From Stackebrandtia endophytica (GTDB lineage: Bacteria > Actinomycetota > Actinomycetes > Mycobacteriales > Micromonosporaceae): 64,000 bases of DNA. A model generated the notes under the pieces. That model was not told the origin of the DNA, ran no database searches, and saw only the letters and a program-made list of their open reading frames with translations. The position numbers and the translations under genes were made by a program. The stretch covers positions 1,488,001 to 1,552,000 of the forward strand of contig NZ_VFOW01000001.1 of the NCBI RefSeq assembly GCF_006716355.1, written 5' to 3'. Positions 1 through 64,000 of this stretch are shown here, in pieces. Numbering within the stretch: position 1 is the stretch's first letter; every line of letters starts with the position of its first letter.

Positions 1-2
1 CA

Positions 3-1001
3 GATGCCACCAAACTGGTGGGTGCGCTGCGGTCGGTCGCCGACCCCCGAACCATTGGTTCACTGATTCAATCGTTGAGTGACGTCGCCACCGCCATGGA
101 CCCGGTCGTCGACCGGCCGGGCGTCCCGGAGGCCATCGTCGGCGCGATCGACGCGGTGCGTTCCTGCGACCACGCGTTGGACGCGTTGGCGGAGTCGGTG
201 ACCGCCATCCTGCGTCCGACTCGGACGTCGCGTCGCGAACCGGTCACCGAACCCGTTGCGCCGCAACCGCGTTCGGCTCCCCGCGCCACTCCGCCTCCCC
301 CGCCCGCTCCGGCGGCCGTCCCGCCGCCCGCGCCGACGCCTCCTCGGGAGCGAGTCGAGCCGCAACCGCGCATCCCGGCTCCGGCGATCAGCGAGGAGCA
401 GCTGCCGCGTCGACAGTCGCCGCCACGGCCTTCGGAGCCGCATCGTTCCGAACCGATGTCGAGTCCGCACGTGTCCCCGGTGATGGCCGAGCAACTGCCG
501 GTCGAGCCGGTAGAGCCGTTGACCCCGTCACACGGCTTCCCGCAGATGCCGGAGCCGCCGTCCTTCGTGGAGCCGCTGACGGAGCATCTGCCCCACATGA
601 CCGAAGTCGGGCCCGACCTGTTGTCGGCACCGGCCGGCGAACTTCCCTCCGATATGGACTCCGAGGATGAGGACCTGCTCATCTTCAGCCAGGCCAGGTC
701 GGCGTGGTTCCAGGGGCCGGCAGCACTTGAGGACGAGGAGGAGGACTGGACGCCCGCCGACGCCGGTTGGCGTGCCGCGGCGGCTGCGGCCACCAGTCAG
801 AACACTCCCGCCGAGACCACCGGCACGGGACTGCCGCGGCGAGTTCCGCAGGCCAACCTGGTGCCGGGTTCGGCGATCCTCGGTGACAGCAAGCCGGTAC
901 CGATCAAGCGCGACGCCTCCACATTGGCGTCCCACACCGCCGGATACTTCCGCGGTTGGACCAGGGCCCGACGTGAAACCGTCGGTGCCGGGACACGTTA
1001 A
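3..1001 (+). CDS. Proline-rich protein upstream of a roadblock gene, 5'-truncated by the window edge
   Basis: The frame is already open at the first bases of the window (DATKLVGALRSVAD), so the true start probably lies to the left; a GTG at 18 is the first start codon inside. The visible 332 residues have a helical N-terminal part of about 70 residues, then a long Pro/Ala/Arg/Glu-rich disordered stretch (about 75-200), an acidic patch (DSEDEDLLIF, EDEEEDW near 215-245) and a basic C-terminus. No catalytic motif, signal peptide or membrane segment is visible. The stop is 15 nt before a roadblock/LC7 gene, so the two are probably cotranscribed. Roadblock proteins commonly accompany small GTPases or sensor proteins in actinomycete conservons. 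I do not recognise this protein; a scaffold or adaptor role would be a guess. Confidence 0.6.
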   Translation, partial: DATKLVGALRSVADPRTIGSLIQSLSDVATAMDPVVDRPGVPEAIVGAIDAVRSCDHALDALAESVTAILRPTRTSRREPVTEPVAPQPRSAPRATPPPPPAPAAVPPPAPTPPRERVEPQPRIPAPAISEEQLPRRQSPPRPSEPHRSEPMSSPHVSPVMAEQLPVEPVEPLTPSHGFPQMPEPPSFVEPLTEHLPHMTEVGPDLLSAPAGELPSDMDSEDEDLLIFSQARSAWFQGPAALEDEEEDWTPADAGWRAAAAAATSQNTPAETTGTGLPRRVPQANLVPGSAILGDSKPVPIKRDASTLASHTAGYFRGWTRARRETVGAGTR

Positions 1002-1016
1002 AGGCGGTGCGATAGC

Positions 1017-1439
1017 TTGACTGACCTGGGAGTGTATGAGCGCTCGTTGAGTATGTTGCTGGCGTCCCTGGTGGCGCGTACACCTGGCCTCTCGCATGCG
1101 GTGCTGGTCAGCGTGGACGGCATGCCGTTGGCGATGTCGACGGGACTGCCGAGGGAGCGGGCTCTCCAGCTCGCGAGTATCGGCGCCGGGATGTTGTCGA
1201 TCGCCGATGGTGCCGGCACCGTGATGAACACCGGTGACGCCAACCAGATCATGGTGGAGATGGCGGAGGGTCTGTTGTTGGCCGCACCGGTGGGGCCCCA
1301 GATCTGTCTGTCCCTGTTGGCGGTGTCGGAGTGCAGCCGTGAACAGTTGGGATACGAGATCGGCCATTTCGCGGCCCAGGTGCGGCCGCTGTTGGACGAG
1401 GCCCTGACCAACACCGGCCAGATCCCCAAGATCCGTTAG
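1017..1439 (+). CDS. Roadblock/LC7 domain protein
   Basis: This 140-residue protein is a single roadblock/LC7 domain: VSVDGMPLAMSTGLPRERALQLASIGAGML and a C-terminal sheet ending in LSLLAVSECSREQLGYEIGHF. The length is typical for actinobacterial roadblock (CvnB-like) proteins, which modulate the nucleotide state of a partner small GTPase such as CvnD. The TTG start at 1017 is preceded by AAAGGCGG about ten bases upstream; a GTG four codons further in is an alternative. No DUF742 or GTPase gene follows: the next genes are convergent ABC exporters, so this is not a complete conservon inside the window. Its likely partner is the proline-rich protein just upstream. Confidence 0.85.
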   Translation: MTDLGVYERSLSMLLASLVARTPGLSHAVLVSVDGMPLAMSTGLPRERALQLASIGAGMLSIADGAGTVMNTGDANQIMVEMAEGLLLAAPVGPQICLSLLAVSECSREQLGYEIGHFAAQVRPLLDEALTNTGQIPKIR

Positions 1440-1446
1440 CCGTATC

Positions 1447-1477
1447 CGGGGTGCCCGCATCCTCGAAAGGCACCCCG
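1447..1477. terminator. Hairpin after the roadblock gene
   Basis: A 9-bp perfect stem (CGGGGTGCC / GGCACCCCG) with a 13-nt loop lies 7 nt after the roadblock stop codon. It could act as the first of two tandem terminators. There is no T-tract, which is common in high-GC actinobacteria. Confidence 0.5.
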
Positions 1478-1489
1478 CTGATCGGATTC

Positions 1490-1523
1490 GGTTCAGGCGA
1501 TCCACGGGTGGATCGCCTGAACC
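1490..1523. terminator. Bidirectional hairpin terminator
   Basis: A 16-bp perfect inverted repeat with a 2-nt loop sits between the convergent roadblock gene and the ABC exporter, ending one base before the exporter's stop codon. Its position suggests termination in both directions. Confidence 0.75.
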
Positions 1524-1524
1524 A

Positions 1525-3309
1525 TCACTCGGTTGTGCCGGTCCAGCTCTGCCACAGTTGGTGGTATCTGCCGTCGGCGGCCAACAACTCGGTGTGGCTT
1601 CCCACCTCGACGATGCGGCCCGCGTCCATCACCACGACCCGATCCGCCTGTTGCGCCTGAGTGAGCCGATGAGCCACCACAATGGTGGTTCGACCGTCGG
1701 TCGCCGAGGCGGCGGCCTCCTCCAGACGACGGGCACCGGCGCTGCCGGCCTCGGCGGTGGCCTCGTCCAGGATGACGACCTCGGGGTCGGCGAGGACCAG
1801 GCGCGCCAGGGCGATTTGTTGCGCCTGCGACGCGGTCAACTGATGGGCGTTGTCCCCCACCCTCGTGTCCAGGCCCTCGGGCAATGCCTTGACCCAGGAA
1901 TCGGCGTCGACCAGCGCCAACACCGACCACAGCGTGCCGTCGTCGACGTCGGGACGGGCCAGCCGCAGATCTTGCGCGAGGCTGCCGGAGAAGACGTGCA
2001 CTTCTTGGCTCAATAGGCAGATCCGACGGCGGATCTCGGATTCGGGTAGCCCGGTCAGGTCGACTCCGCCCAGTCGCACGGTGCCCGCCGAGGGGGCGAT
2101 GATGCCGGCGGCGATTCCCGCCAACGTCGTCTTTCCGGCGCCGCTGGCACCCACCAGTGCCACGCGTTCCCCCGGGGCCACCGTCAAGTCCACATCAGAT
2201 AGAACGGTCGGTCCGTCCTCGTAGCGGTGGGTGATCCGCGCCAGATCCAGGCCGGGGTCGGCCGGGTCCCGCTGCGCTTCGACGGTCGGCGGGTCGGGCA
2301 TCTGGACGACACCGGCGAGCCTGGCCAGACTGGCGCCGGTGGACTGGACGTCGTCGAACACCATGATGAGTCCGCCCAACGGGTTGAACAGCCGGTGGAA
2401 GTACAGTGCCGCGGCGGTCACCGCTCCGACGGTCACCAGGTCCGCGTCGACCAGGAAGAACCCGACCATGAGGACGGCGACGAGGCCGATGCACTCGGCG
2501 CGGTTGCTTCGGGAGGCGAACCGGGTGAACAGCGCGAACACGTCGATCGATACGTTCATCGCCGCCGCCGACCGGTTGTCGATCTCGGCGATGTGGCGTT
2601 CCTCCAACCGGTAGGCGCGAACGGTTTCGGCACCGCGCAGCGACCCGACCAGTGCGTGTGACCGCTCCCCCATCGCGACGCGTTCCCTGGCGTAGTACGG
2701 CGCCGACCGTGGCAGGTACCAGCGCAGTCCCATGATGTAGGCGGGGATGGCGATCACCCCGGCCAGGCCCAACCGCCAGTCGAGGGCGAACAGTCCCGCA
2801 CCGGTCAGCACGACCATCAATCCGGACGAGACGGCCTGTGGCCCGACCCGGATGAAGCCCTCCGACACTTCGGACACGTCGTCGCCGACTCGGGACAACA
2901 GGTCGCCGGTCCCCACCCGTTCGGATGTCGCGGTGGGAAGGTTCAGTGTCTTGTGCAGCACCCGTTCCCGCAACCTGGCGACGATGGTGTTTCCGGTCCT
3001 GGCCACCAGGGCCGATCCGACGCCGGTCAGGATCGCACTGACGATCGCCGCGATGACCAGGACGACGACCACGGTGATCACATCGGACAGGTCACCGCCG
3101 TCGTTGACCTGGTCGACCAGCACTCCCAGCATCCATGGTGCGACCAGGCCCGCACCGGTCGCCGCCGCCATCGTGACGATCGCGAGGATCACCAGTGCGG
3201 GATGGCCGATGAGTTCCTGCCGCATCAACTTCCAGGTCTGACCGGCGGTGGCGACGGGAAGCAGCTGACGCTCGGGTTCGGACTGGGTGGTTTCGAGGGT
3301 CGTGGTCAT
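1525..3309 (-). CDS. ABC exporter half-transporter with intact Walker motifs and a degenerate signature
   Basis: This 594-residue fused membrane/ATPase half-transporter has an N-terminal transmembrane domain of about six helices (residues 30-320) and a C-terminal nucleotide-binding domain. The Walker A is GASGAGKTT, the Q-loop lies in ICLLSQEVH, Walker B is VVILDEAT and the switch histidine is in IVVAHRL. The ABC signature is LTASQ instead of LSGGQ. It overlaps the upstream half-transporter by 4 nt (ATGA), so the two are translationally coupled and should form a heterodimer. In that dimer its good Walker A/B would pair with the partner's intact LSGGQ to make one working ATP site. The substrate is unknown; the iron-box-like site upstream of the pair suggests siderophore traffic, by analogy with iron-regulated ABC-exporter-fold pairs such as IrtAB or YbtPQ. 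Confidence 0.9.
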   Translation of the reverse strand: MTTTLETTQSEPERQLLPVATAGQTWKLMRQELIGHPALVILAIVTMAAATGAGLVAPWMLGVLVDQVNDGGDLSDVITVVVVLVIAAIVSAILTGVGSALVARTGNTIVARLRERVLHKTLNLPTATSERVGTGDLLSRVGDDVSEVSEGFIRVGPQAVSSGLMVVLTGAGLFALDWRLGLAGVIAIPAYIMGLRWYLPRSAPYYARERVAMGERSHALVGSLRGAETVRAYRLEERHIAEIDNRSAAAMNVSIDVFALFTRFASRSNRAECIGLVAVLMVGFFLVDADLVTVGAVTAAALYFHRLFNPLGGLIMVFDDVQSTGASLARLAGVVQMPDPPTVEAQRDPADPGLDLARITHRYEDGPTVLSDVDLTVAPGERVALVGASGAGKTTLAGIAAGIIAPSAGTVRLGGVDLTGLPESEIRRRICLLSQEVHVFSGSLAQDLRLARPDVDDGTLWSVLALVDADSWVKALPEGLDTRVGDNAHQLTASQAQQIALARLVLADPEVVILDEATAEAGSAGARRLEEAAASATDGRTTIVVAHRLTQAQQADRVVVMDAGRIVEVGSHTELLAADGRYHQLWQSWTGTTE

Positions 3310-5051
3310 CGCAGCACCGCTTTTCGGTAGTCCGAGTCGGCTTCGAGGAGGTCGTGGTGGGTGCCGCTTCGGACGAGACGGCCCGCGTCGATCACGACGA
3401 CGCGGTCGGTCTTGCCCAGTAGCGCGGGCGAACTGGTTATAAGAATGGTGCTGCGTGAGGGGTTGCGTCCGCGCAGCGCGGCCAGTCCTTCGGCGGCCAG
3501 TTCCTCGGTGGCGGCGTCTATCGCTGTGGTGGGGTCGTGCAGCACCAGGATCGGTGGGTCGGTGACCAGTGCCCGCGCCAGACCGAGGCGTTGCCGTTGG
3601 CCTCCGGACAGGCTTCGCCCCTGATCGTCGAGGTGCCGGTTCAGGCCGTCGGGGTGGCTGTCGATCACGTCGGTGGCGGCAGCGGCGGTCACGGCTCGGT
3701 CGGTCCGGACGGCGAGGTCGCCACCGGTGGCGGCGGCTGCGGTCAGGTTGGCGCCGAGGTTGCCTTCGAACAGCGTGGTGCGATGGGGTTCGACGTGAAC
3801 GATGCGTCGGTAGTCGGTGAGGGTGATGGTGTCGGCGGGGATTCCGCCGAGGGTCAGCCGACCGTCGTGGTCATCGGTGGCGACGGTGCGGTTCACCAGG
3901 TTGAGCAGCGCGTCGGCATCGGCGGGGTCGTGGCACACCACGCCCAGGGTCTCGCCGGGCGCCACCGACAGGTCCAACCCGGTCAGGTTTCGGTGGGTCA
4001 TTCCGCGCAGTGACAGCTCCACGGCCTCGACGGTCCCGGTGTCGGTGCCGGAATCGGCGACGACCGGTGGCGCGGCCAACAGCCCGATGACGCGCCCCGC
4101 GGAGGCTTTGGCCACCGCGGCGATCTGGCTGCACATTCCGAGGGTTCGCATGGGTTCGGCTATGAACTGAGCCAGTCCGATGACGGTGATCAGCTCTCCG
4201 ATGGACAGTCGTCCGGAGAGGGTGAACCAGCCGGCCACTCCGGCGACCGCCGCCAGAAATAGTCCACTGAGGCCGGTGGTGATCGCTTGGAACACTCCCG
4301 TGACCGACACGGCCTTGAGGGACTTCCCCAGCGCGACCTCGCTGGAGGCGCGGTACCGGTCGGCGGCGCGACCGGTGGCCCCGATCCCCCGTAGGGTGCG
4401 CAGCCCGGTGACGAAGTCGGTGGCCAGCCCGGTGGTGGTGGCGGTGGCGGCTTGCGCGTCAACGCTTCGACGGCTCAACGGCGGACCGACGAGTTGCAGT
4501 ACGCCGAGCAGAACCGGTACGCCCACCAGGACTCCGATCCCCAATGGCGCATCGATCCACAACAGTGCGATGGCGGACACGACGATGGCCATGACCGCGG
4601 CGATGCCCATGGATATCGCCCGGATGAACAGGGCGGCCTTCTCGGCGTCGGAGGTCGCCACGGCGAGGGTTTCGCCGGTGCTCAACCCGGTCGCGTGGCC
4701 TCGAGGGTCCAATGCCCGTCGTGTGAGCCGCATGCGCAGACCGTGGGTTTCGCGTTCTAGCGCGATGACGGTCTGCCTGGCACCGAATCGCCAGGCCAGT
4801 GCCAGCACGGTGAACAGCGCGATCGTTCCGCCGATGCACCAGGCGAGGGCGGTGAGGTCGCGAGTGGCCACGGCGACGTCGATGGTGATGCCGATGGCGA
4901 TGGGGACCGCCGCTTCGCAGGCCTGGTGCAGTGACAGCAGCAACCACCCCAGGCCGAGGCGACTTTTCTGTCGCCATACCAGTCCGGCCAGCAACCGGCG
5001 AACCGCCGATGGCGGCGCCGGGTCATCCGGTTCGGTAGCGCGCGTGGACAT
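3306..5051 (-). CDS. ABC exporter half-transporter with a degenerate ATP site but intact LSGGQ
   Basis: This 581-residue half-transporter has a transmembrane domain (residues 20-310) and an ATPase domain. The signature LSGGQRQRLGLARAL is perfect, but the place where Walker A should be reads LGVVCHDPADADAL with no GxGK(S/T), Walker B reads ILVLHDPTT (canonical acidic residues altered), the Q-loop position is in IVHVEPH and the H-loop is ILITSSPAL without histidine. This is the mirror image of its partner, so the heterodimer has one consensus and one degenerate site, as is known for asymmetric heterodimeric exporters such as TM287/288. It is the first gene of a two-gene operon, with an iron-box-like sequence 55 nt upstream of the start. 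Confidence 0.9.
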   Translation of the reverse strand: MSTRATEPDDPAPPSAVRRLLAGLVWRQKSRLGLGWLLLSLHQACEAAVPIAIGITIDVAVATRDLTALAWCIGGTIALFTVLALAWRFGARQTVIALERETHGLRMRLTRRALDPRGHATGLSTGETLAVATSDAEKAALFIRAISMGIAAVMAIVVSAIALLWIDAPLGIGVLVGVPVLLGVLQLVGPPLSRRSVDAQAATATTTGLATDFVTGLRTLRGIGATGRAADRYRASSEVALGKSLKAVSVTGVFQAITTGLSGLFLAAVAGVAGWFTLSGRLSIGELITVIGLAQFIAEPMRTLGMCSQIAAVAKASAGRVIGLLAAPPVVADSGTDTGTVEAVELSLRGMTHRNLTGLDLSVAPGETLGVVCHDPADADALLNLVNRTVATDDHDGRLTLGGIPADTITLTDYRRIVHVEPHRTTLFEGNLGANLTAAAATGGDLAVRTDRAVTAAAATDVIDSHPDGLNRHLDDQGRSLSGGQRQRLGLARALVTDPPILVLHDPTTAIDAATEELAAEGLAALRGRNPSRSTILITSSPALLGKTDRVVVIDAGRLVRSGTHHDLLEADSDYRKAVLR

Positions 5052-5105
5052 ACGGAAACCTCGGGACGTGTGGGGATTGAGCGGCGGGCCGCACCTGAAG
5101 CCAAG

Positions 5106-5124
5106 TTAGGGAAGCCTAGCCTAC
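5106..5124. promoter_or_regulatory. Candidate DtxR/IdeR iron box upstream of the ABC exporters
   Basis: TTAGGGAAGCCTAGCCTAC matches the 19-bp iron box consensus TTAGGTTAGGCTAACCTAA at 14 positions, by eye. It lies 55 nt upstream of the first exporter gene and within the divergent region shared with the small secreted protein. It is a weaker match than the box at 63443. Confidence 0.55.
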
Positions 5125-5302
5125 TGAGAACGTAACGGTTGTCGACAGTGACTCATCCCTCAGCCTGCCGAGCGATGAGTCTTGTGGCGCAACGATTCCA
5201 CCGTTCGAGTATTGCGGCGATCACGGATCGTGTGGATACTGACAGGACACCTTCGCCACTCCGGTGGCCCTGCCCAAGCCCCACTCCTCGAAGGATGTGC
5301 CC

Positions 5303-5560
5303 ATGTCCCGCAAATCCGTCCGCCGAGCCGTCACCCTCGGCCTGAGCGCTGCCGCGTTGACCACCGCCTCCCTGATGACCGCGCCACCGGCGACCGCATC
5401 GATTCCACTGTGCCCGACTGACAGCTGGTGCCAGTACACCTATTACTCCGAGCCGGAGCGCATCACCCCGGTCGGTGACGCCATGGTCGACTGCGACGGC
5501 AACACCGAGGTTCGCGGCCGGGTCACCTCGTTCGTGACGATGTCGCACTGGCCCTGCTAG
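5303..5560 (+). CDS. Small secreted protein, DUF6289-like
   Basis: An 85-residue precursor. The ATG at 5303 is preceded by AAGGA at a good distance; an in-frame ATG at 5264 has no such site. The N-terminus MSRKSVRRAVTLGLSAAAL followed by an Ala/Thr-rich stretch to ATASI is a Sec signal peptide. The mature part is about 40 residues with four cysteines (CPTDSWC, VDC, WPC) and the pattern YYSEPERITPVGD...CDGN...GRVT, which resembles the small secreted DUF6289 family. The function of that family is unknown. The gene is monocistronic, divergent from the ABC exporters and followed by a very strong hairpin. Confidence 0.65.
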   Translation: MSRKSVRRAVTLGLSAAALTTASLMTAPPATASIPLCPTDSWCQYTYYSEPERITPVGDAMVDCDGNTEVRGRVTSFVTMSHWPC

Positions 5561-5565
5561 AGACC

Positions 5566-5619
5566 GTGAACGACGAACGGCTCGAAACACCGTGGTGTTT
5601 CGAGCCGTTCGTCGTTCAC
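5566..5619. terminator. 26-bp perfect stem, bidirectional terminator
   Basis: The arms 5566-5591 and 5594-5619 are perfect reverse complements separated by 2 nt. The structure fills the gap between the convergent secreted-protein and M23 genes, starting 6 nt after one stop and ending 5 nt before the other. It would be far more stable than ordinary terminators. Confidence 0.85.
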
Positions 5620-5623
5620 TTGA

Positions 5624-6592
5624 CTATGCGACCAACGGACGCCAGGTCAACGGACCGATCCAACCGTCGGCGACCAGACCCTTCGAACGCTGGAACTTCT
5701 TGGTGGCGTCGACGCTCAGCGAACCGAAGTCGCCGTCGACCAACAGGCCGTAACCGTGCCGGTTGAGGCCGGTCTGGGCCGCCTTGGAGGCCGAGCCCTG
5801 CTTGCCGTTCTTGACGTCGACGACCAACACCGGCCAGCTGATCGGGCCGATGACTCCGTCGGCGACCAGGCCCTTCGAACGCTGGAACGCCTTGGCCGCG
5901 TCGACACTCTTCGTAGCGAAGTCGCCGTCGACGACCAGCTTCTGCCCGCGGGCGTTCAGCAGGTGCTGGACGACTCGCGCGCGGGCGCCGGTGGTGCCCT
6001 TCTTGACAGTCGGCCAGTTTCCACTGCCGCCGGCCGGAGCACTGGACCCCAGGGTGATTCCCTTGTTCGCCAGGAAGGTGTAGGGGTTGAGCAGCCCACC
6101 GTTGAGGTGCACCTCGAAGTGCAGGTGGTTTCCGGTGGAGTTGCCGGTGGTACCCATGGCGGCGATGCGCTGTCCGGCGACGACGGTCTGACCGACGGAC
6201 ACCGCTGCGGAGTAGAGGTGTCCGTAGTAGGTGCGGTAGCCGCCACCGTGGTCGATGAGCACACCGTTTCCGGTGCGGCCCGGCAGCAGGCCCTGACGGG
6301 TGTCACCGGGGTAGGAGTTGGTCCGCACGCCGACGATCTTGCCGCCGTTGGCGGCCCAGATCGCCGTTCCCTGGTTGTTGGCCACGTCGGTACCACTGTG
6401 GGTGGGGCGTGCCGGGGTCTTGAAGCCGGAGGTGATCCGCCCCATCGTGGGGTTGCTCCAGACACCGGCTTGAATCCCGACCTCACCGGCCGTCGCGATG
6501 GAGGGGATTCCGGCGATTGCGATTCCGGCACCGAGACCGATGAACAGCTTTCTACGGTTCATTGTGGCTTCGAAAGCTCTTTTCTTGGGCAT
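5624..6592 (-). CDS. Secreted M23 peptidoglycan endopeptidase with two peptidoglycan-binding domains
   Basis: From the ATG at 6592 (GAAAGG about nine bases upstream) the protein has 322 residues; an ATG at 6562 is a possible shorter start. The signal peptide is MNRRKLFIGLGAGIAIAG... up to ATAGE. The LytM/M23 domain carries the zinc-ligand pattern HSGTD and HLHFEV together with GNGVLIDHGGGY and YGHL. Two PG_binding_1 repeats follow, each with the VDGDF...DA.K.FQRSKGLVADG.IGP pattern. The enzyme is expected to cleave stem-peptide cross-links in the cell wall, anchored by the C-terminal repeats. The two repeats are very similar, indicating recent internal duplication. A short putative leader ORF lies upstream. 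Confidence 0.92.
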   Translation of the reverse strand: MPKKRAFEATMNRRKLFIGLGAGIAIAGIPSIATAGEVGIQAGVWSNPTMGRITSGFKTPARPTHSGTDVANNQGTAIWAANGGKIVGVRTNSYPGDTRQGLLPGRTGNGVLIDHGGGYRTYYGHLYSAAVSVGQTVVAGQRIAAMGTTGNSTGNHLHFEVHLNGGLLNPYTFLANKGITLGSSAPAGGSGNWPTVKKGTTGARARVVQHLLNARGQKLVVDGDFATKSVDAAKAFQRSKGLVADGVIGPISWPVLVVDVKNGKQGSASKAAQTGLNRHGYGLLVDGDFGSLSVDATKKFQRSKGLVADGWIGPLTWRPLVA

Positions 6593-6652
6593 GGGGGGCA
6601 TCCTTTCGAAACTGGGCGCAGTTGGCGGAAGGATACCCAGCAGTAGCAAGCG

Positions 6653-6682
6653 CTATATCTGCGGCTCACCGCGTGCGATCAT
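6653..6682 (-). CDS. Possible 9-codon leader ORF upstream of the M23 gene
   Basis: An ATG with a strong upstream GGGAGA opens a 9-residue ORF (MIARGEPQI) that ends 60 nt before the M23 start. Such an ORF could be a leader peptide or chance. No codon run typical of attenuation is present. Confidence 0.25.
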   Translation of the reverse strand: MIARGEPQI

Positions 6683-7180
6683 GCGTTCTCCCTGGTCAAA
6701 CACTCATCCATATATGCACCATAAGCAATACATCACACGCTTTCGGATGATCTTCTCGATCGGATTGTCACCGGGAAACGACAGCGGGTGCCACCACCGG
6801 GCACCGCTCTCACCAGGCGTGCCCGCCGGGAAGCGGTGCGAGTGCCGCCAATCGGGTTATCGGCAGGTTCATGCGTATGGATCTACGAAGGAGTGGTTAC
6901 GCTAGCCGCCGTCCAAGCCGCGCCCGACGGCGAAGCATGCGTCGTCACCGCGAAGCGGCCGAGAACACGCCAAGCCGGTATGGACTCCTCCGCTTGGTCG
7001 CCACCGACGCCTTGTCACCAACCCCGCGACGTCGGCAGCAGAAACGCGGTCACGCACCTGGCCGGGGCTTCACGGGAGCGGGACCGCATCCCACAGCACG
7101 GCCCGACCCAACACGGCGAAAGAACCCGTGCAGATCGACCGCACAGGCCTAAGCCGTCCAGACGCGAGATGACTCGTCGT
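6683..7180. other. Intergenic region between the M23 gene and thrC
   Basis: About 500 nt. The part nearer the M23 gene is AT-richer, with runs such as CATATATGG that could hold its promoter. An open frame on the plus strand (6788-7393) runs into thrC antisense and its Arg/Pro-rich composition looks non-coding. Many actinobacterial cell-wall hydrolase genes have c-di-AMP riboswitches, but I could not match the conserved core here. Confidence 0.4.
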
Positions 7181-8233
7181 TCACAAACCGAGCGAGCGCG
7201 CCGCCACCGCCGCGTCCACGGGAATGGTCTCCGGGCGAGGCGCCGTCGACACCGCCCAGTCGGGGTCCTTCAACCCGTGACCGGTCACGGTGCAAACCAC
7301 CGTCGCGCCCGCCGGAACCGTGCCGTTGGCCGCCGAGGCCAACAATCCGGCGACACTGGCCGCGCTGGCCAACTCGACGAAGACGCCCTCTGAGCGCGCC
7401 AGCAACAGGTAGGCGGAATGGATGTCACGGTCGGACACCGCGATGATGTCGCCGCCGGACTCGTCGCGGGCGTCCAACGCCCCGGTCCAACTGGCGGGGT
7501 TGCCGATGCGGATCGCGGTGGCGATGGTCTGCGGCTCGGAGACGACCTGACCGCCGACGATGGGTGCGGCACCGGCGGCCTGCACGCCCAGCATCCGGGG
7601 GCGCTTCGACGCGGTTCCGGCGTCGACCTCCTCCCGGTATCCCATCCAGTAGGCGGTGATGTTGCCGGCGTTGCCGACGGGTAGACAGTGGACATCAGGT
7701 GCGTCGCCCAGTGCCGCCACGATCTCCAGCGACGCGGTCTTCTGTCCCTGTAGACGATCCGGGTTGACCGAGTTGACCAGCGATACCGGGTAGTCCAAGG
7801 CCAGCTTCGAGGCCACCGTGAGGCAGTCGTCGAAGTTGCCGTCCAATTGCAGCACGTGGGCGCCGTGGACGACGGCCTGCGCCAGTTTGCCCAGCGCGAT
7901 CTTTCCCTGCGGAACCAGGACGGCACAGGTGATACCGGCGCGTGCCGCATAGGCGGCGGCCGACGCGGACGTGTTTCCGGTGGAGGCGCAGATGACGGCT
8001 TTGGAGCCGGCTTCGACCGCCTTCGACACCGCGACCGTCATCCCCCGGTCCTTGAACGAACCGGTCGGGTTTCCGCCCTCGACCTTCAGGTAGACGTCGC
8101 ATCCGGTGCGTGCCGAGATGACGGGTGCGGGCAGCAACGCGGTACCGCCCTCTCCCAGGGTGATGACCGGAGTGTCCTCGGTGACCGGCAACCGGTCGCG
8201 AAACTCCTCGATCAGGCCTCGCCACACTCTCAT
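7181..8233 (-). CDS. thrC: Threonine synthase
   Basis: This 350-residue PLP enzyme converts O-phosphohomoserine to threonine. The PLP lysine is in GSFKDRGMT, the phosphate-binding loop is [14 protein letters not shown], and the C-terminal [12 protein letters not shown] is characteristic of threonine synthase rather than serine dehydratase. The start overlaps the hom stop by 4 nt (ATGA) with GGAGGGGGAG ahead of it, so it is translationally coupled to homoserine dehydrogenase. It is the last gene of the argS-lysA-hom-thrC run. Homoserine kinase (thrB), which usually follows, is not in the window. Confidence 0.95.
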
Positions 8234-9507
8234 GACTCCCCCTCCACTCGCATCACGCTGGCGACCCGCCGCACTGCGGGAAGTTTCACCAGATCATCCA
8301 CTGTGGCTGAAAGCTGTGCGTCGGTGGCGGTGTGTGTCACCGCGACCAGCACCGCCTCGTCCCCTCGCCCCGACTGCCGTACCGTCCGCATGCTCACCCG
8401 GTGCGCGGCGAACACCGACGCCACCTCCGCGAGAACACCCGGCTCGTCATCGACGTCGAGGCTGACGTGATAGCGGGTCACCACGTCACCCATACGCTGC
8501 ACCGGAAGATCAGCGTAAGCCGAATCGGTGAGAGCGCTGGCTCCGCCGCGCCGGTTGCGCGCGACCGCGACCAGGTCCCCCAGAACCGCTGAGGCGGTGG
8601 GTGTCCCACCGGCGCCGGCGCCGTAGAACATGAGCTGTCCGGCGGCCTCCGCCTGCACGAACACCGCGTTGTACGCTCCGCCGACCCCGGCCAACGGGTG
8701 TTCGCCGGGGATCATCGCGGGGTGTACTCGCACGCTGATCCCGTTGTCGTCTCGGGAGGCGATGCACAGCAGCTTCACGACACAGCCCATCTTGGCCGCC
8801 GAGGCGACGTCGGAGGCGGTGACCTCGGTGATGCCCTCCCGGTAGACGTCGGCGACAGTGACTCGGGTGTGGAACGCCAGCGACGCCAGGATCGCCGCCT
8901 TCGCGGCGGCGTCGAAGCCCTCGACGTCGGCGGTCGGGTCGGCTTCGGCGTAGCCGAGGTCGCTGGCCTCCTGCAACGACTCGGCGAACCCGGAACCGGT
9001 GTCGGTCATGCGGGACAGGATGTAGTTGGTGGTGCCGTTGACGATGCCCATGACCAGCGAGATCCGGTCACCGTGCAACGACTCGCGCAACGGCCGAAGC
9101 AGCGGGATCGCACCGGCGACGGCGGCCTCGTAGTACAGGTCGGCTCCACCGGCGGCCGCGGCCGCGTGAAGAGCGGCACCGTCCTCCGCCAGCAACGCCT
9201 TGTTGGCGGTGATGACGCTCTTTCCCGCGCGCAACGCGGCGGTTATCCAGGAACGGGCGGGTTCGATCCCACCGACGACCTCGATGACGATGTCGACGTC
9301 GTCCCGCGACACCAGGGCGTCGGCGTCGGCCGTGAACACCTCCGACGAGACGGGCAGGTCACTGCGATCGCGATCGGGGCGACGCACCGCGATCCCGGCG
9401 ATCTCCAGCGGCTCGCCCACCCGGGCGGTCAGGTCGTCGGCCTGGTCGTGCAGCAGTCGCACCACTTCGGACCCGACGGTCCCGCATCCGAGCAGAGCCA
9501 GTTTCAT
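8230..9507 (-). CDS. hom: Homoserine dehydrogenase
   Basis: 425 residues from the ATG at 9507. The N-terminal Rossmann motif is [11 protein letters not shown]; the catalytic part has [11 protein letters not shown] and the stretch [22 protein letters not shown]; a C-terminal ACT domain ([20 protein letters not shown]) is the usual site of threonine feedback. It reduces aspartate semialdehyde to homoserine at the branch to threonine and methionine. Starting at 9507 leaves a 4-nt gap after the lysA stop; an upstream in-frame ATG at 9522 would overlap lysA instead. Neighbours lysA and thrC place it in an aspartate-family operon. Confidence 0.95.
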
Positions 9508-9511
9508 TGCG

Positions 9512-10912
9512 CTATCCCACATCCAGTCGCAGCAGGTCCGCCACGGTCTCGCGTCGGACGATGACTCGGGCGGCTCCGTCGGCGACCGCGATCACCGGCG
9601 GCCGGGGCACGTGGTTGTAGTTACTGGCCATGCTTCGGCAGTACGCGCCGGTACCGGGTACCGCGATCAGGTCACCCGCGGTGACATCGGAGGGCAGGAA
9701 CTCGTCCTTGACCACGATGTCACCGGATTCGCAGTGTTTGCCGACGACCCGCGCCAACACCGGGGGCGCCTCCGACAGGCGCGACGCCAGGGTCGCCGAG
9801 TAGGACGCGTCGTACAGCGCGGTGCGCAGGTTGTCGCTCATTCCCCCGTCGACGCTGACGTAGGAGCGGATCCGGCCGCCGTCCAGATCCACCGGTTTGA
9901 CAGTACCGACCCGGTACAGCGTGAAGGTGGAGGGGCCGCAGATGGCACGTCCGGGTTCGACCGAGATGGCGGGCATCTCGATGCCCAGGGCGGCGCATTC
10001 GTGGTCGATGATCTTGCGCAGGGCGTCGGCCAGCTCACTGGGCGATCGCGGATCGTCCTGTGTGGTGTAAGCCATGCCGAATCCGCCGCCCAGACACAGT
10101 TGTGGCAGCTCGACGTCGTAATCGTTCTGGATGCTGTGGTGCAGTCCGATGACCCGACGCGCGGCGACCTCGAAGGCTCCGGTGTCGAAGATCTGCGAAC
10201 CGATGTGGGAGTGCAGGCCGTTCAACCGCAATACGCCGTCGGCGACGATACGTCCCGCCGCCTCCGCCGCCGCCGTCAGCGACAGACCGAACTTCTGATC
10301 CTCGTGCGCGGTGGCGATGTACTCGTGGGTGTGCGCCTCCACACCCGCCTTGACCCGCAGCAGGACGGCGGGAGAGACGTCGAGACGTCGAGCCAGGTCG
10401 GTCAGTCGGTCGATCTCGTCGTAGGAGTCGAGCACGATCCGACCGACGCCGGCCTCCAGCGCGGCCAGCAGTTCACCGGGCGACTTGTTGTTGCCGTGGA
10501 AGGTCAGCCGGTCGGCGGGGAAATCCGCCGCCAACGCGACCGCCAACTCGCCCTCGGTGCAGATGTCCAGGTTGACCCCGGCCTCGGCCACCCACCGCGC
10601 GACGGCCTTACACAGGAAAGCCTTGCCCGCGTAGTAGACCGCACCGGTGTCGAACACTGCGGCGAACGCGTCGCGGAACTCGGCCAATCGGTGCTTGAAA
10701 TCGGCTTCGTCCAGAAGGTACGCGGGAGTGCCGTACTCCTGCGCCAGCTGTTCGACCGACACTCCACCGATGGTGAGCCGACCGTCATCACCACGTTGGA
10801 CGGTCTGCGCCCACAGCTGCGGCAGCAGATCGTTGACGTCGGTGGGAGGCCGCAGCCATGATGGACTGTGGCCGTAGTCTCCGTGCAGGACACCGGCTTC
10901 GTGGGAACGCAT
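9512..10912 (-). CDS. lysA: Diaminopimelate decarboxylase
   Basis: 466 residues from the ATG at 10912, preceded by GGAGAAG. It has the Orn/DAP/Arg decarboxylase group IV fold: the PLP lysine is in [13 protein letters not shown], then HSHIGSQIF, the glycine loop LGGGFGMAY, the [10 protein letters not shown] motif, and the substrate-side CESGD in the C-terminal barrel. It decarboxylates meso-diaminopimelate to lysine. The start lies exactly where argS would be expected to stop. As sequenced, argS instead continues through the first 408 nt of lysA in another frame. Confidence 0.95.
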
Positions 10913-12573
10913 AACATCTTCTCCGGCGCCGAGACACCCAGCAGTGCCAGCGAGTTGGCCAGCCCGATCCGGGTGGCCTCCACAAGCCACAGTCGCGCCG
11001 CGCCGACGTCGGAGAGTTCCTCGTCTCCGCGCGGCAGAACCCGACACGCCTCATAGAACCGGTGATAACTTCCCGCGAGATCCTCGGCATAGCGGGCGAT
11101 ACGGTGCGGCTCACGAAGCTCGGCGGCCGTCGCCACGACGGCCGGCAGCTGCGCCAACTGCTTGAGCAAGTCGGTCTCGCGGGGGTGGGACAGCAGCGCC
11201 GGGTCGTACCCGGTTCCCTTGTCCAGGTTCAATTCGGCGGCGTTGCGAAGCAGCGATGCGATCCGGGAGTGCGCGTACTGGACATAGTAGACCGGGTTGT
11301 CGTTTCCGGCCTTGGCCCACAGGTTCAGGTCGAGGTCGATGGTGGAGTCACTCGAGTAACGGGCCAGCGCGTACCGTCCCGCGTCGGCGCCGATCGCCTC
11401 CACCAGGTCGTCGAGGGTCACGAAGTTTCCGGCACGTTTGCTCATCTTGACCGGTTGGCCGTCGCGGATCAGGTTGACCATCTGTCCGATGAGGATCTCA
11501 AGGTTGACCGTCGGGTCGTCCCCGAAACACGCGGCCATGGCCTTCATCCGCCCGATGTAGCCGTGGTGGTCGGCACCCAGCATGATGACGACCTTGTCGA
11601 AGCCGCGCTTACGCTTGTCCAGGTAGTAGGCACAGTCGGCGGCGAAGTAGGTCCACTGCCCGTCGCTCTTGCGCAGCACCCGGTCCTTGTCGTCGCCGAA
11701 GTCGGTGGTGCGCAGCCAGGTCGCCCCGTCGGCCTCGAAGATCCGGCCCTGCTCACGCAACCGGTTCAGCGCCGACTCCAGTTCGCCCCGGTCGTGCAGG
11801 TCCTTCTCGTTGAAGTAGACGTCGAACCGCACTCCGAAGCGGGACAACGAATCCCGGATCTCGGCGAACATCAGGCCGATTCCCTCGGTGCGGAACACCT
11901 CGGCGGCGTCGGGAGAGTCCAGGACGTCCGGATGAGCTGCCGACACCTGGTGCGCCAGATCGGTGATGTATCCACCGACGTAACCGTCCTCAGGGGTCGG
12001 CTCGCCCTTGGCTGCGGCCAGCAACGACCCGGTGAAGTGGTCGATCTGAACACCGGCGTCGTTGAAGTAGTACTCGGTGCCCACCTGGGCGCCCGACGCG
12101 CGCAACACCCGGGCCAACGCATCGCCCACGGCGGCCCACCGGACCGAACCGATGTGCACCGGCCCCACCGGGTTCGCCGAAACGAACTCCAGGTTCAGAT
12201 GTTGGCCGATCAGTGAATCATTGTTCCCGTATTCGGTCCCGGCGGCCACGATCTGGCCGGCGAGGACACCGGTGGCGTCGGCGGCCAGCCGAATGTTCAG
12301 GAAACCCGGTCCGGCGATCTCGACCTCCGACACCCCGTCAACCTCGCGCAGCCGCGCCGCGATCAACTCGGCCAGGTCACGCGGAGCACGCGAGACCCGT
12401 TTGGCGACTTGGAGGGACAGGTTGGAGGCGTAGTCCCCGTGTTCGGGGTTCCTGGGTCGCTCCACACTCGTCGACTCGGGCAGCACACCGGTGTCGAGTC
12501 CGGCCTGCTCAAAGGCCGCGGTGGCGGCGGTCAGCACCTTCTGGGCGAGAGTCTCTGGAGTCACGCACGCCAT
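10504..12573 (-). CDS. argS: Arginyl-tRNA synthetase with an anomalous C-terminal read-through into lysA
   Basis: From the ATG at 12573 the frame encodes 689 residues, of which the first 553 are a normal class I ArgS: Add-1/N-terminal domain, the HIGH-type motif in [11 protein letters not shown], the KMSK loop in [15 protein letters not shown], and the anticodon-binding DALR domain ending [17 protein letters not shown]. ArgS normally stops at about this point. Here the next codon is TTA (12 o'clock of the lysA start: positions 10912-10914), and translation runs on for 136 residues (Cys/Arg/Ser/Thr-rich, low-quality composition) in a second frame of lysA. A single base change at 10913 would create the overlapping TGATG or TAATG junction expected for coupling. 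A real stop loss or a sequencing error are both possible. Confidence 0.9.
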
Positions 12574-12757
12574 CGTAACCGGCCGCGTGCCAGGCGAAAT
12601 TCGGATGACCGACTGGTCCATCAGGCGGGACACCGGCTGTCGCCACAAAGTGACCCACACCGCATATCCTTGTCGGGGACGAGAACCGGCTCCGGTCCCC
12701 CCACCGGAAGTCGGCACACCCGCCGTATCCCCTCTCGGCGAGGAGCCTTGGATCACC

Positions 12758-13228
12758 ATGACCTATCGGCCAGACCACCACCAGCATGAGCAACCACACC
12801 CACCTCACCCGGATCAGCCGCGTTTCGGCAGGGGCGCCCGCCCCTGGGAGCATCCGCCGCCGGACGACCATCCCGACGAATCGCTCCCCCACCGTCACGA
12901 TCAGCGCCCCGCCGACAACACCGCCTGGCGTCCACCGCCCGGTAGGGCCCGTCAGCTGGCCGATCAGGCGCCCGGCTACGGCGGACCGTCGGCGTCCACG
13001 CCACCGCGAGGAGTACCGGCCATGCGTGAGAATCTGTTCGCACCGCCGCCGGATTCTCCACCGGAACCGGCTGGGCCCGCACCTCGTGCGCCCGTTCGCG
13101 CCGAAGGTGACGCGTCCTTCGTTTCGGTGCCGCGGGTGATCGCCACGGTCGGCATTCTGATCGCCATCATGGGACTGGTGTTCGTCCTGGTGTGGGCACT
13201 GGAGCTGACCGGCACACCGACCAGGTGA
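12758..13228 (+). CDS. Proline/histidine-rich protein with one C-terminal membrane helix
   Basis: 156 residues from the ATG at 12758 with GAGGAG about ten bases upstream. The N-terminal two thirds are disordered and rich in His, Pro, Asp and Arg ([15 protein letters not shown]). One transmembrane helix follows near the C-terminus ([24 protein letters not shown]), leaving only a few residues outside. No catalytic motif is seen. The gene is divergent from argS and monocistronic. The topology suggests a cytoplasmic disordered region tethered to the membrane; the function is unknown. Confidence 0.65.
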
Positions 13229-13608
13229 GTCCGGCGTCGGGCGCAATCGTTGTGCCGCAGCGCATGTGCGCCCGGTGTGTAAAGCTCCAAGTCGTCAGGA
13301 CTCGAAGCTATCAGAGCGGTCGGATCGGTGAGGCGCCCCCGAACCGACCGCCCGACAGACAGCGGCCCCAGGGGTGCCCCGGTTGCCGTACCCGGACAAG
13401 GCTGCGTAGCAGATTATTAGGTGTAGCCCTAAGAGGTTGTCTTTGGAACTCGTTCGTTGTGAGCGGTACCAGGCGAGTGGCATTCGCGAGGCGGAGGGAT
13501 TCAGCGCATACCGGAGCTTCTAACGACTGTGTATGCACGGCCTCCGACAACACCGTGAGACGCCCGTCTGGACGTCGTGCAACAGAACAGCAGGTTAAAG
13601 ACAGCCTC
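13229..13608. other. Intergenic region, nothing recognised
   Basis: 380 nt between the membrane protein and the APH-fold gene. A plus-strand frame (13192-13710) overlaps both neighbours and has no recognisable protein. The middle (around 13405-13470) is less GC-rich and could be a worn-out remnant of something mobile, but no inverted ends or transposase motif can be supported. Confidence 0.35.
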
Positions 13609-14508
13609 TCAGAGCCCGGCAAGCACGGACAGCCGGATCGCCTCGTCCTCGGACAGCGACCGTATCGGCTCGCCGGTCACCACCTGCCGCTTGGACTTCC
13701 ACCCCCGTAGCCACAGGTTGGTCGCCCAGCTTGCTTCAAGCTCATCACGTTCGAACCGCCGGTCGGTCACTTCCTGGTACGCCGAGAGGAATGCATCCGA
13801 CTCCTCGACGGACGGGGCCACGTAGGCCGCGGCGATACCCACGATCACCGCCTCCGTCTCCACTATTGCGCTGTCCCAGTCGTACGCGACGTGAAGCGTT
13901 TCACCACGCCAGCGGAAGTTCTCCCGGAACCAGTCGCCGTGGCCGATGACCTTCGGCGCCTGCCAACTAGCGATCCGTTCGCGCGCAGCACGGCCGGTCC
14001 GTTCCAGCCAGTCCGGACCCGCCACCGAGTGAAAGGGCCGCTCGACGTCCTCGGCAGTCGCCCACACCCCCGGCTCGTCATGATCCCAGCGGTTCCACGA
14101 CGGCTTCGGTTGGAGGTCAACACCGGCGGCCAACGGACGGGCGGTGCGCACGAGCGCTGCGAGAGCCGACACGAACGGCCACGGAGCCCGCCCCGAAGAC
14201 GGGAGCTCATCCCCGCCCTCGACCAGCGCTTCGACGCTGACAGTCCACTTCCCAAGCGGAGTGGGCGCGAGAATCGGCTCAGGAGCCGGATACCCGGAAG
14301 CGTGCAGCAGACTTTGTACGGCGAAGCAGCCTTCGAGGCGGGCAGCAGGTTTCCGAACCTTGATGACGACCTCCCTGCCGTCGGCGAGCACGGCACCGAT
14401 CACGACCGAAAGCCGACCACCCCGGAAGCGCTCGGTCACAATCCTCGATCCGAGGTGGTGCGAACACCACTGGTCGAGCTGGTCGGCATCAATACGAGGG
14501 AGGTCCAT
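13609..14508 (-). CDS. APH-fold phosphotransferase family protein
   Basis: 299 residues with the aminoglycoside phosphotransferase/choline kinase fold. The catalytic loop is VIGHGDWFRENF (Asp in HGDW as base), the metal-binding Asp is in VAYDWDSAI, and the N-terminal lobe has a lysine in REVVIKVRKP. Such enzymes phosphorylate small molecules including antibiotics, but many genomic copies are uncharacterised and resistance should not be assumed. It stands alone between two intergenic stretches. No Shine-Dalgarno sequence is obvious before the ATG. Confidence 0.8.
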   Translation of the reverse strand: MDLPRIDADQLDQWCSHHLGSRIVTERFRGGRLSVVIGAVLADGREVVIKVRKPAARLEGCFAVQSLLHASGYPAPEPILAPTPLGKWTVSVEALVEGGDELPSSGRAPWPFVSALAALVRTARPLAAGVDLQPKPSWNRWDHDEPGVWATAEDVERPFHSVAGPDWLERTGRAARERIASWQAPKVIGHGDWFRENFRWRGETLHVAYDWDSAIVETEAVIVGIAAAYVAPSVEESDAFLSAYQEVTDRRFERDELEASWATNLWLRGWKSKRQVVTGEPIRSLSEDEAIRLSVLAGL

Positions 14509-14714
14509 TGGGCAGACCCTACAGATCGACGTTGAAGGCCCTCCTCATTCACACCAGGCCCAGAGAGCAAGACTGCTTCGCGGGGCAGGGAGATTTGCAC
14601 CCTGGCAAGGCGGAGGCGGAGCTAGTACGAACTGTTGGCTCTGTTTCCGCGCTTCGCGTGCGACAACGACAACGCCGCCAGGGTCCAAATAAACCCGCCC
14701 CGCGAACCAGTCTT

Positions 14715-15356
14715 TCAGCCGACGATGTTGTTTTCCCAAGCCCAGGCGGCGATTTCGACGCGGTTGCGGACGCCGATCTTGGCGCGCACCGATTCCAGGT
14801 GGGTCTTGATGGTGGAGACCGACAGGAACAGGTCGGCGGCGATCTCGGAGTTGGTGCGGCCGCGTGCGACGCGTTCGACGACGTCGAGTTCGCGTTCGCT
14901 CAGCGGATTGACTCGGGGCGCAGCCGGTGGCTTGGAGAGGTGTCGCAGCAGGCGAACCGTGATGGAGGGCGAGACGAGTGCCTCGCCGCCGGCGGCGGCA
15001 CGCACCGCTTCGATCAGTAGTGCCGGTCCCGCGTCTTTGAGGAGAAATCCGCTGGCCCCGGCACGCAGCGCGCTGTAGACGTATTCGTCCATGTCGAAGG
15101 TGGTGACGATGACGACGCGCAGCGGATCGGCCACCGCCGGACCCGACAGCAGCATCGCCGCCTGGAGTCCATCCTGTTTGGGCATTCGTATGTCGAGCAG
15201 GCACACGTCGGGGCGCAGTTTTCTGGCCAGTTCGACGGCTTCGACACCGTCGGCGGCCTCGGCGACGACTTCGATGTCGGTTTGGGCGTCCAGGATCATG
15301 CGAAAGCCGGTTCGCACCATCTGCTGGTCGTCGGCGATCAAGACCCGGATGGTCAT
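14715..15356 (-). CDS. NarL/LuxR-family response regulator
   Basis: 213 residues. The receiver domain (1-120) has the acidic pair in LIADDQQ, the phospho-acceptor Asp in VCLLDIRMPKQDG near residue 53, and the lysine in GFLLKDAG. The LuxR-type helix-turn-helix follows (NPLSERELDVVERVARGRTNSEIAADLFLSVSTIKTHL). The start overlaps the kinase stop by 4 nt. It probably regulates the divergent ABC/FtsX operon at 16.7-19.5 kb, as two-component systems beside FtsX-type transporters often do. That target is an inference from position. Confidence 0.92.
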   Translation of the reverse strand: MTIRVLIADDQQMVRTGFRMILDAQTDIEVVAEAADGVEAVELARKLRPDVCLLDIRMPKQDGLQAAMLLSGPAVADPLRVVIVTTFDMDEYVYSALRAGASGFLLKDAGPALLIEAVRAAAGGEALVSPSITVRLLRHLSKPPAAPRVNPLSERELDVVERVARGRTNSEIAADLFLSVSTIKTHLESVRAKIGVRNRVEIAAWAWENNIVG

Positions 15357-16582
15357 GTGCTCTCCATTGTCTTCGGTGGCCGCCGACGAATGCCCGCGGC
15401 CGATTCCCAGCGTCCGTCCGGTCCGGTCGTCGGCACGCGGCCAATCACCTCCCAGCCACCTTCGGGCCGGGGACCTGCGGTGAGCGAACCTCCCAGCGCG
15501 GTGAGGCGTTCGCTCAGTCCCGCCAGACCGTACCCGCCGCCGAGACTGGCCAGGCGGCTGCGGTGCCCGCCGGGTTGTCCGTCGTCGCGGATGGCGATCT
15601 CGACGCTGTCGGCACCGCCGGAGACCACCACCGACACCGTGGCCACGTGGTGGGAGTGTTTGCGGATGTTGGTCAGGGCCTCTTGAGCTACCCGGTACAG
15701 GGTCGCCGAGATCTCAGGTGGCGTGGTGGCTGCCGAGAACTCCGGTGACAGGTACAGCGACGCGTACACCTCGCCCACGTTGAACCGTTCGACCAGGGTC
15801 CGCAGCTGATCGAGGTCGCCGAGTGGGCGGGATCCTCCCCCGGCGTCGTCGTCGCGCAGGATGCCGACGAGTCGACGCATCGACGCCAGGGCCTCGACGC
15901 CGGCTTTCTCGATCGCGGCGAAGGACTCGGTGACCTTGGCGTGATCGGTGGCCGGAATGTACTGGGCGGCTTGCGCCTGCACCACGATCCCGGTGACGTG
16001 GTGTGCCACGAAGTCGTGCAGGTCGCGGGCCAGTTCGATGCGCTCGGATCGCTGCACGTTGGCCAGGGCACGCTGCCGCCGCACGTCGATGCTGCGCAGG
16101 TACAGGCCCCAGACCACGGCGACCGCCAGGCCGAACATGATCACGATCTCGCTGAACAGCATTCCCGCCAGGGAGGAGGTGACCCCCAGACGCAACGGCA
16201 GCAACAGCAGTGCCGCGATCAACAGTCCGACGGCGGTTCGGCCCAACCGCGCACTCCACAACCGAATGGTCCACAGCGTCAAGATGAGCAGTGCCCCGGA
16301 TTCGGCCAGCCACATCGCCGGGGTCGGTGGCACGTCGAGGGAACCGGTGAACAACGTCGTCAAAAGGGACACCGCCGCGACCGGTATCGCCGCCCACGGC
16401 AGCCGACTGTCGCCGATGAGGATCAACCCGATCGCGAGCAGCCCCGGGATGAGGGTGGCGACGGTGTCGCCCACGAATCCGCCGGCCAGCAGTGACAGGA
16501 ACGCGAACATCATCAGCACTGCGGCCAGCGAGAGTCGGATGAGGAACCGCCCGATGCGATGGATCTGGTCGCTGGTGAACAC
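15353..16582 (-). CDS. HisKA_3 sensor histidine kinase
   Basis: 409 residues from a GTG start. The N-terminus holds about six membrane helices (residues 10-175) with only short loops, so the signal is likely sensed in the membrane. The dimerisation box is ELARDLHDFVAHHVTGIVVQAQ with the phospho-acceptor histidine in DLHD. The C-terminal HATPase has an N-box in LTNIRKHSHH and a G-box in GGGYGLAGLSERL. The topology resembles intramembrane-sensing kinases such as DesK/LiaS. It is coupled to the response regulator by a 4-nt overlap and divergent from a transporter operon 113 nt away. Confidence 0.92.
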   Translation of the reverse strand: MFTSDQIHRIGRFLIRLSLAAVLMMFAFLSLLAGGFVGDTVATLIPGLLAIGLILIGDSRLPWAAIPVAAVSLLTTLFTGSLDVPPTPAMWLAESGALLILTLWTIRLWSARLGRTAVGLLIAALLLLPLRLGVTSSLAGMLFSEIVIMFGLAVAVVWGLYLRSIDVRRQRALANVQRSERIELARDLHDFVAHHVTGIVVQAQAAQYIPATDHAKVTESFAAIEKAGVEALASMRRLVGILRDDDAGGGSRPLGDLDQLRTLVERFNVGEVYASLYLSPEFSAATTPPEISATLYRVAQEALTNIRKHSHHVATVSVVVSGGADSVEIAIRDDGQPGGHRSRLASLGGGYGLAGLSERLTALGGSLTAGPRPEGGWEVIGRVPTTGPDGRWESAAGIRRRPPKTMEST

Positions 16583-16695
16583 CTCGCCAAGGTACGTGGC
16601 CGATGGGCGGCATCGGCCGATTGACCGATGTCGGTGGTGAACAACCCGTCGCCGAGCCGAGGCGGGGAACCCTCGTCGGCGGCGACAGTGAAGGC

Positions 16696-16830
16696 ATGAA
16701 TGTCATCACCACCGTATTGACCGTTGTCGGGGTCGTCATCGGCGCCGGATTCCTGCTGGGCGGCGGGGTCCTGTTGCCGCTGTGGGAGCAGTTGGAGACC
16801 CGTGGCGAGCGGAACGGAGCCGACAAGTGA
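16696..16830 (+). CDS. Small single-span membrane protein, first gene of the ABC/FtsX operon
   Basis: 44 residues. The sequence is one long hydrophobic helix (VITTVLTVVGVVIGAGFLLGG, in part) followed by LLPLWEQLETRGERNGADK. Its TGA overlaps the GTG start of the ATPase gene (GTGA), the classic arrangement for translational coupling, which is the main reason to believe it. The AAGG before the ATG is too close to be ideal, so the exact start is uncertain. It may be an accessory subunit of the transporter or a link to the adjacent histidine kinase. Confidence 0.5.
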   Translation: MNVITTVLTVVGVVIGAGFLLGGGVLLPLWEQLETRGERNGADK

Positions 16831-17537
16831 CCGAGGAAGTGTTGAACGGCCGTGGGCTCGTGAAGAACTTCAGCTCCACGACGGCGCTGGCCGGGGTCGA
16901 TTTCAGCGTCAACCGTGGCGAGACCGTCGCCATCATGGGCCCGAGTGGGTCGGGCAAGTCAACGCTGTTGCATTGTCTGGCCGGGATCATGCGCCCCGAC
17001 TCCGGTGAGGTGAGTCTGATGGGTCAGCGCATCGACAGCCTGTCGGAGTCGCAACGCAGTAGGTTGCGGCGCACCAGATTCGGTTTCCTGTTCCAGTTCG
17101 GACAGTTGCTGCCGGAACTGTCCGCCGAGGAGAACGTGGCCCTGCCGATGTTGTTGGACGGCACGGACAAGTCCGGAGCGTTGCAGGCCGCGCGAGCCTG
17201 GTTCGGCTCACTGGGACTGACCGGGTTGGAGAAGCGACGCCCCGGGGAACTGTCGGGTGGCCAGGCTCAACGGGTCGCGCTGGCCAGGGCCCTGGTGACC
17301 GGACCCATCGTCCTGTTCGCCGACGAACCCACCGGCGCGTTGGATCAGGCCAGCGGCGCCGAGACGATGCAGACCCTGATCAAAGCCACCAAGGGACAGG
17401 GCTCCAGCCTGATCCTCGTCACACACGACGCCGACATCGCCGCCTACTGCGACCGGGTCGTGGAGGTTCGCGACGGCAAACTCACCAGCCTCACGGCCGC
17501 TTCGGCACCCGCCACCGCGCAACCGGGAGCGTGGTGA
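16827..17537 (+). CDS. MacB/LolD-type ABC transporter ATPase
   Basis: 236 residues from a GTG coupled to the small membrane protein. Walker A is GPSGSGKST, the Q-loop is in FGFLFQFGQLLPELSAEENV, the signature is LSGGQAQRVALARALV, Walker B is IVLFADEPTGALD and the switch histidine is in LILVTHD. The LolD/FtsE-like Q-loop region and EPTGALDQ are typical of partners of FtsX-like permeases. It powers the permease that follows after 1 nt. The cargo may be a lipid, lipoprotein or antimicrobial peptide. Confidence 0.92.
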   Translation: MTEEVLNGRGLVKNFSSTTALAGVDFSVNRGETVAIMGPSGSGKSTLLHCLAGIMRPDSGEVSLMGQRIDSLSESQRSRLRRTRFGFLFQFGQLLPELSAEENVALPMLLDGTDKSGALQAARAWFGSLGLTGLEKRRPGELSGGQAQRVALARALVTGPIVLFADEPTGALDQASGAETMQTLIKATKGQGSSLILVTHDADIAAYCDRVVEVRDGKLTSLTAASAPATAQPGAW

Positions 17538-17538
17538 C

Positions 17539-19476
17539 GTGGGCAAACTGGCTTGGATGCTGCTTCGTGGCGGCGGGAAACGGGGGCTGCTGGGTTCGGC
17601 GCTCACCTTCGCCGCCGTCGCGGTGACCACCGCGTTGATCATGTTCGCGATCGCCGGTAACTTCGCCTTCGACGAGCGGGGGCAACGGTCCTCCTGGCGG
17701 GATCCGGTCGAAGCCGTCGAGACCGCCACCGCGATACAGGCGACCAAGGTCGACGCGGTAGCCGATTCCAGCATCGTGACGGTGTACCTGGCAGCCACCG
17801 GTGACGGGGCGCCACCGATCCCACCGGGAATGTCCGCGTTTCCGAAGCCCGGTGAGGTCTGGGTGTCGGAGCCGCTGCGGCAGCTGATCGAGGAGCTACC
17901 CGCCGATCAACTGTCGGACCGCTACGGAACGATCTCGGGTGTCCTCGGTGAGGAGGCCGCGATCCACAGCGCGGAGCTGGTCGCGGTCATCGGGGTCGCC
18001 CCGGACTCCCCCGCACTGACCGGTTCCCCCATGAACGGCTACTCCGCCACCGGTATCAGCGACTTCGAGGGACAGGGCGCCAGCCAGAAATACCTTCAGT
18101 ACCAGGTGTACATGCTGATCGCGACCGTGCTCATGGTGGTTCCCCTGCTGGTGTTCGGCGGCGCGGCGGCACGACTCACCGTGGCCCGTCGTGATCAACG
18201 ACTCGCCGCGTTGCGGCTGATCGGCGCCACACCCGGCCAGGTGGTCCGGTTGACCGTCGCCGAGGCGATGTTGACCGCCGCCGCCGGTGCCGTCGTGGGA
18301 GTCGCCGGGTACGCGGCGGCGCTGCCACTGGTGCGGTACATCGAGATCGACGGCGCCACCTGGTACCCGTCGGATCTGTGGCCGGCGTGGTGGGCGGTGG
18401 CCGCGACGGTCGCCGCGATCCCGCTGTTGGTGGGCCTGTCCGCGGTGGTCGGGTTGCGTCGCGTGGTCATCAGTCCGCTGGGAGTCGCCCGACGTCACAC
18501 TCCGCCGGGGCTTCGCGCCGTACGCCTGGGCGTGTTGGCGGCGCTGATCGTGGCGTTCCTGGTCATGTCACAGCGGTTCATCGGGATGGGTGCCTTCGGA
18601 CTGGCGCTGCTGGTCAGCATGTTGGGCGCCACCCTGTGGGCGATCAACCTGGTGGGGCCGTGGGTGGTCGGTCTGTTGGGCAAGATCGTCGCCGGACTGT
18701 CCCGTCGCGGCTCGACACTGTTGGCCGGTCGCCGACTGTCCGACGACCCGCGGTCGGTGTGGCGCACGATCTCAGGCATCGCGTTGACCGGTTTCGTCGC
18801 CGGGTTCGTGGGGGTGTTGCTGCCGGCGGAGGTGGGTGAGACACCCGCCGAGGTGACCATGTCGATCGAGCTGTCCAGCGACGAGGCCGAGGCGACCTCG
18901 GCGTATGTGGCCGAAACACTGGCCCCCGCCGAAGTGAGCGAACTGGAAGGCGACGGGGTCACGACCCTGATGTTCACCACCGCCAACGACCCCGCTGAAC
19001 TCGACCGGTTCCGGACCGGCTTGGCGGCGGTGTCACCGGGAGGCATCGCGGTCACCGACGTCGATGTGAACCGACCGACCAATCAACTCATGGTCGACAT
19101 CGGCACTGGAGTGTTGACCGTGATGGTGGTGTCGATCGTGATCGCCATGGTCAGCACCGCCGTCGCGGGCGCCTCCTCCATTCTGGATCGACGACAGACC
19201 TACAGTCTGATGCACCTGGCGGGAACCCCCATGAAGGTGCTGAACGCGGCTCGCCGCAAGGAAACCCTCATTCCACTGGTCATCATGGGCGGTGGCGCGA
19301 TAGCCACCGGTGTGACCCTGGCACTTCCGTTCGCCGCCGGTCAGGGCGTCCAGGGAAGCGTCTTCGGATTGCTGGCGACGGCCGCGTTGGGTCTGGTGGG
19401 CGTCCTCGCCGCCGGTGCGGCGACCCGCCCGCTGTTGGCCTCGGTCATGAGGGACACCTCCCCTCGACCGGATTGA
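17539..19476 (+). CDS. FtsX-like ABC transporter permease
   Basis: 645 residues from a GTG immediately after the ATPase stop. One N-terminal helix is followed by an extracytoplasmic domain (about 45-190), then three helices, a long helical middle and a second FtsX-type core near the C-terminus (VLTVMVVSIVIAMVSTAVAGASSIL ... LMHLAGTPMKVLNAARRKE, in part). This is the duplicated-permease layout of MacB/BceB-type transporters acting without a substrate-binding protein. With the divergent two-component system it looks like a cell-envelope stress or peptide-resistance module; that role is inferred from context. Confidence 0.88.
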   Translation: MGKLAWMLLRGGGKRGLLGSALTFAAVAVTTALIMFAIAGNFAFDERGQRSSWRDPVEAVETATAIQATKVDAVADSSIVTVYLAATGDGAPPIPPGMSAFPKPGEVWVSEPLRQLIEELPADQLSDRYGTISGVLGEEAAIHSAELVAVIGVAPDSPALTGSPMNGYSATGISDFEGQGASQKYLQYQVYMLIATVLMVVPLLVFGGAAARLTVARRDQRLAALRLIGATPGQVVRLTVAEAMLTAAAGAVVGVAGYAAALPLVRYIEIDGATWYPSDLWPAWWAVAATVAAIPLLVGLSAVVGLRRVVISPLGVARRHTPPGLRAVRLGVLAALIVAFLVMSQRFIGMGAFGLALLVSMLGATLWAINLVGPWVVGLLGKIVAGLSRRGSTLLAGRRLSDDPRSVWRTISGIALTGFVAGFVGVLLPAEVGETPAEVTMSIELSSDEAEATSAYVAETLAPAEVSELEGDGVTTLMFTTANDPAELDRFRTGLAAVSPGGIAVTDVDVNRPTNQLMVDIGTGVLTVMVVSIVIAMVSTAVAGASSILDRRQTYSLMHLAGTPMKVLNAARRKETLIPLVIMGGGAIATGVTLALPFAAGQGVQGSVFGLLATAALGLVGVLAAGAATRPLLASVMRDTSPRPD

Positions 19477-19497
19477 GCACCTTATATATAGGAGAGA

Positions 19498-19535
19498 AGT
19501 GGGCCGGGTGGTGCGAACCGCACCCCCGGCCCACT
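19498..19535 (+). terminator. Hairpin terminator after the ABC/FtsX operon
   Basis: A GC-rich stem of about 17 bp with one bulged base and an AAC-type loop starts 22 nt after the permease stop. No T-tract follows. Confidence 0.65.
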
Positions 19536-19614
19536 GCCGTCGCCTGCGTCGACCACCTCACAACCACTCGCCGCCGCTGGCCGCCGAGGCGAGAGGAAAG
19601 TACTGTAACTGCCC

Positions 19615-20820
19615 ATGCCCCTTACCCCGGATCAGGATTTCAAGCTTCGTTCCGTGGCGCCGACGGTGTTCCTCCCCACCGCGCTGTTCGGTATCGGTTC
19701 AGGTGCGATCGCGCCCGTCATCGTGCTGTCGGCGCTGGACCTGGGAGCCTCCGTCGGGACCGCGAGCCTCATCGTCGCCCTCATCGGCATCGGCCAGTTG
19801 CTCGGCGATCTACCAGCGGGCGGGTTCGCGGCCAAGGTCGGTGACCGCCGGGCGATGCTACTGGCGGTGGTCCTGATCGCGGCCGCACTGGTCGGCTGTG
19901 TCGCGGCCACCGAGGTGTGGATGCTGGGCATCTCCATCGCGGTACTGGGGATGGCCAGCGCGGTCTGGGGAATCGCCCGGCACACCTATCTCACCGAGGT
20001 CGTGCCGTATCACAAACGAGCCCGAGCCATGTCCACTCTGGGCGGCACCCACCGGATCGGCATGTTCATCGGACCGTTCCTCGGCGCCGCCGTCATGCAG
20101 TGGTGGGGCAACGCCGGTCCATTCTGGATCTACCTGGGGTCGGCGGTCGCCGCCGGAGCGTTGGTCGCGATCCTGCCCGACCCCGACACCGGGCCCCGCT
20201 CCACCACCGACACCGGTAGCGTCGCCGAGACGTTCCGAGTACTGCGGCAGAACGTACCGGTGTTCCGCACCCTCGGCACCGGAGCGATGCTGGTCGGCGC
20301 GGTCCGAGCATCACGCCAGGTCGTCATCCCACTGTGGGCGGAGCAGATTGGTCTCGACGCGGTCACCACCAGCGTGATCTTCGGCTTGGCCGGAGCCATC
20401 GACATGCTGCTGTTCTATCCCGCCGGCAAACTCATGGACCGGTTCGGTCGCGCCTTCGTAGCGATACCGTGCATGGTGATCATGGGAGTGGCGCACCTGT
20501 TGCTGCCGTTGACCGTCGACGGTTGGAGCCTGCTGGCGGTCGCCCTACTGATGGGATTCGGCAACGGCATGGGCAGCGGCATCATCATGACGCTCGGGTC
20601 CGACGCGTCGCCGGCAGTCGGACGCTCCGCATTCCTGGGCGGGTGGCGATTGTGCGCCGACCTCGGAAACGCATCGGGGCCGGTGTTGATCAGCGCGATC
20701 ACCGTGGCCGCGGCACTCGGGCCGGCGATTCTGGCGATGGGAGCCGTCGGATTCCTCGGCGCCGGAGCCATGGCCAAGTGGATCCCCAAACGACAACCCG
20801 AACCGGCTCAACCCAGTTGA
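19615..20820 (+). CDS. Major facilitator superfamily transporter
   Basis: 401 residues with twelve predicted membrane helices. The loop 2-3 motif appears as GGFAAKVGDRRAMLLA, and a second such loop is GKLMDRFGRAFVAIP. No cytoplasmic or extracellular extra domain is seen. The family exports drugs or metabolites; substrate specificity cannot be read. It has its own upstream region after a terminator and overlaps the convergent downstream gene by 13 nt. GAGAGGAAAG lies rather far (about 16 nt) upstream of the ATG. Confidence 0.88.
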   Translation: MPLTPDQDFKLRSVAPTVFLPTALFGIGSGAIAPVIVLSALDLGASVGTASLIVALIGIGQLLGDLPAGGFAAKVGDRRAMLLAVVLIAAALVGCVAATEVWMLGISIAVLGMASAVWGIARHTYLTEVVPYHKRARAMSTLGGTHRIGMFIGPFLGAAVMQWWGNAGPFWIYLGSAVAAGALVAILPDPDTGPRSTTDTGSVAETFRVLRQNVPVFRTLGTGAMLVGAVRASRQVVIPLWAEQIGLDAVTTSVIFGLAGAIDMLLFYPAGKLMDRFGRAFVAIPCMVIMGVAHLLLPLTVDGWSLLAVALLMGFGNGMGSGIIMTLGSDASPAVGRSAFLGGWRLCADLGNASGPVLISAITVAAALGPAILAMGAVGFLGAGAMAKWIPKRQPEPAQPS

Positions 20821-21470
20821 GCCGAGTGAAAGGTCTCGGCGATCACACCGGATCCGGTGTAGGTCCAGTTGACCAACTCCAGGCGGTCGCAACGGCTGCC
20901 GCCGATGGACAGGTCCCTGCGGAACTCCGTCCACTCCAACAACGCCGACACGTTCGTCACCGGGGCCGCGAAATGCAGCAGGCCCGCGTACCAGAGGTCG
21001 CGGTGACGTCCCGCATCCCGATCGACCAGGCCCCGTTCAGCCAACGCGATCGCCAACCGGTCGTACAGCAACGGCGGACCATCAAGTGTCCAATGTGCCA
21101 GGGCGAGCACCCCACCGGAATGTGCGGCCACGCCTCGGTAGTCCACAGTGAATGACCGCAGGTCGGCGGCGGTCTCATCCATTGCGGACGCGTACGCCGC
21201 GATCCTCTCGGGTGGCAACGCTCCTGGCCGTTCCAACACCCGCACCGTCATATGTAGTGAACGGGAATCGTGAACCCAGTGACCGTCCCCCGCCACCGCC
21301 GCGGCCTGGTTCGCCAGAGTCGCCAGGCGGGCCATGCTTTGTCCGCCCGGCCGAATGATCAGGCTCCACCCCCACCGATTTCGGCCACCGGTCGGCGGCA
21401 CCTCACGGGTGATGCGTCCGGCCAGCAGGGCTCGGCGTCCGTCCTCATAGAATTCGCGTTGACGAGACAA
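20808..21470 (-). CDS. Hypothetical protein, possible 2H-phosphoesterase-like fold
   Basis: About 220 residues if translation begins at the TTG at 21470; the frame is open to 21620 but the extra N-terminus is poor sequence. The central part has SLHMTVRVLERPG, resembling the first H-x-T/S motif of 2H phosphoesterases/2'-5' RNA ligases. The second expected motif falls at GLLHFAAPV, where the serine/threonine is replaced, so catalysis is doubtful. The C-terminus has VNWTYTGSG. Its 3' end overlaps the convergent MFS gene by 13 nt. The start codon is uncertain. Confidence 0.5.
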   Translation of the reverse strand: MSRQREFYEDGRRALLAGRITREVPPTGGRNRWGWSLIIRPGGQSMARLATLANQAAAVAGDGHWVHDSRSLHMTVRVLERPGALPPERIAAYASAMDETAADLRSFTVDYRGVAAHSGGVLALAHWTLDGPPLLYDRLAIALAERGLVDRDAGRHRDLWYAGLLHFAAPVTNVSALLEWTEFRRDLSIGGSRCDRLELVNWTYTGSGVIAETFHSAQLG

Positions 21471-21620
21471 TGGCGGATTCCCATTCAGCGTGATGTGGTC
21501 TCCCCGACCGGTCGTTCCCCTGCGCCGGAGGCTATCGCAGGATGTCAAATCCGGTTGTTCGATCCCCGGTCGCCGGACGGCGCGTTGTGTTTCGCCGGAC
21601 GATTGCGGGGCGGGCCGCAT

Positions 21621-21754
21621 CGTGGCCGTATGGCTGTGGCAGCGAACTAGTATCGGTGCATCACGCTCGGACGGCCTGTAATTCCATAGTGGGTTGAAAA
21701 ATGATCATGCTCCGGATTCGGTACCCCCGCCGACGGCACCCCAGGTCAGCTCTT
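21621..21754 (+). promoter_or_regulatory. Probable CRISPR leader
   Basis: The 130 nt before the first repeat include an AT-rich segment (around 21679-21712, with TTGAAAAATGATCATG) in an otherwise GC-rich region. This is the side opposite the degenerate terminal repeats, so it is the expected leader/promoter side for transcription on the plus strand. Confidence 0.5.
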
Positions 21755-22082
21755 GTAGTCCCCACACGCGCGGGGATGGTCCCCGCTGGTCAACCCTGTC
21801 ACAGGCAACCGTGGTGTAGTCCCCACACGCGCGGGGATGGTCCGCGATCCAACGGTCACCCGGATCGGGTGACCGTGTAGTCCCCGCACGCGCGGGGATG
21901 GTCCTGTTGCGAGGTTCCGGCCGGCCTGTATGGCGCAGTAGTCCCCGCACGCGCGGGGATGGTCCAAGCATTGGAGATCAGTGCGGAGTATTCGATCTGT
22001 AGTCCCGCACGTGCGGGGATTGTCCCCAACACAGGGGAAAGCGCACCCTTAAAGCGTGGTAGCCCCGCACCCGACGCGGACC
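21755..22082 (+). CRISPR. Short type I-E-like CRISPR array, six repeats and five 33-nt spacers
   Basis: Repeats start at 21755, 21816, 21877, 21938, 21999 and 22059. The unit is 28 nt, beginning GTAGTCCCC and ending GGGGATGGTCC with a palindromic CGCGCG centre, as in actinobacterial type I-E arrays. Repeats 1 and 2 are identical, 3 and 4 differ from them by one base (A to G), 5 lacks one C and has other changes, and 6 is badly degenerate. All five spacers are 33 nt. Degeneration at the high-coordinate end marks the trailer and puts the leader on the low side. No cas gene is present in the window, so the array is orphan locally. Frames translated across it give the familiar spurious PRACGD/IPARAGTT repeats. 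Confidence 0.95.
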
Positions 22083-22143
22083 AACGCTCCACCAACCGAA
22101 CCCGGCCGGGCGACGTCCCGAACCGACGTCGCCCGGTCGATGC

Positions 22144-22920
22144 TCAGCAGACCGCCGGATCCTTCGCGCAGGCGTCGTCGGCGATACGCGTCACCAGAGC
22201 CGCTTCGGTGTCCGGGAAGTACTGGTTCGTCACCCAGTCGACGAGCTCAGGCATGGTGAACTGGTAGGCCGCCATCTCATCGGCACTGCTGCCCGGGTAG
22301 GCCTCTGGCCGACGCTCGTACTCGTCACGTCCGGGGTCGGGAGACACGTTGATGATCGCTCGTATCCACCAGTTCTCGTGCCTGGCGAACGCATAGATGT
22401 TGTAGTTGGTGCCACCGTCGCCCGCGAGGAGATAACTCTCGTCCCAGTCGCCGGCGAGTTCACCCTCCTGGGCATCCTGCATCTCGGAACCACTGCCGTG
22501 CAGTTGGTCGATCATGCTCTGATAGTCGGTCGACGCCTCGTCATCGGTCTTCTTCGGAGTGATCGACACCGACAGGCTGGCGTTTCCGGCCCACTGCTTC
22601 TCGGATTCGGTGCCCTCATTCAACAGGAAGGCCGGCATGATGAACTGCCCCTGGCAGGACGGCCGTTCCGCCAGGGACGGGTCGCTGTCCATGAGTCCGT
22701 ATTCGTTCACCGACTCCACGCCGAGGAACTGCTGGATCGGGTTGAGATCGTCCAGCACGTCGCAGCCCTTCCAGAGCGAGACGATGACATAGGGGTCGGT
22801 GCGCGCCACCGAATCACCGTCGTCGGAGGGACCACCACCGAGGCCGTTACAACCGGCCGCGAGGGTCGCGACCACGCCGAACACCGCACCGACGGCGGTG
22901 AGGCGACTCAATCCAGACAC
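22144..22920 (-). CDS. Lipoprotein, DUF3558-like
   Basis: 258 residues from a GTG with AAGGAG seven bases upstream. The signal peptide ends in a lipobox (TLAAGC), so it should be lipid-anchored on the outer face of the membrane. The mature part begins with an Asp/Gly-rich linker and has a domain with conserved-looking cysteines (WKGCDVLDDL, PSCQGQF, ADDACAKDPAVC), similar in pattern to DUF3558 lipoproteins of actinobacteria, whose function is unknown. It lies downstream of nrdB but a hairpin separates them. Confidence 0.7.
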   Translation of the reverse strand: MSGLSRLTAVGAVFGVVATLAAGCNGLGGGPSDDGDSVARTDPYVIVSLWKGCDVLDDLNPIQQFLGVESVNEYGLMDSDPSLAERPSCQGQFIMPAFLLNEGTESEKQWAGNASLSVSITPKKTDDEASTDYQSMIDQLHGSGSEMQDAQEGELAGDWDESYLLAGDGGTNYNIYAFARHENWWIRAIINVSPDPGRDEYERRPEAYPGSSADEMAAYQFTMPELVDWVTNQYFPDTEAALVTRIADDACAKDPAVC

Positions 22921-23007
22921 TGAAACTCCTTCTGTTCAGAGAAAACCGGATTACCTTAGGAGCAGCCCCGACCGAAAATCTTGAGTCGTTCTAAAGCCGA
23001 CGGCACG

Positions 23008-23041
23008 ACGCGGGCCACACCGGATTCGGTGGGGCCCGCGT
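23008..23041 (-). terminator. Hairpin terminator after nrdAB
   Basis: A 15-bp stem with a single mismatch and GATT loop lies 44 nt beyond the nrdB stop codon. It separates the nrd operon from the lipoprotein gene. Confidence 0.65.
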
Positions 23042-23084
23042 GGTGTCAGTTCATCCGTGTCACGAGATGAGCAGTGTCACGGGA

Positions 23085-24083
23085 TCAGAAGTCTTCGTCG
23101 AGGTCGACCTTTCCGTCCACCGCGACCTGGTAGGCGGTCGGGCGACGCTCGAAGAAGTTGGTGAGCTCCTGCACGTCCTGGAGCGCCATGAACCCGAACG
23201 GGTTGGCCGAGCCGTACCGAACCGGCATCCCCAGCCGAACCAACCGCTGGTCGGCGACGTATTCCAGATAGGACTTCATGTCCGCGACCGTCATTCCCGG
23301 AAGACCGGAACCGACCAGGTCCTCGGCGAACTGGAGTTCACAGGTGACGGCCTCCTCCAGCATCTGAGTCACCGACTTGGTGAGTTCGTCGTCGAACAGT
23401 TCGGGTTCCTCGTCACGAACCACGTCGACGACGCTGAACGCGAAGTTCATGTGGCAGGACTCGTCACGGAACACCCAGTTGGTGCCGGTGGCCAGGCCGT
23501 CGAGCAGCCCCCGGGAGCGCAGCCAGTAGACGTAGGCGAACGCGCCGTAGAAGAACAGCCCTTCGATGCAAGCAGCGAAACAGATCAGGTTGAGCAGGAA
23601 CGCCTTACGGTCGCCCTTGTCGCGCAACTCGTCGAGCTTCTCGATCGAGTCGATCCATTTGAAGCAGAAGTCGGCCTTCTCCTTGATGGATGGAATGTGC
23701 TCCACCGCGGCGAACGCCTTGGCCCGATCCGCCGGGTCGGGCAGGTAAGTGTCCAGAAGGGTCAGATAGAACTGGACGTGCACGGCCTCCTCGAACAGTT
23801 GGCGCGACAGGTACAGCCGGCCTTCCGGTGAGTTGACGTGCTTGTACAGGTTCAAGACCAGGTTGTTGGCGACGATGGTGTCGCCGGTGGCGAAGAACGC
23901 GACCAGCCGGTTGATCAGGTGTCGTTCACCGTCGGTGAACTTCGCGAGGTCCGCCAGGTCGGAGGCCAGGTCGACCTCCTCGACCGTCCAGGTGTTGCGG
24001 ATCGCGGCCCGGTATTGCTCATAGAAGTCCGGGTACTTCATGGGCCGCAGCGTCAGGTCCATTCCGGGATCGAGCAATGTCAT
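23085..24083 (-). CDS. nrdB: Class I ribonucleotide reductase small subunit
   Basis: 332 residues from the ATG at 24083, which overlaps the nrdA stop (ATGA). The helical diiron core shows EEAVHVQFY, where E and H are metal ligands and the tyrosine four residues after H occupies the radical position, and the second pair in FRDESCHMNFAF. The C-terminal tail DGKVDLDEDF is the acidic peptide that docks on NrdA. It generates the radical needed for reduction of ribonucleotides. Streptomyces carries a comparable class Ia nrdAB under a B12 riboswitch; I see no such riboswitch here. Confidence 0.93.
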   Translation of the reverse strand: MTLLDPGMDLTLRPMKYPDFYEQYRAAIRNTWTVEEVDLASDLADLAKFTDGERHLINRLVAFFATGDTIVANNLVLNLYKHVNSPEGRLYLSRQLFEEAVHVQFYLTLLDTYLPDPADRAKAFAAVEHIPSIKEKADFCFKWIDSIEKLDELRDKGDRKAFLLNLICFAACIEGLFFYGAFAYVYWLRSRGLLDGLATGTNWVFRDESCHMNFAFSVVDVVRDEEPELFDDELTKSVTQMLEEAVTCELQFAEDLVGSGLPGMTVADMKSYLEYVADQRLVRLGMPVRYGSANPFGFMALQDVQELTNFFERRPTAYQVAVDGKVDLDEDF

Positions 24084-26386
24084 TGGCACGCCTCACAGGT
24101 CTCGGGGTTTTCCAGGGAACAGGCGACCGCTTCCTGCGTCGGGATCGACGCGGTGACGGTGGTCTGGTTGATCCGGGTCGCCGGTCGCGACCGCAGGTAG
24201 TAGGTGGTCTTCAACCCGCTGCGCCACGCATAGGCGTACATCGAGGAGAGCTTGCCGATGGTGGGCGCGGCCATGAACAGGTTCAACGACTGGCTTTGAT
24301 CGATGAACGGGGTTCGTGCGGCGGCCAGGTCGATGAGTGCGCGCTGCGGCAGTTCCCAGGCGGTGCGGAACAGCTGCTTCACCTCGTCGGGAATCCCCGC
24401 GATGTCGGCGATCGATCCTTCGGCGCGGACGATGGCGTCGCGGACCTGTTCGGTCCACAGTCCACGTTCCTTCAGGTCGGCGGCCAGGTAGCGGTTGAGC
24501 TGGATGAACTCACCCGACAGGGTCTCGCGTTTGAACACATTGGTCACCACCGGTTCGGTGCATTCGGCGCAACCGGCGATCGCGGCGATCGTGGCGGTGG
24601 GTGCGATCGCGATCATCAGGGAGTTGCGAAGCCCGTGCTCGGCGACCAGCCCGCGCACCCGCGTCCACTCGTCGGGCTGAGAGATGTCGGCGTTCGGCCA
24701 GTGGTCGACGTGCAGCACGCCCTGCGCCGCCCGAGTGTCCTCATAGGCCGGGTGCGCACCGAGACGCTGCGCCTGGCTGGCGGAGGTTTCGTATGCGGCC
24801 AAAGCGATCTGCTCGGAGATCCGAGTGGACAGCTGTTTGGCCTCCGGCGAGTCGAACGGCAACCGCAGCTTGAAGAAGACGTCGGCCAACCCCATCAAGC
24901 CCAGCCCGATGGGACGCCACTTTTGGTTGGCCTTCTCGGCTTCGGGTGTCGGGTAGTACGACAGGTCGATGGTGCGGTCGAGGAAGACCACGGCGGTGCG
25001 TACCGTTTCGGCGAGCTTCTCGAAGTCGAACCCGTCCTCGGTCACGTGCGCCGACAGGTTCACCGAACCGAGGTTGCACACGGCGGTCTCGGAGTCACTG
25101 GTGACCTCGAGGATCTCGGTGCACAGGTTCGACAGGTGCACCACATTGCCCGGCTTGGCGGTCTGGTTGCAGGTGCGGTTGGACACATCGGAGAAGGTCA
25201 TCCAGCCGTTGCCGGTCTGTGCCAGCGTGCGCATCATGCGGCCGTAGAGTTCGCGCGCCGGCAGAGTCCGCACCGCCTTCCCCGCGGCCTCGGCCGCGAC
25301 GTAGTGACGCTCGAACTCCTCCCCGTAGGTGTCGGCCAGTTCGGGCACGTCCTTGGGGTCGAACAGCGACCACGACTCATCGGACTCGACGCGGCGCATG
25401 AACTCGTCGGGAATCCAGTTGGCCAGATTCAGGTTGTGAGTGCGACGGTCCTCGGAACCGGTGTTGTCCCGAAGCTCCAGGAACTCCTCGATGTCGGCGT
25501 GCCAGGTCGCCAGGTAGACACACGCCGCACCCTTGCGACGGCCGCCCTGGTTGACGGCGGCGACACTGGAGTCCAGGGTGCGCAGCCACGGGACGATGCC
25601 GTTGGAGTGACCGTTGGTGCCTCGGATCAGGGAGCCACGGCTGCGAACCTTCGACCAGGAGATGCCGATGCCGCCTGCGTACTTGGACAACCGCGCGACC
25701 TGGCTGTAACGCTCATAAATGGATTCGAGTTCGTCACGGGGCGAGTCGAGCAGGAAACAGGAGGACAGCTGTGAGCGCCGGGTACCGGAGTTGAACAGGG
25801 TCGGGGAACTCGGCAAATAGGACAGCGTGCTCAACAATCGATACAACTGAGCGGCATCGTCGACCGATTCGGACAGTCCACACGACACGCGGAGAAAGAA
25901 CTGCTGCGGAGTCTCCAACACCTTCCGGGTTTCGGGGTGGCGCAACAGATACCGGTCGTAGACCGTACGCAACCCGAAGTACTCGAAGCGGTCGTCAGCG
26001 GTGGTGTCGATCAAGCGGTTCAAGTCGGCGGCGTTGACCTTGACGAACTCGGCCAGATCGTCGGCGAGCAGGCCCTCCCGGTGGCCCACCACGATCGAGG
26101 ACGCGAAGTCCGTGACGCCCTCCCCGGCGACCTCGACGGCGATCTGGCTGCTGAGCAGCCGCGCCGCCAAACGGCTGTATCCGGGTTCGCGCACCACCAG
26201 GGACGCGGCGATCTCGATGGCCCGACCGCGAAGGTCGGCCTCCTGCGCGCCGGGCCACACCCCGGCGACTACTGGATCGACGACGGCTGCCGGGTCGACA
26301 TCGACCAACCCGTCGGCGAGGCGATGAACCTGTTCTGCGATGCGCTCGACGTCTGCCTTCGGCGGTGTGACGGTCGAAATGCTCAC
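24080..26386 (-). CDS. nrdA: Class I ribonucleotide reductase large subunit, with an incomplete ATP-cone
   Basis: 768 residues from the GTG at 26386, preceded by GAGGGG. Catalytic residues are all visible: SSCFLL (first redox Cys), NLCTE with the thiyl Cys and Glu, the second Cys in TAVCNLGSVN, the tyrosine pair in KTTYYLRSR and the C-terminal CEAC. It reduces ribonucleoside diphosphates to the deoxy forms with NrdB. The N-terminus aligns with the helical part of an ATP-cone (VERIAEQVHRLADGL ... GYSRLAARLL) but lacks the first strand/hairpin carrying the usual K-R-D/N-G nucleotide-binding motif. The longer frame to 26470 does not supply it either, so dATP overall regulation may be lost. Confidence 0.93.
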   Translation of the reverse strand: MSISTVTPPKADVERIAEQVHRLADGLVDVDPAAVVDPVVAGVWPGAQEADLRGRAIEIAASLVVREPGYSRLAARLLSSQIAVEVAGEGVTDFASSIVVGHREGLLADDLAEFVKVNAADLNRLIDTTADDRFEYFGLRTVYDRYLLRHPETRKVLETPQQFFLRVSCGLSESVDDAAQLYRLLSTLSYLPSSPTLFNSGTRRSQLSSCFLLDSPRDELESIYERYSQVARLSKYAGGIGISWSKVRSRGSLIRGTNGHSNGIVPWLRTLDSSVAAVNQGGRRKGAACVYLATWHADIEEFLELRDNTGSEDRRTHNLNLANWIPDEFMRRVESDESWSLFDPKDVPELADTYGEEFERHYVAAEAAGKAVRTLPARELYGRMMRTLAQTGNGWMTFSDVSNRTCNQTAKPGNVVHLSNLCTEILEVTSDSETAVCNLGSVNLSAHVTEDGFDFEKLAETVRTAVVFLDRTIDLSYYPTPEAEKANQKWRPIGLGLMGLADVFFKLRLPFDSPEAKQLSTRISEQIALAAYETSASQAQRLGAHPAYEDTRAAQGVLHVDHWPNADISQPDEWTRVRGLVAEHGLRNSLMIAIAPTATIAAIAGCAECTEPVVTNVFKRETLSGEFIQLNRYLAADLKERGLWTEQVRDAIVRAEGSIADIAGIPDEVKQLFRTAWELPQRALIDLAAARTPFIDQSQSLNLFMAAPTIGKLSSMYAYAWRSGLKTTYYLRSRPATRINQTTVTASIPTQEAVACSLENPETCEACQ

Positions 26387-26712
26387 GATGTATCCCCTCA
26401 TGCGGGCGTCCGCTGGGCACGGAAAAGGCACGCGGACGCGGTGGATTCTGCTGTCCAACCGCAAGATCACGCTTCGGCGCGATCAGCACGAGAGAGCATA
26501 CATGTTGTGGTTGGTCGCGCGCTGGACCCCAAGGTATTGAGAAATCGGCGTGTCTTCACCCGATTGGGCGGCACAATGAGCAGCCTCAACTCACCCGAAC
26601 ACCTGATCGAACCGACGCATCTTCGACCGACGCGCCACCATACGCCCCGCCCACACCACCGCCCCGGCGACGCCCCGATGGGGATGCGCTGCTAATCTCG
26701 TCTAGTCGATGA
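26387..26712. other. Intergenic region between nrdA and tRNA-Arg
   Basis: About 325 nt that should hold the nrdA promoter (minus strand) and the tRNA promoter (plus strand; TAATCT near 26691 is a possible -10). I found no cobalamin-riboswitch core. One imperfect palindrome resembling an NrdR box is listed separately. Confidence 0.4.
26495..26510. promoter_or_regulatory. Weak candidate NrdR box upstream of nrdA
   Basis: Read on the minus strand, CCACAACATGTATGCT matches ACACWATATATWGTGT at 10 of 16 positions, about 110 nt upstream of the nrdA start. It is imperfect and single, whereas NrdR boxes usually occur in pairs. Confidence 0.2.
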
Positions 26713-26787
26713 GCCCCCGTAGCTCAGGGGATAGAGCACCGCCCTCCGGAGGCGGGAGCGCAGGTTCGAATCCTGCCGGGGGCGCCA
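26713..26787 (+). tRNA. tRNA-Arg(CCG)
   Basis: A full cloverleaf can be drawn: acceptor GCCCCCG/CGGGGGC, D-arm GCTC...GAGC, anticodon stem CCGCC/GGCGG with loop CTCCGGA (anticodon CCG at 26746-26748), T-arm GCAGG TTCGAAT CCTGC, and an encoded CCA end. It reads the CGG arginine codon. A rho-independent terminator follows directly. The genes just downstream (ASCH protein, SRA-HNH nuclease) make this a plausible integration hotspot, though no duplicated tRNA end was found. Confidence 0.97.
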
Positions 26788-26795
26788 GACCACCC

Positions 26796-26824
26796 AAAGA
26801 CCGCCACAGGTTGGCGGTCTTTTT
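26796..26824 (+). terminator. Rho-independent terminator of the tRNA gene
   Basis: An 11-bp perfect stem (AAAGACCGCCA / TGGCGGTCTTT) with a 5-nt loop, followed by T residues, begins 9 nt after the tRNA CCA end. Confidence 0.92.
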
Positions 26825-27050
26825 GCTGTTCCAGGGACCATGGCAGGACCCCCGATCGCGGTAACAATCCGACTGACAAGTTCACCCTTTTGAGGAAACT
26901 GCCACGGCCGGACTGCGCCCCCGCACACGCCCATCCCACCACAAGCGAGGAAGGGCACCCTATCCATGCCCATATGCCTCATTGTGAAATCGAGCGCAAC
27001 ACCGTCATATTTCAGTATCCGTGACCAGAACAACCGCCCATAATGGGCAC

Positions 27051-27551
27051 ATGACGAAAAGCCCAGCTGCTCCCGACCTCGCCGCTGCCACTCGCATGTG
27101 GGCGGACTACGCGTCGGCCCGCCCGGAGTCGGTCACCGCCGGACCGGAATACACCGTCGAACACTTCGGGGACTCGGCCGCACTCGCCGACGAGCTATTG
27201 AACCTGGTGCTCTCAGGCGAGAAACGCGCTACGGCTGAACTGGTCTCAGAGTTCGCGGCGCGCGGCGACAACCTCCCCCGTATCGGTTCCCACTGGATCG
27301 CCTGCGACAGCACCGGCACGCCCCGAATCATCATCCGCACCACCGAACTACGCATCGGCGACTTCACCACAGCCGACGCCGCTTTCGCCTTCGACGAGGC
27401 TGAAGGAGATCGCTCCCTCACCACCTGGCAAGAAGGCCATCGCCGCTACTGGCACCGCACCTGCGAAGCGCGCGGAGCCACCTGGTCCGAATCCGACGAC
27501 ATAGTCTTCGAACGTTTCCAGGTGGCCTGGCCGCTAGAACTGGCGGATTGA
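27051..27551 (+). CDS. ASCH domain protein
   Basis: 166 residues from the ATG at 27051 (a GTG at 27021 is possible). The domain shows the ASCH/PUA-like pattern: LVLSGEKRATAELVSEF (G-x-K-x-x-T motif), PRIGSHWIACDSTGTPRIIIRTTELRI, and a C-terminal FAFDEAEGDRSLTTWQEGHRRYW ending in VFERFQVAWPL. ASCH proteins bind RNA or nucleotides; some hydrolyse N4-acetylcytidine. The G-x-K-x-x-T motif is retained. It stands alone in plus orientation between the tRNA and a convergent restriction nuclease. Confidence 0.88.
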   Translation: MTKSPAAPDLAAATRMWADYASARPESVTAGPEYTVEHFGDSAALADELLNLVLSGEKRATAELVSEFAARGDNLPRIGSHWIACDSTGTPRIIIRTTELRIGDFTTADAAFAFDEAEGDRSLTTWQEGHRRYWHRTCEARGATWSESDDIVFERFQVAWPLELAD

Positions 27552-27596
27552 TTGGTTAGTCAGTACGACATCCAAGCACCGGGGAGAATACAACGG

Positions 27597-28535
27597 TCAG
27601 CCTGCCGGATCCTGCGCCAACGAGCGGGCTTTGTTGGCGTCGTAATGAATCCAGGACTCAGCGGGATATGAAACGTGTTTCGCATGGTAGTCCAGGTGCC
27701 TAATGTCAATCTCATGTTCGATCTTGAGGGTATAGATCTGACTACCGGTAGCTACATCAATGACATCCCGGCCATTTCGGATCGAAATAGCCCCCCTGTC
27801 AAACAGGACGTGATGATTCGGACATAGACATAGTAGATTGTCTAGTTCGTCTGGCCCGTTGTGAGGCTCGCCGAGCCCTCTAATGTGTGCTGCCTCAGCG
27901 TACTTCCCCGCCGGGGTCACCAATTGGGTAACACAAATCTGGCATTTAAAGTCATATATCTCCTTGACCTTTTGAGCCAGCTTCGCCTCTCTCAACTGAG
28001 CGAGATACTTACGTTCAATGCGACGAACGGGTGAATTGATTTCTTTCACGGGCACCAATGCGCCAGGACGCTCGTCTAGACGGAGCTCGCCGAACGCTTC
28101 AAGACGAAAGCGCCATGTTAGCCAGCCCTCATTAGTATCACGCCATGCTGCGGTCACTCGATATAGTCCGCTATATCGGTAACCCTGCTTCGGCGAATAT
28201 GGCGTATCCGCCTTGGCTCCCCGGATTACTCGGACAGGCATTTCGGTATCCACGTTTCGCCGCAGTCCGAGATTTCCCCTGACTAGTTCCTGGTCACCGT
28301 TGCGCTTACCGGTATTCGAGTTCCTACCCCCTTCACCGGTATAAACAATCACATCACCATCGTCCTGGTCGGTATAGCCTCCCGCCAAGACCACAGACTC
28401 AGCCCCGTCCTTGCCCCCGACGATACCGGTTTGAGGGTTCCGATGGACGCCTGCTTTATTTGCTTCATCACGGTTTACGAAGGTGGTTCCTGGCGGAAAC
28501 CCGTCGATCTCACCGAAGGTTCGTTTTCTCCCCAT
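27597..28535 (-). CDS. SRA (YDG) - HNH nuclease, probable modification-dependent restriction enzyme
   Basis: 312 residues from the ATG at 28535 (an ATG at 28565 is possible; neither has a clear ribosome site). Residues 5-150 form a YDG/SRA domain (FGEIDGFPPGTTF...GVHRNPQTGIVGG ... YSGLYRV), which binds modified cytosine. The C-terminal HNH domain has CQIC, AEAAHIRGLGEPHNGPDELDNLLCLCPNHHVLFDRG, with Zn cysteines and catalytic His/Asn. This architecture matches type IV-like SRA-HNH endonucleases that cut methylated foreign DNA. Its DNA is clearly less GC-rich than its surroundings (about 50% in 27661-27720), and it sits just past a tRNA gene, both signs of horizontal acquisition. Confidence 0.88.
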   Translation of the reverse strand: MGRKRTFGEIDGFPPGTTFVNRDEANKAGVHRNPQTGIVGGKDGAESVVLAGGYTDQDDGDVIVYTGEGGRNSNTGKRNGDQELVRGNLGLRRNVDTEMPVRVIRGAKADTPYSPKQGYRYSGLYRVTAAWRDTNEGWLTWRFRLEAFGELRLDERPGALVPVKEINSPVRRIERKYLAQLREAKLAQKVKEIYDFKCQICVTQLVTPAGKYAEAAHIRGLGEPHNGPDELDNLLCLCPNHHVLFDRGAISIRNGRDVIDVATGSQIYTLKIEHEIDIRHLDYHAKHVSYPAESWIHYDANKARSLAQDPAG

Positions 28536-28687
28536 AGACGCAACGCTATACATAGATACCGACATGTTTCAATCTGGGTACGCACTCAGCAACATTCAGC
28601 GACTAGCCTTCGACGCTCGCCATCACTCTGTGTACTTACCTCTTCCCGCTTCCTCGGTCGGCATTGCCTTGACCAGGGGGATATCGT

Positions 28688-30523
28688 GTGCGCGTGACCC
28701 CTGAGCCCCCTAGCTCCGCAGAACGGTTTCAAGTTGATTTGCGGGGCGTCGTTGAAATCTTGTCGCGTCATCTGTATTCGAGTCCACGCGTGTTCGTTCG
28801 CGAACTCATTCAGAATGCCCGGGACGCCATCGCCGCGCGTGCGCTCCACGAAGGGGCCGGCGCGGACGGTGATCCGCTAGGCGGTCGTGGGATCCAGATC
28901 CGCGTCGACGGGGACGACATCGTGGTGTCCGATGACGGCCTCGGGTTGACCGGGGAGGAGATGCGGTCCCTGCTGGCGACGATCGGGGCATCCTCCAAGC
29001 GGGAGGACCTGGAGCGGGTCAGGGAGGACTTCCTGGGGCGGTTCGGCATCGGTCTGCTGTCCTGTTTCCTGGTCGCCGACACCATCGAGGTGGTGTCCCG
29101 CAGTGCCCGAACCGTTGATGCGCCCACGATGCGGTGGACTGGACGCAGCGACGGCACCTACGCCATTTCGGACAGTGACGAGGTACTGCCGGCGCCCGGG
29201 ACCCGGGTTCGGGTCAGGCTGCGCCCCGAAGAGGTGATGTGGGCATCGCCACGACGCCTGACCACCCTCGCGAGGGATTTCGCCCGCTACCTCGATGTGC
29301 CCGTCACGGTCATCGACGATTCCGGTGCCCCGGTTCAGATCAGCCTGCGACCGGCACCGGAGGACCTCCGACCCGACGAGGCGGCGGAACTGTGCCGCAC
29401 GGTGTTCGGTTTCAATCCGCTGTCGACCCTGCGACTGGACATCCCGATGCTTGGTGTGCGGGGGTTGGCGTACATCACGCCGCACCGTGAGTCGACGACC
29501 GGCCGGGCCGGTGACCTGGTGTACAGCCGGGGTTTGCTGGTGGCCGAGGACAACACCCAGCTCGCTCCGGATTGGGCGTATTTCGCGCGGCTGATCCTCG
29601 ATGCCGGATCGCTGCCGCTGACCGCGTCGCGTGAGTCGTTCCAGGAGACGGCGCTGACCATCGAGGCGGCGAAGCAGATCGGCACCATGCTGCGCAGTCA
29701 CATCGTCGACCTGTCACGTGCTCATCCGGACACCTTCCGCCGGTTCGTCACCGCACACAGTGTCGGCTTGCGCGCCATGGCCTTGGACGATCCGACGATG
29801 TTCCGGTTCGTCTACGACCACGTGCCGTTCGTGACCTCGCGCGGTGAACGCACTCTCGCCGATCTGTTGGACGGCACCGATTCCGAACCCGGGACCCGGG
29901 TGCTCCACCAGTCCTATACGCAGCGTCAGTTCGACGCCCTCGCGCCACTGGCCAACGCCCAGGGCGTCACCGTCGTCGATTCCTCACATGTTCACGAACC
30001 GCAGATCCTCCAGCGCCTGGTGGAAATCCGGCCGGAAGTGCGATTGGAGACGCTGAGCCTGTCGGTTCTGGTCGCGGGCGCCGACTCACCGACCGACCGG
30101 GAACTGGCTCAAACCGTCGAACGCGCCGCACGCATGGCGCTTCCCGGCCAGGACATCCAGGTGGTGGACTTCGGCACCGAGGCGCTGGTCGGGCTGGAAC
30201 TGCCCGCCGACGACGGCTGGCGCCCCCACTCCGAGCGAAACGGCGGTAAGGCATCGGGGTGGGGAGCGATCTTCGACGAGTTCTCGTCAACGGAGGAGCC
30301 ACGTGGCCCGCAACTGGTGCTCAACGTCTGCTCGCCGTTGGTGCGCTCACTGGGGGAACCACTTCCGGCGCATGTCCGGACTCACGTCGCCAACACGCTG
30401 CGCGTCCTCGCCGTCCTTCATTCGGGTGCGCCCCTACTGTCACACGACCACGTCATACTCGCCGACAGTGTCGCCGCCCTGGTAAAGACCGCGACCGAGA
30501 CAACCGGCCGGGGTCCCCGATAA
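28688..30523 (+). CDS. Divergent HSP90-family protein
   Basis: 611 residues from a GTG with GGGGG about seven bases upstream. The GHKL ATPase domain is recognisable: ELIQNARDAIAAR (N-box), VSDDGLGLT (G1) and GRFGIGLLSCFLVADTIEV (G2), followed by a middle domain with RGLAYITPHRE and SRESFQETALT. The total length is near that of HtpG (about 620), but the sequence is far from HtpG, matching a separate actinobacterial HSP90-like family. The last three residues (GPR) are probably not native: the gene is broken by an insertion 13 nt before its present stop. A second, untouched copy of its 3' end ending REATN lies at 34462-34617 before the TPR-like gene. Confidence 0.88.
   Translation: MRVTPEPPSSAERFQVDLRGVVEILSRHLYSSPRVFVRELIQNARDAIAARALHEGAGADGDPLGGRGIQIRVDGDDIVVSDDGLGLTGEEMRSLLATIGASSKREDLERVREDFLGRFGIGLLSCFLVADTIEVVSRSARTVDAPTMRWTGRSDGTYAISDSDEVLPAPGTRVRVRLRPEEVMWASPRRLTTLARDFARYLDVPVTVIDDSGAPVQISLRPAPEDLRPDEAAELCRTVFGFNPLSTLRLDIPMLGVRGLAYITPHRESTTGRAGDLVYSRGLLVAEDNTQLAPDWAYFARLILDAGSLPLTASRESFQETALTIEAAKQIGTMLRSHIVDLSRAHPDTFRRFVTAHSVGLRAMALDDPTMFRFVYDHVPFVTSRGERTLADLLDGTDSEPGTRVLHQSYTQRQFDALAPLANAQGVTVVDSSHVHEPQILQRLVEIRPEVRLETLSLSVLVAGADSPTDRELAQTVERAARMALPGQDIQVVDFGTEALVGLELPADDGWRPHSERNGGKASGWGAIFDEFSSTEEPRGPQLVLNVCSPLVRSLGEPLPAHVRTHVANTLRVLAVLHSGAPLLSHDHVILADSVAALVKTATETTGRGPR
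30371..30510 (+). repeat. 140-bp perfect direct repeat, left copy
   Basis: Identical over 140 bp to 34462-34601, 4,091 bp apart. It covers the last part of the HSP90-family gene. Sequence similarity ends abruptly at both borders. Confidence 0.97.
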
Positions 30524-30560
30524 CCGCCCAACTGCTGAATTGTTGCCCGAGGTATCGATC

Positions 30561-31075
30561 ATGTCGGCTTTCGACGTTCACCTGGACAGCCTCCGAGAAC
30601 CAGACCATCGAGGGGTGGAAAAACGGGCGAGATCAGGAAGCCATCCCGGAAACCTTCTACCGGGGCACAATGGCACTGGATGCGGCCATGCTCATGCCGG
30701 GGCCCTATGGTCCCAGGTGGCGTCGCTGTTGAACCGGGGCGAATTCGCCGAAGCGTTCCGGCTGTTCGTCCCATCATAGAACTGTCACCGAGCGAGCCGG
30801 CGAAATACCCCATTCGATGCGCGAACCTATGGAGGCACTCGTTCTGATGCCCTTCATCGCCAAGACCAATGATCTGGAGATGCCACACGCGACCATCGAG
30901 ACATATCTCGAACCGAAGTCCAAACCCGCGGCGGCGCCCACGCCAATCTCGCGCTGACCCATGGCGCCGGGTACTCGCAAATCGATGAACAATCGCTCTT
31001 CGACGACCGGTTCGACCGATGGCCCGTCGTACACGAACGCGCCCGCACGTTCGACGCACCCGCAACGGGACAGAC
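30561..31075 (+). pseudogene. Decayed paralog of the TPR-like gene at 34626
   Basis: Joining pieces from different frames reconstructs a relative of the 360-residue protein at 34626: MSAFDVHLDSL (like MPSFYDQLDDM), ETFYRGTMALDAAMLMPG (like EAVYQDAKAIDLVMLMAG), SQVASLLNRGEFAEAFRLFVP (in part; like YQVISLFNRREYAQGLRHFVP), TERAGEIPHSMREPMEALVL (like AERGDEIPDPLRTALETLVL), HATIETYLE (like RTTIEAFLG), LFDDRFDRWP (like AFEDWFDRWA) and HERARTFDA (like EERARAFDA). At least four frame changes and stops separate them, and the middle third of the gene is deleted. It follows the truncated HSP90 gene where the intact gene would be expected. Confidence 0.85.
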
Positions 31076-31252
31076 CACAGGCAAATCTGCTCGCAACCTA
31101 CAGCTTCCAAAACTTCTGAAGCACGGGCGCCTACCCCGCAGGGTAGGCGCCAGCGAGACAAACAGGTCGTCGGTCGGAGGGCCTACGGTCGTATAGCCCG
31201 CGGCGGCTACGATTGAACGCTCACCGTGCTCAGCCTTGAGAAAGTGCGTATC

Positions 31253-34213
31253 GTGATGATTCGTCTCGTTGGACGAGTCGTAGTTGGTGACAACGAACAA
31301 CACGTTTCGGCGCCGAAGCTCGCATGCGTCCTGGCCATCCTGGCCTCCGAACCGGGCTCACCGATCCACCATTTCGACATGATCGACAACATCTGGGACA
31401 GCGAACCACCACGGTCGGCCATCGGCATCCTCTACAGCTATGTCGCCCGGCTTCGGGCGATGCTGCAACGAGTGCCCGGGGCCGAATTGCGATCCAATCG
31501 ACGGCATTACGTTCTCGACGTCGAACCCGAACGGATAGACGTGCATCGAGTTCGCCTGCTCGCGTCGAAGGCGGCCGCCCAACAGAGCGCGGGAAACACC
31601 GCAGCGGCGCTGGATCTGTTGCGGGAAGCCAACAAGCTGGCCGGACACGAGGCGCTCATCGGGATCGGCGGAAAATGGGCCGAGCGCTTCCGTACCGAGT
31701 TTCGACAAACCCGACTCAACCTCCTGGCAGAACGTCACGCGCTGGAGCTTGAGCTTGGACATCATCGAGCCGTCCTGCCTGAGTTGACGACTCTGGTGTC
31801 CCGTGAACCCACTGCGGAACGCCTGGTCGAACAGCTCATGCTGGCCCTGTATCGCGACGGGCGTTCAACCGAGGCCTTGGACGTCTTCACCACAACCCGA
31901 CGGCGTCTTCGTCATCGACTGGGTGCCGACCCGTCACCAAGCCTGCAACGCCTGCACGTTCGCATGTTGCAACAGGACCCGAGCCTTGAGGTGCCGGCTT
32001 CGCCGTCGAAGGTGGCATCTGCCACGCCGCATACGCAGGTGCCGGCTCAGCTTCCCGCCTCGCCGCGCGGTTTCAGCGGCCGCGAGGAGGACGTCTCCGC
32101 GGTCGTCGAACACGCCGGGACCGCAGGCGTCGTTGTCGTGGACGGCATGGCCGGAGTGGGCAAAACGGCCCTGGCGGTGCATGCCGCACACCGGTTGGCC
32201 AACGAATACCCCGACGGGCAGCTGTTCATAGATCTACGCGGTTACGCCGACGGCGTCCCGCCGACAACACCAGGCCAGGCGTTGGCACAACTGCTGCGTT
32301 CGCTTGACGTGGAGGTCCCCGACAACTCACAGGACCGTCCGGCCGCTTGGCGAACTGCTCTAGCGGGCCGCCGCATACTGCTGGTTCTCGACAATGCGCA
32401 CGTCATCGATCAGGTCCTACCGCTGCTCCCGGGCGGATCGGGGTGCGCGACGATCATCACCAGTCGCCGAAAGTTGGTGCACCTGGTGGATGCGTTTCCG
32501 GTGTCGCTGGATGTGATGGAGCCCGATCAAGCCGCCGCGATCTTCGCCGCCGACACCGGCACCGATCCGTCTTCACCCGCGGTACACGGCATCGTAGATG
32601 CATGTGGACGGTTGCCCCTGGCGTTGCGTATTGCGGCGTCCCGCCTGCGTAACCGTCCCTCCTGGACACCCGATGCTTTGCTGAATCGTCTACTTCAAAG
32701 TCGCAGCCTCATACGCGAACTGGACGGCTCTGGCCGCGGCATCGAAGCCGCCTTCAGACTGTCCTATCAAGAGCTGCCGGAACCGGCACAGCGCCTGTTT
32801 CGAACACTCAGCGTCTTCAGCGGTCGCGAGGTCGACCCGCATCGAGCCGCAGTCCTCATTGACGGCGACATGACGGACACCGAAAGCCTGCTGGAACAAC
32901 TCGTCGACGTCCACCTGCTGATATCGTCGGCTCCCGGCCGCTACCAAATGCACGACCTGTTGCGGCAGTACGCCGCCGCGCTCGTGCCCGAAGACGAACG
33001 TCGCCGGGCATGGACTCGGCTCGCCGAGTTCTACATCGCATCCACCTGGCAATCGGTGAAGGCGACCATCCCGTTGCCAGTGAACTGGCCCCGACAACTC
33101 GCAGTGTCCACCACCTCGATCCCAGCGCCGACCGACACGGCCGAGGCGGAGGCGTGGATGCGAAACGAGCTCCCCGTCCTGGAACGTTTGATCATTGAAG
33201 CCTCCGACAACGGCTTCGACGCCCACGTCATCGACCTGTGCCTGCCCACACAGGCGTATCTGATGCACCACGGCGCCGTGCAGGCACGCCTACCGTTGGC
33301 CGAGATCGGTATCGCGGCCACCCGTCGGCTCGGTGCGCGTCCAGCCGAAGCCCGGATGGAGAACTTCCTCGGGATTGCACACGAAGTCCTGGGGCATTTC
33401 GATCTCGCGGAGAACCATCTACTCCGAGCGCTCGAACTGTGGCGACGGCTCGACGATCCAATAGGTCATGTAACCGCATTGAACAACCTGGGCATGGTGG
33501 CTGACCGCCGAGGTCAGCCCCGCGACAGCATCATGTTGACTCACGAAGCCATCGGCGTAGCCCGAGAATCCGGCGCTACGGCGCACCTGGCCCACTTGCT
33601 GTTCAATCAGGCGGGTGCGTTGGCGGTTCAGCGTCGGTTCGACGAATCGGCGGCACATCTGGACGAATGCGACCAGGTTTTGTCTGGTTTGGACAACGAC
33701 CGCCTGTCGATGTGGGCGTGGTCACGTCGCGGCATGCTGCTGGCGTTTTCGGGTGATCCCGACGCAGCGGTTCCCTGGTTCAAGCGGGTCGTGGACTACG
33801 GCCAACGAAACGGCGCCCCGGACCTCACGCAGGTGGGATTGTGGGGGCTGACGGAGTCTCTGCTCATCACCGGCGACCCGACAACGGCTCTGCCTCACAT
33901 CTACCGCCAACTGGAACTGTTGGAACAACTGAACCTCACCGTCAACAGGGCGGAAACACTATGCCAACTCGGTTGGGCTCAGCTCCAGTTGGGACGACTC
34001 GACGACGCACACGCAACACTGACTGGGGCCGTCGAGGCATCCGACAGGATCGGTGCGAAACGTCACCTGGCTCGCGCCCGACGACTGCTAGGCGAAACCC
34101 TGTTGGCCGCAGGTAACCCCGCCGGCCACGGCCACCTACGCCGCGCCATGGAAATGTATGAAGCGGCAGGATATCCCGACGCCGACGATGTCCGCGAGAC
34201 CCTGGAGACCTGA
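31253..34213 (+). CDS. AfsR/SARP-type regulator with NB-ARC ATPase and TPR domains
   Basis: About 986 residues if the GTG at 31253 is used (ATG at 31256 or GTG at 31226 are alternatives). Domains in order: winged-helix DNA-binding domain (residues 3-95, IGILYSYVARLRAML), bacterial transcriptional activator domain (100-245), NB-ARC-type STAND ATPase with Walker A GMAGVGKTAL, Walker B RRILLVLDNA and the GxP-like CGRLPLALRIAASRLR, then a winged-helix segment and TPR repeats (from about 690). Such proteins activate secondary-metabolite or stress genes and are gated by ATP/ligand. It lies entirely inside the segment bounded by the 140-bp repeats. Its target is unknown; no biosynthetic cluster is nearby. 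Confidence 0.9.
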   Translation: MMIRLVGRVVVGDNEQHVSAPKLACVLAILASEPGSPIHHFDMIDNIWDSEPPRSAIGILYSYVARLRAMLQRVPGAELRSNRRHYVLDVEPERIDVHRVRLLASKAAAQQSAGNTAAALDLLREANKLAGHEALIGIGGKWAERFRTEFRQTRLNLLAERHALELELGHHRAVLPELTTLVSREPTAERLVEQLMLALYRDGRSTEALDVFTTTRRRLRHRLGADPSPSLQRLHVRMLQQDPSLEVPASPSKVASATPHTQVPAQLPASPRGFSGREEDVSAVVEHAGTAGVVVVDGMAGVGKTALAVHAAHRLANEYPDGQLFIDLRGYADGVPPTTPGQALAQLLRSLDVEVPDNSQDRPAAWRTALAGRRILLVLDNAHVIDQVLPLLPGGSGCATIITSRRKLVHLVDAFPVSLDVMEPDQAAAIFAADTGTDPSSPAVHGIVDACGRLPLALRIAASRLRNRPSWTPDALLNRLLQSRSLIRELDGSGRGIEAAFRLSYQELPEPAQRLFRTLSVFSGREVDPHRAAVLIDGDMTDTESLLEQLVDVHLLISSAPGRYQMHDLLRQYAAALVPEDERRRAWTRLAEFYIASTWQSVKATIPLPVNWPRQLAVSTTSIPAPTDTAEAEAWMRNELPVLERLIIEASDNGFDAHVIDLCLPTQAYLMHHGAVQARLPLAEIGIAATRRLGARPAEARMENFLGIAHEVLGHFDLAENHLLRALELWRRLDDPIGHVTALNNLGMVADRRGQPRDSIMLTHEAIGVARESGATAHLAHLLFNQAGALAVQRRFDESAAHLDECDQVLSGLDNDRLSMWAWSRRGMLLAFSGDPDAAVPWFKRVVDYGQRNGAPDLTQVGLWGLTESLLITGDPTTALPHIYRQLELLEQLNLTVNRAETLCQLGWAQLQLGRLDDAHATLTGAVEASDRIGAKRHLARARRLLGETLLAAGNPAGHGHLRRAMEMYEAAGYPDADDVRETLET

Positions 34214-34461
34214 TCGGCGGAAGCAACGACGCCGTGCATCGCAGCTCGTTCGTCGGTGGCGAACTGGAAATCGGGGCACACCCCAAGGTTTCCCACGACG
34301 CACACGACTATTGTCCAGACAAACCCGAGCTCCCACCACCAAGGCAGCTCACCGCTGGCACCACCCGACGGACGGCTCTAACACCGCCCCTGCCCACCCC
34401 AAGACCCACCCGCCAGAACCATCTAGACACGACCCTGGTTGGCAAACTCCCGGCGCACCCA
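34214..34461. other. Non-coding spacer before the right repeat
   Basis: About 250 nt without a credible gene; together with the repeat it forms a 412-nt non-coding gap. The frame running through 34234-34617 is the HSP90 tail fragment with random upstream sequence. Confidence 0.5.
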
Positions 34462-34601
34462 CATGTCCGGACTCACGTCGCCAACACGCTGCGCGTCCTC
34501 GCCGTCCTTCATTCGGGTGCGCCCCTACTGTCACACGACCACGTCATACTCGCCGACAGTGTCGCCGCCCTGGTAAAGACCGCGACCGAGACAACCGGCC
34601 G
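34462..34601 (+). repeat. 140-bp perfect direct repeat, right copy
   Basis: Identical to 30371-30510. Recombination between the two copies would delete 4,091 bp and restore an HSP90-TPR operon with an 8-nt gap. Confidence 0.97.
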
Positions 34602-34617
34602 TGAAGCAACCAACTGA
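34462..34617 (+). pseudogene. Orphan 3' end of the HSP90-family gene
   Basis: This fragment encodes the last 50 or so residues of the HSP90-family protein (HVRTHVANTLRVLAVLH onward) and keeps a natural-looking end, TTGREATN then TGA, 8 nt before the next gene's start. It has no start of its own. It is presumably the original end of the gene, detached by the insertion. Confidence 0.85.
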
Positions 34618-34625
34618 GGATCACC

Positions 34626-35708
34626 ATGCCAAGTTTTTACGACCAGCTGGACGACATGTCCGAAGAGAAACTGGCCGAGTACGAACGTGTCACCGACAAC
34701 TTCACCGCCGCCGGTGGCATGGAGGAGGGGCCGGAGCAGGACGCCGCGCTGGAAGCGGTCTACCAGGATGCGAAGGCCATCGACTTGGTCATGCTCATGG
34801 CGGGGGCACGCTGTTACCAGGTGATATCGCTGTTCAACCGCCGCGAGTACGCGCAGGGGCTACGGCATTTCGTTCCCACCATGGACCTGGTGGCGGAGCG
34901 GGGTGACGAGATACCCGACCCCCTTCGTACCGCGCTGGAAACCCTTGTCCTGGCACCTCTCGATGCCATGGTGGACAATCCCGACATTCCGCGCACCACC
35001 ATCGAGGCTTTTCTGGGCCAGCTCGAAACCGAGTCCCGGTCCCGCCCGGCAGCTGCCACCAATTACGCGTTCGCGCGCGCCTTCTGGCATTCGCACACCG
35101 GGGAGCGGTCCGCTTTCGAGGACTGGTTCGATCGTTGGGCCACCAGCGCCTCGGACTGGTGGAGTCAGAACAAGACCATGACGATCTCCATCACCGGCGC
35201 ATTGTTGGACGTCTTCGATCCACAGGAAGCGTTGGCGCATCTGGAACGGCGGTCGCCGACCATGGTCGGCGACCCGGATGACCGCCGCGACGTGTTGGTC
35301 ACCTTGGCCGGTACGCGGTCGATGTGTGGCAACCCCGACCAGGCGTGGAAGGAGTATCGACAGCTCCTGATGGAGATGAATGAGTCGGAGTTGCCGGAAC
35401 TCGTCGAGCGAGCGCGAACTCGATCATTGGTGTGCGCGGCCGTCGCGGCGCCGTGGGATTCGGACGACCCGGCCGTGTCGACGGCGCTGCACCTCATCGA
35501 GTCGGCCGAGAGAGCACAGAAGCTCGACACGGCAGACGCCATCGAGGACACGGCAGCACTGGCCGAGCATCACCTACGACGCGGCGATACCGCGGCCGGC
35601 ACTCGATGGCGGTCGGTCGCGGAGGAGCGCGCTCGCGCCTTTGACGCCCGCAACGGCAACACCTTTTGGAGCACCAGGCTCGCGACGCGCTGGTTCCACG
35701 ACCTGTGA
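34626..35708 (+). CDS. TPR-like helical protein paired with the HSP90-family gene
   Basis: 360 residues from an ATG with GAGGAT at good spacing. The protein is all-helical with no signal or membrane segment; repeated patterns such as ALETLVLAPLDAMVDNPD, PQEALAHLERR and NPDQAWKEYRQLLMEMNE suggest tetratricopeptide-like repeats. In other actinobacteria an HSP90-family protein is followed by a TPR protein of this kind, consistent with TPR cochaperones that bind HSP90. No direct evidence of binding is seen. It is preceded by the detached HSP90 tail, and a ruined paralog sits at 30561. Confidence 0.75.
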   Translation: MPSFYDQLDDMSEEKLAEYERVTDNFTAAGGMEEGPEQDAALEAVYQDAKAIDLVMLMAGARCYQVISLFNRREYAQGLRHFVPTMDLVAERGDEIPDPLRTALETLVLAPLDAMVDNPDIPRTTIEAFLGQLETESRSRPAAATNYAFARAFWHSHTGERSAFEDWFDRWATSASDWWSQNKTMTISITGALLDVFDPQEALAHLERRSPTMVGDPDDRRDVLVTLAGTRSMCGNPDQAWKEYRQLLMEMNESELPELVERARTRSLVCAAVAAPWDSDDPAVSTALHLIESAERAQKLDTADAIEDTAALAEHHLRRGDTAAGTRWRSVAEERARAFDARNGNTFWSTRLATRWFHDL

Positions 35709-35717
35709 GTAGCTGCA

Positions 35718-35746
35718 ACGGGAAGTGCCGGTCGGGCGCTTCCCGT
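35718..35746. terminator. Possible bidirectional hairpin
   Basis: An 8-bp stem (ACGGGAAG / CTTCCCGT) with a 13-nt loop lies between the convergent TPR-like and MFS genes, touching the MFS stop codon. Confidence 0.45.
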
Positions 35747-37245
35747 CATCGTGGTCTGTTCAACAGGACCGGACACAACACGGCGGCAACCACCAGGATG
35801 GCCGCCCCGATCAGGGTGGCGACGCTCGATCCGTCCACAAACGCGGCTTTGGCCACGCCAGACAGGTGAGCCGACGCCCCGGGCGGAAGCTGATCGGCGA
35901 CCGCGAGCGCCGCACCCAGGCTGGAACTGATCACCTCGGCTCCTTCGCCGGGGATGTCGGCGGGAACCGCGTCGAGCACCGCCGATCGATACCAGGCGCC
36001 ACCGATGGAACCGAGTACGGCGATTCCGAGTGCGGCGCCCAACTCGCTGGCCGTCTCCGACAATGCCGAGGCGGCGCCTGACCGACTGGCCGACACCGAC
36101 GCGACCACCACGTCGGTCGCCAGCGTCATCATGGGCGCGATCCCGGCGCCTACCAGCACACAACCGGTGACGGCGACGGCGAGTCCACCCTGGTCGGACG
36201 TGAAACCGAACACGATCATTCCCACCGCGGCGACTGCGGCGCCGCCTCCGAATACGACCGGATGCCCATATCGGCGCACCAACACGGCGGAGGCGACCGA
36301 CATCATCCCAACGGCCACCATGACCGGCAATGTCCATAGTGCTGCATATAGCGGCGACAGCCCGACGACCAGTTGCAGGAACTGGCTGTTGTACAGCATG
36401 AGCGCCACCAATGCAAACATCGCCAGACTGCCGCCGAGGACGGCTCCGCAGAACCGTGGGTTGCCGAAGAGCCGAATGTCGACCAACGGCGCGGCGAGGC
36501 GCCGCTGTCGAAGGAGAAAGGCGATGCCCGCGCCCACACCGATGGCGGCGGCGAGGATCGCATCGGTGGTGACCGTCAGATCGTCGGCGATGGCCTTGAT
36601 GGACCACACGATCGGCAGGATCATCAGAAATGACAGTCCCACGCTGATCAGGTCGAGGCGCCTGGCAACGGGGTGGCGGTATTCCGGAACGAACAGCCAC
36701 ACGGTGATCATGAGCGTCGCCACGACGGGGACGTTGATCACGAAGATGGACCCCCACCAGAACACCTCCAGCAGCAGTCCCCCGACGATCGGGCCCAGTG
36801 AGACGCCGCCGGCCAAGGCCGCCGTCCAGATACCGATCGCCTGGGTCCGTTCAGTCGGATCGTCGAACATGTTCCGAATGAGCGACAATGTGGATGGCAT
36901 GAGGGTGGCACCTCCGACGCCCATGAGGGCGCGCCCGGCTATCAGCACCTCCGGGCTCGGCGCCAAGGCCGCCAACAGCGACGCCACCCCGAAGACCCCC
37001 GCACCGATCACGAGCAGCCGTCGCCGCCCGATGCGGTCACCGATATTTCCCATCACGATGAGCAGTCCGGCCAGCAGGAAGCCGTAGCTGTCCAATATCC
37101 ACAGAGTCTGGCCCGGTGTCGGTGCCAGTTCGTGGGTGATCGTGGGGACCGCCATGTGCAGGATCGATATATCCATTGAGGTCAGAACGACCGGAACCGT
37201 CAGTACCGCGAGCCCCAGCCATCGACGATCGTTCAGGCGACTCAT
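35746..37245 (-). CDS. EmrB/QacA-type MFS drug exporter (14 helices)
   Basis: 499 residues from the ATG at 37245, which has AGGAGGGG just upstream. Fourteen hydrophobic helices can be counted. The DHA2 signatures are visible: TSMDISILHMAVPTI in helix 1, LWILDSYGFLLAGLLIVMG (in part), GNIGDRIGRRRLLVIG in loop 2-3 and SLGPIVGGLLLEVFWW as motif C of antiporters. It should be a proton-coupled multidrug exporter. It is divergent from a TetR gene with an operator in between, so it is likely repressed by it and induced by its substrate. Confidence 0.93.
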   Translation of the reverse strand: MSRLNDRRWLGLAVLTVPVVLTSMDISILHMAVPTITHELAPTPGQTLWILDSYGFLLAGLLIVMGNIGDRIGRRRLLVIGAGVFGVASLLAALAPSPEVLIAGRALMGVGGATLMPSTLSLIRNMFDDPTERTQAIGIWTAALAGGVSLGPIVGGLLLEVFWWGSIFVINVPVVATLMITVWLFVPEYRHPVARRLDLISVGLSFLMILPIVWSIKAIADDLTVTTDAILAAAIGVGAGIAFLLRQRRLAAPLVDIRLFGNPRFCGAVLGGSLAMFALVALMLYNSQFLQLVVGLSPLYAALWTLPVMVAVGMMSVASAVLVRRYGHPVVFGGGAAVAAVGMIVFGFTSDQGGLAVAVTGCVLVGAGIAPMMTLATDVVVASVSASRSGAASALSETASELGAALGIAVLGSIGGAWYRSAVLDAVPADIPGEGAEVISSSLGAALAVADQLPPGASAHLSGVAKAAFVDGSSVATLIGAAILVVAAVLCPVLLNRPR

Positions 37246-37259
37246 CACCCCTCCTATGA

Positions 37260-37292
37260 GTACGGTGTACGCATTCAACGCGTACACCGTAC
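37260..37292. promoter_or_regulatory. TetR-type operator between the MFS exporter and its regulator
   Basis: A perfect 13-bp inverted repeat (GTACGGTGTACGC / GCGTACACCGTAC) around a 7-nt centre lies 15 nt upstream of the exporter start and 44 nt upstream of the regulator's GTG, ideal for controlling both. Confidence 0.85.
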
Positions 37293-37335
37293 CCATAGGG
37301 TTAGAATGACGCAAATCGAGGAAGGACGAAACCGA

Positions 37336-37995
37336 GTGAGCAGGCGTCCACGACACACTGATCCGCTCAGCCGCGACAGGATCGTCACCGCCGCCGTCGA
37401 GGTGGCCGACCGGCAGGGCTTCGAGGCGGTGTCGATGCGACGGGTCGCCGAGCATCTGGGCTCGGGAACCATGTCGCTGTATAGGCACATCGCCGATAAG
37501 GACGAGCTGATCGGGGCCATGGTCGGGCACGTCACCGGGCGCTATGCCTACCCCGACCGCACCGGGATGTCATGGCGGGAATGTCTTCACCAGCTCGCAA
37601 GACGCGATCGGCAGGCGTTTGAGGACCATCCGTGGATGCTTGCGGCAACCGCCACCGTCACACCCGCTTTCGGCGCAGAGTCGTTGGCGTCGATGGAATG
37701 GGCGTTGGCCGCTCTCGAACCACTCGAGCTGTCAACGCACGAGGCCGCGCGCGCCATCATGGTCATCAACAACTACGTACAGGGCAGCACGCGAATCGCG
37801 CTGGGAGACCGCGACTCCGATGCCACCGACGACCTGGGGCAAAACTGGCGGACGAGGCTCGGCGACGTCGACCTAGCCGAGTTTCCGCGGCTGGCCCAAC
37901 TGATCCAACGGCCACCAACCGACGCCGGGGACGACTGGTTCGGTGACGGTCTCGACCTGATTCTGGACGGTATCCAGCAGCGGGCCAACCGCTGA
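37336..37995 (+). CDS. TetR-family repressor
   Basis: 219 residues from the GTG at 37336, preceded by GGAAGGA at nine bases; an ATG at 37306 is possible but has no ribosome site. The HTH is at residues 13-60 (RDRIVTAAVEVADRQGFEAVSMRRVAEHLGSGTMSLYRHIADKDEL, in part), followed by a TetR_C-type ligand-binding domain as in TetR/AcrR regulators of EmrB exporters. It probably binds the inverted repeat at 37260 and represses the divergent exporter and itself. Confidence 0.92.
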   Translation: MSRRPRHTDPLSRDRIVTAAVEVADRQGFEAVSMRRVAEHLGSGTMSLYRHIADKDELIGAMVGHVTGRYAYPDRTGMSWRECLHQLARRDRQAFEDHPWMLAATATVTPAFGAESLASMEWALAALEPLELSTHEAARAIMVINNYVQGSTRIALGDRDSDATDDLGQNWRTRLGDVDLAEFPRLAQLIQRPPTDAGDDWFGDGLDLILDGIQQRANR

Positions 37996-38004
37996 ATCAG
38001 GCGG

Positions 38005-38631
38005 TCACGCCAGGGCCAGCCACGCGAATACGGTGCTCAACCAGAGCCAACCGGGGATGATCATGAGGCGCTGGATCAACCCGGTTTGTGGGTGGTCTTC
38101 CTCCCAGGCCGAACCGAACTTGAGGAACACGGCCACCAGAATCGCCGAGATGACACCACTGTAGACCGCCCAACCGACCATCGAGGACTCCGCGAACCAC
38201 CAGGTCAGGATGAGTCCGGCGGCGGGAAGAGTGGAGAACACCACGGCACCGGCGTAGTCGTGCAGCTCATGGGCCCGGCTGGTGTCCTTCGGGGTACCGG
38301 CCGCAGTTCCCGGCGGGTACTCCCGCATCGGGTCCATCGGCCACCAGCCCGAGGCCACCAGCGCCAACCCGAACGCCACCACCAGGATCGCCGCGATCAC
38401 GCCCTTGACCGACGGTGCGGTCATCCAGCCGATGCCGACGCCACCCAGCGCGATGAGGGAACCGCAGCCGATGAAGTTCACGACCTGAATCCGGCCGCGC
38501 CTCCCCAAGCTCAACGCGCTCACCGGATGGTAGACCGGCCGGTAACCGGGGCGGGTCAACCCGTCCACGGTGAACACGAGTACGAACAGCGCCGCACCGA
38601 CGGCACCGCACCACAGCAAAACGATCCCCAT
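38005..38631 (-). CDS. DUF998 membrane protein
   Basis: 208 residues with six predicted helices and short loops. The pattern DGLTRPGYRPVYHPVSALSLG near the N-terminus, GWWPMDP in the middle and HDYAGAVVF fits DUF998 integral membrane proteins, whose function is not established. AAAGGG precedes the ATG. It is convergent with the TetR gene, only 9 nt away, and probably monocistronic. Confidence 0.85.
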   Translation of the reverse strand: MGIVLLWCGAVGAALFVLVFTVDGLTRPGYRPVYHPVSALSLGRRGRIQVVNFIGCGSLIALGGVGIGWMTAPSVKGVIAAILVVAFGLALVASGWWPMDPMREYPPGTAAGTPKDTSRAHELHDYAGAVVFSTLPAAGLILTWWFAESSMVGWAVYSGVISAILVAVFLKFGSAWEEDHPQTGLIQRLMIIPGWLWLSTVFAWLALA

Positions 38632-38726
38632 ATCGCCCTTTCACTCGATCGATGGGATCCGACGATATGGTGCGGCCACCCCTGCCGACCAGTACCAAAA
38701 GTCACGACACGGTTGTCATGGGGCAT

Positions 38727-39272
38727 TCAGCCGTCGCGCCACTTGATGCCACAGCCCATCGCGGGCTGATGCGGTTCCGGCACCGGCTGTCCGCGACGGA
38801 CCGACTCGACGGCGGCGGTCAGCAGATCCCCGGTGACCGGCACTCCGTTGCCGGGCGTGGAACGGTCGAACGCGCCGCGATAGGCGAGGGTGCGATCAGG
38901 TCCGTAGAGGAAGAAGTCGGGTGTGCACGCGGCTCGATAGGCCCGCGCCACGTCCTGGCTCTCGTCCACCAGGTATGGGAACCGCCAGGCGGCACGCTCG
39001 GCCTGCCGGGCCAATCCGGTCGGGGCGTCGTCGGGGTATGCCTTGGCATCATTGGAACAGACGGCGACGATGTCCACACCGGACTGCTTCGATGCGAACT
39101 CGCCGAAGCCGGTTTCGATGTGCTTGACATAGGGGCAGTGGTTACAGACGAACGCCACGAGCAGAGCCGGATTGGTGAACTCCGACAGCGACCGTCGACG
39201 GCCGTCGAGATCGGGTAGAACGAAGTCCGGCGCCGGGGTTCCCAGCGGCACCATGAACGATTCCAATGCCAT
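38727..39272 (-). CDS. Thioredoxin-fold redoxin (AhpC/TSA-like)
   Basis: 181 residues with GGAGGAGAG before the ATG. The N-terminus PLGTPAPDFVLPDLDG is typical of AhpC/Redoxin domains and the active site is VCNHCPYVKH, with a CxxC after the strand LLVAFV. The later CTPDFFLYGPD contains a conserved cis-proline region. No signal peptide, so it is cytoplasmic. It probably acts as a peroxiredoxin-like thiol reductase. It stands alone. Confidence 0.88.
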   Translation of the reverse strand: MALESFMVPLGTPAPDFVLPDLDGRRRSLSEFTNPALLVAFVCNHCPYVKHIETGFGEFASKQSGVDIVAVCSNDAKAYPDDAPTGLARQAERAAWRFPYLVDESQDVARAYRAACTPDFFLYGPDRTLAYRGAFDRSTPGNGVPVTGDLLTAAVESVRRGQPVPEPHQPAMGCGIKWRDG

Positions 39273-39732
39273 CGTCTGCTCTCCTCCGGATCGATGTGCC
39301 GGTCCCCCTTCGGGTCAACGGTGCGACCGGCGTTGGACATTGCTATCACAGGTCATCGGGTGCGGCGTCACCTACCAACCGACGCGACCTTCGATCACGA
39401 CAACCACAATTCAAGAAAGACCATAAGGGACAATTATCGTCGTCGAATTCCACGACGATGTCGTGATGAGGCGACACCGGATTCTCCACACCGAACCACC
39501 CGATGCGATATGGCGGCTGGTCCGTCGATTGCCCTGCGAGAAAACCGAACCGGTGATGGCTGAAAGCCATGATTGATCCATGATGCACCAATTATCGGTC
39601 CCGACCATAACCTGCGTTGAAGAAGGACAGAACGACAATTTCCGGTGCGGAAGCCGGGTACGGCAAAAGGTGACTCCATATTTCGCCGACCGCACCGACT
39701 CACCAACGCTGTCAGAAAGGACCGGCCCCAAC
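39273..39732. other. Intergenic region upstream of the M15-like gene
   Basis: 460 nt, AT-richer than its neighbours. It contains an 8-bp inverted repeat ATCGTCGT/ACGACGAT at 39436-39459 with an EcoRI-like centre. The region probably holds the promoters of the divergent redoxin and hydrolase genes. No gene or known riboswitch core was recognised. Confidence 0.4.
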
Positions 39733-40611
39733 ATGTCCACATCGAACCACAAGGGAACCAGCCGCCGTCGGCTGCTGACGCGCGGCGGATTGTTCGTCGC
39801 CACCGCCGCATTGCCGACCGCATGGCTCGCCTCCAGCGCATCCGCCGACGAGCTCGCGGCCATGGCCACCGTCGACATGGAAATGGTGGTACTGGCCGCC
39901 CAGGTCGACCCCCGTAAAGCCGGCACCGGCATCACCCCCGGATGCGGTCCTCACGTGACTCCGGTGGAGCAGCGCCTCAACGCCCGGGGACTGCTCAATT
40001 CGGCTCAAGTGGACGGACACTTCGGAACCTCGACGATCTCCGCGTACTCGGCCTATCAGAAGCAACTCGGCTATTCGGGCCTGGACGCCAACGGCATGCC
40101 CGGCCCCTCCTCGCTGGCGAAACTCGGCGAGGGCGGCCACTACACCGTGACACGGCCGATCAGCCCCGGCTCCCGTAACGGCTCCTACGGCGGCAAACGC
40201 ACCAACACCCGCACCGTCAACATGCTCGCCGCCGCCGACGCGCGACTGTCGTGGAACCTGACCCTCACCCAGGGTTCCTACACCTCCAGCAACCCCGGCT
40301 CGGCCGGAACCCACGACGGTGGCGGCGTCGTCGACATCAGTGTGAGCGGACTGTCGACGGCACAACGCTGGCAGACGGTGCGGGAGTTGCGTCGCGTCGG
40401 TTTCGCCGCGTGGCTGCGCACCCCCGACCAGGGCTTCGCCTACCACATTCACGCCGTCGCAATCTCCGATCCCGACCTGTCCAGTGCCGCTCAACCGCAG
40501 GTGCACGACTACTACTTCGGCAAGAACGGCCTGGCCAATCACGCGGCGGACAACACCCCGTCGGAGTACCGGGTCGCGTTCACCTGGTACGAGAAGTACA
40601 AGCGCGGGTAA
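39733..40611 (+). CDS. Tat-exported M15-like peptidoglycan hydrolase with peptidoglycan-binding domain
   Basis: 292 residues from the ATG at 39733 with AGAAAGGA upstream. The N-terminus SRRRLLTRGGLFVATAAL is a twin-arginine-type signal. A peptidoglycan-binding domain follows (VEQRLNARGLLNSAQVDGHFGTSTISAYSAYQ, in part). The C-terminal domain has AGTHDGGGVVDISV and AYHIHAVAI, the H...D...HxH metal-ligand pattern seen in M15-type D-Ala-D-Ala carboxypeptidases. It should act on the cell wall outside the membrane. A terminator-like hairpin is about 90 nt downstream. Confidence 0.82.
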   Translation: MSTSNHKGTSRRRLLTRGGLFVATAALPTAWLASSASADELAAMATVDMEMVVLAAQVDPRKAGTGITPGCGPHVTPVEQRLNARGLLNSAQVDGHFGTSTISAYSAYQKQLGYSGLDANGMPGPSSLAKLGEGGHYTVTRPISPGSRNGSYGGKRTNTRTVNMLAAADARLSWNLTLTQGSYTSSNPGSAGTHDGGGVVDISVSGLSTAQRWQTVRELRRVGFAAWLRTPDQGFAYHIHAVAISDPDLSSAAQPQVHDYYFGKNGLANHAADNTPSEYRVAFTWYEKYKRG

Positions 40612-40702
40612 CGGCGGCAGGTAGTTGATGCTCCGGATGTTACTTCCCGCGGGTCGCCGATTCACCGAGAACATACTCGGCACCTCAGGCCTTCAGTAGC
40701 GG

Positions 40703-40735
40703 CGGCCCGAGCGCGGCATAAACCGCCTCGGGCCG
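40703..40735 (+). terminator. Hairpin terminator downstream of the M15-like gene
   Basis: The outer stem CGGCCCGAG/CTCGGGCCG encloses a second short stem GCGG/CCGC, followed by TTTC. Confidence 0.6.
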
Positions 40736-40868
40736 TTTCACGTTGCGAGCCCTCGGCCATGGCACCTGGTCGGTGCGGTTTGCCGTCGGCGGCGCCCGGG
40801 TAAAACCCACCCGACTCGGTACACAGGCGCGGGGTGCCTGATACGGGACGGAAACGGTGGTGTGTGGG

Positions 40869-41132
40869 ATGAACAAGTTGCTGTATCGACCGATTGGCCT
40901 CGGGCTGGGAATGGTCGGCGGGTGGCTGGCCGGGATCGTCGTGAAGCGGGTCTGGAGTACCGCGTCTCCTCAGGGCGGGGATCCGCCCGACGCACTCGAC
41001 GAGGACAGTACGTGGCGGGAGATCCTTGCCGCGGCGGCCATCCAAGGGGCGGTATTCGCAACCATCAAAGCCCTTTTCGACCGTGCCGGGGCCGCAGGAG
41101 TCCGCCGACTCACGGGAAGCTGGCCGGGCTAG
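40869..41132 (+). CDS. DUF4235 small membrane protein
   Basis: 87 residues from the ATG at 40869 (GTG at 40857 possible). The pattern LLYRPIGLGLGMVGGWLAGIVVKRVW, then EDSTWREILAAAAIQGAVFATIKALFDRAGAAGVRRLTG (each in part) is the DUF4235 signature, with two membrane-embedded helices. The function is unknown. It stands alone. Confidence 0.82.
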   Translation: MNKLLYRPIGLGLGMVGGWLAGIVVKRVWSTASPQGGDPPDALDEDSTWREILAAAAIQGAVFATIKALFDRAGAAGVRRLTGSWPG

Positions 41133-41342
41133 AGCGGCCGACAGCACACGGTGGAGGACCGGCGTTGTTCCCAGAAGACCGCGGAGTTTGGGGTGCGCGA
41201 TCGGCGACGGCCGCCGACCCGAACACACCGGCCGTACCCTCGAAGCCGACTCGGCCTACGAATCAGCGAACACCGCATTCACCCGTTACGTACCCGTGTG
41301 GCCTCGATGACGTCTCCAGGTGGCTCGGCGCCGAGTACGGAA

Positions 41343-43751
41343 TCACTCGCGACGCCACAACTCGACGCTGGAGCTGCCTCCACTGGCGATGATCTCGCCG
41401 TCCGGGCTGAAGGTCAGCGCGGTCAGTTCCAAATCCGAATGGAACAGATCATCGCGAGTGCGTTGTCGGCTCGCCACGTCCCACAGATCGATCCGATGGG
41501 ACATGTTCGAGATTCCATCGGTCATCAATGTGGCGCCGTCGGGGCTGAACTCCAATCGACTACTGGAACGGTTGCGCTTCAGTAGCGCCGCCCTGCTCCA
41601 ATCGCTCGTGTCCCAGAGGTGGATCGTGATCCCCACGCTCGCCGCCAACAGCGACGCGTCGGGGTTGAACGCCATCGGGCCCGAGCCATCTCCGTTGGCC
41701 AACTGGGTAACCCGTCTTCCGCTGGAGACATCCCACACTTCGATGGGCGCGTCGGAACTGCCGCCCCACCCCCGCGAAGCCAGCAGGGCGCCGTCGGAAC
41801 TGAATGCCAGCTGGTTGATGTCGTGTGAATTCTTCGTCGCCACCAGTGCGTTGATCGTGATGTTGACGCTCTCGGTGGCGACGTCCCAGAGTTTCAACAC
41901 TTTGCCGTCGCTGAACGCGAGCCGGGATCCATCGGAACTGAAGCCACCGAATGCGGGGGTGGTGTCAACCTCCAACTTGGTCACCGATGTGCCGCCGTCG
42001 ACGTCCCACAATGAAACATGGTCCCGCCCCGCCACCGCCAGCAGCTTTCCATCGGGGCTGAATTCCAGCTTGGGCTCCAAATAAGACCACTCGTTGTCGT
42101 CGCCGATCGCGATCGTGTCGAGGTGACCGCCGTCGACGTCCCAAATCTCGACGGCGCCCGCGCGACCGACCGCGAGCCGATCGCCCGAAGGGCTGAACGC
42201 GAGTGCCTCGGTGGCGATATCGGCGATGAGAGTCTGAGAACTCCATCCCTGTGCGTCGGGGCGCGGCGGTGACGATGATGAACCGTCCGCAGGCGCATCG
42301 TCGGCCTTGACCGGATCGTCCTCCTGGTTGAGCGCCATCACCAACGGAATGGCGGCCAACGCCGCGATCGTTCCGACTCCGGCGACCAGAATGGATCGTC
42401 TACCGACCGACGGGCGAGAGAGACCGGAAGTCTCACCGTCTGATTCGTGGGACCCCACCGGTTCGGCGGGTTCGTCTCCGGGGGGATGGGTCGGAGTGGG
42501 TGTGTCTCCAGTGGGCGCCTCGACCATTTCGTCAACCGGTGCCGCTTCGGCCGGAGTCGCCTCCGGCTCGCGCGAGACCACGGGATCAGCCACTGTGGCC
42601 AGTGGATCACCCGATACCAACGCGACGGAAGCGGCTTCGGATGCCCGATCGGTGGCCGCAGCAGAGGTGGAAAACCCAACCGCCTCCGGTTTCCCAGACA
42701 ACAGCGCACCGTGCGCCACGACCTGTTCCAGCTGGTCGACCACGATCGGAGCGACCCCGAGCCGACGGTGCAGCAGGGTGGCGACCAACGGCATCCGACT
42801 GGCGCCACCGACCGGGAAGATCCCGGCCAGGTCCGGTACTCCGGAGTCCTCGATGACCGCTTCGACCACGTCGACGGCCCGCGACAGCAGCGGTTGGGCC
42901 AGTGTTTCCAGCTCCTCCCGCGTCAGGTGCACGTCGCGGTCGAGGATCGGCAGGTACAGGTCGGCGGTGGGATGGCGACTCAACCGTTCCTTGACGAGGC
43001 GGACGTCCTCGATGAAGTTGTGCCGGGCACGACGGTCCGCAGTAGTTTGTGGCGCGGTGTACCAGGCCCAGTCCTCGGGATCTCCCACCCGGCCGCGCAA
43101 GTCGGCGACAATCGCGGCATCGATGTCGGTGCCGCCCAACTGATCTAGACCATCCAATGACGACACCGTAAAGCCTGTGATCGTCCGGGTGAGGACGGCG
43201 GCGTCAAAGGTACCGCCGCCGAAGTCGTGCACCACGATCGAGGCACCGACGGGCACCTCGTGTCCCAGCTGGTCGACGAAGTAATGGGCGGCGGCCACCG
43301 GCTCGGGTACCAACCCGACGTCCTCGAATCCGGCGGCGGCGCATGCCTTGCGCAGCAGCGATCGGCGGGTCGGACCCCATACGGCCGGGTGGGTGATCAC
43401 CACCTCCGAAGGGATCTCCCCCAACACCTGGACGCACTCTCGGCGCACCCGCGACAGCACTGCCGCGAACAGCTCCGGAATCGTCCACTCACGATCCCCC
43501 AGTAGGACCGTCCCGTCGTCGATGCGGCGTTTGGGATGCGGCTCCAGCCGAGCCGGCGCCATCTTCGCGGAGTGCAGGGCGTCGCTGCCCACCAGGGCGG
43601 CGCCGCTCTGAGAGACGAACACCGCCGAGGGCAGCAGGGGCGACGAGTCGAACAACAGCGACTGCACCCTGCCGTCTCGGCGGCGCACCACGGCGACGGT
43701 ATGCGAGGTTCCCAGATCGATTCCCAGGCCGGCGGGCCGCGACGAAGGCAT
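41343..43751 (-). CDS. Hsp70-like ATPase fused through a membrane helix to a WD40 propeller
   Basis: 802 residues. Residues 8-375 are an Hsp70/actin-like nucleotide-binding domain: GIDLGTSHTVAVV (phosphate 1), VVHDFGGGTFDAAVL (phosphate 2), PEPVAAAHYF (connect) and FPVGGASRMPLV (adenosine). No Hsp70 substrate-binding domain follows. Instead there is an acidic Pro/Thr-rich linker (380-450), one hydrophobic helix (SILVAGVGTIAALAAIPLVM) and about seven WD40-like repeats ending xxLWDV or xxIWDV, placed outside the cell by the positive-inside rule. I know Hsp70-like NBD fusions in actinobacteria, but the partner and task of this one are not known. It is monocistronic. Confidence 0.88.
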   Translation of the reverse strand: MPSSRPAGLGIDLGTSHTVAVVRRRDGRVQSLLFDSSPLLPSAVFVSQSGAALVGSDALHSAKMAPARLEPHPKRRIDDGTVLLGDREWTIPELFAAVLSRVRRECVQVLGEIPSEVVITHPAVWGPTRRSLLRKACAAAGFEDVGLVPEPVAAAHYFVDQLGHEVPVGASIVVHDFGGGTFDAAVLTRTITGFTVSSLDGLDQLGGTDIDAAIVADLRGRVGDPEDWAWYTAPQTTADRRARHNFIEDVRLVKERLSRHPTADLYLPILDRDVHLTREELETLAQPLLSRAVDVVEAVIEDSGVPDLAGIFPVGGASRMPLVATLLHRRLGVAPIVVDQLEQVVAHGALLSGKPEAVGFSTSAAATDRASEAASVALVSGDPLATVADPVVSREPEATPAEAAPVDEMVEAPTGDTPTPTHPPGDEPAEPVGSHESDGETSGLSRPSVGRRSILVAGVGTIAALAAIPLVMALNQEDDPVKADDAPADGSSSSPPRPDAQGWSSQTLIADIATEALAFSPSGDRLAVGRAGAVEIWDVDGGHLDTIAIGDDNEWSYLEPKLEFSPDGKLLAVAGRDHVSLWDVDGGTSVTKLEVDTTPAFGGFSSDGSRLAFSDGKVLKLWDVATESVNITINALVATKNSHDINQLAFSSDGALLASRGWGGSSDAPIEVWDVSSGRRVTQLANGDGSGPMAFNPDASLLAASVGITIHLWDTSDWSRAALLKRNRSSSRLEFSPDGATLMTDGISNMSHRIDLWDVASRQRTRDDLFHSDLELTALTFSPDGEIIASGGSSSVELWRRE

Positions 43752-43798
43752 CTGCTCAGGCTATGGCATGGCCCCCAACGGAACCGGGGCGAACACCG

Positions 43799-44986
43799 TC
43801 AACCCAGCAGCGTCTCCCCTATCCAGCCGCCGGGTCGACAACCCGGCGGTATCAGGAACTCCGCCGAACCGACCGGTGTGACCCAGCTGTTGAGCATGTC
43901 GGCCTCGTCGATCCGGCGTTGCATGTCGACGAAGGTGGTCACATCGGACTGGTAGGCGATGAACAGCAGCCCGGTGTCGGGGATACCGTGCGGTGTCAAC
44001 TGATCGTCGTAGTTGTACGCCCGGCGGAAGATACGGCGCCCGTCGGACAGCCGAGCCCGCCGGATGTGCGCGTTGGCGGCGATCACCGGCAACCGCAACC
44101 CGTCCACCGCGTCGAAGTCCGGTTCGTCGTGTTCGGACCGTCCCGTCAATGGCGCCCCGGTGTCATTTCGACGACCGATGACCATGTCCTTGGCCGCCGG
44201 GTCGACCGCGTCCCAGGTCTCCATCTCCGCCCTGATCCGTCGAATGACCATGGTGGATCCGTCGCGCAACCAGTCGGGACCGTCCCGCCACACGACCGCG
44301 TCGAGCTCGTCGGTGGTCGGGTTGCTCGTGCCGTCGAGCTGCCCCATCACGTTGCGCGGCGTCGCCCCGGGTTCGATCACCGGTGTCGTCTGCCGGAATC
44401 CGCGCTGCACCCAGCGCACCCGCATGATGGAGCGGGAGTCCTTGACCAGCATGCGCATCGCGTGCGCGACCGCGGTGACGTCGTCGGAGCAGATCTGCAC
44501 CATCAGGTCACCGCCGACGAAAGCCGGGTCCAGTTCGTCCACGGTGAACTCCGGGAGCACCGTGAAGTCGTCGGGACGCCGATCGGCCAGGTCGAGTTTG
44601 TCGAACAACGCGTATCCGAACCCGAAGGTCACCGTCAGTCGTGCCGGGTGGGTCGCCAGCTGCGGTTCGGTGTCGCCCAACGCGGCCTCGCCCCGGGTGA
44701 GGCGTTCGGCGTCGTGGCTCAGCATGCGCAGTACGGCGGCGAACCGGTCGGCGTCGACGCCCTCGGCGACGTCGAGGGCGAGGACGGCCACGTGCCCCTG
44801 TGGAACGGTGGCGATGCCGGCCTGATGTCGACCGTGGAACGGTTCGACGACGATCGGTTCATCCTGATTCTCGACGACCTCGTCGCGTGCCCGCAACACA
44901 CCGACTCCGGTGGCGGCGGCCGCACCGCCGACGGCGGCCAGGCCGCCGGTCAGTATCAGCCGCCGCGACATCGGTTTGTCGGCCAT
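43799..44986 (-). CDS. Tat-exported Dyp-type peroxidase (EfeB-like)
   Basis: 395 residues. The N-terminus MSRRLILTGGLAAVGGAAAA carries a Tat signal. Dyp hallmarks are the distal GQLDGTSNP (GxxDG) motif and a heme-ligand histidine in the second half (candidate in GRSEHDEPDFDAVDGLRLP); AHIRR and FRRAYNYDD also fit. Exported heme peroxidases of this type act with EfeUO in iron uptake or on their own in oxidation. No EfeU or EfeO gene is present; the gene instead follows a PCuAC copper chaperone after 1 nt, so the pair is an operon. Confidence 0.92.
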   Translation of the reverse strand: MADKPMSRRLILTGGLAAVGGAAAATGVGVLRARDEVVENQDEPIVVEPFHGRHQAGIATVPQGHVAVLALDVAEGVDADRFAAVLRMLSHDAERLTRGEAALGDTEPQLATHPARLTVTFGFGYALFDKLDLADRRPDDFTVLPEFTVDELDPAFVGGDLMVQICSDDVTAVAHAMRMLVKDSRSIMRVRWVQRGFRQTTPVIEPGATPRNVMGQLDGTSNPTTDELDAVVWRDGPDWLRDGSTMVIRRIRAEMETWDAVDPAAKDMVIGRRNDTGAPLTGRSEHDEPDFDAVDGLRLPVIAANAHIRRARLSDGRRIFRRAYNYDDQLTPHGIPDTGLLFIAYQSDVTTFVDMQRRIDEADMLNSWVTPVGSAEFLIPPGCRPGGWIGETLLG

Positions 44987-44987
44987 G

Positions 44988-45518
44988 TCAGTGACCCGAC
45001 TCGTCGTGCTCGTACTCCTCGTTTCCGCCGGCGAAGTCCTTGGCGATCGCGGTGAAGGTGATGGTCTCCCCGGTGTCGAGGGTCAGAGTGACGGTGACTT
45101 CGTCCCCCGCCTGGATCGGTCGGTCGATGTCGATGAGCATCAGGTGGTCACCGCCGGGTTCCAGTTGGTGGCCGGATTGGGCGGGTATGACGAATCCGCC
45201 GTCCTTCTCCCGCATCTTCATCTCGCCGTCGACCATGGCGACCTCGTGCAGTTCGACGACCGAGAGTTCGCTTTGGGCGCCGACGACGGCGACATCGGTG
45301 TCACCGGGGTTGGTCACCGTCGCGAACACCGCCGACATCCCGGATTCGGCGGTCTTGACCCAGGCGTCGGAGATCTCCAGGATCGCCGCGGTGTCGGCCG
45401 AGTCATCGGCGGTTTGATCGGCGGTCGCGTCGCCGCCGCAGGCGGCCAGCAGCACCAGCGCGGTGAACAGGGCGGCGGCGGAGGCGACCGCGCGCAGCGA
45501 ACGATTCGTGATGGTCAT
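44988..45518 (-). CDS. PCuAC-family periplasmic copper chaperone lipoprotein
   Basis: 176 residues with GAGGAG before the ATG. The lipobox is LLAACGG. The DUF461/PCu(A)C domain has the copper-binding set ELHEVAM...MKM...GHQLEPGGDHLMLID, matching H-M-x10-M-x21-H-x-M spacing in outline, and a His-rich tail (EYEHDESGH). It should deliver Cu(I) to secreted copper enzymes. It is the first gene of the operon with the Dyp peroxidase. An inverted repeat 36 nt upstream may be an operator. Confidence 0.9.
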   Translation of the reverse strand: MTITNRSLRAVASAAALFTALVLLAACGGDATADQTADDSADTAAILEISDAWVKTAESGMSAVFATVTNPGDTDVAVVGAQSELSVVELHEVAMVDGEMKMREKDGGFVIPAQSGHQLEPGGDHLMLIDIDRPIQAGDEVTVTLTLDTGETITFTAIAKDFAGGNEEYEHDESGH

Positions 45519-45553
45519 GAGACTCCTCGGTCAGCAGGCGATGAACTCGCCAA

Positions 45554-45574
45554 ACTTCTACGTCCGATAGAAGT
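45554..45574. promoter_or_regulatory. Inverted repeat upstream of the PCuAC operon
   Basis: ACTTCTA and TAGAAGT are perfect reverse complements around 7 nt, 36 nt upstream of the PCuAC start. A candidate operator of unknown regulator. Confidence 0.4.
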
Positions 45575-45657
45575 CGTTCCGGGAGTCACAAAAGTTCCCG
45601 AGGATTTGTCGTCGCCATACGCAACCGCCGGATGACCGTCGCCGAATCCGATCTGTC

Positions 45658-45981
45658 ATGGTGAAACGAATGAAGTGGATACCATTCGTCACCGCCGTAC
45701 CGCTGGTGCTGTTGGCCGCATGCGGTCAGGCCGAACCGACGGGAAATCTCGACCAATCCGCACAGACCGCCTGCGACGATCTCGCGGGCTACCTGGCCGA
45801 CGGCGCGCCGGAGGACCTGCAGGAAACGCTGGCGGCGATCGCCGAACTGGCACAGGAATCCGATGTGGAGTCCATCGCCACCGCCGGAGAGAACCTCGCG
45901 AACGTGACGATCGAGGGATGGGAACCGGCCGCCGAACGGCTCTCGGCCACCTGCGAATCCGAAGGCTGGCAGGTCGGCTGA
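45658..45981 (+). CDS. Small lipoprotein
   Basis: 107 residues from the ATG at 45658 (or ATG at 45670). A signal peptide ends in the lipobox LLAACG. The mature part of about 85 residues is acidic and helical with two cysteines (TACDDL, ATCESEG) likely forming a disulfide. No known family is recognised. It is divergent from the copper chaperone operon and followed by a strong hairpin. Confidence 0.75.
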   Translation: MVKRMKWIPFVTAVPLVLLAACGQAEPTGNLDQSAQTACDDLAGYLADGAPEDLQETLAAIAELAQESDVESIATAGENLANVTIEGWEPAAERLSATCESEGWQVG

Positions 45982-45997
45982 CAGCGGACCGGGACGT

Positions 45998-46033
45998 GAC
46001 GGTGCCCCGTGGCGTGAACCACGGGGCACCGTC
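45998..46033. terminator. Bidirectional hairpin terminator
   Basis: A 15-bp perfect stem with a 6-nt loop (CGTGAA) between the convergent lipoprotein and ABC binding-protein genes. Confidence 0.8.
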
Positions 46034-46089
46034 GATCATCATCGGGCGGGGCGCTCACCTCACGGACGCCCCGGTTCCCGGTGATCCGG

Positions 46090-47067
46090 CTACTCCTTCA
46101 AGTAGCTGTCGTCGATGTAGTCGGCGGGGTTGAAACCGCTGATGTCCTTGCCGGACACGGCGGCGCTGATCTCGGCGATCTTGGTCAACCCGGCCTCCTC
46201 GATCGACAGGTCGGGCGAGAAGATCTCGTTGGGGCGGATGAAGTCGTATGCGGCCTGCGCCGCAGCTTCATCCACATTGGCGTATTCCTGGAGGACCCGC
46301 ACCACTTCGGCGGCGTTGGCCTCGTCGTGGAAGAACTTCGCCGCGTCGGCCAAGCCCTGGGTGAAGCCGCGAGCGGCCTCGGGGTTCTCATCGGCCCACG
46401 GACCGTTGACGACGGCCGGGGTCTCCAGCCAGTATTCGTCATACCAGCCCAGCATGTTCGCTCCGGCATCCTCCGCCAAGGTGTCGAACGGCGGAATGAG
46501 CAGGGCTCCCTGCACCTGGTCGTTCTGCATCGCCACGACCCGGTCGCTGGAGTTGGCGATGGCCACCGGGGTCAATCCGCTGGTGTCGACTCCGGCTTCC
46601 TGGAGCATGTACAGCATCAACTCGTAGGTACCACCCTCGGTGGCACCGGCGGTGACCTCGGTGCCGGCCAGGTCGGCGACGTCGTCGACACCGGGTGCGC
46701 CGTAGAGACGCAGTGCCGGTTTCTGAATCAATGCGCCGGTGATGCGCACGTCGGCGCCCTCGTCGACGGCTTTGATCACGTTGTCGCCCAGCGCGATACC
46801 GGCATTGGCGGAGCCGGAGGCCACCGCCTGCACCAGTGCACCGGAGTTCTGCACCTGAATGTCCTCGATGGTGACACCGTGGTCTTCGTAGAAGCCCTGG
46901 TCCTTGGCGATGGCGTGCAGCCATTGCAGTGAACCCGGGCCGAGGACGGCCACGCTCACGGTGTTGCTGCCGGGAGTGCCCTCGTCAGAGGTGCTACATG
47001 CCGCGAGCGGAAGGCTGACCACCAGCGCCAATGCGGCGGTGGCCAAGATGTTTCGTCGTGTCGTCAT
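46090..47067 (-). CDS. ABC substrate-binding lipoprotein, NMT1/TauA type
   Basis: 325 residues from the ATG at 47067, with GGGAGAG upstream. The signal peptide ends in the lipobox LPLAACS. The NMT1/SsuA-like fold is seen in VSVAVLGPGSLQWLHAIAKDQGFYEDHGV, ASGSANAGIALGDNVIKAVDEGADVR and TEVTAGATEGGTYELMLYML (each in part). This family binds thiamine precursors, taurine, riboflavin or other nitrogen/sulfur compounds. It is the last gene of a run with a cyclic amidohydrolase, permease and ATPase, which suggests the ligand is a cyclic amide such as a hydantoin, allantoin or dihydropyrimidine. Confidence 0.9.
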   Translation of the reverse strand: MTTRRNILATAALALVVSLPLAACSTSDEGTPGSNTVSVAVLGPGSLQWLHAIAKDQGFYEDHGVTIEDIQVQNSGALVQAVASGSANAGIALGDNVIKAVDEGADVRITGALIQKPALRLYGAPGVDDVADLAGTEVTAGATEGGTYELMLYMLQEAGVDTSGLTPVAIANSSDRVVAMQNDQVQGALLIPPFDTLAEDAGANMLGWYDEYWLETPAVVNGPWADENPEAARGFTQGLADAAKFFHDEANAAEVVRVLQEYANVDEAAAQAAYDFIRPNEIFSPDLSIEEAGLTKIAEISAAVSGKDISGFNPADYIDDSYLKE

Positions 47068-47126
47068 GACACTCTCCCTTTTACGTACGACGGTCGGTTC
47101 GGTCACGCCGGACTCGACCAGTTCAA

Positions 47127-47927
47127 TTAGGAGAGTCCGAGGCTGCCGCGCACCTCGTCCTCGATTAGTGACCAGATGTGGTCGACGATGCGACCGAATT
47201 CGGGGGTTCGTTTCAGCGACAGGTCACGGGGTCGATCGAACGGGACCGTCACGATCTCCCGGACTGTTCCCGGGTGAGCCGACAACACGACCACCCGGTC
47301 AGCCAGGTAGACGGCCTCGTCGATCTGGTGAGTGATGAATACAACGGTCTTCTGGTCGGCCGACCAGATGCCGAGCAGCTCGGCCGACATGATTTCGCGG
47401 GTCTGCGCGTCCAGCGCCGCGAACGGTTCGTCCAGTAGCAGCACCTGCGGGTTGACCGCCAGGGCTCGGGCGATGTTCACCCGTTGCCGCATTCCACCGG
47501 ACAGTTGCCGGGGGTACTGCCGCGCCGATTTCGCCAGTCCGACACGCTCAAGCTGGGTCGCGGCTATCTCGCGGGCTTCGGAGCGTTTCATTCCGCCCAG
47601 GACCAGGCCGTAGGCGACGTTGTCGATGACGGTCGACCACGGCATGAGATTGTCGGTCTGGAAGACCATGGCCCGATCGGGGCTTGGTCCCGACACTTCT
47701 TCTCCACCCGCGGTGATGGTGCCGTAGGTGGGTTCGAGCAACCCGTCCAGCAAACGCAGCAGGGTCGATTTTCCGGAACCGGAGGCGCCGACCACGCACA
47801 CGAACTCTCCCGGTGCCACAGTGAGGTTCACGTCCTCCAACGCGACCACGGGGTCACGTCGAGGCGGGGTGAACGTCAGGCCGACGCCGTCGACGACGAT
47901 GCTGCCGGGTTCGGTGTTGGTGTCCAT
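47127..47927 (-). CDS. ABC ATPase, SsuB/TauB type
   Basis: 266 residues. Walker A is GASGSGKST, the Q-loop is in VFQTDNLMPWSTVIDNV, the signature LSGGMRQRVNIARAL, Walker B VLLLDEPFAALD and the H-loop VFITHQIDEAVYLADRVVVL (in part), all typical of the nitrate/sulfonate/taurine group. The ATG overlaps the permease stop by one base (TGATG). It energises the importer whose binding protein is 59 nt downstream. Confidence 0.93.
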   Translation of the reverse strand: MDTNTEPGSIVVDGVGLTFTPPRRDPVVALEDVNLTVAPGEFVCVVGASGSGKSTLLRLLDGLLEPTYGTITAGGEEVSGPSPDRAMVFQTDNLMPWSTVIDNVAYGLVLGGMKRSEAREIAATQLERVGLAKSARQYPRQLSGGMRQRVNIARALAVNPQVLLLDEPFAALDAQTREIMSAELLGIWSADQKTVVFITHQIDEAVYLADRVVVLSAHPGTVREIVTVPFDRPRDLSLKRTPEFGRIVDHIWSLIEDEVRGSLGLS

Positions 47928-48733
47928 CAGTCCTCCTTCCAGGGAGCCAGTCGCTTCTCCAAAGCGGTCAATCCGATCGAGGCGATCAATCCGACCGCGC
48001 CCAGTACGACGACGTAACCGAGTAGTCGAGCCGTCTGGTAGGACTGCGCGGCCGCCGCGATCGCGAAGCCGAAACCGGCGATCGCGCCGAAGAACTCCGC
48101 GACGATGACGCCGACCAGTGCCCGGGCGAACGCCACCCGGATGCCGCTGATGATGAACGGCACCGAATGCGGCAGGGTCACGGTTCGCAGCACCTGTGTC
48201 CGGCTGGCCCCGTAGGAGCGTGCCGTCTCGATGAGGTTGGGTTCGGCGCTGCGCAGTCCGGCGTCGGTGTTGGTGATGACCGGGAAGATCGCCATCAGCA
48301 CCACGACCGCGACCTTGCTGGCGATGCCGAAGCCCAGGCCGGCCGTGAACAGCGGGGCCAGCGCGACGATCGGCAACGAGTACAGCGCGGTCAGGATCGG
48401 GTCCAGCGTCTGCCGGACCGGTTTGCTTCCGGCGAGGATCGCTCCGATGACGAATCCCCCGAACACCGCCAGCGGAAACGCTATCGCCAGTTCCAGGAAG
48501 GTCGTCGCGAAGTTCTTGCCGAAGGCACCCGAGGAGATCTCGTTGCCGAGGGCGACGACGACCTCGTCGACGGGCACCAGCAGCAACCGGTTGTCGACCA
48601 GATAGGTCGCCGCGACCTGCCACAGGACCAGGAACAGGGTCAGCGACAGCACCAACCGGGTCACCGACGCGCCACGGGTCGATCCGCCGAGCCAACTCAA
48701 CGGGCTCGGTTTCGGGCGCGTGGCGGTGCTCAT
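47927..48733 (-). CDS. ABC permease, SsuC/TauC type
   Basis: 268 residues with six membrane helices. The EAA loop is EPNLIETARSYGASRTQVLRTVTLPHSVPFI (in part: ARSYGAS...VTLP), which contacts the ATPase. Coupled on both sides: its start overlaps the amidohydrolase stop by 4 nt and its stop overlaps the ATPase start by 1 nt. It forms the membrane channel of the NMT1-type importer. Confidence 0.92.
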   Translation of the reverse strand: MSTATRPKPSPLSWLGGSTRGASVTRLVLSLTLFLVLWQVAATYLVDNRLLLVPVDEVVVALGNEISSGAFGKNFATTFLELAIAFPLAVFGGFVIGAILAGSKPVRQTLDPILTALYSLPIVALAPLFTAGLGFGIASKVAVVVLMAIFPVITNTDAGLRSAEPNLIETARSYGASRTQVLRTVTLPHSVPFIISGIRVAFARALVGVIVAEFFGAIAGFGFAIAAAAQSYQTARLLGYVVVLGAVGLIASIGLTALEKRLAPWKED

Positions 48734-50124
48734 GAGGTGCCTGCCGCGTGGCGAACCCGACGGCTCTGGGTTCCGGTACCGGGTTCACCGGTGACGACGC
48801 CGTCGGCGAAGACGGTCCGGCCGGCGATGAGGGTGCGCACCGGCAGGCCGGTGTAGGTCTGACCCGCGTAGGGGGTGTATCCGATCTTGGAGAGGACCTC
48901 GTCGTCGGTGACGGTCTCGGTGCGTTCGGTGTCGACCAGCACCAGGTCGGCGTCGGCGCCCACCGAGATCTCGCCCTTGCCGGCGATGCCGAACAGGCGG
49001 GCCGGGGCGGTGGCGCAGGCTTCCACGACCCGTTCCAGGCTCAACTTGCCCTGGTGAACCGCGTCCAGCAGCATCCGGGAGTAGAACTGCGTCGAGGGGG
49101 TGCCGGTGTGGGCCTTCCAGCCGTCCTCCCAACCGACTTCCTTCTCCTCACGGGTGTGAGGGGCGTGGTCGGTGGCGACGATGTCGAGGGTGCCGTCACG
49201 CAGCCCCTCCCACAGGTGCGGTCCGTTCTTCTCGGGAACCCAGTACGACAGTGCGTAGGAACCGAGGCGCTCGATGTTCTCCCACTTGTGGCCGAGGAAC
49301 AGCGCCCACGGGTTGATCTCGGCGGTGACCTTCTGGCCGCGGGCCTTGGCCTGGCGGATGAGCTCCACCGATCCGGCGGTCTGAACGTGCAGCAGGTGAA
49401 GGTGGACACCGGTGGCGGCCTGCATGCGCAGCAGGGTCGCGATGGCGGTCTCCCAGATGAGGCCGTCGTGGGCGGCGTAGGCCTTGGCGTAGGCGAGGGC
49501 GTCGCGCTCGCCGCGGTCCCAGAACTTCTGCTCCACGTGGTCCATGAGCGCCTGGTCGTGGGGGTGAACCATCAGCGGGACGTCGGCCTCGGCGCAGGCC
49601 TCCATGATCGCCAGGAGTTTGCCGTGGTCGTGCACGCCGATTCCGGGCATGTGGGGGTAGTCGCGGCCGGTGTCGACGACCATGAACACCTTGAACGCCG
49701 CCACACCCATGTCGGCGAGCTTCGGGATCTCCGAGACGATGGTGCCGGCGGGGTTGACGTTCCAGTTGACGATGGCCGACTTCTCGTAGAGCGAGAACAT
49801 GTCGCGCAGCACCTCGGGGGTGTTCGGCGGCGGGTACACGTTCGGCATCGCGACCGAGGTGGTGACTCCACCGGCCGCACAGGCGGCGGTGACGGAGCGG
49901 ATGTCCTCTTTGTGGGTGAAGCCGGGCTCACGATGGTGGCTGTGCATGTCGACGAATCCGGGGACCAGGGTCAAACCGGTCGCGTCGATGGTCTCGGTGG
50001 CGTCGGTGGCGCCGCCGGGCGCCGACAGGGACGCGATGCGTCCGCCCGCTATCGCGACTTGTGCGTTCACGATTCCACCGGGTGTGACCACCCGCGCCCC
50101 ATTGATCACCGTGTCGATGGTCAT
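48730..50124 (-). CDS. Cyclic amidohydrolase (dihydroorotase/allantoinase/hydantoinase family)
   Basis: 464 residues from the ATG at 50124 with AAGGAGAG upstream. The metal site is recognisable: DMHSHHREPGFTHKED, the probable carboxylated lysine in VAAFKVFMV, histidines in LMVHPHDQ and HLHLLHVQT, and the final Asp in IVATDHAPHTREEK. The THKED and AMPNVYPPPNTPE motifs are closest to allantoinases and dihydroorotases. It should open a cyclic amide ring. Because it is the first gene of an importer operon and controlled by a divergent LysR, a catabolic role is likelier than pyrimidine biosynthesis. The exact substrate cannot be told. Confidence 0.88.
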   Translation of the reverse strand: MTIDTVINGARVVTPGGIVNAQVAIAGGRIASLSAPGGATDATETIDATGLTLVPGFVDMHSHHREPGFTHKEDIRSVTAACAAGGVTTSVAMPNVYPPPNTPEVLRDMFSLYEKSAIVNWNVNPAGTIVSEIPKLADMGVAAFKVFMVVDTGRDYPHMPGIGVHDHGKLLAIMEACAEADVPLMVHPHDQALMDHVEQKFWDRGERDALAYAKAYAAHDGLIWETAIATLLRMQAATGVHLHLLHVQTAGSVELIRQAKARGQKVTAEINPWALFLGHKWENIERLGSYALSYWVPEKNGPHLWEGLRDGTLDIVATDHAPHTREEKEVGWEDGWKAHTGTPSTQFYSRMLLDAVHQGKLSLERVVEACATAPARLFGIAGKGEISVGADADLVLVDTERTETVTDDEVLSKIGYTPYAGQTYTGLPVRTLIAGRTVFADGVVTGEPGTGTQSRRVRHAAGTS

Positions 50125-50215
50125 AACCACTCTCCTTGTTGACTCTCGTCGACCGGATTCGGTCTCACCAGCGACGTTATGGATTCATTATGACGATTCT
50201 GTTACAACTAACCCT

Positions 50216-51133
50216 GTGAGTGATTCGATTGACGTATCAGGTGATTTTACTTTCCGTGACCTCCAGACGTTCCTGTCCGTGGCCTCCACCGGCAGCTTCC
50301 GCGCCGCCGCGCGCCGCATGTACACGTCCCAACCTGCGATTTCACGAACCATAGCCCGGCTGGAGCGCGACCTCGGCGCACCGTTGCTGGAGCGTGGGCC
50401 ACGCGGTGCCCGACTGACCACCGCTGGTATGACCCTGGCCCAGCACGCCCACCGCATCGGCAGCATGATGACGACGCTGCGTAGCGAACTTGTCGACGGT
50501 CAGCAGTCCCGTATCAGGTTGGGCGCCGCCGCGACCGCGGCCGGCTCCTACCTCGCCCCGTTTCTGGCCGAATGGATTCCCGCTCATCCGACCATTGACG
50601 TCGAGGTCATCGAGGACGGAGCGGTCAAGTTGCGTGAGCGCCTCGCCGAACGTGCCTGTGACCTCGCCATCGTGCCGCTGCCGGTCAGCGACGAACTTGA
50701 GGCGATACCGCTGGCGCACCTGTCGGTGTGCGCCTACTTCCCCGCCGGGCACGTGCTCGACACCGGCGAGGAGACCATCACGGTAGACGACCTGGTGCCC
50801 TATCCACTAGTGGTCAACAGCACGGGATTTCTGGCCGGACGGGTATTCACGCAGGAATGCGAGGCCTCCGGCCTGTTCCCCAGGATCGTCTACCGCTCCA
50901 ATGTCGGCCAGACCCTGGCAGCGCTGGCCGAAGCCGGGCTGGGGATCGCCGTCTTCGGCGACACCGTCGACCTTCGGGGCTTCGACCTGCGGTCGCGTCG
51001 CCTCCACACCCGGGAGGGTCAGAGCCTCGGGTTCGCGCTGGCGGTGGCGTGGCACCGCGTCGACACCCCCGAATGGATCCGCGACTTCGGTTTCGACCTC
51101 GCCGCGTTCCAGAAGCGCCGCCCGAAGCGGTGA
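50216..51133 (+). CDS. LysR-family regulator
   Basis: 305 residues from the GTG at 50216, which has no Shine-Dalgarno sequence; a leaderless message is possible. The HTH is FRDLQTFLSVASTGSFRAAARRMYTSQPAISRTIARLERDLG (in part) and the periplasmic-binding-like effector domain starts near residue 90 (IRLGAAATAAGSYLAPFL). It is divergent from the amidohydrolase-importer operon with only 91 nt between, so it most likely controls that operon in response to the substrate. Confidence 0.92.
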   Translation: MSDSIDVSGDFTFRDLQTFLSVASTGSFRAAARRMYTSQPAISRTIARLERDLGAPLLERGPRGARLTTAGMTLAQHAHRIGSMMTTLRSELVDGQQSRIRLGAAATAAGSYLAPFLAEWIPAHPTIDVEVIEDGAVKLRERLAERACDLAIVPLPVSDELEAIPLAHLSVCAYFPAGHVLDTGEETITVDDLVPYPLVVNSTGFLAGRVFTQECEASGLFPRIVYRSNVGQTLAALAEAGLGIAVFGDTVDLRGFDLRSRRLHTREGQSLGFALAVAWHRVDTPEWIRDFGFDLAAFQKRRPKR

Positions 51134-51904
51134 TCACCCCATGTAGTGGCCGCCGTTGACGTTGAGGTTCTCGGCGGTGATGAAACCGGCTCGGGGTGAC
51201 ATCAGGAACGTGATCGCGGCCGCGACGTCCTCGGGGGTTCCGACCCGTTTGATGAGCTGCTCGCCGACGAAACCGGCTTTGCGTTCCTCGGTGAGCGGGC
51301 CACCCATGATGTCGGTGTCGATGGGGCCGGGCGAGACGATGTTGGCGGTGATGCCGTGTTCGCCCAGTTCACGGGCGATCGACCGGGTGAAGCCGACGAG
51401 GCCGGCTTTGGCCGCCGAGTAAGGCGTCTTGCTGAAGGTGCCGCCGCCGCGTTGCGCCGAGATGGAGGAGATGCTCACGATGCGGCCCACTTCGTGGCTG
51501 ACCATGGACCGCACGACCCGCTGGGTGACGATGTGGACGCCGGTCAGGTTCACCTCGATCTGGCGAATCCACTCCGGCAGCGTCAGGTCGAGGTAGGGCG
51601 TTGGGGACGAGATTCCCGCGATGTTGGCCAATCCGACCAGCGGGGGCATGGTCTTCTCGATGTCGGCGACGACCCGGTCGACCGCGTCGGGGTCGGTGAT
51701 GTCGGCACCCCACCCCCGCACGTCCGTCGAGGACCGGGCGGCCAACTCTCGCGCCGTCGCCTCGGCCTGGTTCGCATCGAGATCGATGATCGCGACGTTC
51801 CAGCCGTTGCGGGCGAGGTCGTCGGCCACCACCCGGCCGATTCCACGCGGCGAGGCGGCCCCGGTGACGATGGCGGTGCGGTTGTGAGGAAGTTCGTGTG
51901 ACAT
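51134..51904 (-). CDS. Short-chain dehydrogenase/reductase
   Basis: 256 residues with AAGGA before the ATG. The classical SDR motifs are TGAASPRGIG (NAD(P) binding), NIAGIS, SISSISAQRG with the catalytic Ser, and YSAAKAG with Tyr and Lys. The acidic residue after strand 2 (IIDLDAN) favours NAD. The C-terminus AGFITAENLNVNGGHYMG is typical of FabG-like enzymes acting on small hydroxy acids or sugars. It is the second gene after an amidase, 59 nt downstream, and abuts the convergent LysR gene. Confidence 0.9.
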   Translation of the reverse strand: MSHELPHNRTAIVTGAASPRGIGRVVADDLARNGWNVAIIDLDANQAEATARELAARSSTDVRGWGADITDPDAVDRVVADIEKTMPPLVGLANIAGISSPTPYLDLTLPEWIRQIEVNLTGVHIVTQRVVRSMVSHEVGRIVSISSISAQRGGGTFSKTPYSAAKAGLVGFTRSIARELGEHGITANIVSPGPIDTDIMGGPLTEERKAGFVGEQLIKRVGTPEDVAAAITFLMSPRAGFITAENLNVNGGHYMG

Positions 51905-51963
51905 CGGTGGTCCTTACCTGATAGTTCGGATGAGAGGGCTGAGCAGCTCCACACTGGGTGGTT

Positions 51964-53361
51964 CTAGGGGTGGGCCGCGGGGTGTCGGCGGTGGTGGTCG
52001 GTTCGGTTCTGGATGGCCTGCGCCAGCGAGACGAGGGTTTCCTCGGTGTCGTGGAGTCCGACGAGTTGGAATCCGACCGGATCCCCCTCGGGGGTTGGCG
52101 CACCCGGGAGCGTCACCGCGGGCAGGCCGGCGGTGTTGATCGGACAGGTCGCGAGCATGATCGTGTCTCGCCAGATCGGTCCGACACCGATCTGTTCCAG
52201 GTGCTGCGCCGTCGGGGCGGCCGTCCCGGTCACCTGAAGCACCAACGCGTCGACTCCGGCGAGGGCGGCCCGCATTCGACCGGTGAACTCTTCACGACGA
52301 CGAAGAATCCCGTGGTAGCGGGACGCCGGCATCGCCAGCCCGTCGGCGATCAGCTCACGCAGTTGATCACCGTACTTCTCGGGTGCGGCCTCGTATGCGC
52401 GCCGGTGAACGATCGCGGCCTCGACCGCGCACGCCGGGGTCCAGTCGGCCACCGAGTCGAGGACCGACGGCAGCGTCACCTCGACGATGGTCGCGCCGAG
52501 GTCGCCGAGCACGGCGACGGCCTCGGCGAGGGTCGCCCGCGTCTGGGCGTCACAGACCTCCATGAACGCCGGATCGATCCCGATGCGTGCACCGGCGGCG
52601 ACCTGTTCGGCCCGATCGCATGCGGCGGTCAGATTCGGTCGCGGTCGCGCCGACGTGACCGGGTCCCGCGGGTCGGGACCGCTGATCTGGTCGTAGACGA
52701 CGGCACAGTCACGGACGCTGCGCGCCATGGGTCCGGGGCAGTCGAGGCTGCCGGCGAACTCGACCATCCCGGCGCGGGAGACCCGCCCCCAGGTGGGTTT
52801 GATCCCGGTCGTCCCGGTGGCCGCCGAGGGGAAGCGGATGGAACCGCCGGTGTCGGAACCGAGGCTGGCGTAGCAGAGCCCGGCCGCCACGGCGGCGGCG
52901 TTTCCGCTGGAGGAGGCACCGGTCCACAACTGTTCGCCCCACGGGTTGAGCGGGGTTCCCAGTTCGGGGTGGTGTGCGGCGAACGCGCCCTCCGACATCT
53001 TCAGTTTCCCGACGATGACGGCACCGGCGGCGCGCAGTCGCTCCACCGCGGTGGAGTCGGCGGTGGCGATCTGATCGGCCAGCGCGATCGTGCCGGCGGT
53101 CGCGGGGGTCCCGGCGACCTCGTACAGGTCCTTCACCGCGACCGGCACCCCGTGCAGTGGTCCCCGGGAGCGCCCGTTTCGCCGTTCGGTGTCGCGTTGC
53201 GCGGCTTCGGCCAGCGCGGAATCGGCCAGGACGGCGCTGAAGGCACCCAGGTGGGCGTCGATCCGCGAGATCCGGGCCAGTACGGACTCCGTGATCTGAG
53301 TGGAGGTGAGGTCGCCGTCGGCGATGAGAGCGGAGAGTTCGTGCAGTTGTCGATAGTGCAA
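51964..53361 (-). CDS. Amidase-signature hydrolase
   Basis: 465 residues from a TTG with AAAGGA eight bases upstream. The catalytic triad is present: Lys in PVAVKDLYEV, cis-Ser in TGASSSGNAAAVAAG and the nucleophile in GSDTGGSIRFPS. The family includes glutamyl-tRNA amidotransferase A and catabolic amidases; a C-terminal half typical of stand-alone enzymes and the absence of gatB/gatC point to the latter. It shares a divergent promoter region with the sugar-type ABC system, so the same regulator may control both. Confidence 0.9.
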   Translation of the reverse strand: MHYRQLHELSALIADGDLTSTQITESVLARISRIDAHLGAFSAVLADSALAEAAQRDTERRNGRSRGPLHGVPVAVKDLYEVAGTPATAGTIALADQIATADSTAVERLRAAGAVIVGKLKMSEGAFAAHHPELGTPLNPWGEQLWTGASSSGNAAAVAAGLCYASLGSDTGGSIRFPSAATGTTGIKPTWGRVSRAGMVEFAGSLDCPGPMARSVRDCAVVYDQISGPDPRDPVTSARPRPNLTAACDRAEQVAAGARIGIDPAFMEVCDAQTRATLAEAVAVLGDLGATIVEVTLPSVLDSVADWTPACAVEAAIVHRRAYEAAPEKYGDQLRELIADGLAMPASRYHGILRRREEFTGRMRAALAGVDALVLQVTGTAAPTAQHLEQIGVGPIWRDTIMLATCPINTAGLPAVTLPGAPTPEGDPVGFQLVGLHDTEETLVSLAQAIQNRTDHHRRHPAAHP

Positions 53362-53458
53362 GACCCGGTCCTTTCACTGGTCACCTGACGGACATTCGAG
53401 CACGTCGTTCAGCCGAGTGGTTCGAAGCTTCCGTCCTCACGGACTTGCATTTGATCAT

Positions 53459-53474
53459 AGATCCTATAGGATCT
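53459..53474. promoter_or_regulatory. 16-bp perfect palindrome in the amidase/ABC divergent promoter
   Basis: AGATCCTATAGGATCT is a perfect palindrome, 36 nt upstream of the RbsA-type ATPase and 98 nt upstream of the amidase, in an AT-rich patch. Size and position fit an operator of the FCD-type GntR regulator at 57249. Confidence 0.55.
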
Positions 53475-53509
53475 TGGAAATCAGATCGCCGAGAAGGCAG
53501 GAGACGCCA

Positions 53510-55096
53510 ATGGAGGCATCACCACCGACACCGCTGGACGGTGAGGTCACGACCGGCGACGCCCCGCTCGTTTCCGTGCGGGACATGGCCAAGGCATACG
53601 GCGACAACATCGTTCTTCGCGGCATCAATCTGGACTTCGCGCCGGGCGAGGTCATCGCTTTCGCCGGCGAGAACGGCGCGGGCAAGTCGACGTTGATGAA
53701 GATCCTCGCCGGGCTCGTCGTGCCCGACACCGGAACCGTCCACATCTCGGGCGAACCACTGGCGGAGGGATCCGTTCACGCCTCCCGCCGTCACGGCATC
53801 GCGATAGTTCCGCAGGAACTCGCGCCGGTGCCGGACCTACCGATCTACGCCAACATCTTTCTGGGACGCGAACGACGCACCCGATTCGGTGCCCTCGACA
53901 AGCGGGCGATGATCGACGAGTCCGCCCGGCTGCTGCGTTCGTTCAACCTCGACGTCGACCCTCGCGCCACGATGCGAAACCTCAGCACCGCCACGCGACA
54001 GCTCATCGAGATCATCAAATGCACCTCCACCGGCGCCAGGGTGATCCTGCTGGACGAGCCGACGTCGGCGATTCCCCAGCACGAGGTCGAGCAGCTCTAC
54101 CGGATCATCGAGAACCTGCGCTCCCAAGGCGTCGCGATGCTCTACACCACCCACAAGATGGCCGAGATCCGCGCCGTCGCCACCCGGGTCGTCGTCCTGC
54201 GCGACGGGGTCCTGATAGCCGACGAGGTCGTCGACGACATCGACGACGAACGCATCGTCACCGCGATGATCGGCCGCGAACTGGGAGAGTTGTATCCGAC
54301 CTCGGCCGCCCCCGGCGACAGCGAGGTCGTTCTCGAACTTCGCGACCTCGTGGTCGAACCCGGCGGCGCCCCGGTCTCATTGACCGTCCGAAGTGGTGAG
54401 ATCGTCGCGCTGGCGGGCCTGCTGGGCGCCGGCCGCACCGAACTGCTGGAGACCGCCTTCGGCGCACGACGCACCTACGGCGGCAGCACCCTCGTCAACG
54501 GACGGACCATTCGTCCCCACAATCCCGCCGCCGCGATCCGTGACGGCATGGCGCTGGTTCCCGAAGACCGCAAGGTCAGTGGGGCTCTGCTGTCCATGAG
54601 CATCCTGCAGAACGCGATACTGCCCCGCCTGGCGGCCTTCAGCGTCGCCGGTTGGGTCGCCGACGGTCGAGCCTCCAAAAAGGTCGACCGCGCCATGGAC
54701 GCGGTACGGCTCAAACGCACCGGGCTGCGTCAAGAGGTGGGGAGCCTGTCGGGTGGAAACCAGCAGAAGGTCGTCATAGGACGTTGGTTGACCGGTGACG
54801 TCCAAGTGCTCCTTCTCGACGAACCCACCCGAGGTGTGGACGTCGGCGCACGCAGCGAGATCTACCAGCTGATCGTCGACCTCGCACGGGAACGCGGAAT
54901 CGCCGTCCTGATGGCCTCGTCCGACATGACCGAGGTCATCGGACTGGCTCACCGCGTCGTCGTCATGCGTGATCGACAGATCGCCGTCGAGCTCGACCGG
55001 GCCGATCACCCCGAACCCGAAGCGTTCCAGGAACTCGTCTTCCGGCACGCCGCAGGCATCTCACCCGTACCCCAGGAGATCTCCCATGTCCGCTAA
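53510..55096 (+). CDS. Sugar-type ABC ATPase with two nucleotide-binding domains (RbsA/XylG-like)
   Basis: 528 residues from the ATG at 53510, which has AGGAGA upstream. Two ATPase domains are present. The first has GENGAGKST and VILLDEPTSAIP, with the signature region at RNLSTATRQLIEI. The second has a non-canonical Walker A, GLLGAGRTELLE (R for K), with LSGGNQQKVVIGRWL and VLLLDEPTRGVD. This asymmetry is normal for RbsA/MglA-type proteins. It powers uptake of a sugar or sugar acid together with the permease and binding protein that follow. Confidence 0.93.
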   Translation: MEASPPTPLDGEVTTGDAPLVSVRDMAKAYGDNIVLRGINLDFAPGEVIAFAGENGAGKSTLMKILAGLVVPDTGTVHISGEPLAEGSVHASRRHGIAIVPQELAPVPDLPIYANIFLGRERRTRFGALDKRAMIDESARLLRSFNLDVDPRATMRNLSTATRQLIEIIKCTSTGARVILLDEPTSAIPQHEVEQLYRIIENLRSQGVAMLYTTHKMAEIRAVATRVVVLRDGVLIADEVVDDIDDERIVTAMIGRELGELYPTSAAPGDSEVVLELRDLVVEPGGAPVSLTVRSGEIVALAGLLGAGRTELLETAFGARRTYGGSTLVNGRTIRPHNPAAAIRDGMALVPEDRKVSGALLSMSILQNAILPRLAAFSVAGWVADGRASKKVDRAMDAVRLKRTGLRQEVGSLSGGNQQKVVIGRWLTGDVQVLLLDEPTRGVDVGARSEIYQLIVDLARERGIAVLMASSDMTEVIGLAHRVVVMRDRQIAVELDRADHPEPEAFQELVFRHAAGISPVPQEISHVR

Positions 55097-56093
55097 CGAC
55101 ACCACCGTCGACAACGAACCCCGGCAACGGCTCCTCCCCCGATTGCGGCAGCTGCGTGCGGGTGAGTTCCTCATCCGCAACTCGATGGTCGGGGTCATGC
55201 TGATCGCCGTCGTGGTGTTCACGGTCGCGGCGCCCCGGTTCTCGTCGGCCCAGAACCTTCAGTCGATCCTGATCGCCGCCGCGCCGTTCGCGTTGATCGC
55301 GATGGGGCAGACCCTGGTGATCCTCACCGCCGGCATCGACCTGTCGGTGGGGTCGGTCATCGCGTTGAGCGCCATGGTGTCGGCGTGGTACGCGGTCAAC
55401 AACCCGGAGAACATCTGGTTCGGGTTCCTTCTCGGCGTCCTGGTGGGACTGGTGGTCGGAGCGGTGAACGGCACCCTCGTCGCCGTTTTCAAGATCGCAC
55501 CGTTCGTGGCGACACTATCCACATTGACCGCCGCGAGTGGATTGGCCTACGCGGTCGGGAAGGGCGCCCCCATCCAGGGCATCCCCGCCGTATACGGCGA
55601 ACTGGCCAACTCCCGCTTCCTGGGTCTGCCACTGCCGGTCTGGCTGATGATCATCGGCCTGATCGTGGTGGGGGTCGTGCTGCAGAAGCTCAGCTTCGGC
55701 ACCAGGATCTACGCCGTCGGCGGCAACCCCGACGCCGCACAGATCGCCGGTATCAACGTCACCCGCGTCCGCTTCCAGGTGTACGCGATCTCCGGGCTTC
55801 TCGCCGGAATCTCCGGAGTCCTGCTGTCCTCCCGTGTGGTCAACGCCGCACCGAGTCTGGGCGCCGGCTACGAGCTGGACGCCATCGCCGCCGTCGTCAT
55901 CGGAGGAGCCAGCCTCTTCGGTGGTCGCGGCAGCATCTGGGGTACCGCCATCGGGCTGCTGTTGATTCAGACGCTCAACAACGGTCTCGACATCATGCTC
56001 ATCCCCTCCTACTGGCAAGACGTCATCAAGGGTCTGCTGATCGCCGCGGCCGTCGGTATCGACGTCGCGGTCACTCGACGAATGAACAGATGA
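55086..56093 (+). CDS. Sugar-type ABC permease (RbsC-like)
   Basis: 335 residues from the ATG at 55086 with AGGAG upstream; it overlaps the ATPase end by 11 nt. Eight or more helices. The RbsC-family signature is visible: LVILTAGIDLSVGSVIALS and the coupling loop GTRIYAVGGNPDAAQIAGINVTRV (in part), then GASLFGGRGSIWGT. It forms the channel for the carbohydrate importer. Confidence 0.93.
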   Translation: MSANDTTVDNEPRQRLLPRLRQLRAGEFLIRNSMVGVMLIAVVVFTVAAPRFSSAQNLQSILIAAAPFALIAMGQTLVILTAGIDLSVGSVIALSAMVSAWYAVNNPENIWFGFLLGVLVGLVVGAVNGTLVAVFKIAPFVATLSTLTAASGLAYAVGKGAPIQGIPAVYGELANSRFLGLPLPVWLMIIGLIVVGVVLQKLSFGTRIYAVGGNPDAAQIAGINVTRVRFQVYAISGLLAGISGVLLSSRVVNAAPSLGAGYELDAIAAVVIGGASLFGGRGSIWGTAIGLLLIQTLNNGLDIMLIPSYWQDVIKGLLIAAAVGIDVAVTRRMNR

Positions 56094-56142
56094 CAACGCT
56101 TCGCACCTTGCGCCCCAACACAGATAGCCGAAAGGGCAAGTC

Positions 56143-57156
56143 ATGACAACCTTCAGAAGACGCGTACTCGCGTCCGCCGCCGCGGCGGCCGTCGCCATCG
56201 GTCTCGTCGGATGCGCCGAAAGCAACGACGACCGGATTCGCATCGGCGTCACCGTTTACGGTCAGGACAACTTCGCGACCCAGGGCAGAGAGGGCATCGA
56301 GGCTTACGCCGAGGCCCGCGACATCGAACTGCTGTGGAACTCCGCCGACGGCGACGTCGCCAATCAGGCCAACCAGATCGACCAGTACATCAACGCCGGG
56401 GTCGACGCCATCCTGGTGGCCCCGGTCCAGTTCGACTCGCTGGGTCCACAGTTGAAGGCGGCCAAGGACGCCGGAATCCACATCGGATTCGTCAACGCCA
56501 CGGTGCAGGACGACAGCTCCGTCGACGTGGCGGTTCTGCCCGACAACGTGGCGGCGGGACGTCAAGCAGCCCAGATGATGATGGACCACCTCGGCGGCAA
56601 CGGAAAGGTCGCCATCCTGCAGTGTCTCCTCGGTGCTTCCTACGAAATTCAGCGCACCCAGGGCATGGAGGAGGTCATCGCCGAGTACCCGGGCGTCGAA
56701 GTGGTCGCCAAGGACGGTGCGTCCAACATCGCCGAAGCCACCGACAAGGTCAAGAACTGGATGACCGCCGTCGACGAGATCGACGGAGTCATCGCCTGCG
56801 GTGACGAGATCGGCCTGGGCGCGTTGCAGGCGGCGAACGAAGCCGGCAAGGAGATCGCGATCGTCGGCGTCGACGGGACCGAGGACGGCCTCAACGCCAT
56901 TAAGGACGGCCGGTTCATCGGCTCGCAGATGCAGCACGCGCGCACCGAGTTCGCCGCCGGGTTGGCCGCGGTCTACCACCTCGCCAAGGGCGAGACCATG
57001 GAGGAGCTCTACACCTACACCATGGACCCGGTTACCGCCGACAACGTCGACGACTACTACGTCAATGTGGTCAGCGAGAAGGACGCCTTCCTGGAGCGGA
57101 TCGCCGATGTGGTCGACCGTAACCTCGACAGCGGCAAGATCGAGGACGAGAGTTAG
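56143..57156 (+). CDS. Sugar-type ABC substrate-binding lipoprotein (RbsB-like)
   Basis: 337 residues with AAAGGG before the ATG. The lipobox is GLVGCAES. The Peripla_BP_4 fold is seen in IRIGVTVYGQDNFATQGREGI, VDAILVAPVQFDSLGPQLKAA and IAIVGVDGTEDGLNAIKDGR (each in part). It supplies ligand to the permease. The ligand is unknown; the adjacent DUF1537 kinase suggests a four-carbon sugar acid or a derivative. A strong hairpin after the stop may terminate or stabilise the ABC message. Confidence 0.92.
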   Translation: MTTFRRRVLASAAAAAVAIGLVGCAESNDDRIRIGVTVYGQDNFATQGREGIEAYAEARDIELLWNSADGDVANQANQIDQYINAGVDAILVAPVQFDSLGPQLKAAKDAGIHIGFVNATVQDDSSVDVAVLPDNVAAGRQAAQMMMDHLGGNGKVAILQCLLGASYEIQRTQGMEEVIAEYPGVEVVAKDGASNIAEATDKVKNWMTAVDEIDGVIACGDEIGLGALQAANEAGKEIAIVGVDGTEDGLNAIKDGRFIGSQMQHARTEFAAGLAAVYHLAKGETMEELYTYTMDPVTADNVDDYYVNVVSEKDAFLERIADVVDRNLDSGKIEDES

Positions 57157-57173
57157 GGCGTCCCGACCGCCTC

Positions 57174-57209
57174 TTCTGGACGTCCGGGGTCTCCCCCGGA
57201 CGTCCAGAA
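57174..57209 (+). terminator. Hairpin after the binding-protein gene
   Basis: A 16-bp perfect stem with a TCTC loop, 17 nt after the stop codon and before the GntR gene. It may partially terminate, keeping GntR and kinase expression lower than the transporter. Confidence 0.75.
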
Positions 57210-57248
57210 CCCACCCGATGTCGACCACTAACCATGGAAGCGAAGCCT

Positions 57249-57953
57249 ATGGCCGTAAACGGACCCGACCAGGCACTCAACGCCAAACCGACGCGTCAAT
57301 CTCTGGCGGACAGCATTTATGAGATTCTGCTCAACCAGCTCATCGAAGGCGCCATCCAGGCCGGTTCGTCCATCAACATCGATTCGATGTCGCGCGATCT
57401 GGCGGTGTCGCCGACGCCGATAAGGGAGGCCCTCGCCCGCTTGGAGGCGACCGGGCTGGTTCAGCGCGAGGCGCTACGCGGATACCGGGCGGCCCCCCTC
57501 TTCACCGCCGAACAGCTTCGGCAACTGATGGAGGCGCGGCTGGTCCTGGAGGCACCGTTGGCCCGGTACGCCTGTCTCAACCGCACCGACGGATTCCTCG
57601 ACGCGCTGCGAGCGAACGTGGCCGACATGCGGAACCTGGCGATGAGCTCCGAACGCGGTCACCACAGTCAATACCGGGAGATCGACGAGCGCTTTCACGA
57701 CTTGATCGCGCAGCAGGCCGACAACCCCTTCCTGTTTCGGGCCTACAAGTCGCTCGAGGCGCACGTCCAACGGTTTCGGCTCTTCGGGGCGATGGGTGCC
57801 TCCGATATGGAGCACGCCTTGCACGAGCACGGTCTCATCATCGACGCGTTCGCCGCCGCCGACCCCGAGCTGGTGTATTCGCAGATGTGCAAGCACATCG
57901 AACAGGTGAGGGTACGTTCCGTTCGCGACCGCGAACAAATCAACAGCGGATGA
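57249..57953 (+). CDS. GntR-family regulator, FCD type
   Basis: 234 residues from the ATG at 57249, preceded by GGAAG; an ATG at 57234 lacks a ribosome site. The winged helix has LADSIYEILLNQLIEGAIQAGS and SPTPIREALARLEATGLVQREALRGYR (each in part). The C-terminal FCD helical bundle has metal-ligand-like residues (EARLVLEAPLARYA, EIDERFHDLIAQ, EHGLIIDAF), usual for regulators sensing organic acids. It lies between the importer and the kinase and probably represses this cluster through the palindrome at 53459. Confidence 0.92.
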   Translation: MAVNGPDQALNAKPTRQSLADSIYEILLNQLIEGAIQAGSSINIDSMSRDLAVSPTPIREALARLEATGLVQREALRGYRAAPLFTAEQLRQLMEARLVLEAPLARYACLNRTDGFLDALRANVADMRNLAMSSERGHHSQYREIDERFHDLIAQQADNPFLFRAYKSLEAHVQRFRLFGAMGASDMEHALHEHGLIIDAFAAADPELVYSQMCKHIEQVRVRSVRDREQINSG

Positions 57954-58002
57954 CGCCGGATCCGGTTCGCCGCACCACTCAACAGGAAGTCTGATCTGCA
58001 TC

Positions 58003-59310
58003 ATGATGAGCCACGCTTCGCCGCTCGAGTCCGGAATCCGCACGGTCGTGCTCGATGACGACCCGACCGGCACCCAGAGCGCAACCGGGGTGCACGTGCT
58101 CTTCTCATGGGATGAAACCTCGTTGCGTCATGCGTTCACGGAGAACCCCAGCGTCTACGTCCTGACCAACACCCGCTCGGTCGACCGCTCCACCGCCGTG
58201 GCGTTGGTGAGCGAGATACGCGACAACGCCCGCGCCGCCGCGGCCTCCCTGGGGGCGGGCGTCCGGTTCGTGCTGCGCGGCGACTCGACACTTCGCGGTC
58301 ACGTCTTCGCCGAGTCGGAACAGTTCATGACCTCGGATTCGGTCATGGTGTTCGTGCCGGCGTTCCCCGAAGGCGGTCGACAGACCCTCGATAATGTCCA
58401 CTATGTAATGATTGACGGTGTGGCCACCCCGGTGCACCGCACCGAGTTCGCCGCCGACCCGGTGTTTCCGTTCACCAGCACGACCCTCGCCGACTATGTC
58501 CGGGAGAAGTCGTCACTGACTCCCGTCGGCGCGAGCCTGAGCGAGGTTCGATCGGATGCGTTGGCGACCATGTTGGAAGAGGCCGCTGCGGGAAGCGTCG
58601 TGCTTCCCGACGTCGAGGACAACGACGACATCCGACGAATCGGCACCGCGATTCGAGAGGCGGCCGCCCGGGGCCGTGACATCGTGGTCCGCTGCGGCGC
58701 ACCACTTGCCGCCGAGTTGGCCGGAGTCGTCAGCACCGAGACGTTCACTCCCGCCGGTGCGCCACCGGAGTCGGTGCTGCTGGTCTGCGGCTCCCACACC
58801 TTCGCGGCGGGAGAACAGTTGCGGGCCCTCGAAGGCCGGTGGGGCCCGTCGCTGACCCTCAGCACCCCCGACGCCATGGCCGACCCGGCGGCCGCCGGCC
58901 GGCAGTTGGCGGCTCGCGCAAAACGACGGCTCGCCGACCAGCCCATCGTCGTGATCGCCTCCGAACGCGACCGGCTGCCGGAGCACGGCACCCTCCACCA
59001 TGGTCAACGAGTGATGGAGGCCCTGATCACGTGTGTCGAGACCCTGGTCGAACACGTCGATCTGGTGGTGTCGAAGGGGGGAATCACCTCGGCCGAGGTC
59101 GCGCAGTCGGGTATCGGCGCCGACTCGGCGCTGGTGCGGGGCCAGATTCGACCCGGCATCTCGGTGTGGCAACTGACCGACCGCAACGACCGTCCCCTTG
59201 AACTGGTCGTCGTTCCCGGCAACGTCGGTTCGAAGGACACCCTGGTCGACATCATCGACGCCTACGAGGTCGGTTCGGCCGACTCCAGCCGCTCCACGGT
59301 GCCAGCGTAA
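58003..59310 (+). CDS. DUF1537 / four-carbon acid sugar kinase family protein
   Basis: 435 residues. The N-terminal substrate domain begins VVLDDDPTGTQSATGV and has RGDSTLRGH; the C-terminal nucleotide domain has SKGGITSAEVAQSGIG and VVPGNVGSKDTLV (S in place of the more usual G-G). Members phosphorylate D-threonate, L-threonate, D-erythronate or related acids in catabolic pathways. The usual partners (PdxA-like dehydrogenase, OtnC-type aldolase, OtnI isomerase) are missing here, but an SDR and an amidase are nearby. It is the last gene of the ABC-GntR run. Confidence 0.9.
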   Translation: MMSHASPLESGIRTVVLDDDPTGTQSATGVHVLFSWDETSLRHAFTENPSVYVLTNTRSVDRSTAVALVSEIRDNARAAAASLGAGVRFVLRGDSTLRGHVFAESEQFMTSDSVMVFVPAFPEGGRQTLDNVHYVMIDGVATPVHRTEFAADPVFPFTSTTLADYVREKSSLTPVGASLSEVRSDALATMLEEAAAGSVVLPDVEDNDDIRRIGTAIREAAARGRDIVVRCGAPLAAELAGVVSTETFTPAGAPPESVLLVCGSHTFAAGEQLRALEGRWGPSLTLSTPDAMADPAAAGRQLAARAKRRLADQPIVVIASERDRLPEHGTLHHGQRVMEALITCVETLVEHVDLVVSKGGITSAEVAQSGIGADSALVRGQIRPGISVWQLTDRNDRPLELVVVPGNVGSKDTLVDIIDAYEVGSADSSRSTVPA

Positions 59311-59317
59311 CGACGTG

Positions 59318-59347
59318 GTCCTTCCCGGTGCCGTCACCGGGAAGGAC
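59318..59347. terminator. Bidirectional hairpin terminator
   Basis: A 13-bp perfect stem (GTCCTTCCCGGTG / CACCGGGAAGGAC) with a CCGT loop between the convergent kinase and siderophore-ATPase genes. Confidence 0.8.
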
Positions 59348-59356
59348 TCTCTTCGA

Positions 59357-60112
59357 TCAGTAGTAGACCGCCAGGCGACCGCGCGGACCGTCGACGACCT
59401 CGACGGGGGTGTCGAAGACCCGGCTCAAGACCTCGTCGGTCATGATCTCGTCGGGGGTCCCGTACTCGACGACACCACCGTTCTTCATGGCGCAGATGCG
59501 ATCGGCGTAATGCCCGGCGAAGTTGATGTCGTGCAGGACGATGACGACGGTGCGACCCAGCTCGGTGGCGGCCCGCCGCAGGTGCCGCATCATCTGGACC
59601 GAATGCTGCATGTCGAGGTTGTTGAGCGGCTCGTCCAGCAGCAGGTATTCGGTGTCCTGCGCCAGAACCATCGCCACGTAGGCGCGTTGCCGCTGCCCAC
59701 CGGAGAGTTCGTCGAGGTAACGACCCTCAAGGTCCTCCAGCCCGAGGAAGTCGATGGCCCGGCTGATCATCTCCTCGTCGACCGTGGTGAGTCGCCCCTT
59801 CGAATGCGGGAAGCGGCCGAACCCCACCAGTTGCCGCACCGTCAACCTGGTGACGAAGTGGTTCTCCTGCCGCAGGATCGACACGATCTTGGCGAGGTCC
59901 TTCGAGTTGGTCGTCGCCACGTCGTAGCCGGCGATCTCGACCGAACCCTCGTCCATCCCCAGTAGACGACCGACCATGGTCAACAGCGTCGACTTCCCGG
60001 CACCGTTGGGTCCCACCAGCGCCGTCACCCCGCCGACGGGAATCGACAGGTCGATGGGACCGATCGCGACCTCGGTGGAGTAGTTCTTCTTCACCGATTC
60101 CAGAGTGATCAC
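59357..60112 (-). CDS. Siderophore ABC importer ATPase (FecE/YclP type)
   Basis: 251 residues. Walker A is GPNGAGKST, the Q-loop is in VSILRQENHFVTRLTVRQLV, the signature LSGGQRQRAYVAMVLAQ, Walker B YLLLDEPLNNLD and the H-loop VIVLHDINFAGHYADRI. The NNLDMQHSVQMM pattern resembles YclP/FatE-like ATPases for ferric catecholate importers. The ATG overlaps the permease stop by 4 nt. Last gene of the siderophore operon. Confidence 0.92.
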   Translation of the reverse strand: MITLESVKKNYSTEVAIGPIDLSIPVGGVTALVGPNGAGKSTLLTMVGRLLGMDEGSVEIAGYDVATTNSKDLAKIVSILRQENHFVTRLTVRQLVGFGRFPHSKGRLTTVDEEMISRAIDFLGLEDLEGRYLDELSGGQRQRAYVAMVLAQDTEYLLLDEPLNNLDMQHSVQMMRHLRRAATELGRTVVIVLHDINFAGHYADRICAMKNGGVVEYGTPDEIMTDEVLSRVFDTPVEVVDGPRGRLAVYY

Positions 60113-61200
60113 AGTCGTCCCTTTCTCAGGAGATAGCCGAGGAAGAAGCCCCCGCCGATGATCTCGATGATGATTCCCACCGCGCCCTGGGCGTAGAAGA
60201 TGTTCTTCAACACGAAGTAGGCGCCCGCCAACGTGACGAATCCGAGCAGCCAGGCCACCGGGAACACATACCGATGGTCATGGGTGTCGGCCAATTGGTA
60301 GGAGATCATCGCGACGAGGAATCCCAGAAACATCATCGGGCCCACCAGAGCGGTCGACACCGCCATCAGCACCGATACCAACAGCAGCACCAGAATGCTC
60401 TGCCGCCGGTGGTCGACACCCAGATTGACCGCGGTCTGGCGACCCAACGCCAGCACGTTGAGTCGTGGCGCGCAGAACCACAGGGCACCACCGGCGAGCA
60501 CCACCAGCGGGATCGAGATCGACAGGTACGAGGCGTCGGCGTTGGCGATACTGCCGATCAGGCGGGCGGTGAGGATGTCGAACTCGCTGGGGGTCAACAT
60601 CCGCTGCATGAACGTCGACAACGCGCCCAGCCCACCACCCAGGATGATCCCGACCAGCAGCATGACCTGCATGTTCCCGTATTTACCGGTGAGCAGCCAA
60701 CCGTAGAGCAGCGCCGAGAACAGCACCATCAACGCGACCTGACCGAGGAACTGCGGCACCCCCTGGATCGCGGTGACCCCGGCGGCACCGACGAAGAACA
60801 CCGCGGCGGTCTGGATCACCGCGTACAGCGACTCGAAACCCATGATCGACGGTGTGATGATGCGGTTGTTGGCCACGGTCTGGAAGGCGACGGTCGCGGT
60901 GGCCTGGCAGAACCCGACGATCAGCATGATGACCAGGCTGGTCGAACGCATCTGCGCGATGATCCAGAAACCCTCGGTGTCGATGGGCATCGGGTTGTCC
61001 CACGCGAGGTTGGCGAAGGCCAACACGACGGCGAGCACCGCGAGCCCGACGACGATGAGACGGTACCGGCGCCGTGCCCGGGCGTTGGGGAGCGGCCCGG
61101 CGCGACGTTCGACGGGTGCGGCGCGATCGGCGGGGTCGATCGTCGGCAGCGGTGGGGTGGTCCGGGTGACGGTCGGCTCGGACGTGACGGGTTCAGGCAC
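60109..61200 (-). CDS. Siderophore ABC permease (FecCD family, second)
   Basis: 363 residues with a disordered N-terminus rich in Pro and Thr (about 45 residues) and nine or so membrane helices. FecCD motifs include TVANNRIITPSIMGFESLYA (in part) and ALGRQTAVNLGVDHRRQSI, with the coupling region before MMFLGFLVAMISYQL. It forms a heterodimer with the preceding permease, whose stop it overlaps by 8 nt. Confidence 0.92.
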   Translation of the reverse strand: MPEPVTSEPTVTRTTPPLPTIDPADRAAPVERRAGPLPNARARRRYRLIVVGLAVLAVVLAFANLAWDNPMPIDTEGFWIIAQMRSTSLVIMLIVGFCQATATVAFQTVANNRIITPSIMGFESLYAVIQTAAVFFVGAAGVTAIQGVPQFLGQVALMVLFSALLYGWLLTGKYGNMQVMLLVGIILGGGLGALSTFMQRMLTPSEFDILTARLIGSIANADASYLSISIPLVVLAGGALWFCAPRLNVLALGRQTAVNLGVDHRRQSILVLLLVSVLMAVSTALVGPMMFLGFLVAMISYQLADTHDHRYVFPVAWLLGFVTLAGAYFVLKNIFYAQGAVGIIIEIIGGGFFLGYLLRKGRL

Positions 61201-62221
61201 GGCGACGTCCCCTGAGGAGAAGGATGATGAAGACCACTGCTCCCACGACCGCGAGGATCAGGGACACCGGGATTTCGAACGGCATGATGACGACCCGACC
61301 GATCAGGTCGCACACCGTCACCACCGAGATCCCGGTCAGGCACACCCACGGCAGGTTCGAACGCAGGTCGTCGCCTCGGAACATCGACACGACATTGGGG
61401 ACGATCAATCCCAGGAACGGCAGGTTTCCGACGACGACGGTGACGACCCCGGTGGCCACCGCGATCAGACCGGTCCCGATCAGCAGGACTCGCCGATAGT
61501 TCAGTCCGACGTTGGTGGCGATCTCCTCGCCGAGTCCGGCCACGGTGAAGCGGTCGGCGACGACGAACACCACGACGATGACAATCCCGACGATCCACAG
61601 TGGTTCATACTGGCCGCGCAGAATCGAGGTGAACGAACCGGCGAACCAGATTCCCATGCTCTGCAACATGTTCGTCGACAACGCGATGTAACTGGAGAAG
61701 GCACCCACGACCGCCGCCAGCATCATGCCCACGATCGGCACGATCACCGACGACTTCAAGGTCACCCGACGCAGGAACGCGAAGAACACCATGGTTCCCA
61801 CGAACGCCATGACGACCGCACCGATCATCTTGGTGACCAGCGACGCCTCCGGCATCAGGATCATGATGCCCAGCAAACCCAGTCCCGCCCACTCCGTGGT
61901 CCCGGTGGTGGTGGGTTCGACGAACCGGTTCTGGGTCAGCAACTGCATGACCAGCCCGCACATGGCCATCGCCGCACCGGCCAACACCAGCGCGATCGTT
62001 CGCGGAATCCGGGTCACGACGAACATGTGCCCGCCGTCCTCGGCACCGAAGATGTCGTAGACGCCGACGAACAACGACAGCGCCACCAGCGCCGACGTAC
62101 CCAGCAGACCCAACAGCAGCGGCCAGGTGAACAGGCGTGCCTTGGGAACCCGGGATCGACGGGGCGCGGTCGGCGCCGAGGTGGTCGCCGTGGCGACCCC
62201 GTCCTGGGAGGGGGCTGTCAT
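61193..62221 (-). CDS. Siderophore ABC permease (FecCD family, first)
   Basis: 342 residues from the ATG at 62221. After a basic N-terminal tail there are about nine helices. FecCD signatures: TRIPRTIALVLAGAAMAMCG, LLTQNRFVEPTTTGTTEWAG, EEIATNVGLNYRRVLLIG and GNLPFLGLIVPNVVSMFRG. A 15-bp hairpin sits between this gene and the upstream binding protein, probably reducing permease expression relative to it. Confidence 0.92.
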   Translation of the reverse strand: MTAPSQDGVATATTSAPTAPRRSRVPKARLFTWPLLLGLLGTSALVALSLFVGVYDIFGAEDGGHMFVVTRIPRTIALVLAGAAMAMCGLVMQLLTQNRFVEPTTTGTTEWAGLGLLGIMILMPEASLVTKMIGAVVMAFVGTMVFFAFLRRVTLKSSVIVPIVGMMLAAVVGAFSSYIALSTNMLQSMGIWFAGSFTSILRGQYEPLWIVGIVIVVVFVVADRFTVAGLGEEIATNVGLNYRRVLLIGTGLIAVATGVVTVVVGNLPFLGLIVPNVVSMFRGDDLRSNLPWVCLTGISVVTVCDLIGRVVIMPFEIPVSLILAVVGAVVFIILLLRGRRRA

Positions 62222-62250
62222 GGGAACTCTCGTTGGATCGACGGAAGTCG

Positions 62251-62285
62251 GTCGCCGGACCACCGCGTCACGGTGGTCCGGCGAC
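62251..62285 (-). terminator. Intra-operon hairpin between binding protein and permease
   Basis: A 15-bp perfect stem with a 5-nt loop starts 49 nt after the binding-protein stop. In transporter operons such hairpins stabilise or attenuate so that binding protein exceeds permease. Confidence 0.65.
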
Positions 62286-62333
62286 TCGACGCTGATCGGC
62301 GTGGACACCCTCGCCCACGTCAGTGGCGCCGGG

Positions 62334-63317
62334 TCACTGACCTTCCATGGCGTCGGCGATGGTGTTGAAGAAGGTCGTGTAGGTCTGAATGCCCTCGTTG
62401 AGGTAGGTGTACTGGGGCATGTAGACGATGTTGCCCGCCTTGACGGCGGAGACGTTCTGCAGCGCCTCGGAGTCGGCGATGAGCTCATCGGCCGGGGTGT
62501 AGGCCTCACCGCTGTTGGCGCTGACGGCCGCGTCGCGGTCCATGACCAGAATCCAGTCGGGGTTGGAGTCGGCGATGGCCTCCACGGAGATGTCGTCACC
62601 GGTGTCGACCCCCGAGGAGTCCTCCGGCGCCTCGATGGACGGCGTCAGTCCGAGGATGTCGAACACCGGGCCGAGGGTGCGTCCCACACTCGGAGCGGAG
62701 TAGTTGATGTCACTGCCGGAGGTGATGACCGACATGACGGTCTGTTCAGAGTCGTAGGCCGCCTTCACGCGCTCCACGGCAGCGTCGAAGGCGTCGATGA
62801 GATCCTGGGCGTCCTCTTCGTGGTCGAAGATCTGGCCGAGAACCTCGGTCTGGCGCTTCAGTTCGGCGGCGAAGTCCTCGCCGTCACGCGGGTCCAGATC
62901 GACGACGGCGGCGTCGGGGACGAGACCGGTGATGTCGTCGTAGTAGTCGGCGAACCGCTGACCGTTGATGACCAGGTCGGGCTGCACCGCCACGAGGGCC
63001 TCCAGGTCCGGCTCGCGGTGGTTGCCCAGGTCGACGATCGAGTCGTCGTTCTTGTAGGACCGCTCGGGGTCCATCAGGGACACGGCGGCGGCACTGAGTT
63101 CGATGCCCCACTCGTCGAGGGTCTGGAAGATCCGGTTGTCGGTGGCCACGACGCTGGTCGCCGACACCGGGACGGTCACGGTGCCGTGGTTGTCGGTGAT
63201 CTCGATGGTGTCGGTCTTCTCGTCGGCGGCGGCGTCCTGGCCGCCACAGGCGCTCAGTCCGAGCGCGAGAACCGCGGCTCCGGCGACGACCGCGGCGCGG
63301 CGGTGCTTGCTGATCAT
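62334..63317 (-). CDS. Siderophore-binding lipoprotein (FecB/YclQ type)
   Basis: 327 residues with GAAAGAGAG before the ATG. The signal ends in the lipobox GLSACGG. The Peripla_BP_2 fold is clear: VPVSATSVVATDNRIFQTLDEWGIEL, LVAVQPDLVINGQRFADYYDDI and NPDWILVMDRDAAV (each in part). Similarity in pattern is to YclQ/FatB/VctP-type binding proteins for catecholate or petrobactin-like ferric siderophores; that specificity is an inference. First gene of a four-gene importer with a near-perfect iron box 126 nt upstream. Confidence 0.92.
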   Translation of the reverse strand: MISKHRRAAVVAGAAVLALGLSACGGQDAAADEKTDTIEITDNHGTVTVPVSATSVVATDNRIFQTLDEWGIELSAAAVSLMDPERSYKNDDSIVDLGNHREPDLEALVAVQPDLVINGQRFADYYDDITGLVPDAAVVDLDPRDGEDFAAELKRQTEVLGQIFDHEEDAQDLIDAFDAAVERVKAAYDSEQTVMSVITSGSDINYSAPSVGRTLGPVFDILGLTPSIEAPEDSSGVDTGDDISVEAIADSNPDWILVMDRDAAVSANSGEAYTPADELIADSEALQNVSAVKAGNIVYMPQYTYLNEGIQTYTTFFNTIADAMEGQ

Positions 63318-63442
63318 GCGAAAGGCTCTCTTTCAGGGTCGGTTCGGGGCATCGCGGGCGGGATACTCCCGTGGTGGTCCAGAAGGGGTGTGGCGCCTCG
63401 ACTCCCCTGATCTGAGCGCGCGCCGGGGACCTCGAGCCTCAC

Positions 63443-63461
63443 TTAGGTTAGGCTAACCTGC
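63443..63461. promoter_or_regulatory. DtxR/IdeR iron box of the siderophore importer
   Basis: TTAGGTTAGGCTAACCTGC matches TTAGGTTAGGCTAACCTAA at 17 of 19 positions. Under iron sufficiency the DtxR/IdeR-type repressor should bind here and shut off the importer. Confidence 0.93.
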
Positions 63462-63597
63462 GAGCTTTCGGGGGTCACGCGGGGGTCGTCAACCTGCCGA
63501 TCCATCGAAAGCATCACCGTGCGTGAGCTCGACGAACACGGTGTCGACCGACCCCGACGACTCACGATCCGGCATCGAACGCGAACTCGACGACCGA

Positions 63598-64000
63598 TCA
63601 GCCCGGCCGCCACATGACAACGGAACTCTCAAGAGCACAGGCGACAAGAAGTCCCTCGGGCCCGAACGCGAGGTCTCGCACCTCGTCGCCCTCGTTCATC
63701 AACGTGTCCAACTGTTCCCCGGTGCGGGGATTCCACAGAGCGACCGCCTCGTCCTCGTTGATGCCCGCGACGCTGCTGCCGGCCATCAGGATCGTTCCGT
63801 CCGGGCTGAACGCGATACTCTCGGTGAGCCCATTGGCGTCGAGGGTCGACACCTTGCCCCAACCGTCCACATTCCACACATCGACGACCCCGCCGCCGAT
63901 CGCATAACCACCGGCGGCCAACAGTGAGCCGTCCGGACTGAATCGGACCGGGCCGACGATCGGCGAAGAGTAATCGAGCGTGACCACCGGCAGTTCGGTC
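63598..64000 (-). CDS. WD40-repeat protein, 3' part only
   Basis: The frame is open at the right edge, so only the last 134 residues or so are visible. They contain three WD40-like blades, each with xFSPDGxxL or FGPEGxL and ending VDVWNVDG, VALWNPRTG and VVMWRPG. The blades resemble those of the Hsp70-WD40 fusion at 41343. Whether it also carries an N-terminal ATPase or kinase domain lies outside the window. Its end faces the iron box from the other side. Confidence 0.8.
   Translation of the reverse strand, partial: TELPVVTLDYSSPIVGPVRFSPDGSLLAAGGYAIGGGVVDVWNVDGWGKVSTLDANGLTESIAFSPDGTILMAGSSVAGINEDEAVALWNPRTGEQLDTLMNEGDEVRDLAFGPEGLLVACALESSVVMWRPG

What the first reader, a model, noticed from the sequence alone, without database searches (positions are those of the whole stretch)
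30371..34601. A 4.1-kb segment bounded by a perfect 140-bp direct repeat splits an HSP90-TPR operon
30371-30510 and 34462-34601 are identical over 140 bp, and the match starts and stops sharply. The right copy keeps what looks like the native end of the HSP90-family gene (TTGREATN, stop, 8-nt gap, TPR-like ATG), while the left copy runs into foreign sequence and gains three new residues. Deleting one repeat plus the 4,091-bp segment would rebuild an HSP90-TPR operon. The segment carries a dead TPR paralog and an AfsR-type regulator but no integrase or transposase. Perfect repeat identity next to a heavily decayed paralog implies the repeats are recent or kept identical by conversion, so the mechanism is unclear.
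Basis: partly seen in the sequence, partly recalled or inferred. Interest (0 to 1): 0.8.

Follow-up and report, generated by a model that had tools for sequence, protein, structure and literature searches.

The report
Duplicated chaperone-partner gene with recombined stub
An old local duplication next to a bacterial HSP90-type gene probably left one dead and one living partner gene, and a short stretch of the HSP90 gene in front of each has been kept or made identical, most likely by gene conversion; this is a tidy but ordinary genome-rearrangement story rather than a new mobile element.

Summary
The perfect 140-bp repeat is real (30371-30510, 34462-34601) and unusual here. The left junction, called foreign, looks native: leader and start of the dead gene match the partner gene of Candidatus Stackebrandtia excrementipullorum, and the dead gene is that gene's sister in the tree (bootstrap 96), though an AU test does not quite reject the alternatives (p 0.06). 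The right copy is a 3' HSP90 stub before a living, more diverged partner gene. So two HSP90-partner junctions stand in a row. Best explanation: old duplication (or acquisition) of [HSP90 3' end - partner], death of the native partner, an AfsR-type gene lying between, and recent homogenisation of 140 bp by recombination. Doubled partner genes also follow HSP90 in the relative (inferred across a contig gap) and in two distant genomes. No PF00589 integrase match within about 307 kb. Age and direction of homogenisation, and duplication versus acquisition, remain open.

The parts
28688..30523 (+). HSP90-family gene (611 aa), native gene of the locus, ends ...TTGRGPR
   Evidence: NCBIfam NF010683 HSP90 family protein, 475 bits over cut-off 455; 76% aa to S. 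excrementipullorum
30371..30510 (+). Left copy of the perfect repeat: last codons of the HSP90 gene
30524..30560 (+). 37-nt leader before the dead partner gene; with the gene start it matches the relative's leader (28 of 30 nt from CCGAGG to GACG, counted by eye)
30561..31118 (+). Dead partner gene: start and end recognisable, several frameshifting gaps, an internal stretch of roughly 450 nt missing (from the two BLAST pieces; the alignment places this gap at the end instead); most likely orthologue of the relative's partner gene
31226..34213 (+). Intact AfsR/SARP-type gene (995 aa: BTAD, NB-ARC/AAA, TPR)
   Evidence: Pfam; NCBIfam (best match SARP-family AfsR 499.6 bits, far below the curated cut-off of 1430)
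34214..34461 (+). 248-bp spacer; best match elsewhere in 5 genus genomes is a 29-30-nt piece in this genome (E 0.004); no HSP90 remnant found
34462..34601 (+). Right copy of the repeat: 3' stub of an HSP90 gene
34602..34617 (+). Own end of the stub (...EATN, stop), 8 nt before the next start codon
34626..35708 (+). Living partner gene (360 aa), 52% aa to the relative's partner gene; no family in Pfam, NCBIfam or PADLOC

Best explanation
The locus is a duplicated HSP90-partner junction. The left HSP90 gene with the dead partner after it is the vertical, native arrangement. A second unit, [3' end of an HSP90 gene - partner gene], lies downstream: either an old partial tandem duplication or, less likely, a copy from a related lineage. 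The native partner died and the second one is intact. An AfsR-type gene came to lie between them. The 140 bp shared by the two HSP90 ends is a tract homogenised recently by recombination between the copies (gene conversion, or crossover between sister chromosomes), so it is younger than the duplication. Shown: two copies, a native-looking left junction, homologous partner genes after both, no segment in the relative. Inferred: order of events, conversion, direction.
For: Left leader plus gene start match the relative's (75% over 69 nt, E 1e-10). Dead gene and relative's gene are sisters: bootstrap 96, shared derived sites 13 against 4 and 4. The two partner genes are only about 63% identical where they align while the neighbouring 140 bp have no difference, which bounds their divergence below 2.1% at 95%. 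Each repeat copy is followed, 37 or 8 nt after its stop, by a partner gene in the same orientation. The partner gene is repeatedly tandem in this operon: S. excrementipullorum's contig ends in an exact 87-bp second copy of the leader and gene start, and another contig of that assembly starts inside a copy 96.3% identical over 401 bp; distant genomes G216 and G228 also have two. HSP90 identity to the relative is no different in the repeat (70% nt) than just before it (64-70%), so the left HSP90 end itself is unremarkable.
Against: The AU test leaves the other two topologies at p 0.063 and 0.062, just inside the 95% set, on 403 gap-free columns of the best-aligned part of the dead gene. On those columns the living gene is nearly as close to the relative's gene (70.2%) as the dead one is (73.4%), and dead-relative is the closest pair in 87% of 2000 resamplings. 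Over all dead-gene columns of the looser alignment, which include its badly aligned end, the living gene is slightly closer to the relative's (66.4% against 64.9%). Homology just outside the repeat is not significant: at the upstream edge 7% of random pairs do as well, downstream up to the ATG 20% of shuffles and 44% of random ATG-upstream stretches; so a diverged halo round the tract, the classic mark of conversion, is shown only by the partner genes further on. No HSP90 remnant is seen upstream of the stub. Only one close relative has the operon.
Confidence: 0.55

Rival explanations
1. One reading: the native operon was HSP90 - 8 nt - living partner, and a 4.1-kb block (repeat, dead partner, AfsR) was inserted, for example as a circle carrying the HSP90 3' end that integrated by a single crossover in that end.
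For: Gives two perfect copies with sharp edges and explains recency directly; removal of one copy would give an uninterrupted operon.
Against: The supposed insert begins with a leader and gene start like those of the relative's native operon, and the dead gene, not the living one, groups with the relative's gene (AU p 0.06 for the alternatives). No PF00589 match in the segment or within about 307 kb; no inverted repeat of 20 nt or more bounds the segment (shorter ones not looked for).
Confidence: 0.15
2. Foreign acquisition: [HSP90 3' end - living partner] came from a related lineage by homologous recombination in the HSP90 end, with 140 bp as the crossover or conversion region, and the native partner then died.
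For: The living partner is only 52% identical to the relative's while HSP90 is 76%; the AfsR neighbour is likewise 53% and its best match in the relative lies elsewhere, and its GC3 (0.711) is lower than that of HSP90 (0.792).
Against: No closer relative of the living partner than S. excrementipullorum's turned up in 354 family genomes, 397 order genomes or 394 class genomes, the last two being samples. GC3 and GC of the living partner (0.801, 0.645) are like those of HSP90 (0.792, 0.664).
Confidence: 0.2
3. A recent separate copy of the HSP90 3' end was placed in front of an already tandem second partner gene (for instance by template switching), so the repeat is simply young and no conversion is needed.
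For: Sharp edges, no significant homology directly outside them; tandem partner genes without a stub exist.
Against: Needs the copied end to land in the right orientation 8 nt before the start codon of a partner gene.
Confidence: 0.07
4. Assembly artefact.
For: Reads not available.
Against: One-contig genome; both copies have distinct flanks on both sides; 140 bp is short for an assembly problem (my judgement).
Confidence: 0.03

Closest known systems
Partial tandem gene duplication with concerted evolution by gene conversion (general knowledge)
   Same: Two paralogous units in direct orientation; one stretch identical while the neighbouring paralogous genes are diverged
   Different: Only one 140-bp tract is identical; the upstream part of the second HSP90 is missing and a regulator gene lies between
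Tandem partner genes after HSP90 in S. excrementipullorum (L033 with L079) and in G216, G228
   Same: HSP90 followed by two partner genes (in S. excrementipullorum inferred across a contig gap)
   Different: No HSP90 stub and no regulator seen between them there
Integrative elements that insert in a gene's 3' end and restore it (recalled, not searched)
   Same: Direct repeat of a gene's 3' end flanking a segment
   Different: No tyrosine integrase found, repeat far longer than a usual attachment core (recalled), left junction native-looking

Membership tests
Partial tandem duplication with gene conversion | Homologous units in direct orientation at one locus | tested here: met
   Repeat plus partner gene twice
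Partial tandem duplication with gene conversion | A tract of much higher identity inside an otherwise diverged duplication | tested here: inconclusive
   100% over 140 bp against about 63% in the partner genes, but homology directly at the two edges is not significant
Partial tandem duplication with gene conversion | Duplication older than the identity of the tract | tested here: inconclusive
   Tree supports it (bootstrap 96); AU p 0.06 for the alternatives
Integrative mobile element | Recombinase gene in the element | tested here: not met
   Tyrosine integrases only: nearest of 8 PF00589 matches at 1,211,064-1,211,279 of the genome, about 307 kb away. The one long gene in the segment is AfsR-type. 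Serine recombinases and transposases were not searched
Integrative mobile element | Empty site in relatives matching the element's removal | tested here: not met
   Relatives lack the segment, but the closest one has the dead gene's lineage after HSP90, and 0 of 4 measured junctions is the 8-nt one
   No Pfam family at E<=0.1, no NCBIfam or PADLOC family at E<=0.001; the fold prediction did not finish, so a TPR-like fold stays possible
HSP90 family protein (NF010683) | Score over the curated cut-off | tested here: met
   475.3 bits against 455; Pfam HSP90 PF00183 just under its cut-off, 23 against 24.4

The most novel reading that the evidence does not exclude
The identical HSP90 ends are kept identical because they recombine often: the cell population would then be a mixture in which a 4.1-kb circle with the AfsR-type gene is lost or regained, switching the HSP90 gene between its present end and a direct operon with the living partner.
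Probability: 0.06. Interest if true: 0.6.

Novelty: new member of a known kind. Interest (0 to 1): 0.3.

Why it matters
It points to a conserved HSP90-partner gene pair, not described in the papers listed by my searches, whose partner is repeatedly duplicated and perhaps replaced. It also warns that sharp perfect repeats round a segment need not mean an insertion. If conversion is confirmed it is an example of a short tract kept identical inside an old bacterial duplication.

Tried and rejected
Mobile-element reading: no PF00589 match near, no inverted repeat of 20 nt or more bounding the segment, no Rfam family other than a tRNA-Arg at 26713 in 26000-40000 and no other tRNA in the window. Hidden HSP90 remnant upstream of the stub: none found by nucleotide comparison. 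Extension of the repeat on the left with a 6-nt gap: looked suggestive by eye, but 7% of random pairs do as well. Extension on the right to the start codon: not significant. Origin of the AfsR-type gene: its best match in the relative (53%, reciprocal best) lies beside an ATPase gene; the ATPase orthologue in this genome is at 1,015,188-1,017,179 (71%) and none of the 33 AfsR-type matches listed lies near it, so the gene may have moved, or the two may be different paralogues. The tblastx listing was cut and too noisy to use. Promoter scan of 30300-34700: none found, 0.6 expected. Foreign donor for the living partner: none found. Structure prediction of the partner protein never finished (last try). 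tRNA-Arg at 26713 tested as an island end: one 14-nt match elsewhere in the window, taken as chance.

Literature: seven searches; I saw only the listings and abstract starts (0, 3, 1, 10 of 36, 8 of 47, 1 and 1 papers listed) and opened no paper. None of the listed titles names this locus or this HSP90-partner operon; the held library lacks most subscription journals.

Full report
What is there. The repeat is exactly as described: 140 of 140 bases identical at 30371-30510 and 34462-34601, 4,091 apart. The whole genome (one contig, 5,663,490 bases) gives two matches at E<=0.001, these two. It is the only direct-repeat family of 40 nt or more reported in the window. In 400 kb sampled from the rest of the genome (20 stretches) the longest perfect direct repeat at least 1 kb apart is 44 nt. 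So it needs an explanation.

The neighbours. The gene at 28688-30523 is an HSP90 family protein by NCBIfam (475 bits against a cut-off of 455). The gene between, 31226-34213, has BTAD, NB-ARC and TPR domains and resembles AfsR, far below the AfsR cut-off; this genome gives 32 matches to it, itself included.

The operon in relatives. Of 41 genomes searched with the HSP90 protein, 27 have some match, this genome included, but only one in the genus is close: G003, 76% identical. Its contig gives the same alignment values as L033, Candidatus Stackebrandtia excrementipullorum, so I take them as one assembly. The partner gene follows HSP90 directly in L033, in two Saccharopolyspora (L034, L035) and in G163. 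Distant partners (23-26% identical) follow it in G216, G228 and G237. Weak partner-model matches sit just after HSP90 matches in G006, G009, G018 and G023 (places compared). Strong matches to the partner model are rare: 3 of 354 family genomes at E<=1e-20 and 4 of 397 order genomes, this genome included each time; with the single protein, 1 of 394 class genomes at E<=1e-10, this one itself.

Which junction is native. The dead gene is 71.6% identical to the relative's partner gene over 416 nt, but 62.6% to the living gene over 417 nt. A tree of 403 gap-free columns joins the dead gene and the relative's gene with bootstrap 96. Polarised sites favour this 13 to 4 and 4. Against it, the AU test leaves the two other trees at p 0.063 and 0.062. 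In plain identity the dead-relative pair (73.4%) is only a little ahead of the living-relative pair (70.2%), and is the closest pair in 87% of resamplings. Over the looser alignment of the whole dead gene the order is even slightly the other way (64.9% and 66.4%). A dead gene gathers changes freely, so plain identity understates its kinship; the shared derived sites and the leader are the better guides. I conclude that the left junction is most likely the native one and that the living partner gene is the newcomer or the older paralogue.

Age. The living gene is 52% identical to the relative's in protein, against 76% for HSP90. The dead gene still shows more changes at third codon positions against the relative (50 of 133, against 33 of 136 and 25 of 137). 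So part of its divergence was gathered while it still worked, and it need not have been dead for long. On its own branch the changes are more even (16, 18 and 24 at positions 1, 2, 3), as expected of a gene that has been dead for part of the time.

Mechanism. Both repeat copies are followed, after their stop codon, by a homologous partner gene (37 nt and 8 nt on). Two HSP90-partner junctions thus stand in a row, which is what a partial tandem duplication, or a second operon whose HSP90 gene was lost, would leave. The relative shows that such doubling happens here: its contig ends in an exact 87-bp second copy of the leader and gene start, and a second contig of the assembly starts in a 96.3% copy of the gene (15 differences in 401 bp). 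That second contig carries some of the same genes further on as the window (near 39.6 kb and 51-58 kb). That the two contigs adjoin is inferred. In G216 and G228 two partner genes follow HSP90. If the duplication is old, the perfect tract must have been homogenised later, by gene conversion or an equivalent crossover. The absence of significant homology right at the tract's edges (7% of controls do as well upstream, 20% and 44% downstream) keeps this an inference, and a young separate copy of the HSP90 end remains possible.

The AfsR-type gene. Its reciprocal best match in the relative (53%) is beside an ATPase gene. In this genome none of the AfsR-type matches listed lies near the ATPase orthologue. 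So the gene may have moved to the present place, or both may be remnants of a larger set of paralogues. Nothing ties it to the repeat.

No sign of a mobile element. The nearest of 8 tyrosine-integrase matches is about 307 kb off; other recombinase families were not searched. No inverted repeat of 20 nt or more bounds the segment. The only tRNA in the window is at 26713 and has no repeated end beyond one 14-nt match.

Judgement. A real, well-described anomaly with a probably ordinary explanation. The unusual part is the contrast between a perfect short tract and diverged neighbours; the most novel reading, a recombining switch, has no direct support.

Noticed in passing
27597-28565 (-): SRA plus HNH protein (Pfam SAD_SRA 135 bits, HNH_2 44 bits), of the kind recalled from restriction enzymes for modified DNA; the NCBIfam match to a phosphorothioate-DNA restriction enzyme is below its cut-off (54 against 180). 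It lies between a tRNA-Arg and the HSP90 gene.
   Followed up: partly
26713-26787 (+): tRNA-Arg (CCG), the only tRNA in the window; one 14-nt match to its end elsewhere, so no clear sign of an island boundary.
   Followed up: yes
L033:5295-5381 and L079:1-401: S. excrementipullorum seems to carry two nearly identical partner genes in tandem after HSP90; the contigs break inside them.
   Followed up: partly
G000:C1:1015188-1017179: Orthologue of the ATPase gene that in the relative stands next to the closest AfsR-type gene; here no listed AfsR-type match is near it.
   Followed up: partly
35746-37530 (-) and 37306-37995 (+): Divergent MFS efflux-like transporter (NCBIfam matches shown are all below their cut-offs where I compared them) and TetR-type regulator, with a 23-nt inverted repeat at 37253-37299.
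   Followed up: no
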